This document shows, in pieces, positions 1 through 64,000 of a DNA stretch of 64,000 nt. Origin of the DNA: Viola odorata (Eukaryota; Streptophyta; Magnoliopsida; Malpighiales; Violaceae); assembly GCA_963691705.1 (NCBI GenBank), contig OY829538.1, positions 14,906,443 through 14,970,442 on the forward strand. Direction: 5' to 3'. Both the position numbers and the translations under genes were made by a program. Within the stretch, counting starts at the first letter, position 1, and the number at the start of each line of letters is the position of its first letter. The notes beneath the pieces were generated by a model. That model was given only the letters and a program-made list of their open reading frames with translations. It did not search any database and had not been told where the DNA came from.

Positions 1-541
1 CATATTGAAAGTCCGAAAGAAATTTGAGGTTAGCCTTTCGGTTTAGGAATTTTGGAATTTGCTAGAAGTGTAGAGATAACTTGAATGTTATAAATCTAAA
101 AAGAGTATTTATACAAAATAAAGTCTACAATTTACAGCTCGGAGATGTGTAAAATTTTGAACTTTGACGGATGTTGCATGTGTATGAGGATATCGGATAA
201 GTTTTGATAGGTTTTGGTGAGGATTTGAATAGATTTCGAAGATAAAAAAAAAACTTCCAAAAGTACTCCTATCATTTGACTCAATTCCTCACATTCCAAA
301 ATATATCACTTTCAACCTATTCCACAATGATCAATCACATAAACAAAAGCATACATGCATAGAAAAAATAATCTATTAAACCAAGTATATGCATAAACAA
401 GTTATGGCAATGTGTGACATATATGATTATGGATTCTAATTCGGAATAAAGATCATATATTCACATCTGAGGTCAGCACAACATAAATAACCTCTCAATT
501 ATAAACTTAAAAAGGAAGAGTTCTAGGGATACCGATTGAGA
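1..541 (-). other. Copia 3' region downstream of pol, no gene seen
   Basis: AT-rich sequence after the RNase H stop. I see no open frame of note, no copy of the 5' LTR sequence and no clear polypurine tract. SIRE-type elements often carry a long region or an envelope-like ORF between pol and the 3' LTR. Nothing here supports an envelope ORF. Confidence 0.6.
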
Positions 542-2170
542 TTACTCAAATGGATAGCAAATGCCGATTTCATGTCTTAGCTCCACGAAATGATCCTTTG
601 CAAGAGGCTTAGTGAAAATGTCTGCAAGTTGACTATTAGTACCAACAAATTTAAGCAAAATATCCCCTTTGGCTAAATGGTCACGGATAAAATGGTGTCT
701 AACATCAATATGTTTAGTCCGTGAGTGACATATAGGATTCTTGGTCAATTTTATTGCACTTGTGTTATCACAATAAATAGGAATCTTACTAAACTTTAGA
801 CCAAAATCTTCTAAGGTTTGTTTCATCTATAAAACTTGAGCTACACAAGATCCACATGCAATATATTCAGCTTCCGTAGTGGAAGTTGCTACTGAATTTT
901 GTTTCTTACTAGACCAAGAAACCAAAACTTGTCCTAAGAAATGACAAGTGCCACTAGTGCTTTTCCTATCAATTTTACATCCTGCAAAATCAGAATCAGA
1001 ATAGCCAACTACAGCAATGCTAGACCCTTTTGGATACCAAAGTCCTAATTTAGATGTGCCTTTCAAATATTTAAAAATTCTTTTCAATGCACATAAATGA
1101 GATTCTTTAGGACAAGATTGATAACGAGCAAATAGACAAACGCTAAACATTATATCCGGTCTACTTGCCGTTAAATATAAAAGACTACCAATCATACCTC
1201 GATAAAGAGTAATGTCTACATCTTTACCATTTTCGTCTTTGTCAAGATTGGTGGTTGGACTAAGGGGAATAGGACTCTCCTTGACATTATCGTATCCATA
1301 TTTGGCGAGGAGATCCTTGATATACTTTGCTTGATTGATAAAGATACCATCTTGAGATTGTCGGATTTGAAGTCCAAGGAAGAACGTCAATTCTCCCATC
1401 ATGCTCATTTTGAATTCACTATGCATACATTTTTCAAAATCCTTGCACAAAGAATCATTAGTAGCACCAAAAATGATATCATCAACATAAATTTGCACAA
1501 TTAACATATGTTTACCATCATGTTTAGTGAAGAGTGTAGAGTTAATTTTTCCCATTTTAAAACCATTTTTCAACAAAAATTGACTTAAACGATCATACCA
1601 AGCTGTAGGAGCTTGTTTAAGACCATACAAAGCCTTTTCCAATTTAAAAACATGATTAGGAAATTTATGATCTTCAAAACCGAGAGGTTGTTTGACATAT
1701 ACTTCTTCCATAATGTAACCATTTAAAAATGCACTTTTAACATCCATTTGATATAAACTCATATTCTTAAAACATGCAAATGCTAATAACATGCGTATGG
1801 CTTCAAGTCTAGCAACCGGGGCAAATGTTTCATCAAAATCAATACCTTCTTGTTGGTTGTACCCTTGGGCTACCAATCTAGCTTTATTTCTAATAACATT
1901 ACCCAACTCATTAAGTTTGTTTCTAAAAACCCACTTGGTGCCAATAATAGTGTGGTTGCTAGGCCTAGGAACTAATTTCCAAACACGATTACGCTCAAAT
2001 TGATTTAGTTCCTCTTGCATGGCAATCATCCTATGTTCATCATGCAAGGCCTCATCATACTTTTTAGGTTCAAATTGAGAAATGAAAGCATGATGAACAC
2101 ACATATTTCTAAGAGAGGAATGAGTTACAATACCTTTGTCATTAGGATTACCTATGATTTGCTCTTATGG
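542..2170 (-). pseudogene. Copia reverse transcriptase and RNase H (pol 3' half)
   Basis: The 425-residue part at 827-2104 is a Copia RT. The palm motif YVDD is at residues 206-209 and the thumb is followed by the RNase H start (DSDFAGC..RKSTSG). A TAG at 827-829 separates it from 542-826, which continues in the same frame with the RNase H end (DNTSAIKL, KHIDVRHHF, ADIFTKPL). In related proteins a Trp sits at this stop, so TGG to TAG is likely. Upstream, a TAA near 2165 cuts the linker to integrase. Catalytic residues look intact; only the stops disable it. Confidence 0.9.
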
Positions 2171-2295
2171 ATGTGCTTCCATGATTTTCCAAGGTTTGGA
2201 ATTGGAGGGACCTTGATCACTTTGATTGACTACATCATTTGCATCCTCAAGTACCTCTTCTTCCGTTTCTATTTCCTTTTGACTTTCTGAATTTT

Positions 2296-3651
2296 CTAGC
2301 GATGGAGTGTGTTCAAGTTGTCAAAAGTTGACGTAAGAGGATTTACTTGAAGACTTCCAAAATCTCCATCATCATCATTAGCTATCTTTTTCACACTTTC
2401 AAAAGGATTAGTCTCATCAAATGCAATGTGCATGGATTCTTCTACAACTAGAGTTCTTTTATTATACACTCTATATGCTTTGCTAGTAGTAGAATAACCA
2501 AGAAAAATACCTTCATCCGACTTTGCATCAAATTTTCTCAAATTTTCTTTGATGTTTAATATAAAACATTTACACCCAAAGACTTTAAGATGTGCAATGG
2601 TGGGTTTTCTATCATGCCATAATTCATAACAAGTCTTATTAAGCAATGGACAAATTAAAACATGATTTAAAACATAGCATGCGGTACTAACGGCTTCAGC
2701 CCAAAAATATTTTGGTGAGTTATGCTCATTTAAAAGGGTCCGAGCCGCTTCTTGCAAAGTTCTATTTTTCCTCTCAACTACCCCATTTTGTTGAGGAGTG
2801 CGAAGACATGAAAAATTATGATCAATACAATTTTTATTGCAAAAATCTTGAAATATGTTATTTTCAAATTCACCAGCATGATCACTTCTAATTTTGGAAA
2901 TTTTAAAACCTTTTTCATTTTGAATTTTATAGCAAAGTCTTTTGAAATTATCACATGCATCATGCTTATGAGATAAAAATATTACCCAAGTAAATCTAGA
3001 GTAGTCATCCACAATAACAAAGCAATACTTCTTACCACCCATGCTAGCTGTCCTCATTGACCCGAATAAATCAAGGTGAAGAAGTTGTAGTGGCCTTGAA
3101 GTAGACACGATTTTTGTGGTCTTGAATGAGCTCTTGATTTGCTTTCCATATTGACACGCGTCACACAAGCCTTCCTTTTCATACTTCAATTTTGGTAAGC
3201 CTCGTACTAGCTCTTTCCTAGATAGCTTTGCAATAAGGTCCATTCCTACATGAACAAGTCTTTTATGCCAAATTGATGAGCTATCTCCTAATGCACTTAA
3301 ACATTTATAATCATTGTTAGGAATATCATTCAAATCAATCATATATATATTCCCAACTCTATTTCCAATAAAAACTAGTGAGCGTGTGAAAATGTTCCTA
3401 ACTTCACAATGTGTTGATGTAAAAATCACAATAAAATCTTTATCACATAATTGACTAATACTTAAGAGATTAAATTTAAGATCATGCACAAACAACACAT
3501 GCTCAATAGAGGGAGAGTGACCAACTTTACCGATGCCCAAAACCTTGCGCTTTTGGTTATCGCCAAACGTCAAGCTTCCTTTTTCTTTCTCTTCCAAATG
3601 GGTGAATTTCGACTTATCACCTGTCATATGTCGTGAACACCCGCTATCCAA
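2296..3651 (-). pseudogene. Copia protease end, GAG-pre-integrase and integrase
   Basis: The frame opens with the aspartic protease motif DSGCSRHMTG at residues 2-11. The zinc-binding pre-integrase domain follows (WHKRLVH near 128, CDAC near 163), then the integrase core with D194, D257 and E293. The start at 3651 is only where the frame reopens: it is out of frame with gag, which ends at 3697, so the true product is a gag-pol polyprotein. After about residue 440 the reading passes into another frame near 2330, a frameshift relative to RT. The core looks intact, the polyprotein does not. Confidence 0.9.
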
Positions 3652-3696
3652 ATACCATTTTGCTTCATTGGGTTTCCGGCGTTCCTATAAAACAAA

Positions 3697-5523
3697 TCAA
3701 TTAGATTTAGGAACCCAAACATGTTTGGGTCCCTCCTTATATGCATATGTACCCTTTGGTACCCAAATTTGTTTAAAATCAACAAGCTCTCTACGAATGT
3801 AGCAAAAATATGATAAATGACCAATTTTGTAACAATAGCTACATTTGTATATAGGCATAACATATGAAGGTTTGTTTCTAGCTTTTGATGAACTAGCAAG
3901 ATCATTAGAAGCTTTGATAAATGTGGTTCTACCATTACTCATGCTTGTGGAAGAGTTAAAACCAATGCCTCTCATATCACCATTTTTCTTTTGATCATTC
4001 ATACATTTTTGGTGACTATGATTACTCTGCACATATTTAGCTAATGTACTTTCAAGACTTTTAATCTTTTCTTTCAGATCTGAAATTTCTTGAGTGGCAT
4101 TAGCACAATGTTTACATGTAGTGTTTTGGTTTTTACCACATGCAATATCAAGCAATTTATTTTTATTAGCTAAATCTTTGTTTTGCTCCTCTAATTCAAT
4201 AATATATTTTTTAATGATTTCTAGTTCCTTAACAAGTTTAGCATTTTTCTTAGTAGCATTTTCAAAACGTGCAGCTAGTTTATTAAAGACATCAAGCAAT
4301 TCATCATAATCTCGTTCATCAATGGAGGAATTGCAAGAGTTTACCTCATCATCGCTTTGAGCCATTAAGCACACATTTGTGCATCCATTTAAAGAGGTAG
4401 AGGTTGATGAAGAACTCTTTTGAGAAGCATCACTATCAACGTCGACATGAAGACACAAGTTTGAAATTTCATCTTCGGATGAGGACTCCGATTGATCACA
4501 ACTTGATTCTTCATCCTCATCACTCCAAGAGGAAGTAGCATTAAATGCTCTTCTATGATGCTTTCTTGTCTCCTTCTTGTCTCTTGATCCTTTCTTTTCA
4601 TACCTCTTCTTCTTTTCAAGGTTTGTGTATTCACTCTTGATATGTCCTGGTTTGTCACACTCAAAGCAAACAATATCAGTTTTAACCTTGAATTTAGAAG
4701 GGTTAGAATGCTCACCTTGGTATTTCTTCTTCTTGGGATCATTTTTCCAGAATTGTTTCAGCCTTCTAGTGAAGAGTGCAAGAGATTCATTTTCATCTTC
4801 TTTAGAAACACTACTTGTGAAAGCAACATTTTTACTTTTCTCTTTCTCTTTCTCTCCTTCTAAGTCATGCAGTTGCAGCTTGTACTCAAATGCGGTGAGA
4901 GAACCAATAAGTTGTGCAAATGTAGGTTTCTCACTTAATTCATCAATGACGGTTGTCTTGGCTAGCCATTTGCTTGGAAGAACACTTAAAATCTTCTGAA
5001 CCATTTCTCCATCGCTAGGAGTCCATCCGAGATTACCCATGGCATTGCACAAATTCTGAATTCGTGTGCTAAGATCATAGATGGACTCTCCTTTCTTCAT
5101 TGCAAGTAGCTCATACTCATGTTTGAGTGTGTTGAGTCGAATATCACGCACTTGGGGAGTTCCTTCATGAGCGGTCTCCAAAGCTTTCCATACTTCCTTG
5201 GATGTTTGACAAGCACTCACACGATTAAATTCACTAGGAGAAATAGCACAAAATAAATTATACTTAGCTTTTTCTTCCAAGGTTTTCCTTGTTTTTGATG
5301 CGGCGCTCCATTTTGAGAAAGGAAGAGGTTTTGAGGATGTTGCATCAGCTACATCCATTGGAACGTCAAAGCCGTTTTCTACACAATCCCAAATCTCTGC
5401 ATCTTGAGAACCAAGGTAGGCTCTCATCTTTGTCTTCCAATGAAGATAATTGTTGCCATCGAGATATGGTGGTCGATTAGGTGCAGCACCCTCCTTATGA
5501 ATGTGGAATCCCTCTTGAGCCAT
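3697..5523 (-). CDS. Copia gag polyprotein, 608 residues, open
   Basis: Starts with MAQEGFHIHK 43 bases inside the primer site. Residues about 80-205 match the UBN2-type gag domain (ALETAHEGTPQVRDIRLN). A first zinc knuckle at about 284-297 reads CX2CX4HX4Y, so the last Cys is replaced by Tyr. A Lys/Arg-rich stretch and an acidic Ser/Asp/Glu-rich stretch follow, then a heptad-like coiled coil (about 400-500). A second, complete knuckle (CX2CX4HX4C) lies near 557-570. It would form the particle shell and bind RNA. The length fits SIRE-type gag. The frame closes just before protease; whether that stop is original or a mutation cannot be told. Confidence 0.88.
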   Translation of the reverse strand: MAQEGFHIHKEGAAPNRPPYLDGNNYLHWKTKMRAYLGSQDAEIWDCVENGFDVPMDVADATSSKPLPFSKWSAASKTRKTLEEKAKYNLFCAISPSEFNRVSACQTSKEVWKALETAHEGTPQVRDIRLNTLKHEYELLAMKKGESIYDLSTRIQNLCNAMGNLGWTPSDGEMVQKILSVLPSKWLAKTTVIDELSEKPTFAQLIGSLTAFEYKLQLHDLEGEKEKEKSKNVAFTSSVSKEDENESLALFTRRLKQFWKNDPKKKKYQGEHSNPSKFKVKTDIVCFECDKPGHIKSEYTNLEKKKRYEKKGSRDKKETRKHHRRAFNATSSWSDEDEESSCDQSESSSEDEISNLCLHVDVDSDASQKSSSSTSTSLNGCTNVCLMAQSDDEVNSCNSSIDERDYDELLDVFNKLAARFENATKKNAKLVKELEIIKKYIIELEEQNKDLANKNKLLDIACGKNQNTTCKHCANATQEISDLKEKIKSLESTLAKYVQSNHSHQKCMNDQKKNGDMRGIGFNSSTSMSNGRTTFIKASNDLASSSKARNKPSYVMPIYKCSYCYKIGHLSYFCYIRRELVDFKQIWVPKGTYAYKEGPKHVWVPKSN

Positions 5524-5565
5524 ATTTGATCTTCACTTGAGGTGGTTAAACCTTTAACCAAGTGA

Positions 5566-5581
5566 CCTTGCTCCGCTACCA
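5566..5581 (-). other. Primer binding site of the Copia element
   Basis: On the minus strand TGGTAGCGGAGC starts two bases inside the LTR end. It begins with the TGG that pairs with the CCA tail of a tRNA. It resembles the usual Met-type site TGGTATCAGAGC with three changes. The same 12-mer is the primer site of the chromovirus-like element at 51821. Confidence 0.75.
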
Positions 5582-6155
5582 ATTGATAAAACAATAATCC
5601 CGGCCTAGAGGGGGAGGTGAATAGGCAATAAAAATTTCTGCACACAAGAGAAGGAAGAATAGCAAAGACACGATGTATAGTGGTTCCAATTCACAATCCG
5701 AATTGTACTCCACTACCTAAGAGCTTCACCCTTAGGATTTTCTAATGCAAACACCTTTGCTATTAACTTGAGCTTTTACAGGTTCAGCTCACAACCTTAC
5801 ACTTGGTTTTACCTGGCTCACCAACAACCTTTACACGTGATTTTTCCTAGCTCAATCACAACCTAACACAATTTAAGTGTTCGGTACACTTACAAAACCT
5901 TCACAATTGAAATGGTGAAATTGCAACAAATATTGGTGTATAAATAATAAATGTATGATTCAAAATAACATTAATAAATGAACAATATTACCTCAAGAGA
6001 AAGCTTTGATCAAACTCGAACGAATGACGCAAAATTGATTGAAATCCGATTATGAACGAATGCGCCTTAAAACTGATTTTGAGAGAGTTTGTAAATGTGA
6101 TTTTATATATAAAACTCGTAATAGCTTTCTTGTTGTTTTCTAACTCATCTAGGAT

Positions 6156-6169
6156 GAGTATTTATAGTG
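6156..6169 (-). promoter_or_regulatory. TATA box of the Copia LTR
   Basis: Minus strand CACTATAAATACTC, a canonical plant TATA, placed mid-LTR with about 390 bases of U3 upstream. Transcription would begin near 6130. Confidence 0.65.
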
Positions 6170-6220
6170 TCAAGTGAGTAGAGGCTTATCCATGAAGGAA
6201 GGAGCCAAAAACTAGCCGTT

Positions 6221-6380
6221 TGCTACAGTAAAAAATATATCCGTTGCTACAGTGAACTATCCGTTGCTACAGTGAGTCTATCCGTTGCTACAGTTAGTCT
6301 ATCCGTTGCTACGGTGAAACTATTCATTCCCGTTGCTACAGTTAGTTTATCCGTTGCTATGGTGATTGCTACAGTAAAAC
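6221..6380. repeat. About seven copies of a 19-22 bp repeat in the U3
   Basis: Variants of TATCCGTTGCTACAGTGAG repeat head to tail with small spacers, 50-210 bases upstream of the LTR TATA box. Position and form suit a repeated enhancer-like box; function is inference. Confidence 0.75.
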
Positions 6381-6557
6381 AAAAAATCTTTTTCCAAAAT
6401 TTGTTTTCGTGTAAAAAATATTGACACTTTTCTTAAGGTATTATCGAACATAAATCAAGTGCTAATTAGAATCATACTTACATTGTTTATAGCTCTAATA
6501 CACTTGATTCTTCGAGCTTGTGATAATTGATTCGTTTCTTCTTTTGTTGTCTCGTCA

Positions 6558-7330
6558 CAAACTATAGATACTTTAACTTAAATTGCGTTAGTATATTAAT
6601 TAATTTATGTGTCCTTAATTCATCAAAATAAGATTTAATGCGCCCTTGGGCCAACATGAAGAACGGATACATCGTCTTCGACGTGATGACGCCGAAAACA
6701 GATGTGATAGACTGAGCTGAAAGCCGTTCAACGTGGTTACGCCGAGTCAGGACGTGATGACGCCGACACGGTTTATTATTGAACCAAAAAGGAATTTCTG
6801 AACTTTCCATTCCTTTCGTTGGTGGATTTCTATTATTAATTAATTAGAGATTTATTTTAATTAGCTCTTTTATTAATTAATTAAATTATTTCAGATTTAT
6901 TTTAATTAATTAATTAGGAGTTCAATTAGGGAAAGGATTATTATTGTAAGGATTAGGGTTTCCTATATAAAGGAGCCTCATTTTTCATTGTAAGGTTACG
7001 AATTTTGATAATTAAAAATTCGAGAATTTTCTCTCATTTGTTCAGTCTTGAACCTTGTTCCTATTTGAGATCGGACTCTCGAATAGATCAACAACTAAAA
7101 CCGAAAGTCCACTTCATTGAGTCGTTCCACCTAGGTTGGTATTCATAGGTTGAATACAGGGTTGGGGTTTCGAATCAAGATCCTCTTTTGCTTGATTTGG
7201 GTTGGCTAGTACAAGTTATTAGCAGGGTCAAACGCTCAAGAGAGTTATTCTTCCACATCGTTGCAAATCCAAGCTTGAACTAGATCGGGATTCATGTGCT
7301 ACGAACCTCGGGCAACCAAGGATCGTATCA
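6558..7330 (+). repeat. Right part of a chromovirus-type LTR
   Basis: Ends in GGATCGTATCA at 7330, like the LTR ends at 51818 and 59094. It has the same plan as those LTRs: an AT-rich TTAATTAATT stretch, a TATA box (CTATATAAAG, 6963-6972) and words such as GAACCTTGTTC and AGATCAACAACT shared with the LTR at 56714-57826. No primer site follows, and the left side is lost at the Copia element. The first part (6560-6800) has no recognisable feature. Family assignment is tentative. Confidence 0.45.
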
Positions 7331-7487
7331 CCTAGGGCATGAAAAACAAGGCACTTGAGAGTCTTTAGCCCTAATTAGTTATTTATTCTAACCATATTGG
7401 ACCCACTTTTGGATGACTCTGTATTAGTTGTTTACTCTATCCTGCAGCTTTGTAAGGGTGGCTAACTGCAAGAACGACTGTAATTAC
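7331..7487. other. Unassigned spacer between LTR remnants
   Basis: No open frame or known motif. The last five bases (ATTAC) could be the target site of Athila-1, but the matching right copy is not found. Confidence 0.4.
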
Positions 7488-7686
7488 TGATTGAGCATTA
7501 ATTTCTCATACTTTTACTGTCTAATTACTTGTAATTTGAACAGTAAAGCTATTGATTTGTATGGATTTTCCCCAATTTTTTCCGGAATCACTTGGAGAGT
7601 GACAAAAAGGAGAAAACTATCCGCTGAGCGCAAAAATCGGACGTCGAAACTATCTTGGCTGTGAGCTTGGACAAGGCAGTCGCGAT
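7488..7686 (+). repeat. Athila-1 5' LTR remnant
   Basis: Matches 46428-46625 at roughly 85-90% by eye, starting TGATTGAGC. The match stops within ..CGCGATAG.. and coding sequence for the protease region follows directly, so the rest of the LTR, the primer site and most of gag were deleted in one event. Confidence 0.8.
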
Positions 7687-8358
7687 AGAGGGCTTGGCTA
7701 AGACAAAGAGGAAGGAAGAGGCAAAAGAATATATGACAATTTTTGGAAAAATTGCTGTGAATATTCCCATGCTTGACTTGATTGCTAAAGTACCTTCTTA
7801 TGCTAAATTTCTTAAGGAGCTTTGTTCTAACAAAAGAAAACTTGCAGGTATTGAAAAAGTTAATCTTAACCAAAATGTCTCTGCAGTGTTACAGTCCCAG
7901 CTCCCAAAAAATGCAAAGATCAGGGCACATTTACAATCCCATGCAAGATAGGGAACAAGGTTGTAGACAAAGCCCTCTGCGATTTAGAAGCAGGAATCAA
8001 CGTGATGTCTCTAAGTGAGTATGAGACACTACAGATAGGAACGATGAGAGAAACCAAGGTGGTAATCCAGCTGGTAGATAGGACGATAATTCACCCGAAG
8101 GGAGTGGTGGAAGATGTTCTTCTTCAAGTTAACAATTTTATTTATCTTGTTAATTTTTATATTTTTGAAATGAACACTGACCTTCCCTCCAGCTCCACTG
8201 ATGTCCTTTTAGGAAGACAATTTCTAAGGACAACAAAGGTGAAAATAGATGTGTATGATGGTAGCATCATTTTGGAGTTTGATGGTAAAATCATTAAATT
8301 CAATATGTATGAGGGACTTAATTATCCTAACAAAATGCACAACGTTAATTTTATTGAC
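7687..8358 (+). pseudogene. Athila-1 gag end and retropepsin fragment
   Basis: Reads as the conserved block before and in the Athila protease (VNIPMLDLIAKVPSYAKFLK, then INVMSLSEYETL and TDVLLGRQFL). It aligns along its whole length with Athila-2 at 50745-51400. One base is missing in an A run near 7910, shifting frame. The active site, DLG in Athila-2, reads DLE here. The frame runs into the Ogre LTR at 8364 and continues in register at 41105. Confidence 0.85.
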
Positions 8359-8363
8359 ATTGT
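8359..8363. repeat. Left target site duplication of the Ogre element (ATTGT)
   Basis: Pairs with ATAGT at 41100-41104 (4 of 5). Deleting 8364-41104 restores the Athila reading frame across the join, which independently confirms the boundary. Confidence 0.8.
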
Positions 8364-8582
8364 TGGCGCACCCCCTTTTTGGATTTAATTGCGCGACGCA
8401 AATTTAGGACTAGATGTGAGACGAAATCTGGACTCATCTCACATAATGCATATGAAGTCGCCACCTTATTTTTGTTTCTAGGTTTAGAGAACCTATCGTT
8501 AGACAACATGGTAGAAAACAAAATAAAAAGCTAAGGCAAGATGGGTCTGAACCCAAGAACAGCGGTTCGGGGTCGTATTATG

Positions 8583-8611
8583 GACTCGGGAAGGTGTTAG
8601 GCACCCGAGTC
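8583..8611. promoter_or_regulatory. Conserved LTR hairpin, copy 1
   Basis: GACTCGGG and CCCGAGTC flank a 13-base loop (AAGGTGTTAGGCA). The same perfect arms and loop recur at 21857-21885 and 60958-60986, the last in an otherwise diverged Ogre LTR. It lies downstream of the TATA box, in the R/U5 part. A role in RNA folding or 3' end formation is inference. Confidence 0.6.
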
Positions 8612-9833
8612 ACATCCTAAAAAGGTTACCGAAAAAAGAGGTGTTTAAAATCGTGCTTGTAAAAATTCTAATTTATGTGATCATGCCCAATAGATAATTT
8701 GAATTCTAACAATTCTAAATATTCATGCATGCGATTATATATATGCCAAAAAAGAGTGAAATAAATAAAAGAGTAAGGCGATTACAAGTACGAGGAGAGG
8801 ATAAATAAACATGTACTTGATGAAGGGTACGGACGGTTTTAGCCTTTTTTCTCAGAGTTATTGGTACGAGGAGAGGATAATATTTAAATGCTTGACGATT
8901 CTTGTATGCGCGTGAAAATGATTGATTTGGACGAACAAAATAATTGTTTAAGCATACATAGCGGGTGAAAATAAACAAGCATACGAAAAATAAATGAATA
9001 GTACGAGTGCAGAAATAAGTAAACAGTACAAGTGCGGAAAATAAATAAACAATACAAGTATGCGAAAATAAACATTACAAGTATACGAAAATAAAAATGC
9101 GACAAGCCAAAAATTGGGCTCGGCCAACTAGGCTGAGAGTGGGCCCACCAGGATGGGCCCATGGCTGGGTCAGCCCCAACTCAGCTTGGGCTGAGACAGC
9201 CCAGCTTGCTTCCACATGAGACAAAGACCGAGCCTTCTTCTTCTCACGCGTAGGCCCGTGCAACCCAGCCCTCTCCCTTGCGCGCAGACGCGCGCTTCTT
9301 CACCTTGGGCTTGCGCGGCCCAAGTGATGGATTTGAAAGTGGGAGTCGTTGCTCCCACTGTTCATCATATTCCTCACCTCGTCGTCGGCGCTCGTGCCGG
9401 GGACGATCGTCCGTCCAGCGGTGACGAAAGCAAGATTTAAATATATCAAAAAAATCTTCATTATCACAGCAATTGAATATTATAATTACAGCAAAATAAT
9501 TCTAACAATATAGTGTCCAATTAATTAAAAAATGAATTGAAAATAATTTTTTTGAAATTCGTCCGAATTGCTAGAAGATTAGTTAAAACGAAGCACTGTA
9601 ATTAAACTAGAGATTAAAACAAAGCTGTTTGAAGTAAAACATCCAAGGTTTTCCTCAAAACACGAACAAAAGATTTTTTTTTGAAAATAATTGCGTAAAA
9701 ATGCTAAAAAAACTTTAAACTTTGAGTAACTTCAACCTTTGGTTGAAGTCGACAGTTGCTCGTGATAGAGAGCAACACTAGAGAGGGAGAAGATGTTCAT
9801 GAATTGGCGAGGAGAAATGAGCGCGCGAGCTTG

Positions 9834-9844
9834 CTATTTATAGG
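9834..9844 (-). promoter_or_regulatory. TATA box of the Ogre 3' LTR
   Basis: Minus strand CCTATAAATAG, about 790 bases inside the LTR. The same box in the 5' LTR is at 40305-40315. Confidence 0.65.
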
Positions 9845-10633
9845 CGAGTTAAGTCGGTGGGGGCGATGACGTGTCGACAAGCGGTGGTGCCGACGGTTGA
9901 GTGGCTGAGGATTGTTGGCGAGGCTCGAGGCTGCTGGTCCAGGTGCATTAATGGCTCGTTGAAGGGACGATCGAGGAATGACTTGATCGGGAAGAAACGA
10001 GGACAGTTGCTTTCCTGGTTTTATGCACGAACCAAAAGAAACAATGCATGCTTATGTGTTAATTATCTCAACCATTTGATCTTGTTTGATTTTTAAGTCA
10101 ACTAGATAAATGGTGGAGATAAAGAGGTTGATTTATTATTTAATTATTCAATTCCAGTTGACGGTACGAGCAATTTTGCCTGAAAATGAATATAAACTCA
10201 AACTGAAAATGTTAAGATGTATAATAAAATAAAATAACATGATTAGCATACAATGAGCGAGGAAAAGTTCGTTGTACCGCTCGATAAAAAAATTCGCTTA
10301 TCAGTGACAAAAGTTCGAACAGAAAAAATGCTAAAATAAAAATTTGAATGAAAAGCAATGGGCTAGCGCGAGCTAGAAAATAATAAAATATAAGTAGCTA
10401 AAGAGCGAAATTGTTTGACCATTGGTTTCGAGAATTTTACTCGGAACCGATAAGAACTCGAACGGGAAAAGTGATAAAAATGCAAAAAAGGTATAAAATA
10501 AAACCTAAATGACATGAAACGTGAAAATAAACATCAGTTGGGCGAAAAATAAATAGAAATGCGATCTTAGAAAATTGATATTAAAATGCGAAAAAGTCTT
10601 GATGAAAAATTAAAAATTGGGTAGCAATAGTTG

Positions 10634-10645
10634 CCCCCTCTTTAC
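10634..10645 (-). other. Ogre polypurine tract
   Basis: Minus strand GTAAAGAGGGGG seven bases from the 3' LTR start. It resembles the AAAGAGGGGGCA tract typical of Ogre elements and would prime plus-strand DNA synthesis. Confidence 0.75.
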
Positions 10646-10739
10646 TATCTTATCAAAAATCTGGTGTAACCGAGATTTTTGATCAGCAGTAAAGATGGTT
10701 GCTCCCGTGTCAGTGATGCAAATGCAGACTCACCTGGGA

Positions 10740-11135
10740 GTGAGCTGCGAATTCTAACTTGGGCGAGGGTAGTACTCGCAATCCATATACTAGTGCAGAA
10801 ATGGTAAATTCAGGTAGGGCGAGCGTAGTACTCGCAGTCCGTATACTGTCGTAGAAATGGGAATCAGGTAGGGCGAGGGTAGTACTCGCAGTCCGTACGC
10901 TGTTGATGCGGAAAAGTAAACTCAACTCCGGTGAGGGTAGCACTCGTAGTCCGTTGCTGTTGATGCAGAAAAGTAAACTCAGCTCCAGCGAGGGTAGCAC
11001 TCATAGTCCATTGTTGTTGATGCAGAAAAGTAAACTCAGCTCCGGCGAGGGTAGCACTCGTAGTCCGTTGCTGTTGATGCAGAAAAGTAAACTCAGCTCC
11101 AGCGAGGGTAGCACTTGTAGTCCGTTGCTGTTGAC
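10740..11135. repeat. Ogre 3' region tandem repeat 1 (53-58 bp, seven copies)
   Basis: Core GAGGGTAGCACTCGTAGTCC recurs at about 10764, 10820, 10873, 10932, 10989, 11046 and 11103. The last four units are nearly identical at 57 bp, the first three are diverged. Confidence 0.85.
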
Positions 11136-11224
11136 TTTTGAAATGTAGAATGATATGTCGGGAATTTCAAAGGGATGCAATGCAAGTTATAGGAATGTGA
11201 ATGCAAAAATGTAAATGATGTCCC

Positions 11225-11385
11225 AAAAGGAGGAGAATGCAAACGATGTCGCTTCTAGGAGGAGATAAAATGAAAAAAGAGGTAAATAAAGTCGCTCTGG
11301 GAGGAGGGAATTTTCATGCAGGAAAGTAAATAAGGTCGCTCTGGGAGGAGGGGATTTTCATGCAGGAAAGTAAATAAAGATTAGG
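11225..11385. repeat. Ogre 3' region tandem repeat 2 (about 44 bp)
   Basis: GTCGCTCTGGGAGGAGG.. to ..AGGAAAGTAAATAAG occurs twice almost unchanged (from 11290 and 11333), preceded by two diverged copies. Confidence 0.7.
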
Positions 11386-11454
11386 ACATACCTTTGCTCT
11401 AACATTAGTCGATTATAACGTACCTTTGCTTTGATGTTGGGGATATGTTGGTCT

Positions 11455-11725
11455 TTTGGGATATGGAGGAAAAATGTCTTCTCGGATAATGAAGAACTAA
11501 ACTTCTCTGGTAATGAGGAGGGATATCTTCTCTGATAATGAGGATGGGTGTGATCTTCTCGGATAATGAGGATGGTGGCCTTCTCTCATAGTGAGGATAT
11601 GATCTACTCTCGGATATTGAGGAGGATGATGATCTCGGATAAGATCGGATGTCTCTCTGATAGTGAGAACGGATGATTCTCTCGGATAATGAGGAAGATG
11701 GTCTTCTCTGATAGCTAGGAGAACA
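11455..11725. repeat. Ogre 3' region tandem repeat 3 (33-37 bp, diverged)
   Basis: Degenerate head-to-tail copies around TTCTCGGATAATGAGGATG. The minus-strand frames across it are by-products of the repeat. Confidence 0.7.
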
Positions 11726-11734
11726 TTTAAAAAG

Positions 11735-12575
11735 ACACATGATGTGGGGACGTGACCTTTCACACCTTTTAAAAGACATGTTGTGATAAAATAAGATGTG
11801 AGGGACATGACCTTTCACATCATTTAAAAACAAGATGTGAAGGACATGACCTTTCACACCATTTTAAAAGACATGTTGTGATAAAATAGGATGTGAGGGA
11901 CATGACCTTTCACATCATTTAAAAACAAGATGTGAAGGACATGACCTTTCACACCATTTTAAAAGACATGTTGTGATAAAACAGGATGTGAGGGACATGA
12001 CCTTTCACATCATTTTAAAAACAGATGTGAAGGACATGACCATTCACACCATTTTAAAAGACATGTTGCGATAAAACAGGATGTGAGGGATATGACCTTT
12101 CACATCATTTTAAAAACAGGATGTGAAGGACATGACCTTTCACATCATTTTAAAAACAAGATGTGAAGGACATGACCTTTCACACCATTTTAAAAGACAT
12201 GTTCTGATAAAACAGGATGCGAGGTCATTTAAAAACAAGATGTGAAGGACATGACCTTCCACACCATTTTAAAAGACATGTTGTGATAAAACAGGATGTG
12301 AGGGACATGACCTTTCACATCATTTTAAAAACAGGATGTGAAGGACATGACCTTTCACACCATTTTCAAAGACATGTTGCGATAAAACAGGATTTGAGGG
12401 ATATGACCTTTCACATCATTTTAAAAACAGGATGTGAAGAATATGACCTTTCACATCATTTTAAAAACAGGATGTGAAGGACATGACTTTTCACACCATT
12501 TTAAAAGACATGTTGTGATAAAAATAGGATGTGAGGGACATGACCTTTCACATCATTTTAAAAACAGGATGTGAG
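11735..12575. repeat. Ogre 3' region tandem repeat 4 (alternating about 56 and 40 bp subunits)
   Basis: Roughly 16 copies of GGACATGACCTTTCACA. Two subunit types alternate: one with ..CACACCATTTTAAAAGACATG.., one with ..CACATCATTTTAAAAACAG, making a near 96-bp higher-order unit. Each subunit is quasi-palindromic (TGTGAAGG / CCTTTCACA). A stray copy of the motif sits at 14758. Confidence 0.85.
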
Positions 12576-12579
12576 AGTG

Positions 12580-12656
12580 GGTGACCAAGTCACCGCATGA
12601 TATGACTGAAAAGTGGACGACCAAGTCGTCACACCGATACAGGTGACCAAGTCACC
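12580..12656. repeat. Three short hairpins with loop CAA
   Basis: GGTGAC-CAA-GTCACC (12580), GACGAC-CAA-GTCGTC (12616) and GGTGAC-CAA-GTCACC (12642). The middle copy differs at two stem positions, and both changes are compensated on the other arm. Confidence 0.75.
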
Positions 12657-12679
12657 ATGACACAAAAAAAGGTTGGAAT

Positions 12680-13075
12680 GGAAGTGGTAACATACCTTCG
12701 TTCGGATATTGATTGGATGGTGGGGGAGATTGATCGTTGCACAAAATGGATTGTGGAGTGGTAACGTGCTCCATTCGGATGCTTGCTGGATGGTGGGGGA
12801 AGCGTGATCCGCCGCACAAAATTGATGGTGGAGTGGTAACGTGCTCAATTCGGATATTGAGTAGGGGAAATGGACCACCATACTAAATTGATTATGGAGT
12901 GGTAACGTGCTATATTCAGATGCTTGGATGGTGGGGGAGCGTGATCTGCCGCACGAAGTTGATTAGGAGTGGTAACGTACTCCATTCGGATGCACGGATG
13001 GTGGGGGGCGTGATCCGCCGCACGAAATTGATTATGGAGTGGTAACGTACTCCATTCGGTTGTTTGCTGGATGTA
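12680..13075. repeat. Ogre 3' region tandem repeat 5 (65-75 bp, six copies)
   Basis: GGAGTGGTAACGTGCTCCAT recurs near 12683, 12756, 12831, 12896, 12966 and 13036, each followed by GGATGGTGGGGG and ..CCGCACAAAATTGAT. Confidence 0.85.
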
Positions 13076-13754
13076 TTGGCGGAGATTCCACTGAGGTATA
13101 TTTGTATCCTGCAAATAGGGAAGAAACAAACACGAAGCAGCGATGGATGGAAAAAGAGAGGGCAAATGATAAATGGGAACACTATGAGAACAAATCATAT
13201 ATGTTGTATATGAGAGTATTCCCACACTACCCTAGGGTTTTCCCCCAACATTTTATAAAAACAACTTCCCTATCAAGAGAAGGTTCAACAAGTTTATGCA
13301 TTTCTAGAGAACATGTCATCCAGTTTCCATCATATAAGCATGCTTGATACAAGCCTAGAAAAGCATCTGCATCTTGCCAGGAGATAACGACCTTAAGAAC
13401 AAGACTTTCCCACATCATGTAGACGTAAGCAACCCTCACCAGATATTGGTGTTTGCGCTCACACTCAGAAATAAGGCTACGTGTTTACACTCGTAAAAAT
13501 GCAACAAATATAGCACAAAATCAGATTTGCAATGTCAATCCAAGTGAATAAACTTCAAATAAAGATGCACATGCATGAGCCTTCTAATAATCGAGAGGAC
13601 TTTGCAAGAGAAAAGAAAGGAAGTAGATAGAAAGACAGAATATGGGAAAAATCTATTTAGCAAGGAAGTGGTTTTTAACAGAAAGAAAAGGGTTTAAATG
13701 AGTAGCGCACAACTAAGGTTGCTAGCCGGAAGTAAGGTGCACGATTTCTTTAGT
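13076..13754. other. Ogre 3' region without recognised feature
   Basis: No convincing frame, repeat or motif. Short frames on both strands show no family motif. Confidence 0.5.
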
Positions 13755-14010
13755 CTTTGTTGGGGATGCTCCTTCTTTGAGATCACCATTTGTTGTTGAC
13801 GGAGCGCACCAGTTTTTGAATCTTTGTAGGGAATGATCTCTTTTACTTTTGAGATCATCATTTGTCATTGACGAAGCGCCAATTTTTGAATTTTTATTGG
13901 GAATGATCTCTTTTTGTTTTGAGACCATTTCTTGTTGACTTTGGACCATTTTTGAATTTTCATCGGAAATGATCTCTTTTGTTTTGAGACCATTTTGTTG
14001 ACTTCTGACC
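13755..14010. repeat. Ogre 3' region tandem repeat 6 (about 60-70 bp)
   Basis: Four diverged units around GATCTCTTTTGTTTTGAGACC followed by CATTTTTGAATTTT. Minus-strand frames here are repeat artefacts. Confidence 0.7.
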
Positions 14011-15935
14011 ATTTTTGTACTTGCTTCTGCTTTTTATTGATTGTTTTTTTTTGTTTTTGCGAGCAAAGCAAGTATAATTTTTGTCTGGTCTGTCGTCATT
14101 TCCGTCTTTGGCAGAGGCCTTTAAGTCTTGATTTTTGGCCTTCTTCCTGCGTTGACCATCACCAATCCTCAGAGTTTTTGCATCCCCTCTTGCGCAAACT
14201 AAGTTCGATGAGTACCTTACCTCCGGTTAACAAACTTAGTTGGGCACTGCTCATTATTTAGGGAATTCAAGTGGAAACAAGAAATTTTACAAGCGGCTTA
14301 AAAGAGAAATGAATTGAATAGAGAGCAAAAGCAAGTGTTTGAAGATAAAAGAATGAGAAGACCAAAGAAAGGTGGAAGCAAAGAGCAAAGTCCCATGTCA
14401 TCTTACAGCTATCCCATGTCTAAATGTGCATGTACCCTGGATATTATGCAAATCTAACTAGCACTTAGTTTGGCATTTGCACTCATAAAAGAAATAAGGC
14501 GTGAAGGCCCAAAATGCTCACAGGGATGTGTTTGTGATTGCTTACATCTAAAGCATGCTGTAGATATAAGAGTTAGGAGGCAAGGTCATGCACGTCATAT
14601 AATTTCAAATGGATGCACAAGTTATCCATGATGCAGTAACATGTTGAACATGCTCAATCTACGGAAGGTTTGAAAAATTTAAGGGTAGTGTGGATTTTAT
14701 TCAAAAAAAATTATTCACAGTTTATAAAGTTATAACTCTTATTGATTTTACAGACAAAATGTGAGGACATGACCACTCACAAAATTTTATGAACAATTTA
14801 AAATGTTGCCCCCAATATGGGAATGAATGCAAAATGATCGTATGATGGCTAAAATTAAAAAGGCTGAGAAGAAAAGTGAACTTCTCTGGATATGTGTAGC
14901 AAACAGCTAATGATCAGACAGGTTCATCAGCAAGGGATTGACCATACGATTCTGATCCAGCATCATCCGTGCTAAAATTGGATGATAATGTTGCTGCAGA
15001 CATTTCCAACGGTTCTGTCATAGTTGACCACAACATCTCGAAGGATGGTTGTTAAGTTCTTGAAAGGTATTTTAGGAGCGGACGACAACTCCTTGCTAGA
15101 AATTAACTGCGCGATCTCTTCGTGAGGATCCACTCTCCGAAACAGCTGCATTGCTTGAAATTTTCTGATTTGCTCCTTGACTAGTCTCGGCGAGGAGAAA
15201 TATTCCATGCTGAGGATGGCCAATAACTGATGGTATGTTCAAGAAGTATGGCTTGAACATCCTGAGTGATGGAAGCGAGTTCTTGGTTAGCTGGAGATTT
15301 AGGTTGTCACGGGGAAATTTGGCCAATTATTTCTTTGCGGAGGAGCTCCAACACTGTAGTTTTGCAGCAAGGGATTGCAGATAAAACAAGTGAATGCAAT
15401 CCCATCAACATCCGCGCTTATTGGCTCACCAATCAGAGGATTGGTCTTTACTATATGATCATTGCGCGTGTACACGAAGAGATATTGCTTGTGGTGATCA
15501 CTATTCAAAACAATGAAAGATTTGGTCGTGGTCGAGTTTTGAATTTGCAATCAGAAACCGTGTAGGCGAAGAATGTCGCTATATCTCAGAACAAGACCGG
15601 TTCAAGTATGTTGATTGGTCTTTCTGCAGCGAAAATGTGAATGTAAGGAGTTCATTACGATGAATGATCAACATTCTGTCCCATGTTCTCTGTTGTCGCT
15701 TCAAAGGATAAGACAACCAAAGAATTTTGAAAAAATGTAATTTTTGAAAAAATTCCTTTTATTGATTCATGATAGACATTAGATGGTTTTGTCATGAGAA
15801 ACCCTATGTCTTTCGATTGAACCCGCCGATATCTAAGCGAAGTACATCTTAGCTGCATCGACGTTCCTTGGTCTCGCTAAATTATCTCCGTCCATGTTGG
15901 TGGGCATTAAGGAACATCCTGAGAAGGTGTTCTTG
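14011..15935. other. Ogre 3' region, no gene recognised
   Basis: Lies downstream of integrase on the element strand. Frames of 80-100 codons occur on both strands near 15000-15860, but none shows a known domain or repeats elsewhere. I see nothing else supportable. Confidence 0.5.
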
Positions 15936-16890
15936 ACTACTCATGGATCTTCATACCGTGGAGGCCCATTTACCTCAACCCTCCTCCTGATGAGGGAGAA
16001 TATTTCTTAGCACCAAATCCCTAGTTTTGAACTCGCGAGGTCGTTCCCTCTTGTTGTAGGCATTAGCCATCCTCCTCTGATACAATTAGGCATGACATAT
16101 GGCTGCCAATCGTTTCTCCGAGATCAAATTCAGCTGTTCATATCCGACTCTTGCCTAATCTGACTCTTCTACTTTAGATTCTGTCGAGACTTGGAGAGAG
16201 GGGACTTCCACCTCGAGAAGAATCACTACTTCCATACCGCAATCCAGGGAGTAAGGAGTTTCTCCTGTAGAGGTACGAATCGCAATCTGATAAGCGTGTA
16301 GAGCCAAAGGAAGCATGCCATGTTGATCCTTATGAGTGATGACCATTTTCTGGATGATCTTTTCAAGTTTTTTGTCGGCGGTCCCGACTGCGCCATTCAT
16401 CTTTGGTCGGTACAGTGAAGAATTTAGATACTTTATCTTCCACCGTTGACAGAGATCGTTGATCAACTTCCCGCTTAGATTAATGCCACTATCTATGATG
16501 ATCTTCTCGGGGATCCCATAGCGATAGACGATGTGCTTCTCAATAAACAGCATGGTCATTTTAGTAATGATATTTGAGTAGGAGGCATCTTCCACCCATT
16601 TGGTAAAGTAATCGATCATGACAAGGATGAAGCGATGACCGTTATAAGCTTTTAGATGAATATGGCCAATGGCATCGATTCCTCATATTGCGAAGGATCA
16701 AGGTGACGACATGTTTAAAAGGGGAGCTGGAGGGATGTTGAGATGATTTGTGTAAACTCGACATTTGTGGCACCTCCTAAAGTAGTCAATGGTGAGCCAA
16801 AAATAGCCTCGTCTCATTATTTGTCTTGTCATTATGTGCCCACTAGCGTGTGTGGAGCAAACTCCATAATGGATTTCTGATATGATCGTC
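15936..16890 (-). pseudogene. Ogre integrase
   Basis: Minus strand: the zinc-binding part ends in RRCHKCRVYTN near 16760, then GIDAIGH with the first catalytic Asp (about 16660), DYFTKW, then IIDSGIN with the second (usually TDN). In the third motif NGAV(E) the Glu reads Gly, so the catalytic triad is broken. A TGA replaces the Trp before GIDAIGH. The tail with KRERPREFKTRDLVLR reaches about 15960 and has further stops. The best open part is 16155-16619. Gypsy integrase follows RT and RNase H, as here. Confidence 0.85.
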
Positions 16891-17217
16891 TTGGCTTCGG
16901 AGATAGTGACACGTCGAAGTAAGACTCCATCCGCCCTTCTCTGGTATAGAACTTCTCCACCGAGGTAGAAGTCTAAAGACAGATGTTGAAGAGTCTTCTT
17001 GCTACTTTGGCTTTCCCCAAGTGGGTATTCCCGATGTTTGATGAAGCGTACCGGATCATGGTACTAAGGCTCCCCATCAGGCTCATATTCTAAGGCAACG
17101 AAGCATGTCGGTGTCTCCCTCACTTCTACCCTCGGTGGCTGAAGCATTATTCTACATTCCAATTTGAACATTGAAGCCAGAGTGGCTAATGCATCTGCGA
17201 AACAATTATTTTCTCAA

Positions 17218-18010
17218 TCAATCCGATAAAACTTGATTTTTGAACTCCTCTATGAGTTTGGTGAGCAGCCTTTGATAAGGCATCAGCTTTGATCCCTGGT
17301 CTGCCACAAATCTCGAGCCTGATAGATGATGAGGGGAGTCCCTGAAGACTTTCAATTTCTTCATCTTCAAATCAATCGCAATCATTAGCCTGCTGACGCA
17401 TGCCTCGTTCTCGACGATGTTGTTTGTGCATGGGAAGTTCAATTTGCATCCCATGGGGAATTGACGACCATTGGGGCTATGACAATAGCACCCATTTCAT
17501 TTGCCGAGAGATCTGTTGCGTCATCGAAGAATATGGTCCACCGATCATCTTCTTCGGCATCTTCCATGTGTTCAGTGTTGATAATCACGATGTCTTCATT
17601 AGAGAAGTCAAACTCTAGAGGCTCATAGTTGTCGAGAGCGTGGTCAGCTAAGTGATTGACGAGAGTGCTTGCTTCAACCGCCTTTCGCGTCACAGAGATA
17701 ATTTCGTATCCAGCCAACAGAACTTGCCATCTACAGATTTGGCCTAACAAGTAAGGTTTCTTGGAGATGTATTCGAGAGAATCCATGCGGGAAATCAACC
17801 ACGTCGTGTAATACAACATGTACTGTCTGGGTCTTTGAGAGCTCCCTCCTAGGGTGTAACAAGTTCATTCTCAACGCGGAGTAGCGCACCCCGCATTCGT
17901 TGAATTTCTTACTCAGGTAACAAATTGCTTGCTCACGTCTCCCGGATTTATCGTTCTTCCCTAGAACGCATCCCGTAGCACTGGCCATGACTGTCAAGGA
18001 TGTCCTGGCG
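17218..18010 (-). pseudogene. Ogre RNase H and second (archaeal-like) RNase H
   Basis: Right to left: TVMASATGCVLGKNDKSGRREQ begins the Gypsy RNase H and runs on with YLSKKFNECGVRYSALR. A linker (WLISRMDSLEYI..ICRWQVLLA) follows. Then the second RNase H (WTIFFDDATDLS.. with its first Asp, ..NIVENEACVSRL.. with Glu, FRDSPHHLSG). Tat-lineage elements, Ogre included, carry such a doubled RNase H. Three frames are used (17731-17997, 17439-17819, 17218-17454), so at least two frameshifts are present. Confidence 0.8.
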
Positions 18011-18226
18011 TGGGAGAGACTAATACTGGAGGACTCTACAAATATGCTTTGATGTTTTCAAAAGCTCTTTAGCAATCCTCATCCCATTTAGCATCTCTGA
18101 TCTTTCTCAACATTTTGAACATTGGTTTTCAAGAAAGCGTCAGCAAGTCATATAGTTGATGCGCCCCCAAGAAACTCCGTACCTCCTTTCCAGTCTTAGG
18201 AGGAAGTTGTTGAAAAACCACCTTCC

Positions 18227-18661
18227 CTAGGGCGTGATGAAAGTTATTTTCTCACCACCTTCCGGAGCCATCTTGATTTGATTGTAACCTGAGAAACCAT
18301 CCCTGAAGGAGAAACTGTCATTATGGGCGGCATTGTCTACCAGAGTGCCGATATGAGGGAGTGAGAAATCATCCTTAGGACTCGCTCGATTGAGATCACA
18401 GAAATTCACATACATGCGGACTTTCCCATCTTTCTTGGGCACATGCATGATGTTGGCGACCCACTTTAGGTATTCAGCAACTCTCAGGAAACTTGTGTCT
18501 TGTGGTCTTGCGACTTCCTCTTTGATCTTCAGAAGGGTGTCTTGATGCATCCTTCGGAGCTTCTGTTTTACCGGCTTGAACTTGGGTTTTAATGGGATGC
18601 GACGCTCAACCATGCAAACACGTTTGCATATTCTGTGAGGAGGGTGACTAACTTTTCCCAC
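18227..18661 (-). pseudogene. Ogre reverse transcriptase, palm deleted
   Basis: Holds the fingers region (VANIMHVPKKDGKVRMYVNF, then GFSGYNQIKMAPE, ITFITP). The sequence then jumps to the post-palm block (TGKEVRSFLGAH, near 18200). The part expected to hold the YVDD active site and about 100 further residues is missing. This copy cannot encode a working RT. No protease motif is seen between this and gag. Confidence 0.85.
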
Positions 18662-19240
18662 TGGATATAGTATATGGTTGCCCGATCTTGACTATCCTTC
18701 GATTTTCGCCGCTTGCCCCCAAGTTGATCTTCTTCCAATACATCCTGATGGGGGACCATCTCTCTCTGAATTTTCCACTAGACGAGTTAACCCGTATGGG
18801 ATCTCAACCTCATCCTCAATCTCGGTGGCGATCTCCTCACCCAAAAATACATAGGGTTTTTCAAGACAAACCAATTTAACATTCATCTGGAAAACAAAGA
18901 ATGTGAAAGGTAAAAGACGTTTGAAATGATAAAGAAAACCGTATATGTTCACATTTTGACAAAAAAAAAAAGGAACGTAAGTTCCTACAAAAGAGTTTTT
19001 GCGAAATCCGTTTTGGGAAAATAACAAAAACATGTATATGTACGACAAAGAAGTATTAGGAATGCACGGAGGTTGTCCGGTTGTACACAGGCCCCTCCCT
19101 AGACTTCTTCACGGGCTTTGAGTCGATCCTTCTTCTCCAAGATGGAAGTTTGAAGCAGTCTCGACTAGGGTAGGACTTGGGTTGATGGTTTCTGAGTGCT
19201 CTCATATTGAAATAACCTCTTCTCCTTTATCGCCTTTGGT
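18662..19240 (-). other. Gag to RT spacer of Ogre; protease not seen
   Basis: The retropepsin expected here has no recognisable D-S/T-G motif in any minus frame. Probably deleted or decayed. Confidence 0.5.
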
Positions 19241-20269
19241 CTATCTTAGAGGGAGGTCGGTAATTGTGTGAGGTCTTTCGGCCAGACCTTCAAAAGAGAC
19301 CCATCCACTCTTGATCAAGTTATTAACCTTTCTCTTAAAGGTAAAATAGTTTTCTATCACGTAACCCTGAGCTCCCGCATGGTACTCACATCTAGCGTCA
19401 TGATTATACCACTTCGGGTAAAGAGGTAGTTGAGGTTGGGCTGGGATCGACACCAACTGCCCGACTGTGAGTAGATGTTTGTAAATTTCCCCTGTAGAAA
19501 GGGGGAGAGGTGGCATTGGTCCCCGGCTCCGACGGCCAATTTGGTTTCTTGGTTTGTCTGGTGGGTTATATAGTTATGGTTGTGTGGGTTGTGGTATTCA
19601 TGGTGGAGGTAACATGAAAGGTGGCCCGTAAATAGGATAACCGGAGACAAGACTAACATCTTCCTTAGTATGAAGTGCTCTTTGAAGTGCAACTTCTGTC
19701 TCTGCATTACCAACTCTTTCTAACATGATTCCTTGTTCCTTTTCAGCCATTAGGATCACGTCAGAAGGGTCACTACAGGAGAAAGATGGTTCAGTCTGAT
19801 TGCCCCCTAGAAGTTGGATTTATGAAGGTTCAGGACTTATGAGTTGAGTAGAACGGCTCCGAAGTGGGTAGAAATATTGGGGTCCTTAATGGGTCTCCTT
19901 CTTACCAAGAACGAAAGTGAGTTCAGCCGACATATGCTCAAAAGGTGTGCCACTTGGAGCATTAATACTTCGTCTAATTACCACGCCTGAGGCGGGAACG
20001 GGGCTACTGCAAGGATCCTGCCACTACCATAGAACCCCAGCAACGGACGACGGTTGAGGCATAGATAGGCCTGGAGCGCTAGATGAAGAAGTAAATGCCT
20101 TCTCATCTTGTTCCTTTTTTGCTTGCGATACTTGTTATGTAGTAACCCGAACTTGTTTTTCGAGTTTCTCCATCCTTGCTTCCAATGCCTTAACCTCTTC
20201 GACCATCTTTCGTATTTGAAGTCTGGTTATGGGGAGCCTGTGGGGAGCCATTTGCTTTTCAGGAGCCAT
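19241..20269 (-). pseudogene. Ogre gag, internally deleted
   Basis: The likely start is ATGGCTCC at 20269, followed by a coiled coil (VEEVKALEARMEKLEKQV). A TAG, other stops and frame changes follow. The C-terminal block CEYHAGAQG..IENYFTFKRKV..LIKSGWV at 19241-19516 is typical of Ogre gag. The central capsid-like region before it is not found, so a large internal deletion is likely. Confidence 0.75.
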
Positions 20270-20489
20270 TTTTAACCTGAAAACAAATGAAAGGAAATAG
20301 TCATGAGTCTCAGCCGTGATATGTATGTGAAATGCTATCCCGAGGTCTCCATGCTACGAGAGAAAGATAGGGTAAGTATGATAACGACAATAATGTAGGC
20401 ATCATAAAAAAATCACAAACATGGAGAATTATGAAAATAATTGAGACAGAATTATAAACATGGAAAAATCACAAAAGAATTTGCATGTG

Positions 20490-21060
20490 AAAAAAATTAC
20501 AATTTTTTTCACATACATGGAAAAAAATTACTGAAGAACCACATGGAAAAAATTTCGGAAAAATTTATCAATGTGAAAAATTGCGGGAAAAGTTGTACCC
20601 ATAGAGCAATTTACGGAGAAATTGCACACGAGGAAAAATAGAGGAAATTATTGCACACGTGGAAAAATTGTGGAAAAATTTGACACGTGGAAAAATTGTG
20701 GAAAAATTTGACACGTGGAAAAATTGCGGAAAAATTTGACACGTGAAAAATTGTACACGTGGAAAAATTGCGAAAAAATTTGACACATGAAAAAAATTGT
20801 GGGAAAAATTGCAGAAGAATTTATAGATAGAGAAATTGTGAAAAAATTTATAAACATGGAGACAATGCAAAAAACTTACAAATATGGAAAAATTGCGAAA
20901 AATTTACAAATGTGACAAATTTATGGAAAAATTTGCCAATATGGAAATTTTGCAGAAAAACTTGCCAACGTGAAAAGTTTGCGGAAAAAGATTTCCAATG
21001 TGGAAAATTGGCGAAAAAAATTATAAATGTGGAAAAATTGCGAAATCAATTGTAAATGGA
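20490..21060. repeat. AT-rich 28-bp tandem repeat in the Ogre leader
   Basis: GACACGTGGAAAAATTG.. units, best from 20650 to 20790 and decaying on both sides. It sits between primer site and gag, where intact Ogre elements carry an extra ORF; none is seen here. CACGTG boxes recur in the units. Confidence 0.8.
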
Positions 21061-21616
21061 ATTTTTTTGAGAAATCAGTGGAAAAAGCGAAACAAAGTTG
21101 CAATATAAACAATTCATTATGATGCACATGCTGGGGTGACATCAACAATTTCTATTATGCCTGGAAGGCTCCCGGACGATACCATAGAAGTGGTCCCTCA
21201 GTAAATGGATACGAGAGCGTTTACCGAATCATAAAAGGATCTGGGGTGCTCAATCCATTTCGGGGTTCAAGTCCGAGTGAGGGTTCGTGAAAGCTTACCA
21301 AGGCGTGGTCCCTAGGACTTCACTACTACCGACCTAATCCTATTTGGAAATGCCCGACAATAGGGATTATGCGTGAAAATACATATGCAATGACAGTTTA
21401 TCAAAGCGAATAACAACGAATCATGTGAACAATTTATTAACAAGTAAATACATGAGAAACAATAATCATGCATAAAAAATAATGTGATAATACAACAATT
21501 TATCATATCAATTAAATACAAAAGAAATCATACGAGAAAAATTAAGCAATTTATCGAAGCAAATAAATACAATAAAAAAACAAACACCTCAAAAAAATTC
21601 GGCTTCGCCCCTATTT

Positions 21617-21636
21617 TCCCCAGTGAAGCCGCCAAA
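21617..21636 (-). other. Ogre primer binding site
   Basis: Minus strand TTTGGCGGCTTCACTGGGGA one base from the LTR end. Two transitions away from the Arg-type site common in Ogre elements. Confidence 0.8.
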
Positions 21637-21856
21637 CTGTCGCACCCCCTTTTTGGATTTAATTGCGCGACGCAAATTTGGGACTAGATGTGAGATGAAA
21701 TCTAGACTCATCTCACATAATGCATATGAAGTCGCCACCCTATTTTTGTTTCTAGGTTTAGGGAACCTATCGTTTGAGAACATGGCAGAAAACAAAATAA
21801 AAAGCTAAAGCAAGATGGGTCTGAACCCGAGAACAGCGGTTCGGGGTCGTATTATG

Positions 21857-21885
21857 GACTCGGGAAGGTGTTAGGCACCCGAGTC
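21857..21885. promoter_or_regulatory. Conserved LTR hairpin, copy 2
   Basis: Arms GACTCGGG / CCCGAGTC and loop identical to copy 1. Confidence 0.6.
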
Positions 21886-22945
21886 ACATCCTAAAAAGGT
21901 TACCGGAGAAAGAGGTGTTTAAAATCGTGCTTGTAAAAATTCTAATTTATGTGATCATGCCCAATAGATAATTTGAATTCTAACAATTCTAAATATTCAT
22001 GCATGCGATTATATATATGCGAAAAAAGAGTGAAATAAATAAAAGAGTGGGGCAATTACAAGTACGAGGAGAGGATAAATAAACATGTACTTGATGAAGG
22101 GTACGGACAGTTCTACCCTTTTTTCTCGGAGTTATTAGTACGAGGAGAGGATAATATTTAAATGCTTGACGATTCTTGTATGCGCGTGAAAATGATTGAT
22201 TTGGACGAACAGAATAATTATTTAAGCATACATAGCGGGTGAAAATAAACAAGCATACGAAAAATAAATGAATAGTACGAGTGCAGAAATAAGTAAACAG
22301 TACAAGTGCGGAAAATAAATAAACAATACAAGTATACGAAACTAAACATTACAAGTATACGAAAATAAAAATGCGACAAGCCAAAAATTGAGCTCGGCCT
22401 AGTAACGACTGGGTCAGGCCCAGCTCAGCTTGGGTTGAGACAGCCCAGCTTGCTTCCGTAACCTTCTTGTTCTCACGCCTAGGCCCGTGCGGCCCAACCC
22501 TCTCCCTTACGCGCAGACGCGCGCTTCTTCACCTTAGGCCTGCGCAGCCCAAGTGATGGATTTGAAAGTGGGAGTCGTTGCTCCCACTGTTCATCATCTT
22601 CCTCACTGGAGCGCCGACGACAATCGTCCGTCCAGCGGTGACGAAAGTAAGATTTAAATATATCAAAAAAATCTTCATTATCACAACAATTGAATAGTAT
22701 AATTACAGCAAAATAATTCTAACAATATAGTGTCCACTTAATTAAAAAATGAATTGAAAATAAAATTTTTGAAATTCATCCGGATCGCTAGAAGATTCGT
22801 TAAAACGAAGCACTGTAATTAAACTAGAGATTAAAACAAAGCTATTTGAAGCAAAACATCCAAGGTTTTCCTCAAAACACGAACAAAAGCTTTTTTTTTT
22901 GAAAATAATTGCGTAAAAATGCTAAAAAAACTTTGAACTTTGAGT

Positions 22946-22950
22946 AACTT
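22946..22950. repeat. Left target site duplication of the Tat element (AACTT)
   Basis: Identical to 40199-40203. In the intact Ogre 3' LTR the site occurs once (..GAGTAACTTCAACC.. near 9727). Confidence 0.95.
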
Positions 22951-23146
22951 TGATAACTATCGATACCACAAAAGCGACATCTCCACTACCCCGCCGGGTG
23001 ACCTGGCCAGCATACTGTACCCCCCGCGGGTGACGAGGCCCTATTCTTACCGTCCTTAGCCTAGCGACCGACCCTGGGATGGTCGACATCAGCGGGGGGG
23101 CTCTCATGCGGCATCCGCACGGCGGCATCCCATCCCAGGTCATCCA

Positions 23147-23169
23147 TGACGTCACTCCGCATGACGTCA
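23147..23169. promoter_or_regulatory. Two TGACGTCA boxes, 15-bp period
   Basis: TGACGTCA at 23147 and 23162. This palindrome is the core site of plant bZIP (TGA-type) factors and pairs of it resemble as-1 elements. It lies about 100 bases upstream of the TATA box. The 3' LTR has three. Confidence 0.65.
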
Positions 23170-23254
23170 CTCAAGGCCACCCCAGCGGCATATATCACCC
23201 CAGCGACACCTGCCAGGGATTATTCCCACCCCCTATCGGTACACTCCTTCCTTT

Positions 23255-23267
23255 CCTTATAAATACC
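23255..23267 (+). promoter_or_regulatory. TATA box of the Tat 5' LTR
   Basis: CCTTATAAATACC; copy at 39985-39997 in the 3' LTR. Expected start near 23295. Confidence 0.8.
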
Positions 23268-23470
23268 CCCACCTTTTCAGACAGGAGGGTAAGCCTAAGA
23301 TAGCGTATTGAACCCCTGCCACTTTGACTACCTGCACTGACTTTGGCATCGGAGTGTTTACGCTGGAGACCCCCTCCGGCACTCTGCAGGTGACGAAGAC
23401 CCCAGTACAGTGTTCCCGACCAGCCCAGATCAGGCCGATTCTGCTCAGTATCCCCCGGACTCTTATCAAG

Positions 23471-23489
23471 TGGTGCTTTCATTGAGAGC
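23471..23489 (+). other. Tat primer binding site
   Basis: TGGTGCTTTCATTGAGAGC two bases after the LTR. The same form of site is known from Tat-lineage elements such as Grande-type ones; I do not assign the tRNA. Confidence 0.8.
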
Positions 23490-23553
23490 TTTGGTTAATT
23501 AAGTGAGTTTTCCTTAGTGACCAAGCTCTGTTCTTTCTGAGAGTCGAAGGATC

Positions 23554-24351
23554 ATGGCTTCAAATCCAGAATCCACACCCCCTCGTACTCGTGGGGTTCA
23601 CGCGCGTAGGGAACTTTTTTCCACGTCTTCGTCAAGTACATATGTCACATCACGTGAAACTTCCTCTGTGCAGACAGACTTTCTTTTTGGGCTGACAGCT
23701 GGCACTCCATTTTCTCAAATGGGCACCCCATTTTCGCAAACGGGTACCCCGTTTCCACAAATGGGTTCCCTTATTTCCTCAATGGGCGCCCCATTTTCTC
23801 ACACGGGCGGATCCAGTCACTCCGTCCCTCCTCTTGTAAGCTCTAGGATGGATGACCCTACTACTCCGTCGGTAAGCTCGATGTTAGCTCTTCGTGCCCA
23901 CTTGGACTATTTAATTGGGATGGCCGCAGGCTCCACTTCTAGTGCAGCGACATCAAGCGTGTCTTCTCGAGTTATTTTCACTCCGTCTATTGTCGCTGAT
24001 CGACCAGTATCGCCTCGTCGTCGGGAGAGCGTCCCTCTGACCTCACCTGCGATAAGTATGCCATTTAGCTTTGCGCAATTGGCAGACGGACAGGAGGAGC
24101 ACTACGTACCGCGGATACCGCGGATTCCTGTCTCCCAAGTGGAGCGATTGGTAGATGAATACAGAGAGCGTTGGGATGGTAGGAGAGAGGGAGCCAGTAG
24201 GGAGGTATCTATGGAGCGGAGTGAGAGATCAGGCAGTAGGAGGCGATGGACCCGTTCGCCTAGGAGTCGTAGCCAGTCTTCCAGGCAGCATCGTACCCCT
24301 GGAGCCTTGAGGGCACAGGCGACACTTAGACATGTCTCCTCCTCGTCATGA
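23554..24351 (+). CDS. Tat gag N-terminal part, 265 residues
   Basis: Starts ATGGCTTC 65 bases after the primer site. Residues about 52-85 hold five imperfect eight-residue repeats (GTPFSQMG type). Then comes a Ser/Pro-rich stretch and a basic Arg/Ser-rich end (about 205-250), suggesting nucleic acid binding. The conserved gag core lies in the next frame from 24332, so this frame ends through a single frameshift near 24340. In the living element it was the N-terminal domain of one gag-pol protein. The N-terminal extension has no domain I recognise. Confidence 0.75.
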   Translation: MASNPESTPPRTRGVHARRELFSTSSSSTYVTSRETSSVQTDFLFGLTAGTPFSQMGTPFSQTGTPFPQMGSLISSMGAPFSHTGGSSHSVPPLVSSRMDDPTTPSVSSMLALRAHLDYLIGMAAGSTSSAATSSVSSRVIFTPSIVADRPVSPRRRESVPLTSPAISMPFSFAQLADGQEEHYVPRIPRIPVSQVERLVDEYRERWDGRREGASREVSMERSERSGSRRRWTRSPRSRSQSSRQHRTPGALRAQATLRHVSSSS

Positions 24352-26041
24352 TCGTGAGATCTTGGACGACACTGCTGGTCATCCTTTCACCCACCGTGTA
24401 AGGCACCACAGGGTCAGCCGGCATGTTAAGCTCCCCGCGGAATCATACGATGGCACCAAAGACCCCATCTCGCATCTTAATAAGGTGAAGGATTTCGTTC
24501 AGTTTCAAACGCACAATGACGCGGCGTTGTGTCAAATATTCGTTATGACATTGTCAGGAGTAGCTCGCCTCTGGTTTGAAGGACTTCCTGCTTGATCAAT
24601 TGATAATTTCCCGCAACTGGAGGCCAAGTTTAAGAGTCGCTTCAGCACAGCTATCCCCATTCGAAAGTCCGCAGCAGCCTTGTTTGATATATGTAGAAAA
24701 CCAGAGGAGTCTTTGAATAGTTATCTTGGTCGTTTTGATATAGAAATGTCGTTAACTCCTGGTATTACCATTGATTTCTCCATAGAAGCTTTGAAGCAAA
24801 ATTGTGGATATGGGAAGCTGAGAGATACGCTGATGGTGGATCCCCCAACGACTTTAGACGTGTTAAGGTTAAAGGCTCACAATTATGCGAGAATGGAAGA
24901 AGAAGAATATAGAAACAGGATACGGGATGCGCCCCAGAACGCCCCTCCTGCTCCCACGGTTCAAGGTAGTATGACCCACGACACCCGTCCAGGTGACGAA
25001 TACACCCAGCGGAAAGATTACATCCTTAAGGCATCGAATCTCCAGAAGGGTAATTACCCTAGAGGAAGGGGCGGCGGTCTGAATGTTCAGCGACATGGGG
25101 ATCCCCCTAAGGGTCGAACGTACGATCCCGACCTTCCTCCCCTTACACTCCCACGAGCGGAGATCTTAGCCATCATTCAGCAGCGGGACCTGCCGATCCG
25201 CTATCCGGTCCCTGTAAAGCCAGGGGTGGTTATGGGAGGAAGGGAGAACGCTTTTTGTAAATTTCATAAGGTTAAGGGGCATTCTACAGAGGCATACAGG
25301 GAATTGAAGTTAGCAATAAAGTGCCTGTTGGAAGAAGGCTATCTTGGAGAATTCGCCACTAGTATGAGAGAAGAAACCAGGAGCGACCCTCCACACGGGG
25401 CGTTAGGTGACCATCAATTGCCTCCTCCCCTTGGGAACAGCGGAACTTCTGAGGCAAAGGGGAAAGAAGCGCTAATGATGTATGACGAGGACATCCCCAT
25501 TATTAACATTATCGCTGGGGGCGCGTCGTTCCTGGATGAGATTATCCCAGCAACACTCATGGCAGGAGAGAAGCGGAAACAGGAAGGCCAGCCTGTAAAA
25601 AAAGGAGTGATTGATGCACTGGACAGGATGGTAATATCTTTTTCGGAAGAAGATAAGAAGGGCGTTGTCTTTCCTCAAAATGACGCGCTAGTAGTCACAC
25701 CGGTTGTTGGGAGCCATGGCGTGCGAAGGACCCTCATTGATAATGGCAGTGCGGTGAACTTATTTTCTTTGGAAGCATATAATCTCATGAAACGCCCTGC
25801 CGGTGAACTGGCGCCTTGCAAGAAACCAATCATTGGAGTGGACGGCATCCCTATACCTGTAATTGGAGTCACAACGCTGCCTGTGTATTTTAGAGAAGAC
25901 GCGTCGAAACGATCAGAAGAGTTGATGTTCTTGGTTGTGGATCTTATCCTACCGTATAATGCCATTCTAGGGCGGCCATTCCTCAATCATTTTGGGGCGG
26001 CGGTATCTCAGAAACACCTCAAGATGAAATACCCCTCTTAG
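24332..26041 (+). pseudogene. Tat gag core, zinc-finger-like motif and protease
   Basis: Gag core: YDGTKDPISHLNKVKDFVQF, ..LSGVARLWFEGLP.., ..SLNSYLGRFDIE. A TGA at 24593-24595 stands where relatives have Gly (LP-G-S). A zinc-finger-like CX2H..H motif (FCKFHKVKGHSTEAY, near 25253) has Tyr in place of the last Cys. The retropepsin active site reads DNGS (Asp at 25739) rather than DT/SG and is followed by AILGRPFL. The frame ends at a TAG (26039) and continues in register into RT, so that stop is a mutation. Otherwise complete. Confidence 0.85.
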
Positions 26042-27394
26042 GAAGGGGTAGTATCGATCAAGGGCGATCAAAAGCTAGCCGTCGAGTGTTATTCGCTCAT
26101 GATTCAAAAAAGTTGTGATCAATATGTGTGTGTGGCAGCGGATCCCTATGAGCAAAGGGATGAAAGACGAACCCAGCCAGTGGATGGGATGGTGTCCATC
26201 CCCGTCCAAGGCAATGATAAGGCGAGCTTCCAGGCCAGTGACAAGTTGACCCTTGAGGAGAGAGCACAATTAGCCCGGTTGTTGAACAAGTGCAAAGGAG
26301 AGTTCGCGTTGAAACCGGCGGACATGCCTGGCGTGTCTAGGGAAGTGGCTGAGCACCGACTCAATGTTGACCCACGCGCCACGCCAGTTCAACAGAAGCG
26401 GCGAGCATTCTCCACGGAAAAGTCGGTGGTGATTGATAAGGAGGTAGTAAAGCTGATGAAAGCGGGATTCATCCGAGAAGTCCAATACCCCACTTGGTTG
26501 GCCAACCCCGTCTTAGTCCACAAGCCCAACGGAGACTGGCGCATGTATATTGACTTCACTAATTTGAATGACGCTTGTCTTAAGGACTGTTATCCGCTTC
26601 CTCGGATTGATCAGTTGGTCGATCAAGCGGCAGGGTACGCATATTTGAGTTCCCTGGACGCCAATTCTGGATATCATCAAATTCCTATGGCCAAGGAAGA
26701 TGAGGAAAAGATGGCATTTATAACTCCGAAGGCCACCTACTGCTACACGGCAATGCCGTTTGGCTTAAAGAATGCAGGGGCGACCTTCCAGCGTATGGCC
26801 AACAAAGTGTTTGAAAAGCAAATCGGGAGAAATGTAGAAGCGTATGTAGATGATGTATTGGTCAAGAGCAGAAGTTTCAGTGACCATCTGACCGATTTGC
26901 AGGAAGTGTTTGATACATTGAGGAAGTACCAGATAAGGTTGAACCCCCGCAAGTGCGCGTTTGCATTCCAAACGGGAAAATTCTTGGGGTACGTGGTAAG
27001 CCAAAAGGGCATCCAGTCGAACCCGTCAAAGATTAAGGCTATCCATGATATGATATCGCCGCGAACCCTCCAGGAGGTTCAGAGGTTAACAGGACGCGTC
27101 ATTGCTCTGGGGCAGTTCATCTCTAAGCAGGGCGAGAAGTGCTTGCCGTTCTTTAAAGTCATACGTAAGAAAGCTTCTTTCGGATGGACACAAGAGTGCG
27201 AAGAGGCGTTCGTGAGTTTGAAGACACACTTGTCGTCCGACTTGGTACTAACGCGACCGGAACCGGGCGACACCCTATTCTTGTACCTCGGTGTCGCGGA
27301 TGAAGTGGTCAGTGTCGTTTTGGTCCGGGAGGATAATCACGCCCACCGCCCTGTGTTCTTTGTTAGCCATGTGTTAAAAGATGCCGAGGTGTGA
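26042..27394 (+). CDS. Tat reverse transcriptase and first RNase H
   Basis: In register with the gag-protease frame. RT motifs run in order: KAGFIREVQYPTWLAN, GDWRMYIDF, LSSLDANSGYHQI, MPFGLKNAGATFQRM and the active site YVDD at 26843-26854, then FLGYVVSQKGI and the RNase H start (FLYLGVADEVVSVVL). The first RNase H has lost its usual acidic residues, as is common in Tat elements with a second RNase H. Closed by TGA at 27392 in V-R-YTHIEK, a likely CGA to TGA change; the next frame continues without shift. Confidence 0.9.
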   Translation, partial: EGVVSIKGDQKLAVECYSLMIQKSCDQYVCVAADPYEQRDERRTQPVDGMVSIPVQGNDKASFQASDKLTLEERAQLARLLNKCKGEFALKPADMPGVSREVAEHRLNVDPRATPVQQKRRAFSTEKSVVIDKEVVKLMKAGFIREVQYPTWLANPVLVHKPNGDWRMYIDFTNLNDACLKDCYPLPRIDQLVDQAAGYAYLSSLDANSGYHQIPMAKEDEEKMAFITPKATYCYTAMPFGLKNAGATFQRMANKVFEKQIGRNVEAYVDDVLVKSRSFSDHLTDLQEVFDTLRKYQIRLNPRKCAFAFQTGKFLGYVVSQKGIQSNPSKIKAIHDMISPRTLQEVQRLTGRVIALGQFISKQGEKCLPFFKVIRKKASFGWTQECEEAFVSLKTHLSSDLVLTRPEPGDTLFLYLGVADEVVSVVLVREDNHAHRPVFFVSHVLKDAEV

Positions 27395-28936
27395 TACACC
27401 CACATTGAAAAGGTGGCATTCGCCCTGCTACAGTCCACACGGAAGATAGACAGGTACTTCCAGGCCCATCCAGTCATCGTGCTCACGGATCAGCCTTTGA
27501 GAAGAATTCTTAGGAAACCAGAATCCTCGGGGAGGATGTTGATTTGGTCAATTGAGCTGGAACAATATGGATTACAGTACAAAGCCCGGCCATCCATAAA
27601 AGCTCAGGTTTTGGCGGATTTTATCACCGAATGTACATTTACTAGGGACAAGGCAGCGGAGCCGCTCGAAAAGAAAGAAAGTAATGCAAAGGTCCCACCC
27701 TCAGAAGCCCCCGCGGACATATGGGTCATCTATGTAGATGGCGCCAAAAATCAAGAGTTGGCGGGAGCTGGCATATACATGATCGGGCCATATAATGTGC
27801 AGGTGCGGCACACCATTAGAATCCTACAACCATTATCCAACAACGCAGCAGAGTATGAAGTGTTATTGGCGGGGCTTATAGTAGGAAGGAGCCTCTTCGC
27901 TAAAAATGAAAATGACCTGGTAGCAGGAGCCCCATGGTTGAGAATACGAGGGGACTCCAAATTGATAGTTGATCAAGTCTTGGGACATTCCCAAGCTAGA
28001 GAACCGATCATGGCGCAATACCTCTCGAAAGTGAAAAGGGAATTGGAAGAAATGGAACAAAGCGGCGTGTGTGTTACTCTCGAACACATTCCGCGGGAGG
28101 AAAATATAGAGGCGGATAATCTTGCCAAGGCGGCAGCTAATCAGGAGGCTGTCATACCAGAAGGCGTGTACTATGAGGAAAGGTCATTACCGTCCTTCAT
28201 GGAGGAACAACTATCGCTATGTGTGGAGGAGATTGAAAAGGACTGGAGGGTCCCTGTGATAAATGTTTTGAAGCACGATGAGTTGCCCAGCGACAGTACA
28301 GAGAAGAAAAAAGTGCTGAAGCAAGCGGCAAGGTGCACTTATTATGATGGGGAGTTAATTCGGAGATGTTTCTCGCACCCGGCCGCAAAATGTATAACGG
28401 AGCAAGAAGGCCTCCATACCCTGCGTGAGATTCATGAAGGCATCTGCGGCATGCACGTGTCGGGTGGTACCATGGCCGCGCAGGTGTTTCGGTCAGGATT
28501 CTATTGGCCCACTATTCGCAGGGATTGTAACAACTTTGTGCAATCATGCCTTAAGTGTCAAGAATTTGCCAAAATCCCTCGACGACCCGCCACTGAAATA
28601 TCTCAGATCGTGGCGCCTTGTCCTTATGCCAAGTGGGGAATCGATATTTTAGGCCCTTTTCCTAAGGCCAGGTCTCAACTGGAATTTATAACTGTGGCAC
28701 TGGACTACTTTACCAAATGGGCAGAAGCGGAAGCGGTAGCCAGTATTACGACAGAGAAGGTATGGCACTTCTTTAAGCACCAAGTGATCATGCGTTTCGG
28801 GGTACCTCGCGTGCTAGTTAGCGACAACGGGGCACAGTTTACCAGCCACTTCTTCAAAGAGCAATGTGAAGAATTCCAGATCGAGCAGAGTTTTCCTCTG
28901 TGGCGCATCCTCAGACTAATGGCCAGGCGGAGGTAA
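27395..28936 (+). pseudogene. Tat second RNase H and integrase (N-terminal and core)
   Basis: Continues the polyprotein. The second RNase H has the full acidic set: VIYVDGAKN, NNAAEYEVLL, RGDSKLIVDQV, REENIEADNLAK. The integrase zinc domain follows (HEGICGMH.., CLKC, 28430-28560), then the core with GIDILGPFP and VSDNGAQF. Near 28895 a frameshift moves the reading into the frame at 28900. The doubled RNase H is a Tat hallmark. Confidence 0.9.
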
Positions 28937-29456
28937 CCAACCGAAGCATACTAAGCGGCATTAAGAAAAATCTTGAGGGGTCGAAAAAGAAGTGGCCAGA
29001 CGAGCTACCTTATGTAATGTGGGCTTACCGCATGACTGTCAAAACTAGTACGGGGGAAACGCCCTTTGCGATGGCCTTTGGTACCGAAGCGGTAATGCCT
29101 GTTGAAATTGGCACCCTAAGCTTAAGGGTGGAATATTTCAAGGAGGAGTTAAACGAGGAAAGGTTACGTGCTAACCTTGATATGCTGCCTGAGGCGCGCG
29201 AGGAAGCCCTCTTGAAAATAATGCACTACAAAAGAAGAATGGCGCGGTATCACAACAGACATGTTAAGGAGCGGCTGCTCAAGGCGGGAGACCTCGTGTT
29301 CAGGGACAAACGAGCAGCGGGCCAACGAATGTGGAAACTCAGCTCAAACTGGGAGGGCCCGTACCGCGTCACTCGTGTTATCGGAAAGGGAGCATATCAC
29401 CTCGAAACGATTGACGGTACTCCCTTACTTAACTCTTAGAATATTGCTCGATTAAA
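28900..29456 (+). pseudogene. Tat integrase C-terminal part
   Basis: Opens with AHPQTNGQAEVTNR, which holds the catalytic Glu. Then WAYRMTVKTSTGETPFAMAFG and the basic GPYRVTRVIGKGAYHLE tail, as in Tat integrases. A TAG at 29437 precedes the expected final residues. No chromodomain is seen, as expected outside chromoviruses. Confidence 0.9.
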
Positions 29457-29540
29457 ATTATATCATGCTAGAATTTGACATGCTGTTGAATTGGTCTTGA
29501 AATAGAAATTGAATTTGTCTTGAAATAGAAATTGAAAAGT

Positions 29541-31035
29541 GACATGCCGTTGGGCATGGTCTAGAAAATAAAATAGACATGCCGTTGGGCATGGTCTTGA
29601 AATAGAAATTGAATTGAAATAGAAAATAAAAGCGACATACCGTTGGGCATGGTCTTGAAATAGAAATTGAATTGAAATAGAAATTGGAAAGTGACATGCC
29701 GTTGGGCATGGTCTTGAAATAGAAATTGAATTTGTCTTGAAATAGAAATTGGAAAGTGACATGCCGTTGGGCGTGGTCTTGAAATAGAAATTGAATTTGA
29801 ATTGAAATAGAAATTGGAAAGTGACATGCCGTTGGGTGTGGTCTTGAAATAGAAATTGAATTTTAATTGAAATAGAAATTGGAAAGTGACATGCCGTTGG
29901 GCATGGTCTTGAAATAGAAATTGAATTGAAATAGAAAATAAAAGCGACATGCCGTTGGGCATGGTCTTGAAATAGAAATTGAATTTGTCTTGAAATAGAA
30001 ATTGAAAAGTGACATGCCGTTGGGCATGGTCTAGAAAATAAAATCGACATGCCGTTGGGCATGGTCTTGAAATAGAAATTGAATTGAAATAGAAAATAAA
30101 AGCGACATGCCATTGGGCATGGTCTAGAAATAGAAATTGGAAAGTGACATGCCGTTGGGCATGGTCTTGAAATAGAAATTGAATTTGTCTTGAAATAGAA
30201 ATTGGAAAGTGACATGCCGTTGGGCATGGTCTTGAAATAGAAATTGAATTTGAATTGAAATAGAAATTGGAAAGTGACATGCCGTTGGGCATGGTCTTGA
30301 AATAGAAATTGAATTGAAATAGAAAATAAAAGCGACATGCCGTTGGGTATGGTCTTGAAATAGAAATTGAATTTGTCTTGAAATAGAAATTGAAAAGTGA
30401 CATGCCGTTGGGCATGGTCTTGAAATAGAAATTGAATTGAAATAGAAAATAAAAGCGACATGCCGTTGGGCATGGTCTTGAAATAGAAATTGAATTGAAA
30501 TAGAAATTGGAAAGTGACATGCCGTTGGGCATGGTCTTGAAATAGAAATTGAATTGAAATAGAAAATAAAAGCGACATGCCGTTGGGCATGGTCTTGAAA
30601 TAGAAATTGAATTTGTCCTGAAATAGAAATTGAAAAGTGACATGCCGTTGGGCATGGTCTAGAAAATAAAATCGACATGCCGTTGGGCATGGTCTTGAAA
30701 TAGAAATTGAATTGAAATAGAAAATAAAAGCGACATGCCGTTGGGCATGGTCTTGATATTGAATTTGTCTTGAAATAGAAATTGGAAAGAGACATGCCGT
30801 TGGGCATGGTCTTGAAATAGAAATTGAATTGAAATAGAAAATAAAAGCGACATGCCGTTGGGCATGGTCTTGAATTGAATTGAAATAGAAATTGAATTGA
30901 AATTGAAATAGAAATTGAATTGAAATAGAAATTGGAAAGTGACATGCCGGTGGGCATGGTCTAGAAATTAAAAGGGACATGCCGGTGGGCATGGTCTAGA
31001 AATTGAAATGTGTCATGCCGGTGGGCATGGTCTAG
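29541..31035. repeat. 27-copy hairpin minisatellite after pol
   Basis: Each copy has CATGCC-GTTG-GGCATG (a 6-bp stem with 4-base loop, extended by GAC/GTC with one bulge), followed by a spacer of GAAATAGAAATTGAATT words. Spacing is 33-94 bp, most often 58 or 65. The last three copies have loop GGTG. The repeat leaves long minus-strand frames open in all phases (up to 509 codons); these are artefacts. The Silene element Retand also carries an amplified tandem repeat here. Confidence 0.9.
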
Positions 31036-31108
31036 AAATTGTTGTGGAGATATTTCTTGTTCCTTGTTGGTTGTCTCTGTAATGTGCAGATAACAAGGAA
31101 AGGAGGAT

Positions 31109-31595
31109 GTCGGGGGTGAAAAGTCCTAGCCTTGGGGCAGAACGGGCTAATGCAGATGGGTCGTCAAGAGGAGGCACGCCCCGGCGATCCTGGAAATATA
31201 TGGTGCTGGAAGTGAAAAATTCTGGCCTTGTGAGGCCAGCCTTAATCAGGCGGCTCGCTAAGATGAGACACGCTCCAGCACTGTCGGGAGTGAAAATCCT
31301 AACCTGGGGAAACCCAGAGAGGGCACGCCCCGACTCCCCTGGGGTGTAAAGTCCTATCCTTGTGACAGCCCGTGCTCACATAGGCGGATGATCATTAAGT
31401 GAGGCACGACCCTAGGGAAGATAAAAACTCCACCTCGCAAGTGAAAATCCTATCCTTACGAGGGTAGCGCTAACATAGGCTCCTCGTAAAGAAGGGGCAC
31501 GTTTCGAGGTGCGAGGGCAACGCTGAGGAAGTGAAAAGTCCTATCCTCGTGATGGCTGGCCCTTATCAGGCGGCACACTAAGAGGGGGCACTTCC
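31109..31595. repeat. Six consecutive modules with covarying closing stems
   Basis: Modules at 31109-31185, 31203-31281, 31283-31334, 31338-31416, 31431-31511 and 31527-31595. Each starts with an arm, then GTGAAAA-TCCT.., and ends with ..GGCACG and a complementary arm. Arms: GTCGGGG/CCCCGGC, GTGCTGGA/TCCAGCAC, GTCGGG/CCCGAC, CCTGGGGT/ACCCTAGG, CACCTCG/CGAGGTG, GGAAGTG/CACTTCC. Inner stems also occur, e.g. CTGGCC/GGCCAG, CTGGG-GAAA-CCCAG and TTACGAGG/CCTCGTAA. Arm sequences differ but pairing holds. Confidence 0.8.
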
Positions 31596-32153
31596 CGGCC
31601 GATTGAAGAAATACGGGAAGTCACGGTACCCCAACTAGTAACCGGAAGGGACAAACCCGGCGAAGTTTGGCTGGAAGAGTACATGACACGTGCGACATCG
31701 GGCGGAATAGTGCCAAGTGAGTTGGGGAAATACACGCCCACACCCCAAGGTAATTAAGATATTTTAGTAGATTTCGCTACTAATATAAATGATAAGTGAA
31801 AATGTGCAGAAAATTCGGCACAAGCGATATCTCGGAAGGATCGCGCTGAGAAAGTGAGGAGCGCGCGCGGCAATGGCCCAAGGTAACTAAGGCTTTTCGG
31901 GAATATGTCGCTACTAACAAAAGTTATAAGTAAAATGTGCAGAAAATTTAGTAAAGTGTCAAAGTGATGGAACACTTGGAAAATAATGACGCCGCGGAGA
32001 AGCAGAGCGTCTAAAGGGGAGATCCAGTCGTCTCAAGCATGGTACGAGATAATGGCGAGGAGCGGATCTACCCTATTGCGCGAGGAGAAATGCACGACGA
32101 CATGACGTGTTGTGACCCCGCAAGGGAAGCTCAAAGGCGCAGGCCACATCAGT
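31596..32153. other. Tat 3' region with a 75-bp direct repeat
   Basis: CCAAGGTAA-TAAG..TTTCGCTACTAA..AATGTGCAGAAAATT occurs at 31742-31818 and again at 31874-31948. A shorter echo (AATGTGCAGATAACAAGG) is at 31081. No gene is seen. Confidence 0.65.
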
Positions 32154-33509
32154 TCAACGATGGCAACCAGTTTTAGAAAGAAGGGCTAATGAAAGTAAAG
32201 TGAGAAAGATCATCGATAAAGTAAAATGATGGCAAATTGTGCAAACTGTTTGTACAAGAGGGGATACTTGTTTAAATAAAAGGCCCCAAAAACACAAAAA
32301 GGACAAAGAAGTTGGGGCGCCCGATGGACCAAAAGAGAAGTGACATTTACGCCCTGGGATGCTGTTATCCCCCTCGCTATGCCGTGGCCTCTTCGCTTGA
32401 TGGTAGCCCTCTTCCGTGAGGAACCCGGACTTCTGCTTGAACAGGCGGATAATGGCATCAGCGTCGAAGAAATTGCGGCCGTGACGCTCAATGTAACATT
32501 CGGCCATGAGGCCTGCAGTTTGTTCCATAAACCATTTACACTTGTCCGCCGTTTCCTCCGTAAGAGCGGCATTCTTACTTTGCTCCGCTTGAAGAGCGGC
32601 ATCCCTCGCGGCCTAGTGTCCTTTGGCCTCTTCCAATTCTTTCCTCGCAACCCCCAAACTGGCTTCCACACATTGTCACTCTTCAACACTCTTCCTCAGC
32701 TCCTCTTGAGTTTTATGAAGTTCCCTTTGGTACTTGCTGATTTCTTCCAAGAGCTGGTGATTAGTGTTGTGCCATTCCTGGGAGGAAGATTGGAGAGAGC
32801 TCATTCGTCTCGTCACATTCCTAGACCAGTAATGGAAACCCTGAAAGCTAGAGAACAGCTGGGTTCTTATCTGCTGCAGTTGCTCGCCCTCGGCAATAGA
32901 GAGGAAGGCCTGCTCCTCCTCCTCAACCGACATCAGATGCCCTGCCAGATAGGCGGATGTCGCTAGGGAGCTGTCGCCCCCCAATGCTGGGAACCCGCGC
33001 TGGCGAATGTTGCTTAAATCAACTTGATGGGTGGCGGCTCCGCTAGAGAGTATAGTGCTTAGGTCAGCCACTATGCGCGGAGTGTCCACCGGGGGAAGAG
33101 AGGGAGAGACTGTCTGAACAGCAGTAGGAATGAAGAAGACATCAGGAGGGGACGGAGGGGAACGATTAGATGGTCCAGCATCAATATTGAAACCGCAGGT
33201 TGGTAGGGAAGGAAAGTCCTCCTCTGCAAGATCCTCCAAGAAGTCCAAGGGATTGCCAGGTGGAGGAGATGACGCGACAAAAGAAGAGTGAAGCGGCGCA
33301 GAGTTAGCCCCGTTCCCTGCCAGACCAGAGCGTTGATGACCCACCAAGGGTCCGGTATCGGTGACGCTGCCTTGCCTCCCCTGACCAGCGGTAAAGTCGC
33401 TCACTGAAGTTGAGTCCTCATTAAGACGCGGTCGCTTGGGGTCAAGAATACCCGACAAATCCATGCCGTCGCGCGAAGGAGTACCAGAAGAAGCAACAAC
33501 AGCGGTATC

Positions 33510-33586
33510 CTACGTGCAAAAGAAATAGGGGAATTAAGAAGCGGACACAAAATATGCAGACGAAGAAAATCTTATGAAAAAACCAC
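33510..33586 (-). other. Intron 2 of antisense gene A
   Basis: 77 bases, donor TTTAG|GTGG, acceptor GCACGTAG|GATACC, phase 0. The last exon codon is now TAG, probably from CAG. Gene B has no intron here. Confidence 0.55.
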
Positions 33587-33894
33587 CTAAATAGGGGGAC
33601 AGGTAGGAGCGATAACGCGAAGTCGGAGAGTTCTTTTCTTCTTTCTTGCAATGGGAGGATGAGAAGATGACGCTCGAGTAGGAACAACGCTAGGGGAGGA
33701 AATTGGCTCAGCAGTTGATGTGGCAGTAGCCTCCGCCCGAGGAAGAGAAGAGGACTCAGGTGCAGAAGTGGACGCGGGCGTGGTGTTAGTCATGACACCA
33801 GCCGAGGTAGCAGAAAGAGCCCTTTTTTCTCTCTTCTGCTGAGCTCTTCTCTCTCTTTTCTTGATGCAGTCAGGTTTCCACCCGGCGGGAGGAT

Positions 33895-33964
33895 CTGTAG
33901 AAATAAGAAATAAATGTTAGAGTTAGTATTGGCATGGAACAGTGAACAAAGGGACGGTGCTCAC
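33895..33964 (-). other. Intron 1 of antisense gene A
   Basis: 70 bases, donor CAAA|GTGAGC, branch-like TACTAAC, pyrimidine tract and acceptor TTTCTACAG. Phase 1, the same position, phase and donor as in gene B. Confidence 0.75.
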
Positions 33965-34850
33965 TTTGAATGCAACCCTGGATGTCGTCCCGGTATGCGA
34001 GTTCGCGAGTGCGAACACCAGGAATCCCCGACAGGTTGAGTAGCTTGTCCAGCCAGCCTTGGTCAACTGGCCCTAACTCTGGCCTGCCACCCCAAGCAGC
34101 GTCTCTGACGACGAGATTAAACTCGCTTCGCTACAAAGGCTGGGGCAGATTGATGATGAAGAATCCTTTCTTCCAAGCATCAATAGAAGATTCAAGGAAT
34201 AACAGCTTCCAAGTAAAGGGGTTTAGAGCTTCAACATCATAGCGAGGCGATATCGCTATGACGCCGTTGTTATGGTGGTACAATTGAAAAAAGGGAGCGA
34301 AGTAACAACAAGGAAGGAGATTCATTCCCTATATATTTACAGAGGGCTATAAAAGCATAAATGTCGCAGTAGGCGTTTGGACTCAATTGGGTAGCATTCA
34401 GATCAAATTCAGAGAATAACTAGGCAATTAAAGGATCTAGAGGCAACCGAAAACCATAATGAAACATTTTGGCATAAAGAACCCTACTGTTGCCAGGTAA
34501 TTCGCTATTAAGGCGAAGGGACTTTAGGGCAACTTCAGTAGAATACCCCTCCAGCTGGTCGAGAGTAGCATTATAGCTCCGTAGGCGCCGTCGAAGGATG
34601 GTGGTGGAAGCAATGGTGGAAGCAGTAGTATCAATATCCCCCTCCCCAGCAGAGCGGGGATAGCGGTGATTACGAGCCATGAGCAAGCTTAAAAGAAGAA
34701 TAGAGAGGAAGGTACCTGTGGTGAGGAGAAGATCGAAGCACCCGGGCGGCGGCGGATCGTAAGAGGAAGAAGAGGGATTGTCTTTTCTGTTCTTTCTTTT
34801 CGCTTTCGAAAGAGAAAGGTAACAAAAGATAAAGAGAAAGCACGTGGGGG

Positions 34851-34860
34851 TTTTATAACC
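34851..34860 (-). promoter_or_regulatory. TATA box for antisense gene A
   Basis: Minus strand GGTTATAAAA about 170 bases upstream of the ATG, followed by a CACGTG box and a CT-rich leader. Confidence 0.6.
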
Positions 34861-35356
34861 CTAAGGACTAAAGGGAACGACGGGTCAAGTGATTGTAGTG
34901 TGTGACGTGTTATGGCCAAAGAGACGCAGGAAGCGGGTGCAATCCCTGAGGAGCGAAATGACATGCTCAGTCCGCCAGTCTTTTAGCGTTCCCCTTTGAT
35001 GACACGTGGGCTCAAAGCATCATGACTGTCTCCCCCGTATCAAATAAAAGGAGTCAGAGCATTAAAAGCTCTGAAAATGGCGCAGTCAAACCCGGCAAAA
35101 AGGAGCGGCAAGATGTAATGCCACGGCATGCAAGAGGCAAAGTGCGAAGAAAATGTAGTCAAGCGGCATGTGATAAAGGGCGACATCGTTAAGAAGCACG
35201 CATTATTTGGTCAACATTACAAGATCTGTTAATTATTACAAGCAAGGAGGCGACGTCAAAGTCCAAATGGGAAAAATAATACAACAAAGGAGTAAGTAAA
35301 GAAGCGACACCAACAATCAAGCAGCATCAAATGGGCCCTTCCCAGGCACTGACCCA
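34861..35356. other. Spacer between antisense genes B and A
   Basis: Holds the region upstream of gene A and the 3' flank of gene B. No other feature seen. Confidence 0.5.
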
Positions 35357-37522
35357 CTACTCCTCTTCGGAGGAGAGGAAGCCCTCTTGGCTCTCATCAA
35401 TCTCTTTCATCCTGGCGGAGGCATACTTGGCGATCTCAGTGGGATCAGTGGATCTGCTGCGGTGCTGATCTGTCACCCCGACAATAAAGGCTTGTTCAGT
35501 TTTCTTCTTCCACCAGGTCACCTTCTTGAAAGCCTTCGATAGGTCCGCATCGCGGGAGGATACCTCCTCAAGAAGGAATGAGTTTTTCTTCCTCTCAGCC
35601 ACCAACTCAGCCTCTAAAGCTTCAACCTGGGCTTTTCCTTTAGATCTTTCCCGAGAAAGGTCAGCGCGACACTCGCGCAGTTCGGCCTGAGCGCGTTTAT
35701 GGAGTCGCGACAGCTCCTCTACCTTTTCTAGGGCACCAGAGTTTTGAGCTTGGGCACTACGAGCTTTGATGAAATAATGAAGCTGTCGCAAGGCAGCAAG
35801 GCAGTTGTTCATGACGCGCACATACTGAACTTCGGGAGGAAGTTGCAGTAGCTTACTCTCCTCCTCGGAGGCGCGAAACATCTCGCAGGCCAAGATAGCC
35901 GTGGGCTGATCTTGCGATAAGGGGTCTGATATACCCAGGGCACGAAACCCGTCAGTCCCAAATTTTGACAGATTTAGCCGGTGAGAGGGGGCCCCTTGAG
36001 GCCCGTCGCGGGAAAGATCAGCAACAAAGCAAGGGGTGGAGATACCGCCTGAGCCCCCGATGTATCGAATTGAAGTAAGGAACAACGGGCAAGGGGACTT
36101 CGGGGGAGAGTGAGAAGAACCAGGTCCGCTTGGGACTGAGGGAGGCACGTCAAGAATACAGGGGCTAATGGGCGAGTGTGGACGCTCCATGACAGGAGTG
36201 GAATCTGTAGCGGATGGCGGCATCGTCGCGGTAGAGGAGGTCTTGTTGGGGGCAGCCAGCCCTAGAGTCGAGGAAGCGCCACCCAGTGAAGCGGCACCCT
36301 CCATAGTGGTGTCGGGACAAGCGGCAGTCTGGAAAGAAATGGTAGTGGCGGCATCGCTTGGAGGAGATTGAGCAGCCATCTTGGTCACTTGAGCTTCGCT
36401 TGCTTCCCTTAGTTTCTTTCGTTGAGCGGAGGAAGCCGGGCGGAGGCTCAGTTCCGTGTCCATGTCCTCCATGTCCTCGACTCCGTAGGAGAAAATCTTT
36501 ATCTCAGTCACTGGCAAACCAGACCCGGACCTCTTCTTCCGACTGGGTAACTAGTTCTCCACGAAGCGGGAAGTGCGAAAGGAGGAACCGCTTTCCCTGG
36601 AAAGAATCTCGTCTAAAGCTCTTTTCTTTATAGGCATACGGTGATCAGCTCGAGCCCCAGCGGAAGTAGAGGGAGCAGTCGTTGAAGGGGCGGCAACCTT
36701 GTGAGGAGCGTCACCTTCGGAGAGCGGACGAGCGATGGTCTCCCCTACGAAAAGTTATGTTAGTAAACAAGGGGTAAGCAAGGTAGCGGCGAAGCTCAAA
36801 AGCTCACCTATGGTACACTCAGTTAAAGGCCTGTACAAGGAAAAGTTTCGGATCTGGAAGGAGGACTCTATCTCCAGTAAGGCGTTGGCCTGATCCAACT
36901 CTTCCCTAGACAGAGGCGCTGGCCTCGCGCAATCAACCACCTCCAGGTTGAAATCAAGACGCCACAGGCGAGAGGGTAATTCGACAACGAAGAAACCGCT
37001 CTTCCAGTTTTCGACGTTCCCCTCAAATCCTCAAAATTTCTGCCAAAAAGGCCTCACTAGAGCATCATCCCATCTTGGAATAATATTAATGAAGCCGTCG
37101 CAAAAAACCAGAGTCAAGAACTTGCGAAATAAAGCGACAGAGGGAGCAAGAATGTCTTTTAATTCGCAAGCATGAAGGAAGGCGTAGATGCAACTCCATG
37201 AGGAAGGGGTAATCTGCGCAGGGTTAAGTCCGTACTCGCGCAACACACGCTCTAGCGTGTCATGAACTGGGAGGCGGAACCCATATTGAAACATTTTAAA
37301 ATAAAGAATCCTATGAGTTTTCCAGAGCCGGCTATGAAGCCTCATAGTGTCAGAAGGAATAGTGGGGCGATAGCCGCAGGGGAAGGTAATATTATTGCTT
37401 TCCAGTTTGAGGCGTAAGACAGTGGGGCAAGTAAAGATGCTAGGGGTGTTTTCAAGTTCGGGATATCGAGAAATTGGCCTAGGGGTAGCTAAAGAGCTAG
37501 ATTGAGATCTCGTACGAGGCAT
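35357..37522 (-). pseudogene. Tat antisense gene B, paralogue of A
   Basis: Start MPRTRSQSS at 37522. Exon 1 (37522-36808) holds KMFQYGFRLPVHDTLERVLR, a helix-rich stretch and WKSGFFVVELPS, matching gene A and the Transposase_28-like family. Exon 2 (36744-35357) holds TPCFVADLS, LSKFGTDGFRALG, then about 110 residues of coiled coil (EKVEELSRLHKRAQAELREC onward) and an acidic end. Two stops break it: TGA at 37031 and TAG near 36551. About 700 codons otherwise. Its C-terminal 386-codon frame (36517-35357) is fully open. Similarity to A spans the whole length but is low, so the duplication is old. Confidence 0.8.
36745..36807 (-). other. Intron of antisense gene B
   Basis: 63 bases, donor ATAG|GTGAGC, branch point TACTAAC 15 bases before the acceptor TTTTCGTAG. 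Unspliced, the frame meets TAA inside it; spliced, it joins the downstream frame in register. Short for a plant intron. Confidence 0.75.
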
Positions 37523-37701
37523 GATAGATAAAGCAGCAAAGGAAAATCAAAAGCAAGATCGAGCAGAATACCTTGAAAGAGAGAAGACTGAAATTAATAG
37601 GCGAGTCGTCTAGATGCAAACGAGAGAATTTCCTCGGAGCGAGCGAAAACGAAGAGAGTTCTGAAGTATAAAAAGGAGCAAAAAGGTACGAAGAAGGAGC
37701 G

Positions 37702-37714
37702 TTTTTCCTTTTAA
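37702..37714 (-). promoter_or_regulatory. Possible TATA-like box for antisense gene B
   Basis: Minus strand TTTTAAAAGG about 185 bases upstream of the ATG, the same spacing as the gene A box. Weak match. Confidence 0.3.
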
Positions 37715-38035
37715 AAGAGACGGTGGAAAAGTCAGACAGAAAGGCAACCTATCACAGCAAGACACGTACGGGACAAATGGGACACGTGGAAAGACCCTGA
37801 TAGAAACTTAAAGTCAAGCGCTCGCCTCGAAGGTCGTAAAAGAAAGACTCGTTAATTACAAGAAACCCCACAAAGATGGTCGTATGAAGCGGCAATTGGC
37901 TGTCCAGCGGCAGTTATCCTATGGGGCGGCGATTATAACAAAAGCGAAAAGAAAAAGGCAAATAACATTTCGATTCATTTCATTCTGTTTTATTAAAAGA
38001 GAAAGCCAGCGGCATCTACAATAAGTGCCACATCA

Positions 38036-38525
38036 TCAGTCTTCGTCCGCCCAGTGTACGTCATAGACGTAATCATAATCTTCCGGAGACGATGGCGACC
38101 CGCTGTTATAGAAAGGAAAGGGCTCGCCAATCTCGAAAGGTCTTTTACCAAGCCCAGTCGCGGAACCTGTCATAGGCGCAGTTTCCTCCTTTGAAGCGGC
38201 ATGGGAGCTTTCCCACAGGGTCGGGGTAACCAGTCCTGTGACGGCATCTTGCATAGAAGTCCCGTCCTTGGGAAAAGGACAAGGGACGGATGGTGACACT
38301 TCATCCTTTTGCCGCAACAAAAGGTAGTGAGGTTCAAAGTCAGCAAAGAAGGATTCGAAAGATTGTTTCTTTGTTTTCTTCAATCTCTTGCGACCCCGGC
38401 ACTTTACGGAATGTCTGGCAGGCCTCCAGGGGGGTGAGAGCAGAGGATTGTCGGAGTCGGGAGAAGTTGGAGGGGTCGGAGGAGAATCGCGGGCGGCAGT
38501 ATACAAAAAAATGGGAGTCAGCCAT
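38036..38525 (-). pseudogene. Tat antisense gene C, about 160 codons
   Basis: A TATA box at 38591-38600 and a CT-rich leader precede ATGGCTGACTCC at 38525 (good plant start context). The first codons (MADSHFF) enter a T7 run, after which the coherent reading lies in another frame to 38036. This implies a one-base slip in the homopolymer. The product would be rich in Pro/Ser with a basic patch (GRKRLKKTKKQ), a QSFESFFADFE segment and an acidic end (YDYVYDVHWADED). I recognise no family. Reading upstream from 38593 would give a false signal-peptide-like start. Confidence 0.55.
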
Positions 38526-38590
38526 GGAAATATCAGTAAGAGTGAGAAGCAAGAAGGAAAAAGATGAACAGAGAAGGAAAGGTAGAGCCC

Positions 38591-38600
38591 CATTATATAG
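38591..38600 (-). promoter_or_regulatory. TATA box for antisense gene C
   Basis: Minus strand CTATATAATG 66 bases upstream of the ATG, followed by a pyrimidine-rich leader. Confidence 0.6.
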
Positions 38601-39070
38601 CCGAGGTGAGGAAGCGTGCCTGCCTTTTCGCGTATTATCGAGGACAGTTAATACTATCAGAGATAACATCTGTTGGGGGGAAAGATCTGACTCCGCAACT
38701 GTCAAAAGGCTGCACTAGCCAGGAGGCACCGAAATCATTGCCCAATCCGTTAACACTGAAAAACGGCGCAAAATATATTCAGAACGGATGCGATATGGGA
38801 AAATTGTCATTACGAGCCTGGTAGGCAAACAAAGTTACGGGATCCCAAGGAACACCAAGCCCACAATAAGTGAGAAGAAAAGTTGTTTTCTGAGAAAGAC
38901 GATATGAGAAAGAAGAAAAACATTGACAGCGCGGCAAGTGAATAAGGGAAAGCATATTTATTTAAAGGGCTCAGCGGCCCGGGATTACAAAAAGGCCTAA
39001 CGGCCCGGAGTTACAAAAGGTGGCCCCAGAGGAGCACAGAAAGACACACCAAGAGGATCCCCATCGCTGG
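38601..39070. other. Spacer between antisense genes D and C
   Basis: No supported gene. Short plus-strand frames here lack any family motif. Confidence 0.5.
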
Positions 39071-39457
39071 TCAGGCATTCGACCTAGCGTCATCATCTTC
39101 CCACTCCAGGAAAGGAATTTCCCTCAAGGCATCCGCAAGAGCGGTCAGTTTAGAGGAATATGCCCTCATGCTCTTCAGGCAGCATCCCAACAAGTCCTTC
39201 CTATGCTGTAGCGTCGTCTTCAGCAGCTGAATCTGAGAAACAGCCACTAACAGCTTCACCGCTTTCTCCACGGGACTGAAATCCTCCAGGGTAACAGCAA
39301 CCTGTCTAGCTTGCAGGGGAGTCAGCATCCCCTGGAGCTCCAGTATATCCTCCGAGGTCTTAACGCTCAGTGAGCCCAGGAAATCGGTGTCTGTCTGAGT
39401 GAGGTTCCTCAGGGCATGGGTTTTGGAGAGCAGGAAGTTTTTGGTGACTTCGTCCAT
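39071..39457 (-). CDS. Tat antisense gene D, 128 residues, intact
   Basis: Starts MDEVTKNFLL and is open to a TGA. Predicted mostly helical with regular Leu spacing (LLVAVSQIQLLKTTLQHRKDLL) and an acidic end (WEDDD). A canonical TATA box lies 78 bases upstream of the ATG with a CT-rich leader between, just inside the 3' LTR boundary. It is the only one of the four antisense genes with no damage. I recognise no family; the heptad-like Leu pattern suggests a small coiled-coil protein. It could also be a 5' part of a longer spliced gene. Confidence 0.6.
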   Translation of the reverse strand: MDEVTKNFLLSKTHALRNLTQTDTDFLGSLSVKTSEDILELQGMLTPLQARQVAVTLEDFSPVEKAVKLLVAVSQIQLLKTTLQHRKDLLGCCLKSMRAYSSKLTALADALREIPFLEWEDDDARSNA

Positions 39458-39534
39458 GAAAAGAAGAGAGATAAAGAAATTTGAAGAGAGGTGAAAAAGT
39501 TGAGAGAGTTATGAGGCAAGTGCAAAATCAAAAG

Positions 39535-39545
39535 CCTATTTATAG
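39535..39545 (-). promoter_or_regulatory. TATA box for antisense gene D
   Basis: Minus strand CTATAAATAGG, near-consensus for plants, giving a start near 39507 and a leader of about 50 bases. Confidence 0.7.
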
Positions 39546-39684
39546 ACTTCGGAAAAAGGCATTTCGAAGATGTACCTTTATCGATCGTAGAGCCCACATT
39601 AGGGGAGAAACCTCTGAAGGGGCAGGACCGGAGACTCTGTGATAGCCCTTGGTGAACGCTCGGGCTAGTTTTCGTTTGGGCATA

Positions 39685-40198
39685 TGATAACTATCGATAC
39701 CACAGAAGCGGCATCTCCACTACCCCGCCGGGTGACCCGGCCAGCATACTGTACCCGCCGTGGGAGACGAGGCCCTGTTCTTACCGCCCTTAGCCTGGCG
39801 ACCAACCCTGGGATGGTCGACATCAGCGGGGGGCTCTCACGCGGCATCCGCACGGCGGCATCCCATCCCAGGTCATCCGTGACGTCACTCCGCATGACGT
39901 CATCCCGCATGACGTCACTCAAGGCCACCCCAGCGACACCTGCCTGGGATTATTCCCACCCCCTGTCGGTACACTCCTTCCTTTCCTTATAAATACCCCC
40001 ACCTTTTCAGACAGGAGGGTAAGCCTAAGATAGCGTACTGAACCCCTGCCACTTTGACTACCTGCACTGACTTTGGCATCAGAGTGTTTACGCTGGAGAC
40101 CCCCTCCGGCGCTCTGCAGGTGACGAAGACCCCAGTACAGTGTTCCCGACCAGCCCAGATCAGGCCGATCCTGCTCAGTATCCCCCGCATTCTTATCA
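39685..40198 (+). repeat. Tat 3' LTR
   Basis: TGATAACTATCG.. to ..CATTCTTATCA, partner of 22951-23468. Holds three TGACGTCA boxes (39880, 39895, 39910). No clean purine tract abuts its left end; the nearest purine-rich stretch is near 39600. Confidence 0.95.
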
Positions 40199-41099
40199 AA
40201 CTTCAACCTTTGGTTGAAGTCGGCAATTGCTCGTGATAGAGAGCAATGCTAGAGAGGGAGAAGGTGTTCGTGAATTGGCGAGGAGAAATGAGCGCACGAG
40301 TTTGCTATTTATAGGCGAGTTAAGTCGGTGGGGGCGATGACGTGTCGACAAGCGGTGGTGCGGACGGTTGCGTGGCTGAGGATTGTTGGCAAGGCTCGAG
40401 GCTGCTGGTCCAGGTGCATTAATGGCTCATTGGAGGGACGATCGAGGAATGACTTGATCGGGAAGAAACGAGGATAGTTGCTTTCTTGGTTTTATGCATG
40501 AACCAAAAGAAACAATGCATGCTTATGTGTTAATTATCTCAACCATTTGATCTTGTTTGACTTTCAAAGTCAACTAGATCAATGGTGGAGATAAAGAGCT
40601 TGATTTATTATTTAATTATTCAGTTCCAGTTGATGGTACGAGCAATTTTGCCTGAAAATGAATATAAACTCAAACTGAAAATGTTAAGACGTATAATAAA
40701 ATAAAATAACATGATTAGCATATAGTGAGCGAGGAAAAGTTCGTTGTATCGCTCGATAAAAAAATTCGCTTATAAGTGACAAAAGTTCGAATAGAAAAAA
40801 TGCTAAAATAAAAATTTGAACGAAAAGCAATGGGATAGCGCGAGCTAGAAATATAATAAAACATAAGTAGCTAAAGAGCGAAATTGTTCGACCATTGGTT
40901 TCAAGAATTTTACTCGGAACCGATATGAACTCGAATGGGAAAAGTGATAAAAACGGTTAAAAGGTATAAAATAAAACCTAAATGACATGAAACGTGAAAA
41001 TAAACATCAGTTGGATGAAAAATAAATAGAAATACAATCTTAGAAAATTGATATTAAAATGTGAAAAAGTCTTGATGAAAAATAAAAAATCGGGTAGCA
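40199..41099 (-). repeat. Ogre 5' LTR, outer part
   Basis: After the AACTT duplication (40199-40203) it resumes as CAACCTTTGGTTGAAG and matches 9733-10626 to the end GGGTAGCA. Contains the Ogre TATA box (40305-40315, minus), now 17 kb away from the leader it should drive. Confidence 0.9.
40305..40315 (-). promoter_or_regulatory. TATA box of the Ogre 5' LTR
   Basis: Minus strand CCTATAAATAG, separated from the rest of its LTR by the Tat insertion. Confidence 0.65.
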
Positions 41100-41104
41100 A
41101 TAGT
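41100..41104. repeat. Right target site duplication of the Ogre element (ATAGT)
   Basis: Partner of ATTGT at 8359-8363, one mismatch. The next base resumes the Athila frame. Confidence 0.75.
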
Positions 41105-44100
41105 TGTAGACCCACTTACTGAAGAAATTACCGATATCTCCACTAACGACCCCCTTGAGTATGTTTTAAGTAGGGGATTATCGACCAAGCAGCTGAAGGA
41201 GTTGGAAGAGAGAACCGGAGTTCAGAGGGAACTTCAAGAGATATTGGCCGACCTCAAGGAGACAAATCGTAACTCTGACATGGTGATTTGTCAATCATTA
41301 CAAACCACAGATGCTAAACTTTTACCCTCTATTGTGCAGGCACCAAGGATAGAATTGAAGGCCCTGCCTGATCACCTAAAGTACGCCTTTCTTGGCCAAG
41401 CCGATAGCCTACCTATGATTATCTCGAACAAGTTGGCGAAAGATGAGGAGGATAGATTAGTTGCTGTACTGAACGAGCATAAAGAGGCGATAGGCTAGAC
41501 ATGAAGGACATCAAAGGGATATCTTCCACCATATGCACCCACAAAATACACGTGGAAGAGGATAAGAAACCCACAAGACAACCCAGAGGAGATTAAACCC
41601 TCCAGTGATGGAAGTTGTCAAGAAAGAAATAATAAAATTACTTGATGTTGGGGTAATTTATCCAATTTCTGACAATGCTTGGGTCTCTCTTGTGCAGGTG
41701 GTACATAAGAAGATAGGCATCACAGTGGTTGAAGGCGAAGATGGGACGAAAAAGACCACTCGGATACAAAACGGGTGGTGAGTCTACATAGACTACCGAA
41801 AGCTGAACTAAGTAACCAGAAAAGATCACTTCCCACTGCCTTTCATCAACCAAATAGTGGAGAGACTAACTGGGAAGTCACCCTACTGCTTTCTAGATGG
41901 GTATTCAGGCTTGCATCAGATCCCGGTGGCACCCAAGGATTAAGAAAAAACAACCTTCACTTGCTAGTTTGGAACCTTTGCCTACAAACGCATGTCGTTT
42001 GCATTGTGCAATGGTCCAACAACATTCCAAAGGTGCATGGTGAGCATCTTTTCAGAATATATGGAGAAGAGCATTGAAGTGTTCATGGATGACTTCACCG
42101 TTTACGGTGATAATTTTGATCAGTGTCTTTTTAATTTGATAAAACATTCTTTTTAGTTTTGATCAATGTCTTTTCAATACATGTTTGGTTCTTAATTTCA
42201 AGAAATACCATTTTATGGTTGACCAAGGCATTGTCCTTGGCCATGTAGTGTCAAAAAAGGGAATAGAAGTGGACTAGGCCAAGATAGATATTATCAAAAG
42301 TTTGCCTTACCCCTCATGCTTGCGTGAGGTCAAAAGTTTTCTTGCCCATGCTGGTTTTTATCGCAGTTTCATCAAGGATATTTCAAAAAATTATGGAACC
42401 AATATGTAGCTGTTGCAAAAGGACATGGAGTTCAATTTCGATGAACCTTGTCAGAAGTCTTTTGAGGAGCTGAAGGAGAGGTTGACATCAGCACCTATCA
42501 TACAGGCACCTGACTGGAGCTTGCCCTTTGAGCTGGTGTGTGATGCTAGCAATGCAGTTGTCAGTACTGTTCTTGGGTAGAAGAAGGGTAGAGATCCACA
42601 TGTGATCTACTACGCCTCTAAAATGCTAGATGAGGCCCATAAGAATTACACGACAACTGAAAAAGAACTGTTTACAATAATCTTTGCCCTTGAAATATTC
42701 TGACCATGCAGCCATAAAATTCCTCTTGGCTAAGAAAGAGGCCAAGCCCAGACTAATACGTTGGATTCTTCTCTTGTAGGAATATAACTTGGAAATTAAA
42801 GACAAGAAGGGAAGAGAGAATCTCGTAGCAGACCACCTCAGTAGATGCCTTACAAAGGATAATCCGGAGCCGGTGAGAGGAGTTTCTAGATGAGCACCTC
42901 TTCTTAGTCCAGACGATAAGGCCCTGGTATCCAAAAATTGTAAATTTCTTGGCCAAAGGTAAACATCATGGGGACTTAACCACCTAAGAAAAGGTAAAAG
43001 TTAAACATGACAGTAGGCATTTTATTTGGGATATGAAAGATAGGGTCAGATCAATTACCTAGGAGGTGTGTTGCCGAAAATGAAATTCCTTCTGTTTTAA
43101 AATTTTGTCATTAACATGCATGTGACAGACATTTTGGGGCTAGAAGGACAACCCTAAAAATTCTTGAGTCTGGTTTCTATTGACCGACTATCTTTCAAGA
43201 CTGTTTTCTCTTTTGCAAAACATGCCCTGAATGTCAAAAAGTGGGTAATATAAGTGCCAAAAATCAAATGCCAATGAATTTTTATTATTTCTTGTTAAAT
43301 ATTTGATGTGTGGGGCATTGATTTTATGGGACCTTTGCCAAGCTCATTTGGCAATCGCTATATATTGTTGGCTGTGGACTATGTTTCTAAATAGATAGAG
43401 GCAAAAACGACTAAAAATGATTATGCTAGAACTATTGTTTCATGTATTAAATCTAACATTCTTAACAGGTGTGGCATCCCTAGAGGGAACTATTGTTTCA
43501 TGGATCATTAGTGATCGAGGGACCTATTTCTGCAATAGAATTGTTGAGAATTTATTCAGGAAATACAACATCACTCACAGAGTGTCAACAACCTATCACC
43601 CATAAACCAATGGCTAGACGGAAGTGTCGAACTGAGAGGTAAAATCAATCTTGGCCAAGACAGTTGGCCCAGAAAGGTGAGATTGGAGCCAGCGATTGGA
43701 TGAGGCATTGTGGACATATAGGACGACCTATAAAACACCAATCGGGATGAATCCATACAAGCTAGTGTATAGAAAGGCCTGCCACCTACCTATAGGGATG
43801 CAACACAAGGCGTACTAGGCAGTCAAGGGATGTAACAAGAGTTATGATGAAGCTAGAGAGGCAAGGAAACTACAAATACATGAGCTGGATGAGCTGCGCA
43901 ATCAAGCATATGACAACCAACTCATTTTGAAAACTAGGATGAACAATTATCATGAAAAGAAAATTATAGAAAAACCTAACCTTGCAGGGAGTGGGAAATT
44001 ATTTCCTAGTAAACTTAAAACAAAATGGGATGGGACATATTTAGTCACTAATGTTTATCCACATGGTGCAGGTAACATAAAGAATGAGAAGACAAGAGTC

Positions 44101-44199
44101 GTGTTCAAGGTGAACGGCCAACGTTTAAAGCCTTTTTTTGAAGGATTTCCAGAAGACATGAGAAGAGAGGTGGTTGAAATACCACTAGCCAGCGAGTGA
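41105..44199 (+). pseudogene. Athila-1 pol: RT, RNase H and integrase
   Basis: Continues the protease frame (NDPLEYVLSRGL), then the pre-RT linker (LKALPDHLKYAFLG). RT: VYIDYRKLN near 41785, PYCFLDGYSGLHQI, FQRCMVSIF and the active site FMDDF near 42085, the usual Athila form. RNase H: FELVCDASNAV and YTTTEKELF (42520-42670). Integrase: [11 protein letters not shown] near 43330, ISDRGTYFCN near 43510 and a C-terminal tail ending GQRLKPFFEG. At least a dozen stops and several frameshifts; 43927-44199 is the longest clean part. Clearly the oldest pol here. Confidence 0.9.
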
Positions 44200-44949
44200 C
44201 GATCACAAGATGGGTTATGCCTAGGACATTAACTAAGGGCGCTACATGGGAGGCAACCCATGCTTTTTGATCCTTTCATTCATTTTAATTTTTTTATTTG
44301 TTTTTCAATTTGTAAATAAATGTCATTCAAATATGTCTCGTTGAAATAACTCTACTTTTTCCTAGTATAATTGCAAGGAAGCAACGATGAATATTCAGCT
44401 TGGCTAAGGGCTCGACTGATAGCTTGGCCAAGGCAGTTTAATATGCATGTTGCTGAGATGGCTATATCCATTTCAATGTAGGATTCACGCCAGTAGATGA
44501 GCACATCTTCGGCAAGAAGCACAAAGGTAAATTCCAGATTAAACCAATCAGATATTCAGATGATGATTCCACCCCAAGGAACAGGCAGCAGAAGAGTCAG
44601 TAGAGAATCTTAGCCAAGCTCGCGACCAAGATACTTATCAAGAGCCTAATCTAGCAGCATCCTCCTCAACTGCCCCACCATCATGGGCTACATCCCTTCT
44701 GACTCAACAGCTCCAGATGCAACAAACACTCCTCCAGCAACAACAAGACCACCAGCAGGAGATAAACATCCTCTTGAGGGAGTTTATGATAGCCTCAATT
44801 CCCTCCTACACTCCATGACAACTCTCCACCAGAAGCTGGACGCTCCAGCACCTCTAAGATCCCCTACTCCAAGTTAAATTGCCTACAGCTCGCGTCTTTC
44901 CTTTACTGTTTTATTTTATTTTATTTTCCTTTTTCTTATCATCTCTAAC

Positions 44950-44988
44950 ACACATTGAGAACAATGTGTCTTCTAAGTGTGGGGGAGA
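44950..44988 (+). promoter_or_regulatory. Hairpin followed by an internal polypurine tract
   Basis: ACACATTG-AGAA-CAATGTGT is a perfect 8-bp stem. Six bases later comes AAGTGTGGGGGAGA, which repeats the tract beside the 3' LTR (46412). Possibly a second plus-strand primer site; inference. Confidence 0.55.
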
Positions 44989-45686
44989 ATTTTCTATTAT
45001 ATATGTATTTTTCTGTTTTTTTGTGTCTTTTTACACTATTTTTATGCATGATTTTTTTTTAGTTTGTCTTGGCCAAGCCACAAGCCAAGACACTTTAGGA
45101 TGTTTTCCTATTTCTAGGATCAGATGAGTCTTTTGCATTCCTTTTCGGTTTTGATTTTTTTTTGTGTTTTTAGATAGACTGTGTTGTTTTTAAAAAAAAA
45201 AAATTCAGAATTCATTTTGTATTTTAAACATAAATTTCATCACATAGAAAATAAGGATACTTGATTTCATAATTCCATACCATGTTACCAAGGCATTTTA
45301 ATGGGTTAACATTTCCAATACCTATAAGAGTACATTTCCTGGTACTTTTTAAACACCTCATTTGTATAGATTCATAATACTGGTGCTAACATGAAGGTTG
45401 TGCAAAGGGAACACCCAACTGATTTGTCATGATCTTAGTACATGGACTGTAAATTTTTTCAATATGTGTTGAATTTTCACTTGCCACTATATGACTGTTT
45501 GTGTTCTTTTTCCACCACCATACCCTCACCCCAGATGGAGTTGGTGGCCCAGCACCATCTCCCAATTGTCTTGAGACATAGTGCTGGGTGTCAGTGTTGT
45601 GCTAACCCCTTAAGTGCCAGAGCTAGTACATTTGGTGGTGCGCGTGAGCATGCATCTTTACTTTCCTACAATTATTAAAACATATA

Positions 45687-45947
45687 CTCCCTCTGTCCTT
45701 TAATAACTGTCGCTTTCCTATGTTTTTTTACTATTTGGAATACTTGTCATTTTATCTTTTTTGAAGCATATATTTTGTACAAATGACAATTTTTATTTTT
45801 TGAATCAACCCAATTTGATGATGGTGTGGTAATTTGAGTGGAAATTAGAAGTAAAAATGAAATAATGTGAAATAAAATAAGATCAAAGATCATTGTCTTA
45901 TGCTTTTTTACTATCCTAAAACGTCCATTATTTAAGGACGGAGGGAG
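45687..45947. mobile_element. Stowaway-like MITE, 261 bp
   Basis: Ends CTCCCTCTGTCC and GGACGGAGGGAG are inverted copies with one mismatch, flanked by TA on both sides. This is the classic Stowaway (Tc1/mariner) end and target site. AT-rich and non-coding. Confidence 0.92.
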
Positions 45948-46411
45948 TATATCTTTATTGCTTGGAAGCAAAGAAAAGAAAAAAAGAATAAGAATAAAAG
46001 CAAGTGAAAATAAGTTGTGCAGAAAAAGACCAAGAAAAGTAGTGAAAAGAAAAGAAATTTGTTGTGACTATTTGCTGCATTTCTATTTTCTGTAATTGCA
46101 TGTTTGCTTGTGAAATTGCTTGAGAGTTGGCGATCTATGTGGCAAAGGGTTGATGGCATAATCAGTTGTCTTATTTTACTTACATGATTTTGTTTTTAAG
46201 CACCTAATTATGACACTGTACAGATGTAAGTTGTTTGAGGTATTGGTTAGGCCTAGGTAATGCGGAATGGAGTTATAGATTGAAGCATCTGATACATTCT
46301 ATGTGATGGGATAAATGATTAAAACAAATGATTTATGGTTCTTACTTTTGTGTGATTTTATTTAGCTTTGTTTTGTTTATCGAGTCAGTATGCTTGGGGG
46401 CAAGCATGATT

Positions 46412-46427
46412 TAAGTGTGGGGGAGTT
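46412..46427 (+). other. Athila-1 polypurine tract
   Basis: TAAGTGTGGGGGAGTT directly before the LTR start TGATTGAGC. Confidence 0.75.
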
Positions 46428-47890
46428 TGATTGAGCATTAATTTCTCATACTTTTACTATCTATTTACTTGTAATTTGGAAGTAAAGCTATTGATTTGTA
46501 TGGATTTTCCCCACTTTTGCAGGAATCACTTGGAGGGTGACAAAAAGGAGAAAGCTATCTACTGAGCGCAAAAATCAGGCGTCTAAAGCATCTTGGCCGC
46601 GGGCTTGGCCAAGACAATCGTGATAGGGATAGACTCCAGCAGGAGTCTTTGGGTGGAGCGTGATGATATGAGCTAGCGATTGCAATCAGAGAACGAGATT
46701 TGCGGGATCTGCAGCGTTGAAGATTTTTAGCAAGAATCCTTAACTGGATCTCCCTCTTAGAACAACATTTTGAGTTTTTGATTCAAAAAATTATCTGGAT
46801 ATCTAATTTTTATTTTATCCCTATCTTTTAGTTTTGAAAGAGATGGAGAAGGACTAGAAGACAACTTATGTTAAAAGCTTTTAGAAGCCCTTTTGGAAGG
46901 ACAATCCTTTTTTCTTTTCTCTAAACACATTTCACGTTCTGCTCTGTAACTTTCTAGTTGGGAATTTATAGATTCAACTCCTTTTATGCAAATAATAATT
47001 TCATTTTCTTCCATGAGTATGTCTAGCTAAACACCTAATCTTGGTAAGGGCTGAATGAGCCATTTTCATATGCATTATGAGATCTGAGTATCTTTAAGAG
47101 TCTTTACATCCGTAATCATTCTATTTCCTAGTTTAACAAATCGCTTACTTGTTAGAATTAAGAATTCATCACTCTTAGATTTTAGTTTAGGAGTTGAAGA
47201 GAGCCTAGAAGGGGACGACCAAAACTGGATAGGCCAAGTAGACAGCTTGTCTCGCGAAGGCTAGTGGAAATAAGTGATATAACTAAGATCAGATTGACAA
47301 CCTAGGGCCTCGACTGGGAGGTAGCATGAGTTAGGTGTTATCTTCCCCTAAGCATTGAGGAAGCGAACAACTAATCAAGATAGCAGCCAAAAGAGTAAAT
47401 CCTTTAGCCAGCAAGGTGCTCTTTGGTTAGGATTACCAAGAATGGGAGCACCCGTTAGGTAATTAGAATAGGAGGGAAGCAGGAGTATACAAGAGTCCTT
47501 GCACTCTATAGCAACACTATAGAGGTGGAGATGAACACCATTGAATCAGTGATCAAAGCATAAGAAACGCAGCTCTCAAATCGCCCTTACTAGGAATTTC
47601 CCACCAACTGAATTTCCAACCCAGATACTTTATCTTAGCCAAGCCTTTGACCAAGCTTATTTTACTATTTAATTGTTATTCTTTTGTTTTCAGTTTCAAA
47701 ATCAATGATTGATTGCTTATTTACTTAGTTTTATTGTCTCTTTTATTGTTAATTGAGATATTAATTATGCTACTTTGAGCCCTTTTTCCTTCCTTTTTCC
47801 TTAGAGAGGCATAAAATATCAAGATGTGGAAAAAGGAATGAAAAGCTCGAAGGATAGAGCAAAAGTAATCAATCGACATTAGGAGATGTC
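46428..47890 (+). repeat. Athila-1 3' LTR, right end not defined
   Basis: Starts TGATTGAGC after the purine tract; its first 190 bases match 7488-7686. It lacks the LTR-end motif seen before primer sites at 49193 and 63029, so it seems truncated where the Athila-2 LTR begins. Alternatively 46428-49193 is a single LTR; the internal TGATTGAGC at 47891 argues against that. Confidence 0.6.
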
Positions 47891-49193
47891 TGATTGAGCA
47901 TTTCAGGCCTATTTCAAGGCCTTAAGATGGAGCTGCTGCGACGAGGTCCAGTTTGGACAACACTTGCCATGTTTTTGCGTGCTTAATATTCTAGTCGTCA
48001 GTGCTGGTTTTGAACTCTTGGGACTTGGAGGGCAGAGACATGAGACTCCCAACTTGTTCTTCATTCTTCACGTGGCTGAAAGCATTAAGGGGACAACATG
48101 GATGAATGAGAGCACCCCTCCTTTGTTTGCACAAGAATTTTGTTATCGTTACTTGTGCCTTGTAACTTGTGATGCATGCTTGCTGGACTGAAGATTGTTT
48201 ATTCTGGAGTGTTGGTGCTTTGGAACCTATAAAAGGAGAGGAAGACCGGCTAGATGAGAATGCAGAGGAAGGGATTGGGAGAAATCAATTCTCACAAGGA
48301 GTGGTAGTAGCAACATCAAAAACTATCTTTATTTTCGAGCATTTTCATTTTTTAAACAATTAAGTTTTTATTTGTAATTTCTATTCTGGTAGGGATCTAG
48401 AGGTATACAATTCAAGTTGTTGTGAGACTTGTTGATTTTGTTCTTAATATTAACGGTTTTCATATTTCTTTTCTTGATTTAACGCTAATTTATTCTTGTT
48501 GAATTTTAGGCCTGACCAACTTAGATTTTAACTTAAAATAATTACAGTAGAATCCTCTAATACTATGACCATTGACCTCTATTAAGGGGAACACGAGTGG
48601 ACAACTAGTGAATTAAGGGCATAAAAGTTGCCTTTTGAAGCTAGAAGAAGGAAAGAATTAGACTTGGGATGCAAGTCCATCCCAAGGCCTAGGGAGGGGT
48701 CTCTCGGATTTTATCAATCACCCAATAATTTTTAAGTGAAACTTAGGATTGTTAGGGAGGTTTGGGTCGTCTAAGCGAGCGTCTCTTTTGGGCGACTTGT
48801 AAAAGGGGAGGCTTGGAAGTCTAAGCGGACCTAATTTCTATAACTTCTCTATGAAATCATTTTGAAAATATTTTTGTCAATGATCAACAACATAGAATTG
48901 TCACCTCACAAAGATCTCTACCGGGGATTATTTCTCCATTGATTTTCTCTATTAACAACCGTTCTCTCGCATGTTATATCCCACACACTTCCTTTATTTA
49001 TTGCACTATTATTTTAATTTGCAAAATCTACTCACATATTGTTACGTTCGTTCTCGTTCTTTACAGGAGAATCAAAGATTGGATCAGCTTGTCTCCGTGG
49101 ATCGAACCTCTAACCACTATGCTCAAATCATTTGGTAGCCAAGTGTTGAGTTGTAATTTTTATATTTGGCGGGGCATGCGACAAGCCCTATCA
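47891..49193 (+). repeat. Athila-2 5' LTR
   Basis: Ends ..GCCCTATCA six bases before the primer site, after the CGTGGATCGAACCTC motif usual near Athila LTR ends. The start TGATTGAGCATTTCAGG is chosen because it repeats the Athila-1 LTR start. Confidence 0.6.
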
Positions 49194-49198
49194 AATTT

Positions 49199-49216
49199 TG
49201 GCGTCGTTGCCGAGGA
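49199..49216 (+). other. Athila-2 primer binding site
   Basis: TGGCGTCGTTGCCGAGGA, one base from the common Athila/Tat site; cf. 63035. Confidence 0.85.
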
Positions 49217-49247
49217 CAACGTGTACTAATTTTTGTTTTTCTTGTTC

Positions 49248-50430
49248 ATGACCAGATTGTTCGGTTCATAACCACTACCATACATTCCAGAAATCACATG
49301 AACAGAAACAAGATCCAGACTTTCAAAAAGGAAGTTCAACGAGTTTTCATCATCCAGGTCAAATTCAGAATTTGTGGAAGATCCATCCCAAGACCTTGGG
49401 ATAGACTCGGAGCTAGAAGCTGAACCAGAACCAGAACCAGAGATGGCAAACCCAGCTGAGCCCATCCTAAGGGAGCTCAATCAAGGAGTTGAGCAGGAGA
49501 CTTATCTCTGCATCAATTACCGCCCAATACCTAATTACTGGGCCGTCAAATCAAACGTGATGAACAACCTTAGCAAATTCCGAGGCCAACCTAGCAAAAA
49601 TCCCTACAAACACCTCCAAAAATTTCAGTTTGAATGTGATGTCTTGAAACCAAAGGGTGTCAGCCTAGAGAGAGCAAAACTCAGGGCCTTTCCTTGGTCT
49701 TTAGAAGACCCTGCCAAGAGTTGGTTCTTCAGCCTTCCTCACAACTCTATCAACACATGGGTAGACATAGCCGCCACCTTCCTGAAGAAGTATTGGTTGG
49801 CAACAAAACCAGGAGCAACAAGGAAAAATCTTGTTGCAATTCAGCAACGTGGTGATGAGTCATTTGAAGAATACTATCAGAGGTTCAAGGACTTCTAAGA
49901 AGTTTGTCCAACCCATTGCGTGCCCGAGCAATCACTGATCCAATATTTCTATGATGGCATGTGTATTAAGGACAAAGAAAAGCTTGATTCAGCTGCTGGA
50001 GGAGCTTTGTTAGACTTAACACCAAGTCGAGCAAGAGCCCTCATTCAAACTTTGGCGGATAATTGCCAACAAAATGGAACCTATGATAGGTCCACCTCTA
50101 CAAATGGAGTGAATGTGGCTTTCATTGAGAGACACATGGAAGAAGTGTCCACATTTATAAAGAATTTTCCAGCCACTATTTCTCAAATTCAACAAATTCT
50201 GCCGCAATAAATGACTCCATGTGGAGTGTGTTGTCAAATCGGGCACGTGACCCATGAATGCCCACTCATTGCAGAACCACTAGAGCAAGTTAATGCTGCC
50301 ATGCCACAACAAGGCAACTCCTACCCTAACACCAACACCTCCACAACCACTCCAATTCACTGCACCACCTCAACCACCCTTTGAAGATACCCTTAAATAA
50401 ATCCTTCAACCATTCGAAGCTACCATAGCC
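49248..50430 (+). pseudogene. Athila-2 gag
   Basis: Starts MTRLFGS 31 bases after the primer site, as in Athila-3 (MTRRSAL). Early stops fall at codon 8 and soon after. The core is open from 49374: INYRPIPNYW, KNPYKHLQKFQFECDV, WSLEDPAKSWFFSLP, INTWVDIAATFLKKYW, SFEEYYQRFKDF. A TAA at 49896 is followed in register by LIQYFYDGM and GGALLDLTPSRARALI. Another TAA at 50208 precedes a zinc knuckle CX2CX4HX4C (CGVCCQIGHVTHEC). A frameshift then leads to the protease frame. Confidence 0.88.
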
Positions 50431-50433
50431 GAC

Positions 50434-51480
50434 ATGCAAAAGCAAATAGCACAGCTAACGATGAACATGCAGAAAAGCTCAGGACAATTACCCTCCAATA
50501 CAATTGACAACCCCAAACATGTTGTCAATGCCATGATACTTCGGAGTGGAAATGATTTACCACCTAGAACTAATCCATCCCAAGACCTTGGGATGGACCT
50601 GCCAGATTTGTATCCTAAACTTGAAGCAGAAGTGCTACCGAAAGCACCCATTCCAGCAAAAGAACCTTTGGTAACCCAGAAAAGTATCCCAGAACCTCAG
50701 GTTATCCCTCCTCCCTTTCCCGAAAGGTCGTTAAAAGCCAAAAAGGAAAGAGATGAGAGGAAAATTTTAGAAGTTTTTCACAAAGTTGCTATTAATGTGC
50801 CCTTGCTAGACATGATTTCACAGGTACCTAAGTATGCTAAATTCCTAATGGACCTTTGCAATAACAAGAAGAAACTAGTAGGCATAGAAAGAGTGAACTT
50901 CAATGAAAATGTTTTTGCAATGCTACAAAAGAAGCTTCCCACAAAATGCAAGGATCAAGGTACCTTCGTGATCTCATGTAAAATAGGGAACAAAGAGGTA
51001 GAGAAAGCATTGTGTGATCTCGGTACAGGTATAAATGTCATGTCTCTTTCCATTTTTGAAACTTTGAATATTGGAAATCTCAAAGAAACAAGAGTTGTTA
51101 TACAACTCGCCGATAGATCTGTTATCTACCTCGTAGGAGTGGTAGAAGATATTTTGGTACAAGTAAATGACCTCATATTTCCTGTTGATTTTTACATAGT
51201 GGACATGCATAATGAAGATATCACAAAAACCACTGATGTGATACTTGGTAGACCCTTTTTGAGGACAACCCATGCTCAAATTGATGTGTATGATGGGTGT
51301 TTAACACTTGAGTTTGGTGAAGAAATAATTAAATTTAATATGTATGATGTAATCAAATACCTAAATGATATACACTGTGTTAATTTTCTAGACATTATTA
51401 ATCCCTTAGTTGATGTTTTTGAAATTAACAAGTTTGACCCTTTGGAATATGTACTTAGTAAGGGTTTGCTCAAAGACTAG
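50434..51480 (+). CDS. Athila-2 gag end and retropepsin, 348 residues
   Basis: Opens with MQKQIAQLTMN and a Pro-rich linker. The conserved block VAINVPLLDMISQVPKYAKF precedes the protease (KALCDLGTGINVMSLS with DLG active site, LADRSVIYLVGVVEDI, DVILGRPFL). It ends with FDPLEYVLSKG, the same wording that follows the Ogre insertion in Athila-1. TAG at 51478. After it the linker reads on with LLDHLKYSSSDSVRF and is cut at about 51720. The only long intact frame of this element. Confidence 0.88.
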   Translation: MQKQIAQLTMNMQKSSGQLPSNTIDNPKHVVNAMILRSGNDLPPRTNPSQDLGMDLPDLYPKLEAEVLPKAPIPAKEPLVTQKSIPEPQVIPPPFPERSLKAKKERDERKILEVFHKVAINVPLLDMISQVPKYAKFLMDLCNNKKKLVGIERVNFNENVFAMLQKKLPTKCKDQGTFVISCKIGNKEVEKALCDLGTGINVMSLSIFETLNIGNLKETRVVIQLADRSVIYLVGVVEDILVQVNDLIFPVDFYIVDMHNEDITKTTDVILGRPFLRTTHAQIDVYDGCLTLEFGEEIIKFNMYDVIKYLNDIHCVNFLDIINPLVDVFEINKFDPLEYVLSKGLLKD

Positions 51481-51720
51481 TTGGAAGGATTAAAAGATCT
51501 ACTAGCAGTAAAATCAAAAATCCACGACGTTGTCATGAAGTTGGATGCCTTACACCCCCCAATAGGTAATGTACAAGCCTTGGATTTATCAGATCAAGTC
51601 ACTAAACTCCAGTCTTCAATTTTGCAGGCACCTAACTTAGAGCTCAAAACACTGCTAGATCACTTGAAGTACTCTTCCTCCGACTCTGTCAGGTTCCTGG
51701 ATATGATCACTAGCAAACTC

Positions 51721-51818
51721 TGCACTTGTGTGACATCCATCAATTATCTCCGCGTGAATTCCAAACCTTCAGACTAGATCAACAACTCAAGTGAGCCTAG
51801 GCAACTAGGATCATATCA
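51721..51818 (+). repeat. Right end of the 5' LTR
   Basis: GCACTTGTGTGACATCC.. to ..GGATCATATCA, directly continuing from Athila-2 coding sequence. Confidence 0.8.
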
Positions 51819-51820
51819 TG

Positions 51821-51836
51821 TGGTAGCGGAGCTCAA
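51821..51836 (+). other. Primer binding site of the chromovirus-like element
   Basis: TGGTAGCGGAGCTCAA two bases after the LTR; its first 12 bases equal the Copia site at 5566-5581. Confidence 0.75.
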
Positions 51837-52638
51837 GGCGTTCCAAGGTTTGGTTTATATCCAATCTATCTTTACTATTTTTATTTATTTATCATTGTTG
51901 AGATTGATTCTTCTTCTTCCCGATCTAAAATAAATCTCCTTGCATCCCGTGTGTTAGTTATTTGTGAGTCATCAAAAACCCTAATTGGTTTTTTGATTTT
52001 TGTGTGTGTCTTTAAGTAAATTGTTGTGCGATTTGTTATGTCTTTTATTTATTTCAATTTTGCCATAAAAAGAGTCACAAAATACCAAAAAGAGTCATTC
52101 TTATTTTTGTTTAGCTAAAAAACATAAAAATGTAAAAAAGAGTAAAAAAAAATTAAATTACATAAGCAAAACAAAATACTTGAAGAGAACGCAAAAGTAA
52201 TCAATCAATTTTGTGGTCGGACTTGAAAGTTGGCTCAGAAGAAACAATCGCACACACCTTAAGCGCACCATTGTACATCATTCATGGCTTGTGAATAATT
52301 TGAGTCTTCTATCGAGTCTTTGAGCTTTTCCTTGATTCCAATCATATATTCTCTTCTACTCCAGCCCGGCAATTGTTTAGTTGATTTTTATTTGCAACTA
52401 AATCTTTTGTTGAGCATCCAAATGTCCTTCGAATCTAGTTGTCCTTGAGTGTCTTCTTGGAAGCGTTCCTTTAAACTCTCGAGTCTGCCATTAATGGTTT
52501 GATTGTAGGAACAATATTGTGAATATTCCCAAGGCAGAATGAGTGATTTTGTGAGCCTAATAGAGAAATCAACTCATGCTAGATTTTTAGGACAATTTTA
52601 CGTTTGTTTTCTTTAGTGTTGTGATTTTAGAACTAGCT
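51837..52638 (+). other. Leader between primer site and gag
   Basis: T-rich then A-rich sequence without a supported frame. Shares GCAAAAGTAATCAATC (52193) with 47863, meaning unknown. Confidence 0.5.
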
Positions 52639-53998
52639 ATGTCGAATGACTCATCAAGCGACGTTGAGAGACAGGAGTTGATTACAACCCTTAACAACCT
52701 CAACGTGAGGTTTGAAGATATGGAACATTGGAGGAGGATGACTGAAGCCCACATGAGGGACAAATCCGAGAAGTCGCGCGAAGAGATACCATTGAGGCGC
52801 TACAACCAACGCACCGATAGTACCTCTAGTTTGTATGTACAAGGTGAGAAACACCATCAGGAGGGCAGTAGACCATTGCAGCATGATGTGGCAGGAGGAG
52901 AGGATGAGGATAGAGAGGTTGTCTCGCCAAGGTCGCCACACGAGCCACAATTACCCGAAGGAAACCCTAGGCGCGAGCCACCTCACATTGAGCAACGAAC
53001 ACCCTATGGGCGTTGGGCCGAGAACTATAAGTGTGAGGAAGAAGCCTATGAGAGGCAAGACCAGTACGATGAGAGGTGACCTAGGTTTGAGGATCACATT
53101 GATGCAAACCTAGGAACCATCAAGATGAAAATTCTACCTTTTGAAGGGACGGATAACCCAAATACATACTTGGCATGGGAAAGGAAAGTTCACTCAGTTT
53201 TCCTATGTCATAATCATTCGTAGGAGAAGAAAGTGAAGTTAGCATCAGTTGATTTTAGTGGGTACACGATCCATTGGTGGGATCAACTCAACGCGATAAG
53301 GGAGAGAGTCGGTGCGGGTCCGATTAGGACTTGGGAAGAGATGAAGATGTTGATGAAGCTCCGTTTCATTCACGCTCACTTTCACCAAGATCGTGGGTGA
53401 ATATTTTAATGAGATAGAGATAGTGCTAGCTAGAGCGTAAGTAGTTGAGGACATTGAGGATACAATGGCTAGATTTTTGAATGGCCTAAACTAAGATATA
53501 ACTAATTGGTTGGAGTTGACCAACTACAACTCCTTGAAGGAGATGCTACACTTGGCCATCATGATCGAGAAACAAAGGAAGACTAGGTCTTCTTACCTTA
53601 GTGTCGCGCCTACCAAGCCTTCGACTTGGAATAAACCATCTTGGGGAAAAGACGATAAGGTTAGTAGTTCAGTTTCTAGAGTCCTACCGCACACATATTG
53701 TACCAAGGGTACAAGAGGATCTAGTGCAGCTCAAAGAAATCCGAACAGTAGTGGTACTTCTTCTTCTACACCTTCTCAAACCCTAAGGAGAGAGATAGTT
53801 TGCTTTAAGTGTGCTGACCGAGGGCATAGAATGGCTGAGTGCCCTAACAAGCGAGTTTTGATCATCAAGGAGGATGGCGAGTTGGACAGCAGTGATGATC
53901 ACGAGGTTGAGGAGCCTAATGCTCAGTATGAGATGAGGGAAAGGAAGGGAAAGGGATGGAACTTTATTAAAGTTCCTCCGTATGGGAATAAAAATGAG
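52639..53998 (+). pseudogene. Chromovirus-like gag
   Basis: Start MSNDSSSDVERQ at 52639. The first 146 codons are open, with an acidic/basic mixed linker. After a TGA at 53077 the core continues: ILPFEGTDNPNTYLAWERKV, DFSGYTIHWWDQL, RTWEEMKMLMKLRF, TMARFLNGLN. It has several stops and a frameshift near 53400. From 53510 an open end holds the knuckle CX2CX4HX4C (CFKCADRGHRMAEC) followed by PNKRVLIIKEDGE, typical of chromovirus gag. Confidence 0.85.
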
Positions 53999-53999
53999 T

Positions 54000-54324
54000 G
54001 ATGGAAAAAGAGGGAAAGGAGAGTAAAGGAGGGGAAATGAAGGTAAATTTTAGAGCTTAACTTCCCTCCTAACTTAAAAAAAGTTACTCCCATAAGTGGG
54101 AGGAAATGGAGGGAAATTAAAATTTTAACTATGTATTCCTATTTTAACCGTTTAGATTCATCTTTTTATTGATAATCAATTAGGTATAAAAGTAAATTTA
54201 CTCATCATTTCTTCTCTCATTTTCTCTCTCCCTAAAATGGCACCCATACAAAGGAAATAAAAAATTATTTCCCTTCCTCTCCTCTCCTTTCCTTTCCCTC
54301 ATTAAATTTCCCCTCTTTTCCCTC
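54000..54324. mobile_element. Small non-coding element with purine-rich inverted ends
   Basis: Left GATGGAAAAAGAGGGAAAGG and, inverted, right GAGGGAAAAGAGGGGAAA match imperfectly. About 325 bp, AT-rich and non-coding, between the gag end and the protease. A MITE is likely; no clear target duplication is seen, so the family is open. Confidence 0.5.
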
Positions 54325-54603
54325 GTGCACTTTAGTTCCCACACTAAGCATAAGTGTGAGAAGAGGAGAGAGGATAGTAGTGATTCGGATGATGGTGAGG
54401 TTATAGTGGCTAGACAGCCAGATTGGGATATGTTTCATGTAAGCTAGAAAAATTTAACTTTCTTAATTTATGATGAATTAACAAGATATTAAGGCGTTGA
54501 CAGTAGTTGTAAATCATTTCGATGGCAGAGCCTACATCCGATGGCTGAATATCATGGAGCAGCTCGTGCTGTTGGAGGTTGTGCTAATATGATTTTTTTT
54601 CCA

Positions 54604-54790
54604 AAGTCTCAAACTCAAAAAAAATCATATTAGAAAAGTCATTTGTCTTATAATATATCCACCACTCTTAAATCAAGTCTCAAACTCAAAACAAATCATA
54701 TTAGAAAAGTCATTGGTCTTATAATATATCCACCACTCTTAAATCAAGTCTCAAACTCAAAAAAAATCATATTAGAAAAGTCATTTGCGC
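54604..54790. repeat. 71-bp direct repeat, 2.6 copies
   Basis: AAGTCTCAAACTCAAAA.. starts at 54604, 54675 and 54746; the units are nearly identical, so the expansion is recent. Confidence 0.9.
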
Positions 54791-54892
54791 TAGTGATTAA
54801 GAGGAACTTAAGCGCTCAACCGAAGCTAGAGACTAGTGATATGGAGCAATGAGAATTATTTCATACTCACTGCCTTGTGAGTGAGAAAATGT

Positions 54893-55284
54893 GCTCCATC
54901 ATCATCGACAATAGGAGCTTCACCAATTGTGGAAGTGATTTACTTGTACACAAGTTGAGACTTCTATTAATCAAGCGTCCAAAGTCGTACAAACTCTAAT
55001 GGATGACCGACTGTCAGGAGTTGGAGGTAACGCACCAAGTACTAATTGCGTTCACCAATGGGAGCTATAGGGATGACATTTATTGCGATGTTGTGCCCAT
55101 GACAGTGAGCCATATCTTATTGGGAAGACCATGGAAATTCAATAGACAAGTGGTCCATGAAGGGAGGAGAAACCGCTATAAGATAGTCAAAGATGGGCAA
55201 AAGTTCACCCTTGTGCCTTTGACACGAACGCAAGTTTATGAGGATAAAAAGTGGCTCATTAAGTCCTATAAGAAAGAAAAATAA
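54893..55284 (+). pseudogene. Chromovirus-like retropepsin
   Basis: CSIIIDNRSFTNCGS near 54893 is the active site, with DNRS in place of DxGS. Then YCDVVPMTVSHILLGRPWKF and FTLVPLTRTQVYEDKK at 55090-55260, the standard end of this protease. The part from 55003 is open; before it a stop interrupts. The Lys-rich end runs into non-coding sequence instead of RT. Confidence 0.8.
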
Positions 55285-55640
55285 AAGGAGAGTTGAGTGT
55301 CGAAAAGAAAGAGAGGAAGAGAGCAAAATAGCACCCATGAAAAGAGTAAGCATGAGAAAAGAGATAAAAACCAAAACACCCCCATGAAAAGAGTGAGCAT
55401 GGGAAAAGAGATGAGAGTTTAAAATACTTGCATGGAAATAGAGAGCATGCAGAGAGTGAAGTTTATAAAAAAAGAGAGATGTGTGTTTTTGCCAAGAGAA
55501 AACAAGTGAGGAACGCATTATGTGTGCGGAAATTTTGTTTTGGCGCAAGCCACCAAAAACTATTTGATTTTCGGCCATGACGCCTTGAGTTTCCTAACCC
55601 TAACCCATTCATTTTCTCTCCTTATATTGTTTACTCTCAT
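55285..55640. other. Purine-rich spacer, no gene recognised
   Basis: Repetitive GAAAAGAG-rich sequence with three echoes of ATGAAAAGAGTGAGCATG. The 153-codon minus-strand frame here is a by-product of pyrimidine-rich composition. Confidence 0.5.
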
Positions 55641-56700
55641 GGGCAGAGAAAGAGAAGGTTGTTAGTAGAGGAGAAGCCTCATACATTGCTGCCAAGAGGA
55701 CGGAAGGAGCGCTACTCGCCCATGGTGCATAGCTCCGCTAACCCTAGCCGCGAAGGTACGATACGTCTTTCCTTCCTTAGGTCTGATTTGTGTGAGAATA
55801 TGGACATCATTGATTTTTATGATACTGATTATAAAAATAAATTGATTGATGATGGTTGTATACAAGAGCCGAAGGCAAAGTCTTATGCCTTTGAAGACTA
55901 CCTGCGAAAGCACAAATAGTTTGGTATTTTGACTAGGCCGAGAGATAAGATGGTTGTACCGAGAGCATATTATGAGGAATTGATTGATTATTTTGGTACA
56001 ATTAATATTCCTAACTTGTGTCTCAAAGATACCTTGCACTTGTATTGTTTATCCTTGAGTTTTGAAAGCAAACGCTGAAAGAAGTCCTTTAGCGGCTTAG
56101 GGCAACAGTTGTGGAGAAAGATGAGAGTGCCGAGATCACAATACTATGTATCTCCATTCTTGAGACAGCCGAAGGTGGAGGAACAAGCTCTTGGAGTTGT
56201 ATCGTATTCGTTGGTTTGTAAGTTTGAGTTCGTTAATAATTCATCTCTTTTATTTGCTTACAACCAATTTGATTATGGATTTATACTTGTGGTACCGTTA
56301 AACCCTTTGTCTTTGAGTTATTTTGTAAGTTTAGGAGTTGACGAGGATTCGATATTAGCAAGGATACCGCTTGAGCATGTCGTAGCACGTATGGAACGCT
56401 TGGGTATCCTGCGAATGGATCAAGGATGCCATAGGAATTTGAGATTGTTCTTCACGGTGCTTGATTGGGATAGGATGTGCTTACATGGGGAACAGTTGCC
56501 TACCCAATCTAAGGAAGTAGTTGCTAATTTGGGCAGTGGATCTATCCAACCCATTACCGAGCACATAGACACCAATGCCAACTTGGATGTCTTGGGTAAT
56601 ATCGGACCTAGTTGTGTGCCTTTTGTTTGTGCTAACTTAAGGTATTGTAATATAGGTGTGGCCATGGATCCAGGAGCGGATTCGAGGGTGAATAATTTTC
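55641..56700 (+). pseudogene. Unrecognised coding-like region in place of pol
   Basis: Open frames 55659-55919 and 56109-56861 with two interruptions between. The pieces read like protein (IDFYDTDYKNKLIDDG, then VPRSQYYVSPFLRQPKVEEQ, LEHVVARMERLGILRMDQ, LRLFFTVLDWDRM). The end overlaps the purine tract and LTR start at 56701-56714. I recognise no family: it is not RT, RNase H, integrase or a chromodomain. It could be a captured host fragment, an envelope-like ORF or decayed sequence. Confidence 0.4.
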
Positions 56701-56713
56701 ATGGGGGAGGGGA
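56701..56713 (+). other. Polypurine tract
   Basis: ATGGGGGAGGGGA directly before TGATGCGATCC. Confidence 0.75.
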
Positions 56714-57826
56714 TGATGCGATCCTAGTCCTATCGCATGCCACACGCGCCCGTACCGCACAGCTCAGACCAATCAGGCCAAGGGATCATGCCAAGGATGC
56801 TATAGAGAGGCAGGCGAGGTTAATACAAGCCTTTCACATGGAGACAAAGTCAACAACATGATCAGACCAGGCCATAACACGAGGGATGCTCATATCGCAG
56901 GCGCACGCACCAACGGATGCGCCAGGAAAGTCCAGCCGATCCAACCCATGGAAGACATGCTTTGATCAAAGATCCAACGCAAATACAAGATTGATGGAAG
57001 TTTTAGGAGAGTCCTGGCCATGTTTGGGAACATTTGCACAACTGGATTGCATGATGGCTCGAGGAGACATTATCGCACGCACAAAGGGCGCACACAAGCG
57101 TATCGAGCGCTTATGTTGGAGTCGATCAGGTTCTGGCAAGGAAATCTCGAGCGATCGACCTTGTTTGATGTATTTCAAGATTTTAGAGAGTTTTAGACCA
57201 AGATGCAGCCCAAACGTACGAGCCAATCCAAAGATGGCTTGAGAATACACTTGACTGCGCATTGACCTCACCAACGGTCAAGCGACTTGAAGATTGCGAG
57301 CCATTGACCGTGCCAGCTGGAGGGAAGCTATCCTAGAGCTTTTGGAAGTTATTTATTTATTTATTTTAATTAATTAATCAGTTACTTAGCATAGTAGAGT
57401 TATTATTAGTTTAGAACTTCTAGTTCTACTCAAACTAGTATTTGCGCTATGCGCCTATTTAAGGGGCCGAAATGCTCAAACAATGAAGCATATGATTAAT
57501 TGATATTTTTGAGACTATCTTGTAGAGTTTTTACTCTATTGTTCTTATGAGAACCTTGTTCTAATTCCTTAGTACGGCAAGCTAGGATTAGTTGCAAGTA
57601 AAATCCGAAGTTGTTATTCTTATTAATCATTTCCCTTAAGTTGACGTCCACGGGTTGAACATAGGTCTAATATCGATTAATAACCTCACTTGAAATTGAC
57701 TAGGTTGGGTGATACGGGTTATCATCAGGTCTAGGTTTGCACTTGTGTGACATCCATCAATTATCTCCACGCGAATTCCAAACCTTAGGACTAGATCAAC
57801 AACTCAAGGGAGCCTAGCCAACTAGG
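56714..57826 (+). repeat. 3' LTR of the chromovirus-like element
   Basis: The start TGATGCGATCCTAG is a near-perfect inverted copy of the 5' LTR end (..CTAGGATCATATCA), which fixes the boundary. TATA box CCTATTTAAGG at 57454-57464. The last ten or so bases are lost at 57827. Confidence 0.75.
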
Positions 57827-58257
57827 TAATGACCTGTCAGCTCCTAGAAAGCATAATCAATGTCAAAGGAGGGCAGATAAGTGGTGGTGAGCATAAAAAT
57901 CATAAAAATTAATTATAAAACACAACTCACTACTAAGAACAATTTTAATTGTAAATAGCAAGTAAGAGGTTCGATCCATAGGGAATAATGGTATGATTTT
58001 TATGAGAACTTGTAAGGATCAGGGGGTAACACTTAGGTGAAATTAGGGGGTTGCTTTTAAACTAAAGACTAAAAAATAAATAAAACAAGTAAACGCTCCA
58101 GGCCAAGAATGAGATTCTTGGTTAAGACACAGATCAAGACGAAACAGTCAGATGAAAACAATTATTAGTAGAGGCTAAGAAAGAAATGAGTTATGAGCAG
58201 CAATCATTAATACAGGGGTATTCATCTTCAATATATAGAGTTGCTATAGGATCAAGG
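57827..58257 (-). repeat. Possible Athila-type LTR end, reversed
   Basis: On the minus strand TATGGATCGAACCTC (near 57975) and the T-rich sequence after it resemble the last 100 bases of the Athila-2 LTR. The rest shows nothing recognisable. Confidence 0.35.
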
Positions 58258-59094
58258 TGATACAGGCCAGCTCGCCTACCTTCGAGGCCTTCGCAAGCCA
58301 TCGCCCTCACCTCGGCTTTCGTCCTTGCCATCCCTCACCCGTGCCCTCGCACATCCGTCTTGCCCTCGCAGGCCTACGCCCCGTCTTGCCCTTACAGGCC
58401 CGAGCCTCGTCTTGCCCTCGTGGCCCCGTGCCCCATCTTTCCCTCGCAGGCTGGTGCCCCGCATTGCCATCGCTTGCCCTCGTAAGCCCGTGCCCCGTGC
58501 GCGCCCCGTCTTGCCCTCGCAGGCCCGTGCCCCGCATTGCCATTGCATGCCCTTGTGTGCCCGAGGCCATCCATGGCACGCTCAAGCCCATCAACGCTTA
58601 TTTCACTTAAGCCCACACTCAAGGTCGCGACCTCCAAAAGAAGGAAACCCTTTGTCCAAGGGTGTTTAGGGTCCTTTCCCCTTTGTAAATACTTCCCCTA
58701 TAAATTGAAGGACTTAGCCTCATTTATAGGTTGTCTTTAAACTTGCTCATGATTTTCATCATAGAGCCCTTAGACCACTTAGGAACCGGTCCTTGGAGCC
58801 GTGGCCCTTATGGCTGAATCCATTACCTTCTTCTGCTCTTGGATTAGAGATCCTTGTATGCTTGTGGTAAGGTTGTCTGGGGCAAGTCTCTAGGAGGGTT
58901 TACCGTGTATGCACGTTCGTTTATTGTTTATACATCAATACACCTTTTGATTATCATCCATTATTCCGCTGCACTCTTTCTGCATCCTTCTTGGGACGTT
59001 ATCTTCTCCATCAACTCCATCCATTCGATAATCCAACCTCCCAAAGAGGACTAGATTCGTGCAAGGGCTCCAAATCGGAACCAAGATCGTATCA
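58258..59094 (+). repeat. Second chromovirus-type LTR, 837 bp
   Basis: TGATAC at the left and GTATCA at the right form inverted ends; the right end abuts a primer site. TATA box CCCTATAAATTG at 58697-58708. Its U3 contains a GC-rich minisatellite. The partner LTR is not in the window. Confidence 0.65.
58290..58585. repeat. GC-rich minisatellite (about 24-30 bp units)
   Basis: Diverged units of CTTGCCCTCGCAGGCCCGTG in the U3 of the LTR. They leave open frames on both strands that are composition artefacts. Confidence 0.75.
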
Positions 59095-59096
59095 TT

Positions 59097-59112
59097 TGGT
59101 AACGGAGCTCCA
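59097..59112 (+). other. Primer binding site
   Basis: TGGTAACGGAGCTCCA, related to the site at 51821. Confidence 0.7.
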
Positions 59113-60731
59113 GCTGTCCTCTAGGTTGGTTTTCCTTGTTCATCTCCTCATTTCCACCTCTAAAATCGCTTCCCCTTTGTTTTTTTATTTTCGTTTGTGT
59201 TGGGCAGATTGTTCCTATCCAGTAGTCATTTTTTAGACTGTTTTATTTTTCGATTTGTGACTGTTTGCTCACCCAGTAAATTCTGAAAATTTGTGTACTG
59301 AAACTTCTATCTATGTAGAGAATGTTTAGTTTTTGGGTCAACTATTAACTCGGTGTATTTCTCATACTTTTTGGTCTCCTAAGAAGAGTGTGCAAAAATT
59401 ACGCGAGAGAAATCATTCTGTGTCTTGAGTCTATTTTGTGTCTTCCACTTGGAATCGTGTTTTTCTTCCTTCTACAAAGTTGTAGATCGGAGTCTTTGGA
59501 GTTTGTCTGTTGATTTTCAGAATTTTTGGACCACGTTTGTATCCTTTGGAGTCAGAAAGCGAAAGTATGTTTGGTGTTCTTCAAGTTCATCTTGTGTTCT
59601 TGATGCTTTTTGAGGTCTGATCTGGTGTGAACCCAAAAATCTGAAAATCTGGTGTTTGTGCTTTTGGAGTCTTTGATCTTGATTAAACACATTTCTGAAA
59701 TTCTCGTGTCTTTATTTGAATCAATTCAGTCCATCTCTTCTTCTTTTTCTCCTTGAACGTACCCATTGTTCTTCTTGGCTTCATTTGATCATTGTTGTGC
59801 ATGCTTTGGTTGACAAGTGTCTTGAGTGCCACGTGTAACTTGTGGTCCCATTTTGTTTGCTAGCCTTAGTTGTCTTGCATTTCCAACTATATTGGTCGGC
59901 CCTAATTCTTCAATCCTTACAATTGTTGTGGCTGTCATACAAGTTGCCTTACTTGTCATTCACATCCACCTCACTTGACACATCATTTGCACACTCATCC
60001 ACACATTTTTGGACACATCACACACGTTTGCCACATAAGACATTTTGGCATCTAGTGAAACTTCAAACCTTGTCATACATGATCTAAACTACTTGTCTTG
60101 CATTCTAATTGTAGCATACATGTCATACAAGTAAGTCCCTTCACTCAATTCTTACATAAAAAAAAAAGTAAAGAAAAGGAATAAAAGAATTGATAAAAAA
60201 AAAAAATAGAACTCAAGTTACTAATAAAAATAAATAAAAGAAGAAGAAAGGAACTGAGTCACAAGTAAGGGGCTGTGTCCATACATACATTTGAAGTGTT
60301 TTTCATCTTGATCAAGTATGAATGTTGGTAAAGAACTTTGAAGCAATTTTTTTCCTCCCTTTTCTTTTTCGGATTTACCTTTTTTCCCTAGTTTCGGCTT
60401 TTCCTTTTTGTGTGAGCTTCTGCACCCAGTTTATTCTGAAATTTGGTGTGATAAAACTTCAGTCTGATTAGAACAACTCTTATGTTTTGGTCTTCCGATA
60501 ATTCTGTGTTTTTCCCATACGTTTATCCAATTCAAAATCAGTGCGCAGTTTTCACTCGAAATTTCAGTTTTGAGTCTTTCTTTTCAATTTTGTTTTCTCT
60601 TCTCATTTGAGCTAGCTTTTCTTTTGAGTCTTTGGTCTATCCTTATTTTTTCCATCATTATTTCTACTCGAAATCAATTAGGTGTTCATTTCAATCCAAT
60701 CCGTGCATACCTTTTGATTTTCTTTACCTTT
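59113..60731 (+). other. Leader of the second chromovirus-type element, no gag
   Basis: T-rich, no supported ORF. Two diverged blocks resemble each other: CCAGTAAATTCTGAAAATTTG (59274) and CCCAGTTTATTCTGAAATTTG (60426), each followed by similar text over about 100 bases. An A-rich stretch lies at 60160-60260. The element is cut at 60731 by an Ogre LTR. Confidence 0.5.
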
Positions 60732-61550
60732 TGTCACGCCTCGAAAATAAAAATATTCGCGAGTATACAACGAATCTGAGACCTTATGATGCTCGGCGTA
60801 AAAGGATACCTCACAACATGCAATGAAGTCGCAACCCTAATTTTGTCTCTAGGTTTAGGGAACCTTAATCGTCATGGCATAAAAAATAAAATAAATAAAT
60901 AACTAAAGGGACAAAAAAGGGTCTAAACCCAAGACAAAGGTTCGGGGTCGTATTATGGACTCGGGAAGGTGTTAGGCACCCGAGTCACGCCCGAAAAATG
61001 GTTACCGGTTGATGAGAGAGGTGTCTAAAAGTTGTTTGATAAAATACATTTTGAAAAGGGGGTCCTCAGAGGAATCGCCACTTTGGTCTTTTCCATGACC
61101 AGGACCTGTTCAGGAATAATTAATCGTTGGACGGGGTTACCGTTTTAAAAATCTTTTCGGACGGGGTTACCATTTTCAAAACCGATCAATTATTCCTAGC
61201 CGTAGCGTGATGGGACTGAATTTTCCTTAAGACCGAATGAGCGCCCTCTATTTCATCACCGGACTTATGCATGATTAAATTAATTACTACGTGATTCTAT
61301 CATGGATAGCCTAACAGAGTACAGATTGAATGAGACGTTTTGAAATGATAAACTGATGTGGGATCGAAGCCACCAAATACATGCAGTCAATATAAGCGGA
61401 AATTAAAAATCAAACGAACATGGCATTTTAAGCGAGTCTTTAAACAAGTTGTTCATGTGGGTTGATTTTAAATTCTAGCAATTCTATATATCATGTGTAC
61501 GATTAATATTTACGGAAAGCATTGAATAAATAAAAGGGAAAGAAAGGCGT
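60732..61550 (-). repeat. Ogre LTR fragment
   Basis: Starts TGTCACGCC like the Ogre LTR at 21638. Shares the block around the conserved hairpin and the words AACCCAAGA.. and AATAAATAAAAG, but differs elsewhere, so it is another Ogre family. Cut at about 61550. Confidence 0.75.
60958..60986. promoter_or_regulatory. Conserved LTR hairpin, copy 3
   Basis: Arms and 13-base loop identical to copies at 8583 and 21857. Confidence 0.6.
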
Positions 61551-61551
61551 A

Positions 61552-63029
61552 TGATATGCGTGTGTTTTCTAGATATTTTCTCTCTAATTTTGTATGTTTT
61601 CCCCTCCTTGATGCTACTAACTTGCTCTGTTTTCAATACTTTTTGCCATATCCAGCCCTGAAGTCTCCCAGTCTTCATCGCGGCCTAGACGTATTTCCTC
61701 AGTCGAGCCCTAGATGCGCGCATTCGTGTCCAGCCCTGGACTATCTGTGAAGCCGAAAAGTGCTGCGTTTTGCCCTCGATAAGAAGCCGCACGTGCTTGC
61801 AATCCTCCTTGGAGCGCACGAAAAGAGACGCCAGCAAGATTCCTCTCTGATCCCTTTTGAGCGTCCTAGGAATATTCTTCCTGGGACATGCTTTACAGTC
61901 CAGCTGTCCCTTTCCTCCCATTTTGTCTTCTACCCTTAGCTGGATTTGTCCTCTAGTTAGCTTAGGGTTGTATATAAGCAGTAACTTAAGGATTTTTAGG
62001 GTAAGCAACATTAGTTGGAGGCAGAAATCAGCATACTTTCTATTTTTCAGTCTTCTTTGGGATTTGTTCGTCCATCTTCAAGCTGTAGCCGACGGCCAGC
62101 CTTACTCTTTCACCAAAGCTCCGGCTGGTATTTAATAGTTTTCTTCCCATTTTCTTGTTTTCCTTCTATGCTTGCTATCAAATCTATTTATATTTATGTT
62201 ATTATGAGTATGAGTAGCTAGATCTTTTTATCATAGCAAAGGTTTTTCCAAGGGTTGCAAGGGTAGTTGTGAAGCCTTAATGTTCTTCATAAACTCTTAT
62301 GCGTGTATATAATGTCTTGCCATTTTACTGTCATATTGCACTGGATCTATAGAAGCCTGATCAACTGTTGTATTTTCCTTTGTAATTACTGCAATTTCTT
62401 TAGAATCAGTAGGCACCTAGCCGGGAGTCATCAGCTTGCTGGTCCAATCCGGCTAGGGCTGGAGGTTAACTAGGGTGGATCTGGCAACGTCTTGCCCTAG
62501 ACGTGTCTTCCTCCACTTCATGGGCCTCTGGATATCCCCACAAGCGAACCTTGGGGAGGGACGGAGTGTCAAGGTCTCGCCCACAAGCGTACCTTGGGCG
62601 AGACTTCTCTTACGAAGGTAGACAGGAGGCCTAAGCGTACCTGGCCTCTATAGCACGTCTGCACCGTGAGAGCGAATATCCCTGAGCTGATGACCAACTA
62701 GACCTAGACGCAACCCCGTGGAATCACTTTGCTAAGACTCTTTCCCATTATCTGATTTACCCCTCTTGTGGTACTGTTTTATTTCCTTTAGATAATTTTT
62801 ACTTTATTTAGTTCACTTGTTATCTTTAGTATCCAAATCTCGCTGGTTAATTTCATTAGCCAGCCCAAACCCCCCCACCTCCCCCCAGTGTTACTTGTTA
62901 TTGTTTAGACCTGGACATACACTATGAACATAATTTTACCATTAATCCTTGTGGTTCGACTCTGATTTGCCCTATACACATTTATTGTGTATTTTGCTAG
63001 CAAAAAATATTACTTTTGAGTGACGATCA
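61552..63029 (+). repeat. Athila-3 5' LTR
   Basis: The end ..GACGATCA is fixed by the primer site, after the CTTGTGGTTCGACTC motif usual at Athila LTR ends. The start TGATATGCG is set where Ogre similarity stops. TATA box TGTATATAAG near 61970. A C-rich run lies at 62869-62886. Confidence 0.6.
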
Positions 63030-63034
63030 AATTT

Positions 63035-63052
63035 TGGCGTCGTTGCCGGGGA
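63035..63052 (+). other. Athila-3 primer binding site
   Basis: TGGCGTCGTTGCCGGGGA, the standard Athila/Tat form. Confidence 0.9.
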
Positions 63053-63084
63053 ATTGCCGGTTCTAATATTTTGTTTTTCCTTGT

Positions 63085-64000
63085 ATGACCAGGAGATCTG
63101 CTTTAGATCTATTGCCTTACGATCCAGAGCTTACTAGGACAGAAAGAGAACTCCGAAGGCAAGCCAGAGGATCATCTCCCTCTCCGGAGAAGAGCTCCTG
63201 TCCCTCTTCAAAGCCTATTTCAGGAAGAAATCGCATCTTTACATCGAGCCCTCGACAGCGTTGAGTATACCCAGCCCCTGACACCTGAAATGGAAGATCC
63301 ACCACCACCTCCGCCTGGAGGAAATGAGGACGTAGTTCCTCCTATTGCTCAGACCATCGATGATCTTAATGCCGCCCCAGAAGCGCCCAGCAGCTGCATC
63401 GATTGGCCTGAACTACCTCACGACTGGACACTCAAGTCCTCTGTCATGCACCATCTCCCCATTTTTCGAGGTGCTACCAAGGAAAACCCTCATCGCCATC
63501 TTCAACAGCTCCATTCTATTTGCGAGGCAATGAAACCTACGAACATCAGTATCGAGCAGGCCAAACTCAAAGATTCAGCCCTCGATTGGTTTTATGATCT
63601 CCCTCCACGTTCGATTCATTCATGGGCTGAGATGACAAAAGCTTTCACGGATAAGTACTACCCTGCATCCAGGGCGATGGTGACAGTCAAACAACTTGTA
63701 TCCATTCTTCAGAAAGAAGACGAGACCCTTGACCAGTACTATGAACGCTGCAAACGCATGCAAGCTTTGTGTCCCTCTCATAACCTGACCGAGCACGGTC
63801 TTATTCAGTACTTCGCCGAAGGACTGAGACCCCATGATAAAGCCTTGTTGCATGCGGTCGCTAATGGATCCCTTAGTGCTCTCACTCCAGCTGCCGCCAA
63901 GGCCATAATTGAGCCCATGGCCAAAAATGCCATTCTATTGGGAGGAGCAAGTAGCAACCAGAGTGCTCAAGTAGCTGCTATGCAAGGGCAGTTGACTTCT
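63085..64000 (+). pseudogene. Athila-3 gag, runs off the window
   Basis: Start MTRRSALDLLPYDPELTRTE at 63085, 33 bases after the primer site. A frameshift between about 63155 and 63230 moves the reading by one base; from there the frame is open to base 64000. The core holds DWTLKSSVMHHLPIF, NPHRHLQQLHSICEAM, ALDWFYDLPPRSIHSWAEM, KYYPASRAMVTVKQL, DQYYERCKRMQALCP and LIQYFAEGL, the gag capsid-like block also seen in Athila-2. Apart from the one shift it looks well preserved. Confidence 0.88.

Follow-up and report, generated by a model that had tools for sequence, protein, structure and literature searches.

A candidate four-gene antisense cassette between pol and the 3' LTR of a Retand/Tat retrotransposon in Viola odorata

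Antisense genes of related elements and the host element

Antisense TRP28 ORFs have been published for LTR retrotransposons of the Retand lineage, in a survey that considered ORFs of at least 600 bp and shorter ones only if they were TRP28 (PMC11963269). In maize, gene23 of the Grande element has its own antisense promoter, is transcribed, and gives a nuclear product (described in PMC7264820). Among retroviruses, HBZ is an antisense accessory gene that likewise lies toward the 3' end of its LTR element (PMC11963269, PMC7264820), and the antisense promoter of HTLV is located in the 3' LTR (PMC7264820). Why Retand-type elements retain antisense sequence running to kilobases is left open in the accessible text of both papers, and the question can be tested on the element described here.

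The window (the whole stretch of V. odorata DNA analyzed, 64,000 nucleotides of contig OY829538.1, to which all coordinates refer) contains a 17.2-kb Ty3/gypsy LTR element at 22951 to 40198, classed as Retand/Tat type from its domains and structural features and bounded by the 5-bp target-site duplication AACTT. The 5' LTR (22951 to 23468, plus strand, 518 bp) and 3' LTR (39685 to 40198, plus strand, 514 bp) are 96.0% identical over 499 sites, and their lengths (315 to 1,194 bp in this type) and the 5-bp duplication fit the class. Reverse transcriptase, RNase H, and integrase are encoded in three overlapping or adjoining plus-strand ORFs (26099 to 29439; profile matches RVT_1, 3.7e-34, and rve, 8e-12), and a plus-strand tandem repeat array lies past the integrase (29481 to 31044). 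The span from pol to the 3' LTR, with its tandem repeats, also fits the class, but at about 10.2 kb it exceeds the 2,933 to 6,566 bp given in the accessible text of PMC11963269. An antisense TRP28 ORF in this span, a further mark of the class, is supplied by gene B.

The element thus resembles the Retand elements described there in its long pol-to-3' LTR region, the tandem repeats within it, the antisense TRP28 gene, and its LTR length. It goes beyond them, as far as the accessible descriptions extend, in having two old TRP28 paralogues, introns, and the short genes C and D. The accessible literature on Retand antisense genes (PMC11963269, PMC7264820) yielded no cassette of four genes that includes two short conserved ones. 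At 489 and 387 bp, C and D would escape that survey because of its 600-bp threshold. As with gene23, the antisense accessory genes sit between pol and the 3' LTR with promoters (here putative, marked by TATA boxes) just upstream; Grande, however, has one such gene with demonstrated transcription (PMC7264820), whereas the window element has four predicted ones.

Reading frames and promoter signals of the antisense genes

Four antisense genes lie between pol and the 3' LTR in the order D-C-B-A, all on the minus strand. The start codons named in the preliminary description are present (D, 39457; C, 38525; B, 37522; A, 34680), and all four frames bear the mark of selection described below. Gene D (39071 to 39457; 387 bp, 128 aa) is open in the window copy and in 18/20 genomic copies. 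Gene C (38036 to 38525; 489 bp) encodes 162 aa in the 7/20 other copies in which it is open; in the window copy, a one-base frame slip that is absent from all 20 copies leaves only 61 aa from 38525. A one-base deletion that breaks C recurs in 6/20 copies, and this recurrence, with the small number of open copies, suggests that the element may do without C or obtain it from other copies. Neither C nor D matched a Pfam family. The small C protein combines a basic stretch with an acidic tail.

Gene B has two exons (36808 to 37522 and 35357 to 36744), the first with a TRP28 domain (PF04195, Transposase_28; E = 1e-12; 48.5 bits, the cut-off being 26.2) and a donor GT in 18/18 copies. It carries two stops in the window copy; exon 1 is open in 4/18 other copies and exon 2 in 2/18. 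Gene A has three exons (33965 to 34680, 33587 to 33894, and 32409 to 33509), the end of the last being uncertain, as the frame continues to 32154. Its exon 1 is a paralogue of B exon 1 (1.2e-15), with a donor GT in 17/17 copies, and its exon 3 matches B exon 2 (3.4e-11). In the window copy, a one-base slip absent from 17/17 copies cuts the A frame to 86 aa, and there are stops as well; this short open piece did not match PF04195, and the homology of A to B was recognized by sequence comparison. A and B are paralogues, both predicted to be spliced, that arose by an old duplication of one gene type. The proposal of four separate units stands in that four frames are selected, but A and B represent a single kind of gene.

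Across the antisense strand of 31700 to 39684, the motif TATAWAW occurs at three sites only, ahead of the ATGs of D (TATAAAT, 39538 to 39544, 87 nt), C (TATATAA, 38593 to 38599, 74 nt), and A (TATAAAA, 34851 to 34857, 177 nt), in agreement with the TATA boxes originally proposed for these genes. The probability that three randomly placed sites would each fall 50 to 190 nt before a different ATG is 0.00017, for a range chosen post hoc with the data already seen. For B, credited in the preliminary description with a weak box, no TATAWAW was found in the same scan, and a weak TATA-like block is seen at 37707 to 37716, where aligned relatives mostly read TTTATAAGG-like. HTLV has its antisense promoter in the 3' LTR (PMC7264820); in the scanned range of 31700 to 39684, the D box is outside the LTR, separated from it by 141 bases of internal sequence, and C and A each come with a box as well. 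The two antisense AATAAA motifs lie past the stops of D (38957 to 38962) and C (37989 to 37994). Within-family diversity near the D and C TATA boxes did not drop below average, and fold searches gave no hint of function.

Reading-frame length by itself proves little: among 500 dinucleotide shuffles, the longest ORF reached at least 128 aa in 28% and at least 163 aa in 5.6%. A length such as that of D is thus reachable by chance, the window copy retains only D open, with A, B, and C broken, and stops occur in many copies, all as expected if the frames were disused old baggage and the ORFs and TATA boxes coincidental. The case for genes rests instead on selection and on relatives, and both speak strongly against such remnants.

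Selection within the family and conservation in diverged families

We compared the window copy with 20 genomic copies, defining a shared variant as one whose minor allele is present in at least 3 of up to 21 sequences. Shared variants were mostly synonymous (nonsynonymous/synonymous counts: D, 6/17; C, 17/21; B, 43/62; A, 48/48), giving omega values of 0.15 for D, 0.32 for C, 0.28 for B (whole gene), and 0.41 for A. Singletons showed no constraint (omega 0.77 to 1.23), and the two classes differed by Fisher's test in every gene (D, 9e-5; C, 0.003; B, 8e-6; A, 0.003). Neither pooled non-coding frames (0.81 to 1.21) nor shifted frames (0.69 to 2.67) gave a significant effect. With transitions excluded, D alone retained the signal, C, B, and A showing none on 5, 18, and 16 variants, respectively; selection was not seen in A exon 2, and A exon 1 taken by itself was not significant against singletons. 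The expectation that dN/dS would fall below 1 on each antisense frame in other copies therefore held, with shared-variant omega at 0.15 to 0.41. Constrained shared variants beside unconstrained singletons are expected if breakage follows insertion.

Conservation extends to diverged element families of the same genome, whose members keep the gene order and strand. A D homologue was present upstream of C in 9/9 fetched pieces, at 49 to 69% identity and with pN below pS in 55/55 pairs; at one locus (L049), the D-type gene lies downstream of B rather than upstream of C. C was found upstream of B in 14/20 B-type loci and in 0/10 other loci, at 35 to 59% identity, with pS exceeding pN in 300/300 bootstraps at each of 13 diverged loci. 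A TATA-type box recurs ahead of D in 9/9 diverged loci and TATTTA occupies the place of the C box in 13/13, these recurrent boxes lying 56 to 84 nt upstream of the start. An A-type gene follows B in one diverged family, the sole place checked. Given this retained identity and the confinement of constraint to shared variants, we regard the idea of decayed remnants as scarcely tenable.

The introns and TATA boxes look like the ones found in ordinary nuclear genes, as they would if the element had taken up a stretch of host chromosome holding several genes. We consider such a capture very improbable, though an ancient one may have occurred: many diverged families of elements have the cassette, a first-pass genome search returned 11,413 TRP28 and 6,823 D-type candidates, and A and B separated long ago. 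The cassette, an unusual load in the preliminary description, is not peculiar to this element: related families of the genome have it too.

Proposed role of the cassette and its significance

We propose, with a probability of roughly 0.77, that the region from pol to the 3' LTR is a four-gene antisense cassette with its own promoters, separately transcribed, whose proteins act as nuclear accessory factors. The sequence itself establishes the frames, the recurrent TATA-type boxes of D and C, the splice signals, the action of purifying selection on all four proteins, and an arrangement and orientation that diverged families retain; selection, order and strand, and the recurrent boxes support the earlier suggestion that the element runs counter-transcribed accessory genes of its own. 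RNA polymerase II would transcribe each gene separately, from a TATA box that is clear for D, C, and A and weak for B. Since splicing of the sense RNA leaves antisense introns in, the element can carry them, and antisense placement would let both introns and separate promoters survive passage through the sense RNA. The products, namely the small C protein, a small helical D protein, and the TRP28 proteins A and B, may regulate transcription of the element, counter silencing, or assist nuclear entry.

Because the antisense units and the long 3' portion of the genomic RNA overlap, co-expression would yield double-stranded RNA, an effect discussed for such elements in PMC7264820. The antisense strand might then act mostly as RNA, pairing with this portion of the genomic RNA to tune or silence it, with the frames secondary. 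We consider this unlikely as the main role, as it leaves amino-acid selection in four frames and over deep divergence unexplained, but an RNA role may coexist with the protein-coding cassette that we favor.

The question of why antisense sequence is kept now has testable handles: four proteins under constraint whose starts are defined, two of which matched no family in our searches, and recurrent putative core promoters. The locus also indicates that ORF-length thresholds can hide real genes in mobile elements and that antisense orientation is a way for a retrotransposon to carry introns. More tentatively, Retand-type elements of flowering plants may possess an ancient antisense regulatory module whose four genes each have a promoter; C and D would then represent two new protein families, acting to control the element or to prevent silencing by the host, and overlooked because they are short and on the opposite strand.

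Four antisense genes in a Retand-type element

The element under study, a Ty3/gypsy LTR retrotransposon of the Retand/Tat type (22951-40198), is bounded by LTRs of 518 and 514 bp and a target-site duplication, AACTT; the LTR pair is 96.0% identical over 499 sites (K2P 0.041), and the target locus has a paralogue near 9728 in which the site is empty. The repeat that surrounds the element and its second copy ~13.3 kb upstream (8364-10633, 21638-22950, and 40199-41106) are 93-96% alike; this repeat probably represents an LTR from an older element, which would make the present one a nested insertion. Other tandem repeat arrays lie beyond the element at 11728-12523, 12720-13066, and 54604-54816. 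Within it, pol (26099-29439, three ORFs) is followed by a tandem array (29481-31044), and ~10.2 kb separate pol from the 3' LTR, compared with 2,933-6,566 bp in published Retand elements (PMC11963269).

The preliminary description had placed four antisense units in this span, and three-frame reading of the minus strand bore out their starts at 39457 (gene D, 128 aa), 38525 (C), 37522 (B), and 34680 (A). B matches the Pfam domain Transposase_28 (TRP28; E 1e-12), and its paralogue A is homologous to it across both halves (1.2e-15 and 3.4e-11); all Pfam matches of D were sub-threshold, and none was found for C. B is split by one intron and A by two, with the B donor GT kept in 18/18 further copies from the host genome and the first A donor in 17/17. 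D is the only open gene of the four in the window; A and B are interrupted by stops, and C and A each carry a one-base frame slip absent from the 20 (C) and 17 (A) covering copies. ORF length is weak proof that these are genes.

In the text of PMC11963269, antisense TRP28 ORFs are a Retand hallmark, found in all but two of 63 clusters; the available text of PMC6317226 reports Transposase_28 in 23% of Retand elements, and that of PMC11728184 deals with other lineages. Grande, as described in part of PMC7264820, has one antisense gene with a promoter of its own; the window element carries four antisense genes. By its text, the PMC11963269 survey tallied ORFs of at least 600 bp and shorter ones only with TRP28, so D and C would escape its count; "intron" and "two antisense" are absent from that text, figures and supplements aside. 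No title or abstract found in our literature search describes a four-gene cassette, and such short ORFs may have been mentioned earlier, for example in the 2011 extra-ORF survey by Steinbauerova and colleagues or in the papers on Retand (2006) and Grande (2013).

Purifying selection within the family

Twenty copies, 8 kb each, were aligned with the window; blocks less than 80% alike to it were masked, and variants were counted only in columns covered by at least 10 sequences and showing at most 2 alleles. Variants whose minor allele occurred in at least 3 sequences were taken as shared and compared with singletons. Conservation of each antisense frame across copies, which the preliminary description had named as a check on its proposal, was found for all four genes (omega 0.15-0.41). 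Shared variants gave N/S 6/17 in D (omega 0.15; singletons 1.23; Fisher shared versus singleton 9e-5), 17/21 in C (0.32; 1.06; 0.003), 43/62 in B (0.28; 0.77; 8e-6), and 48/48 in A (0.41; 0.79; 0.003). Neither pooled non-coding stretches in three frames (0.81, 0.87, and 1.21) nor the four genes read in shifted frames (0.69-2.67) reached significance. Omega stayed below 1 at a threshold of 2 (D 0.20, C 0.50, B 0.40, A 0.51) and of 4 (0.11, 0.27, 0.22, and 0.34, respectively). With transitions left out at threshold 2, the signal persisted in D alone (0 N/3 S) and was absent from C (4/1), B (12/6), and A (11/5). Taken singly, A exon 2 gave no selection signal, and A exon 1 was not significant against singletons (Fisher 0.092).

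Frames were open in 18/20 copies for D, 7/20 for C, 4/18 for B exon 1, and 2/18 for B exon 2. Since the loss of one base from a run of Cs, which breaks gene C, recurs in 6 of the 20 copies (L009-L028), this gene may be dispensable or provided by other copies. Across these copies, the codon next after the deletion site repeatedly holds stops; either common ancestry or a hot spot of mutation would account for the recurrent deletion and its neighboring stops.

Gene order in diverged relatives

Searching the 699-Mb genome with PF04195 yielded 11,413 first-look candidates, of which 150 were scored, all above the cut-off. The 30 TRP28 loci read were the top ones and hence are not a random sample; 20 form a single DNA-similarity cluster, which contains window B in the protein tree, and window A falls in the other group (support 1.000). 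At 14/20 B-cluster loci, C is found upstream of TRP28 in the same orientation (E up to 0.1), versus 0/10 others, and a further 3/20 match solely the window's slipped C frame. At 13 of the 14 loci C is 35-59% identical to the window, 10 having no internal stop; at each of these 13, pS exceeded pN in 300/300 bootstraps, although synonymous sites were close to saturated.

At 9 of the 14 loci, a further 0.67-0.76 kb was retrieved on the upstream side (one locus picked since part of D already showed), and all nine pieces contained D, 49-69% identical to window D, with a stop or lost start in four. Among 11 D sequences, pN was below pS in 55/55 pairs (median pN/pS 0.30). A single 1.05-kb piece fetched at the expected A position in the L046 family contains an A-type gene, with stops, that is 58% identical to the first part of A exon 1 versus 38% to B exon 1, and in its last part 63% (A) versus 31% (B). 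The order D-C-B thus stands in nine other loci, with A after B in the one locus tested. Locus L049 is an exception: its D-type gene is placed ~0.8 kb downstream of a B-type TRP28 gene. This D belongs to an abundant group with 6,823 first-look candidates; among the 150 that scored best, 142 are free of stops.

Candidate promoters and a possible role

Three TATAWAW sites in all lie on the antisense strand, belonging to D, C, and A, the genes to which the preliminary description assigned TATA boxes; it gave B a weak one. In diverged loci, TATAWAW stands 56-73 nt before the D start in 9/9 (one of which has lost its start codon), against a background of 0.22 per kb and strand, and TATTTA at -73 to -84 of C in 13/13, 12 of them in the context CTATTTAA (for CTATWTAA the background is 0.09 per kb and strand). 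B and its relatives have a common TTTATAAGG- or TTTTAAAAGG-like block. Within-family diversity is 0.044 and 0.046 near the D and C boxes, close to the mean of 0.057, and 0.021 and 0.019 around those of A and B, near the lowest 5%. With TATA-type boxes in D, C, and A and the block in B, the cassette genes thus look like ordinary nuclear genes. Their antisense orientation would allow introns and nuclear-gene features, because introns would stay unspliced in the sense RNA that serves as the template for reverse transcription. A splice-donor-like AGGTAY recurs ~50-60 nt before the start codons at 37522 and 34680 and is present in B-type and most A-side loci (L029-L058), in which no usable acceptor was found between it and the ATG.

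The N-terminus of C is well kept and rich in Ser, Pro, and Thr, and its tail is acidic and aromatic; a basic stretch presumably resembles a nuclear localization signal. D is predicted, with low confidence, to be helical. The TRP28 exon, modelled on relative L038, gave a confident fold with no resemblance found among solved structures or viral models. From these features and the Grande precedent, as set out in part of PMC7264820, we infer that the cassette proteins may have a nuclear accessory role.
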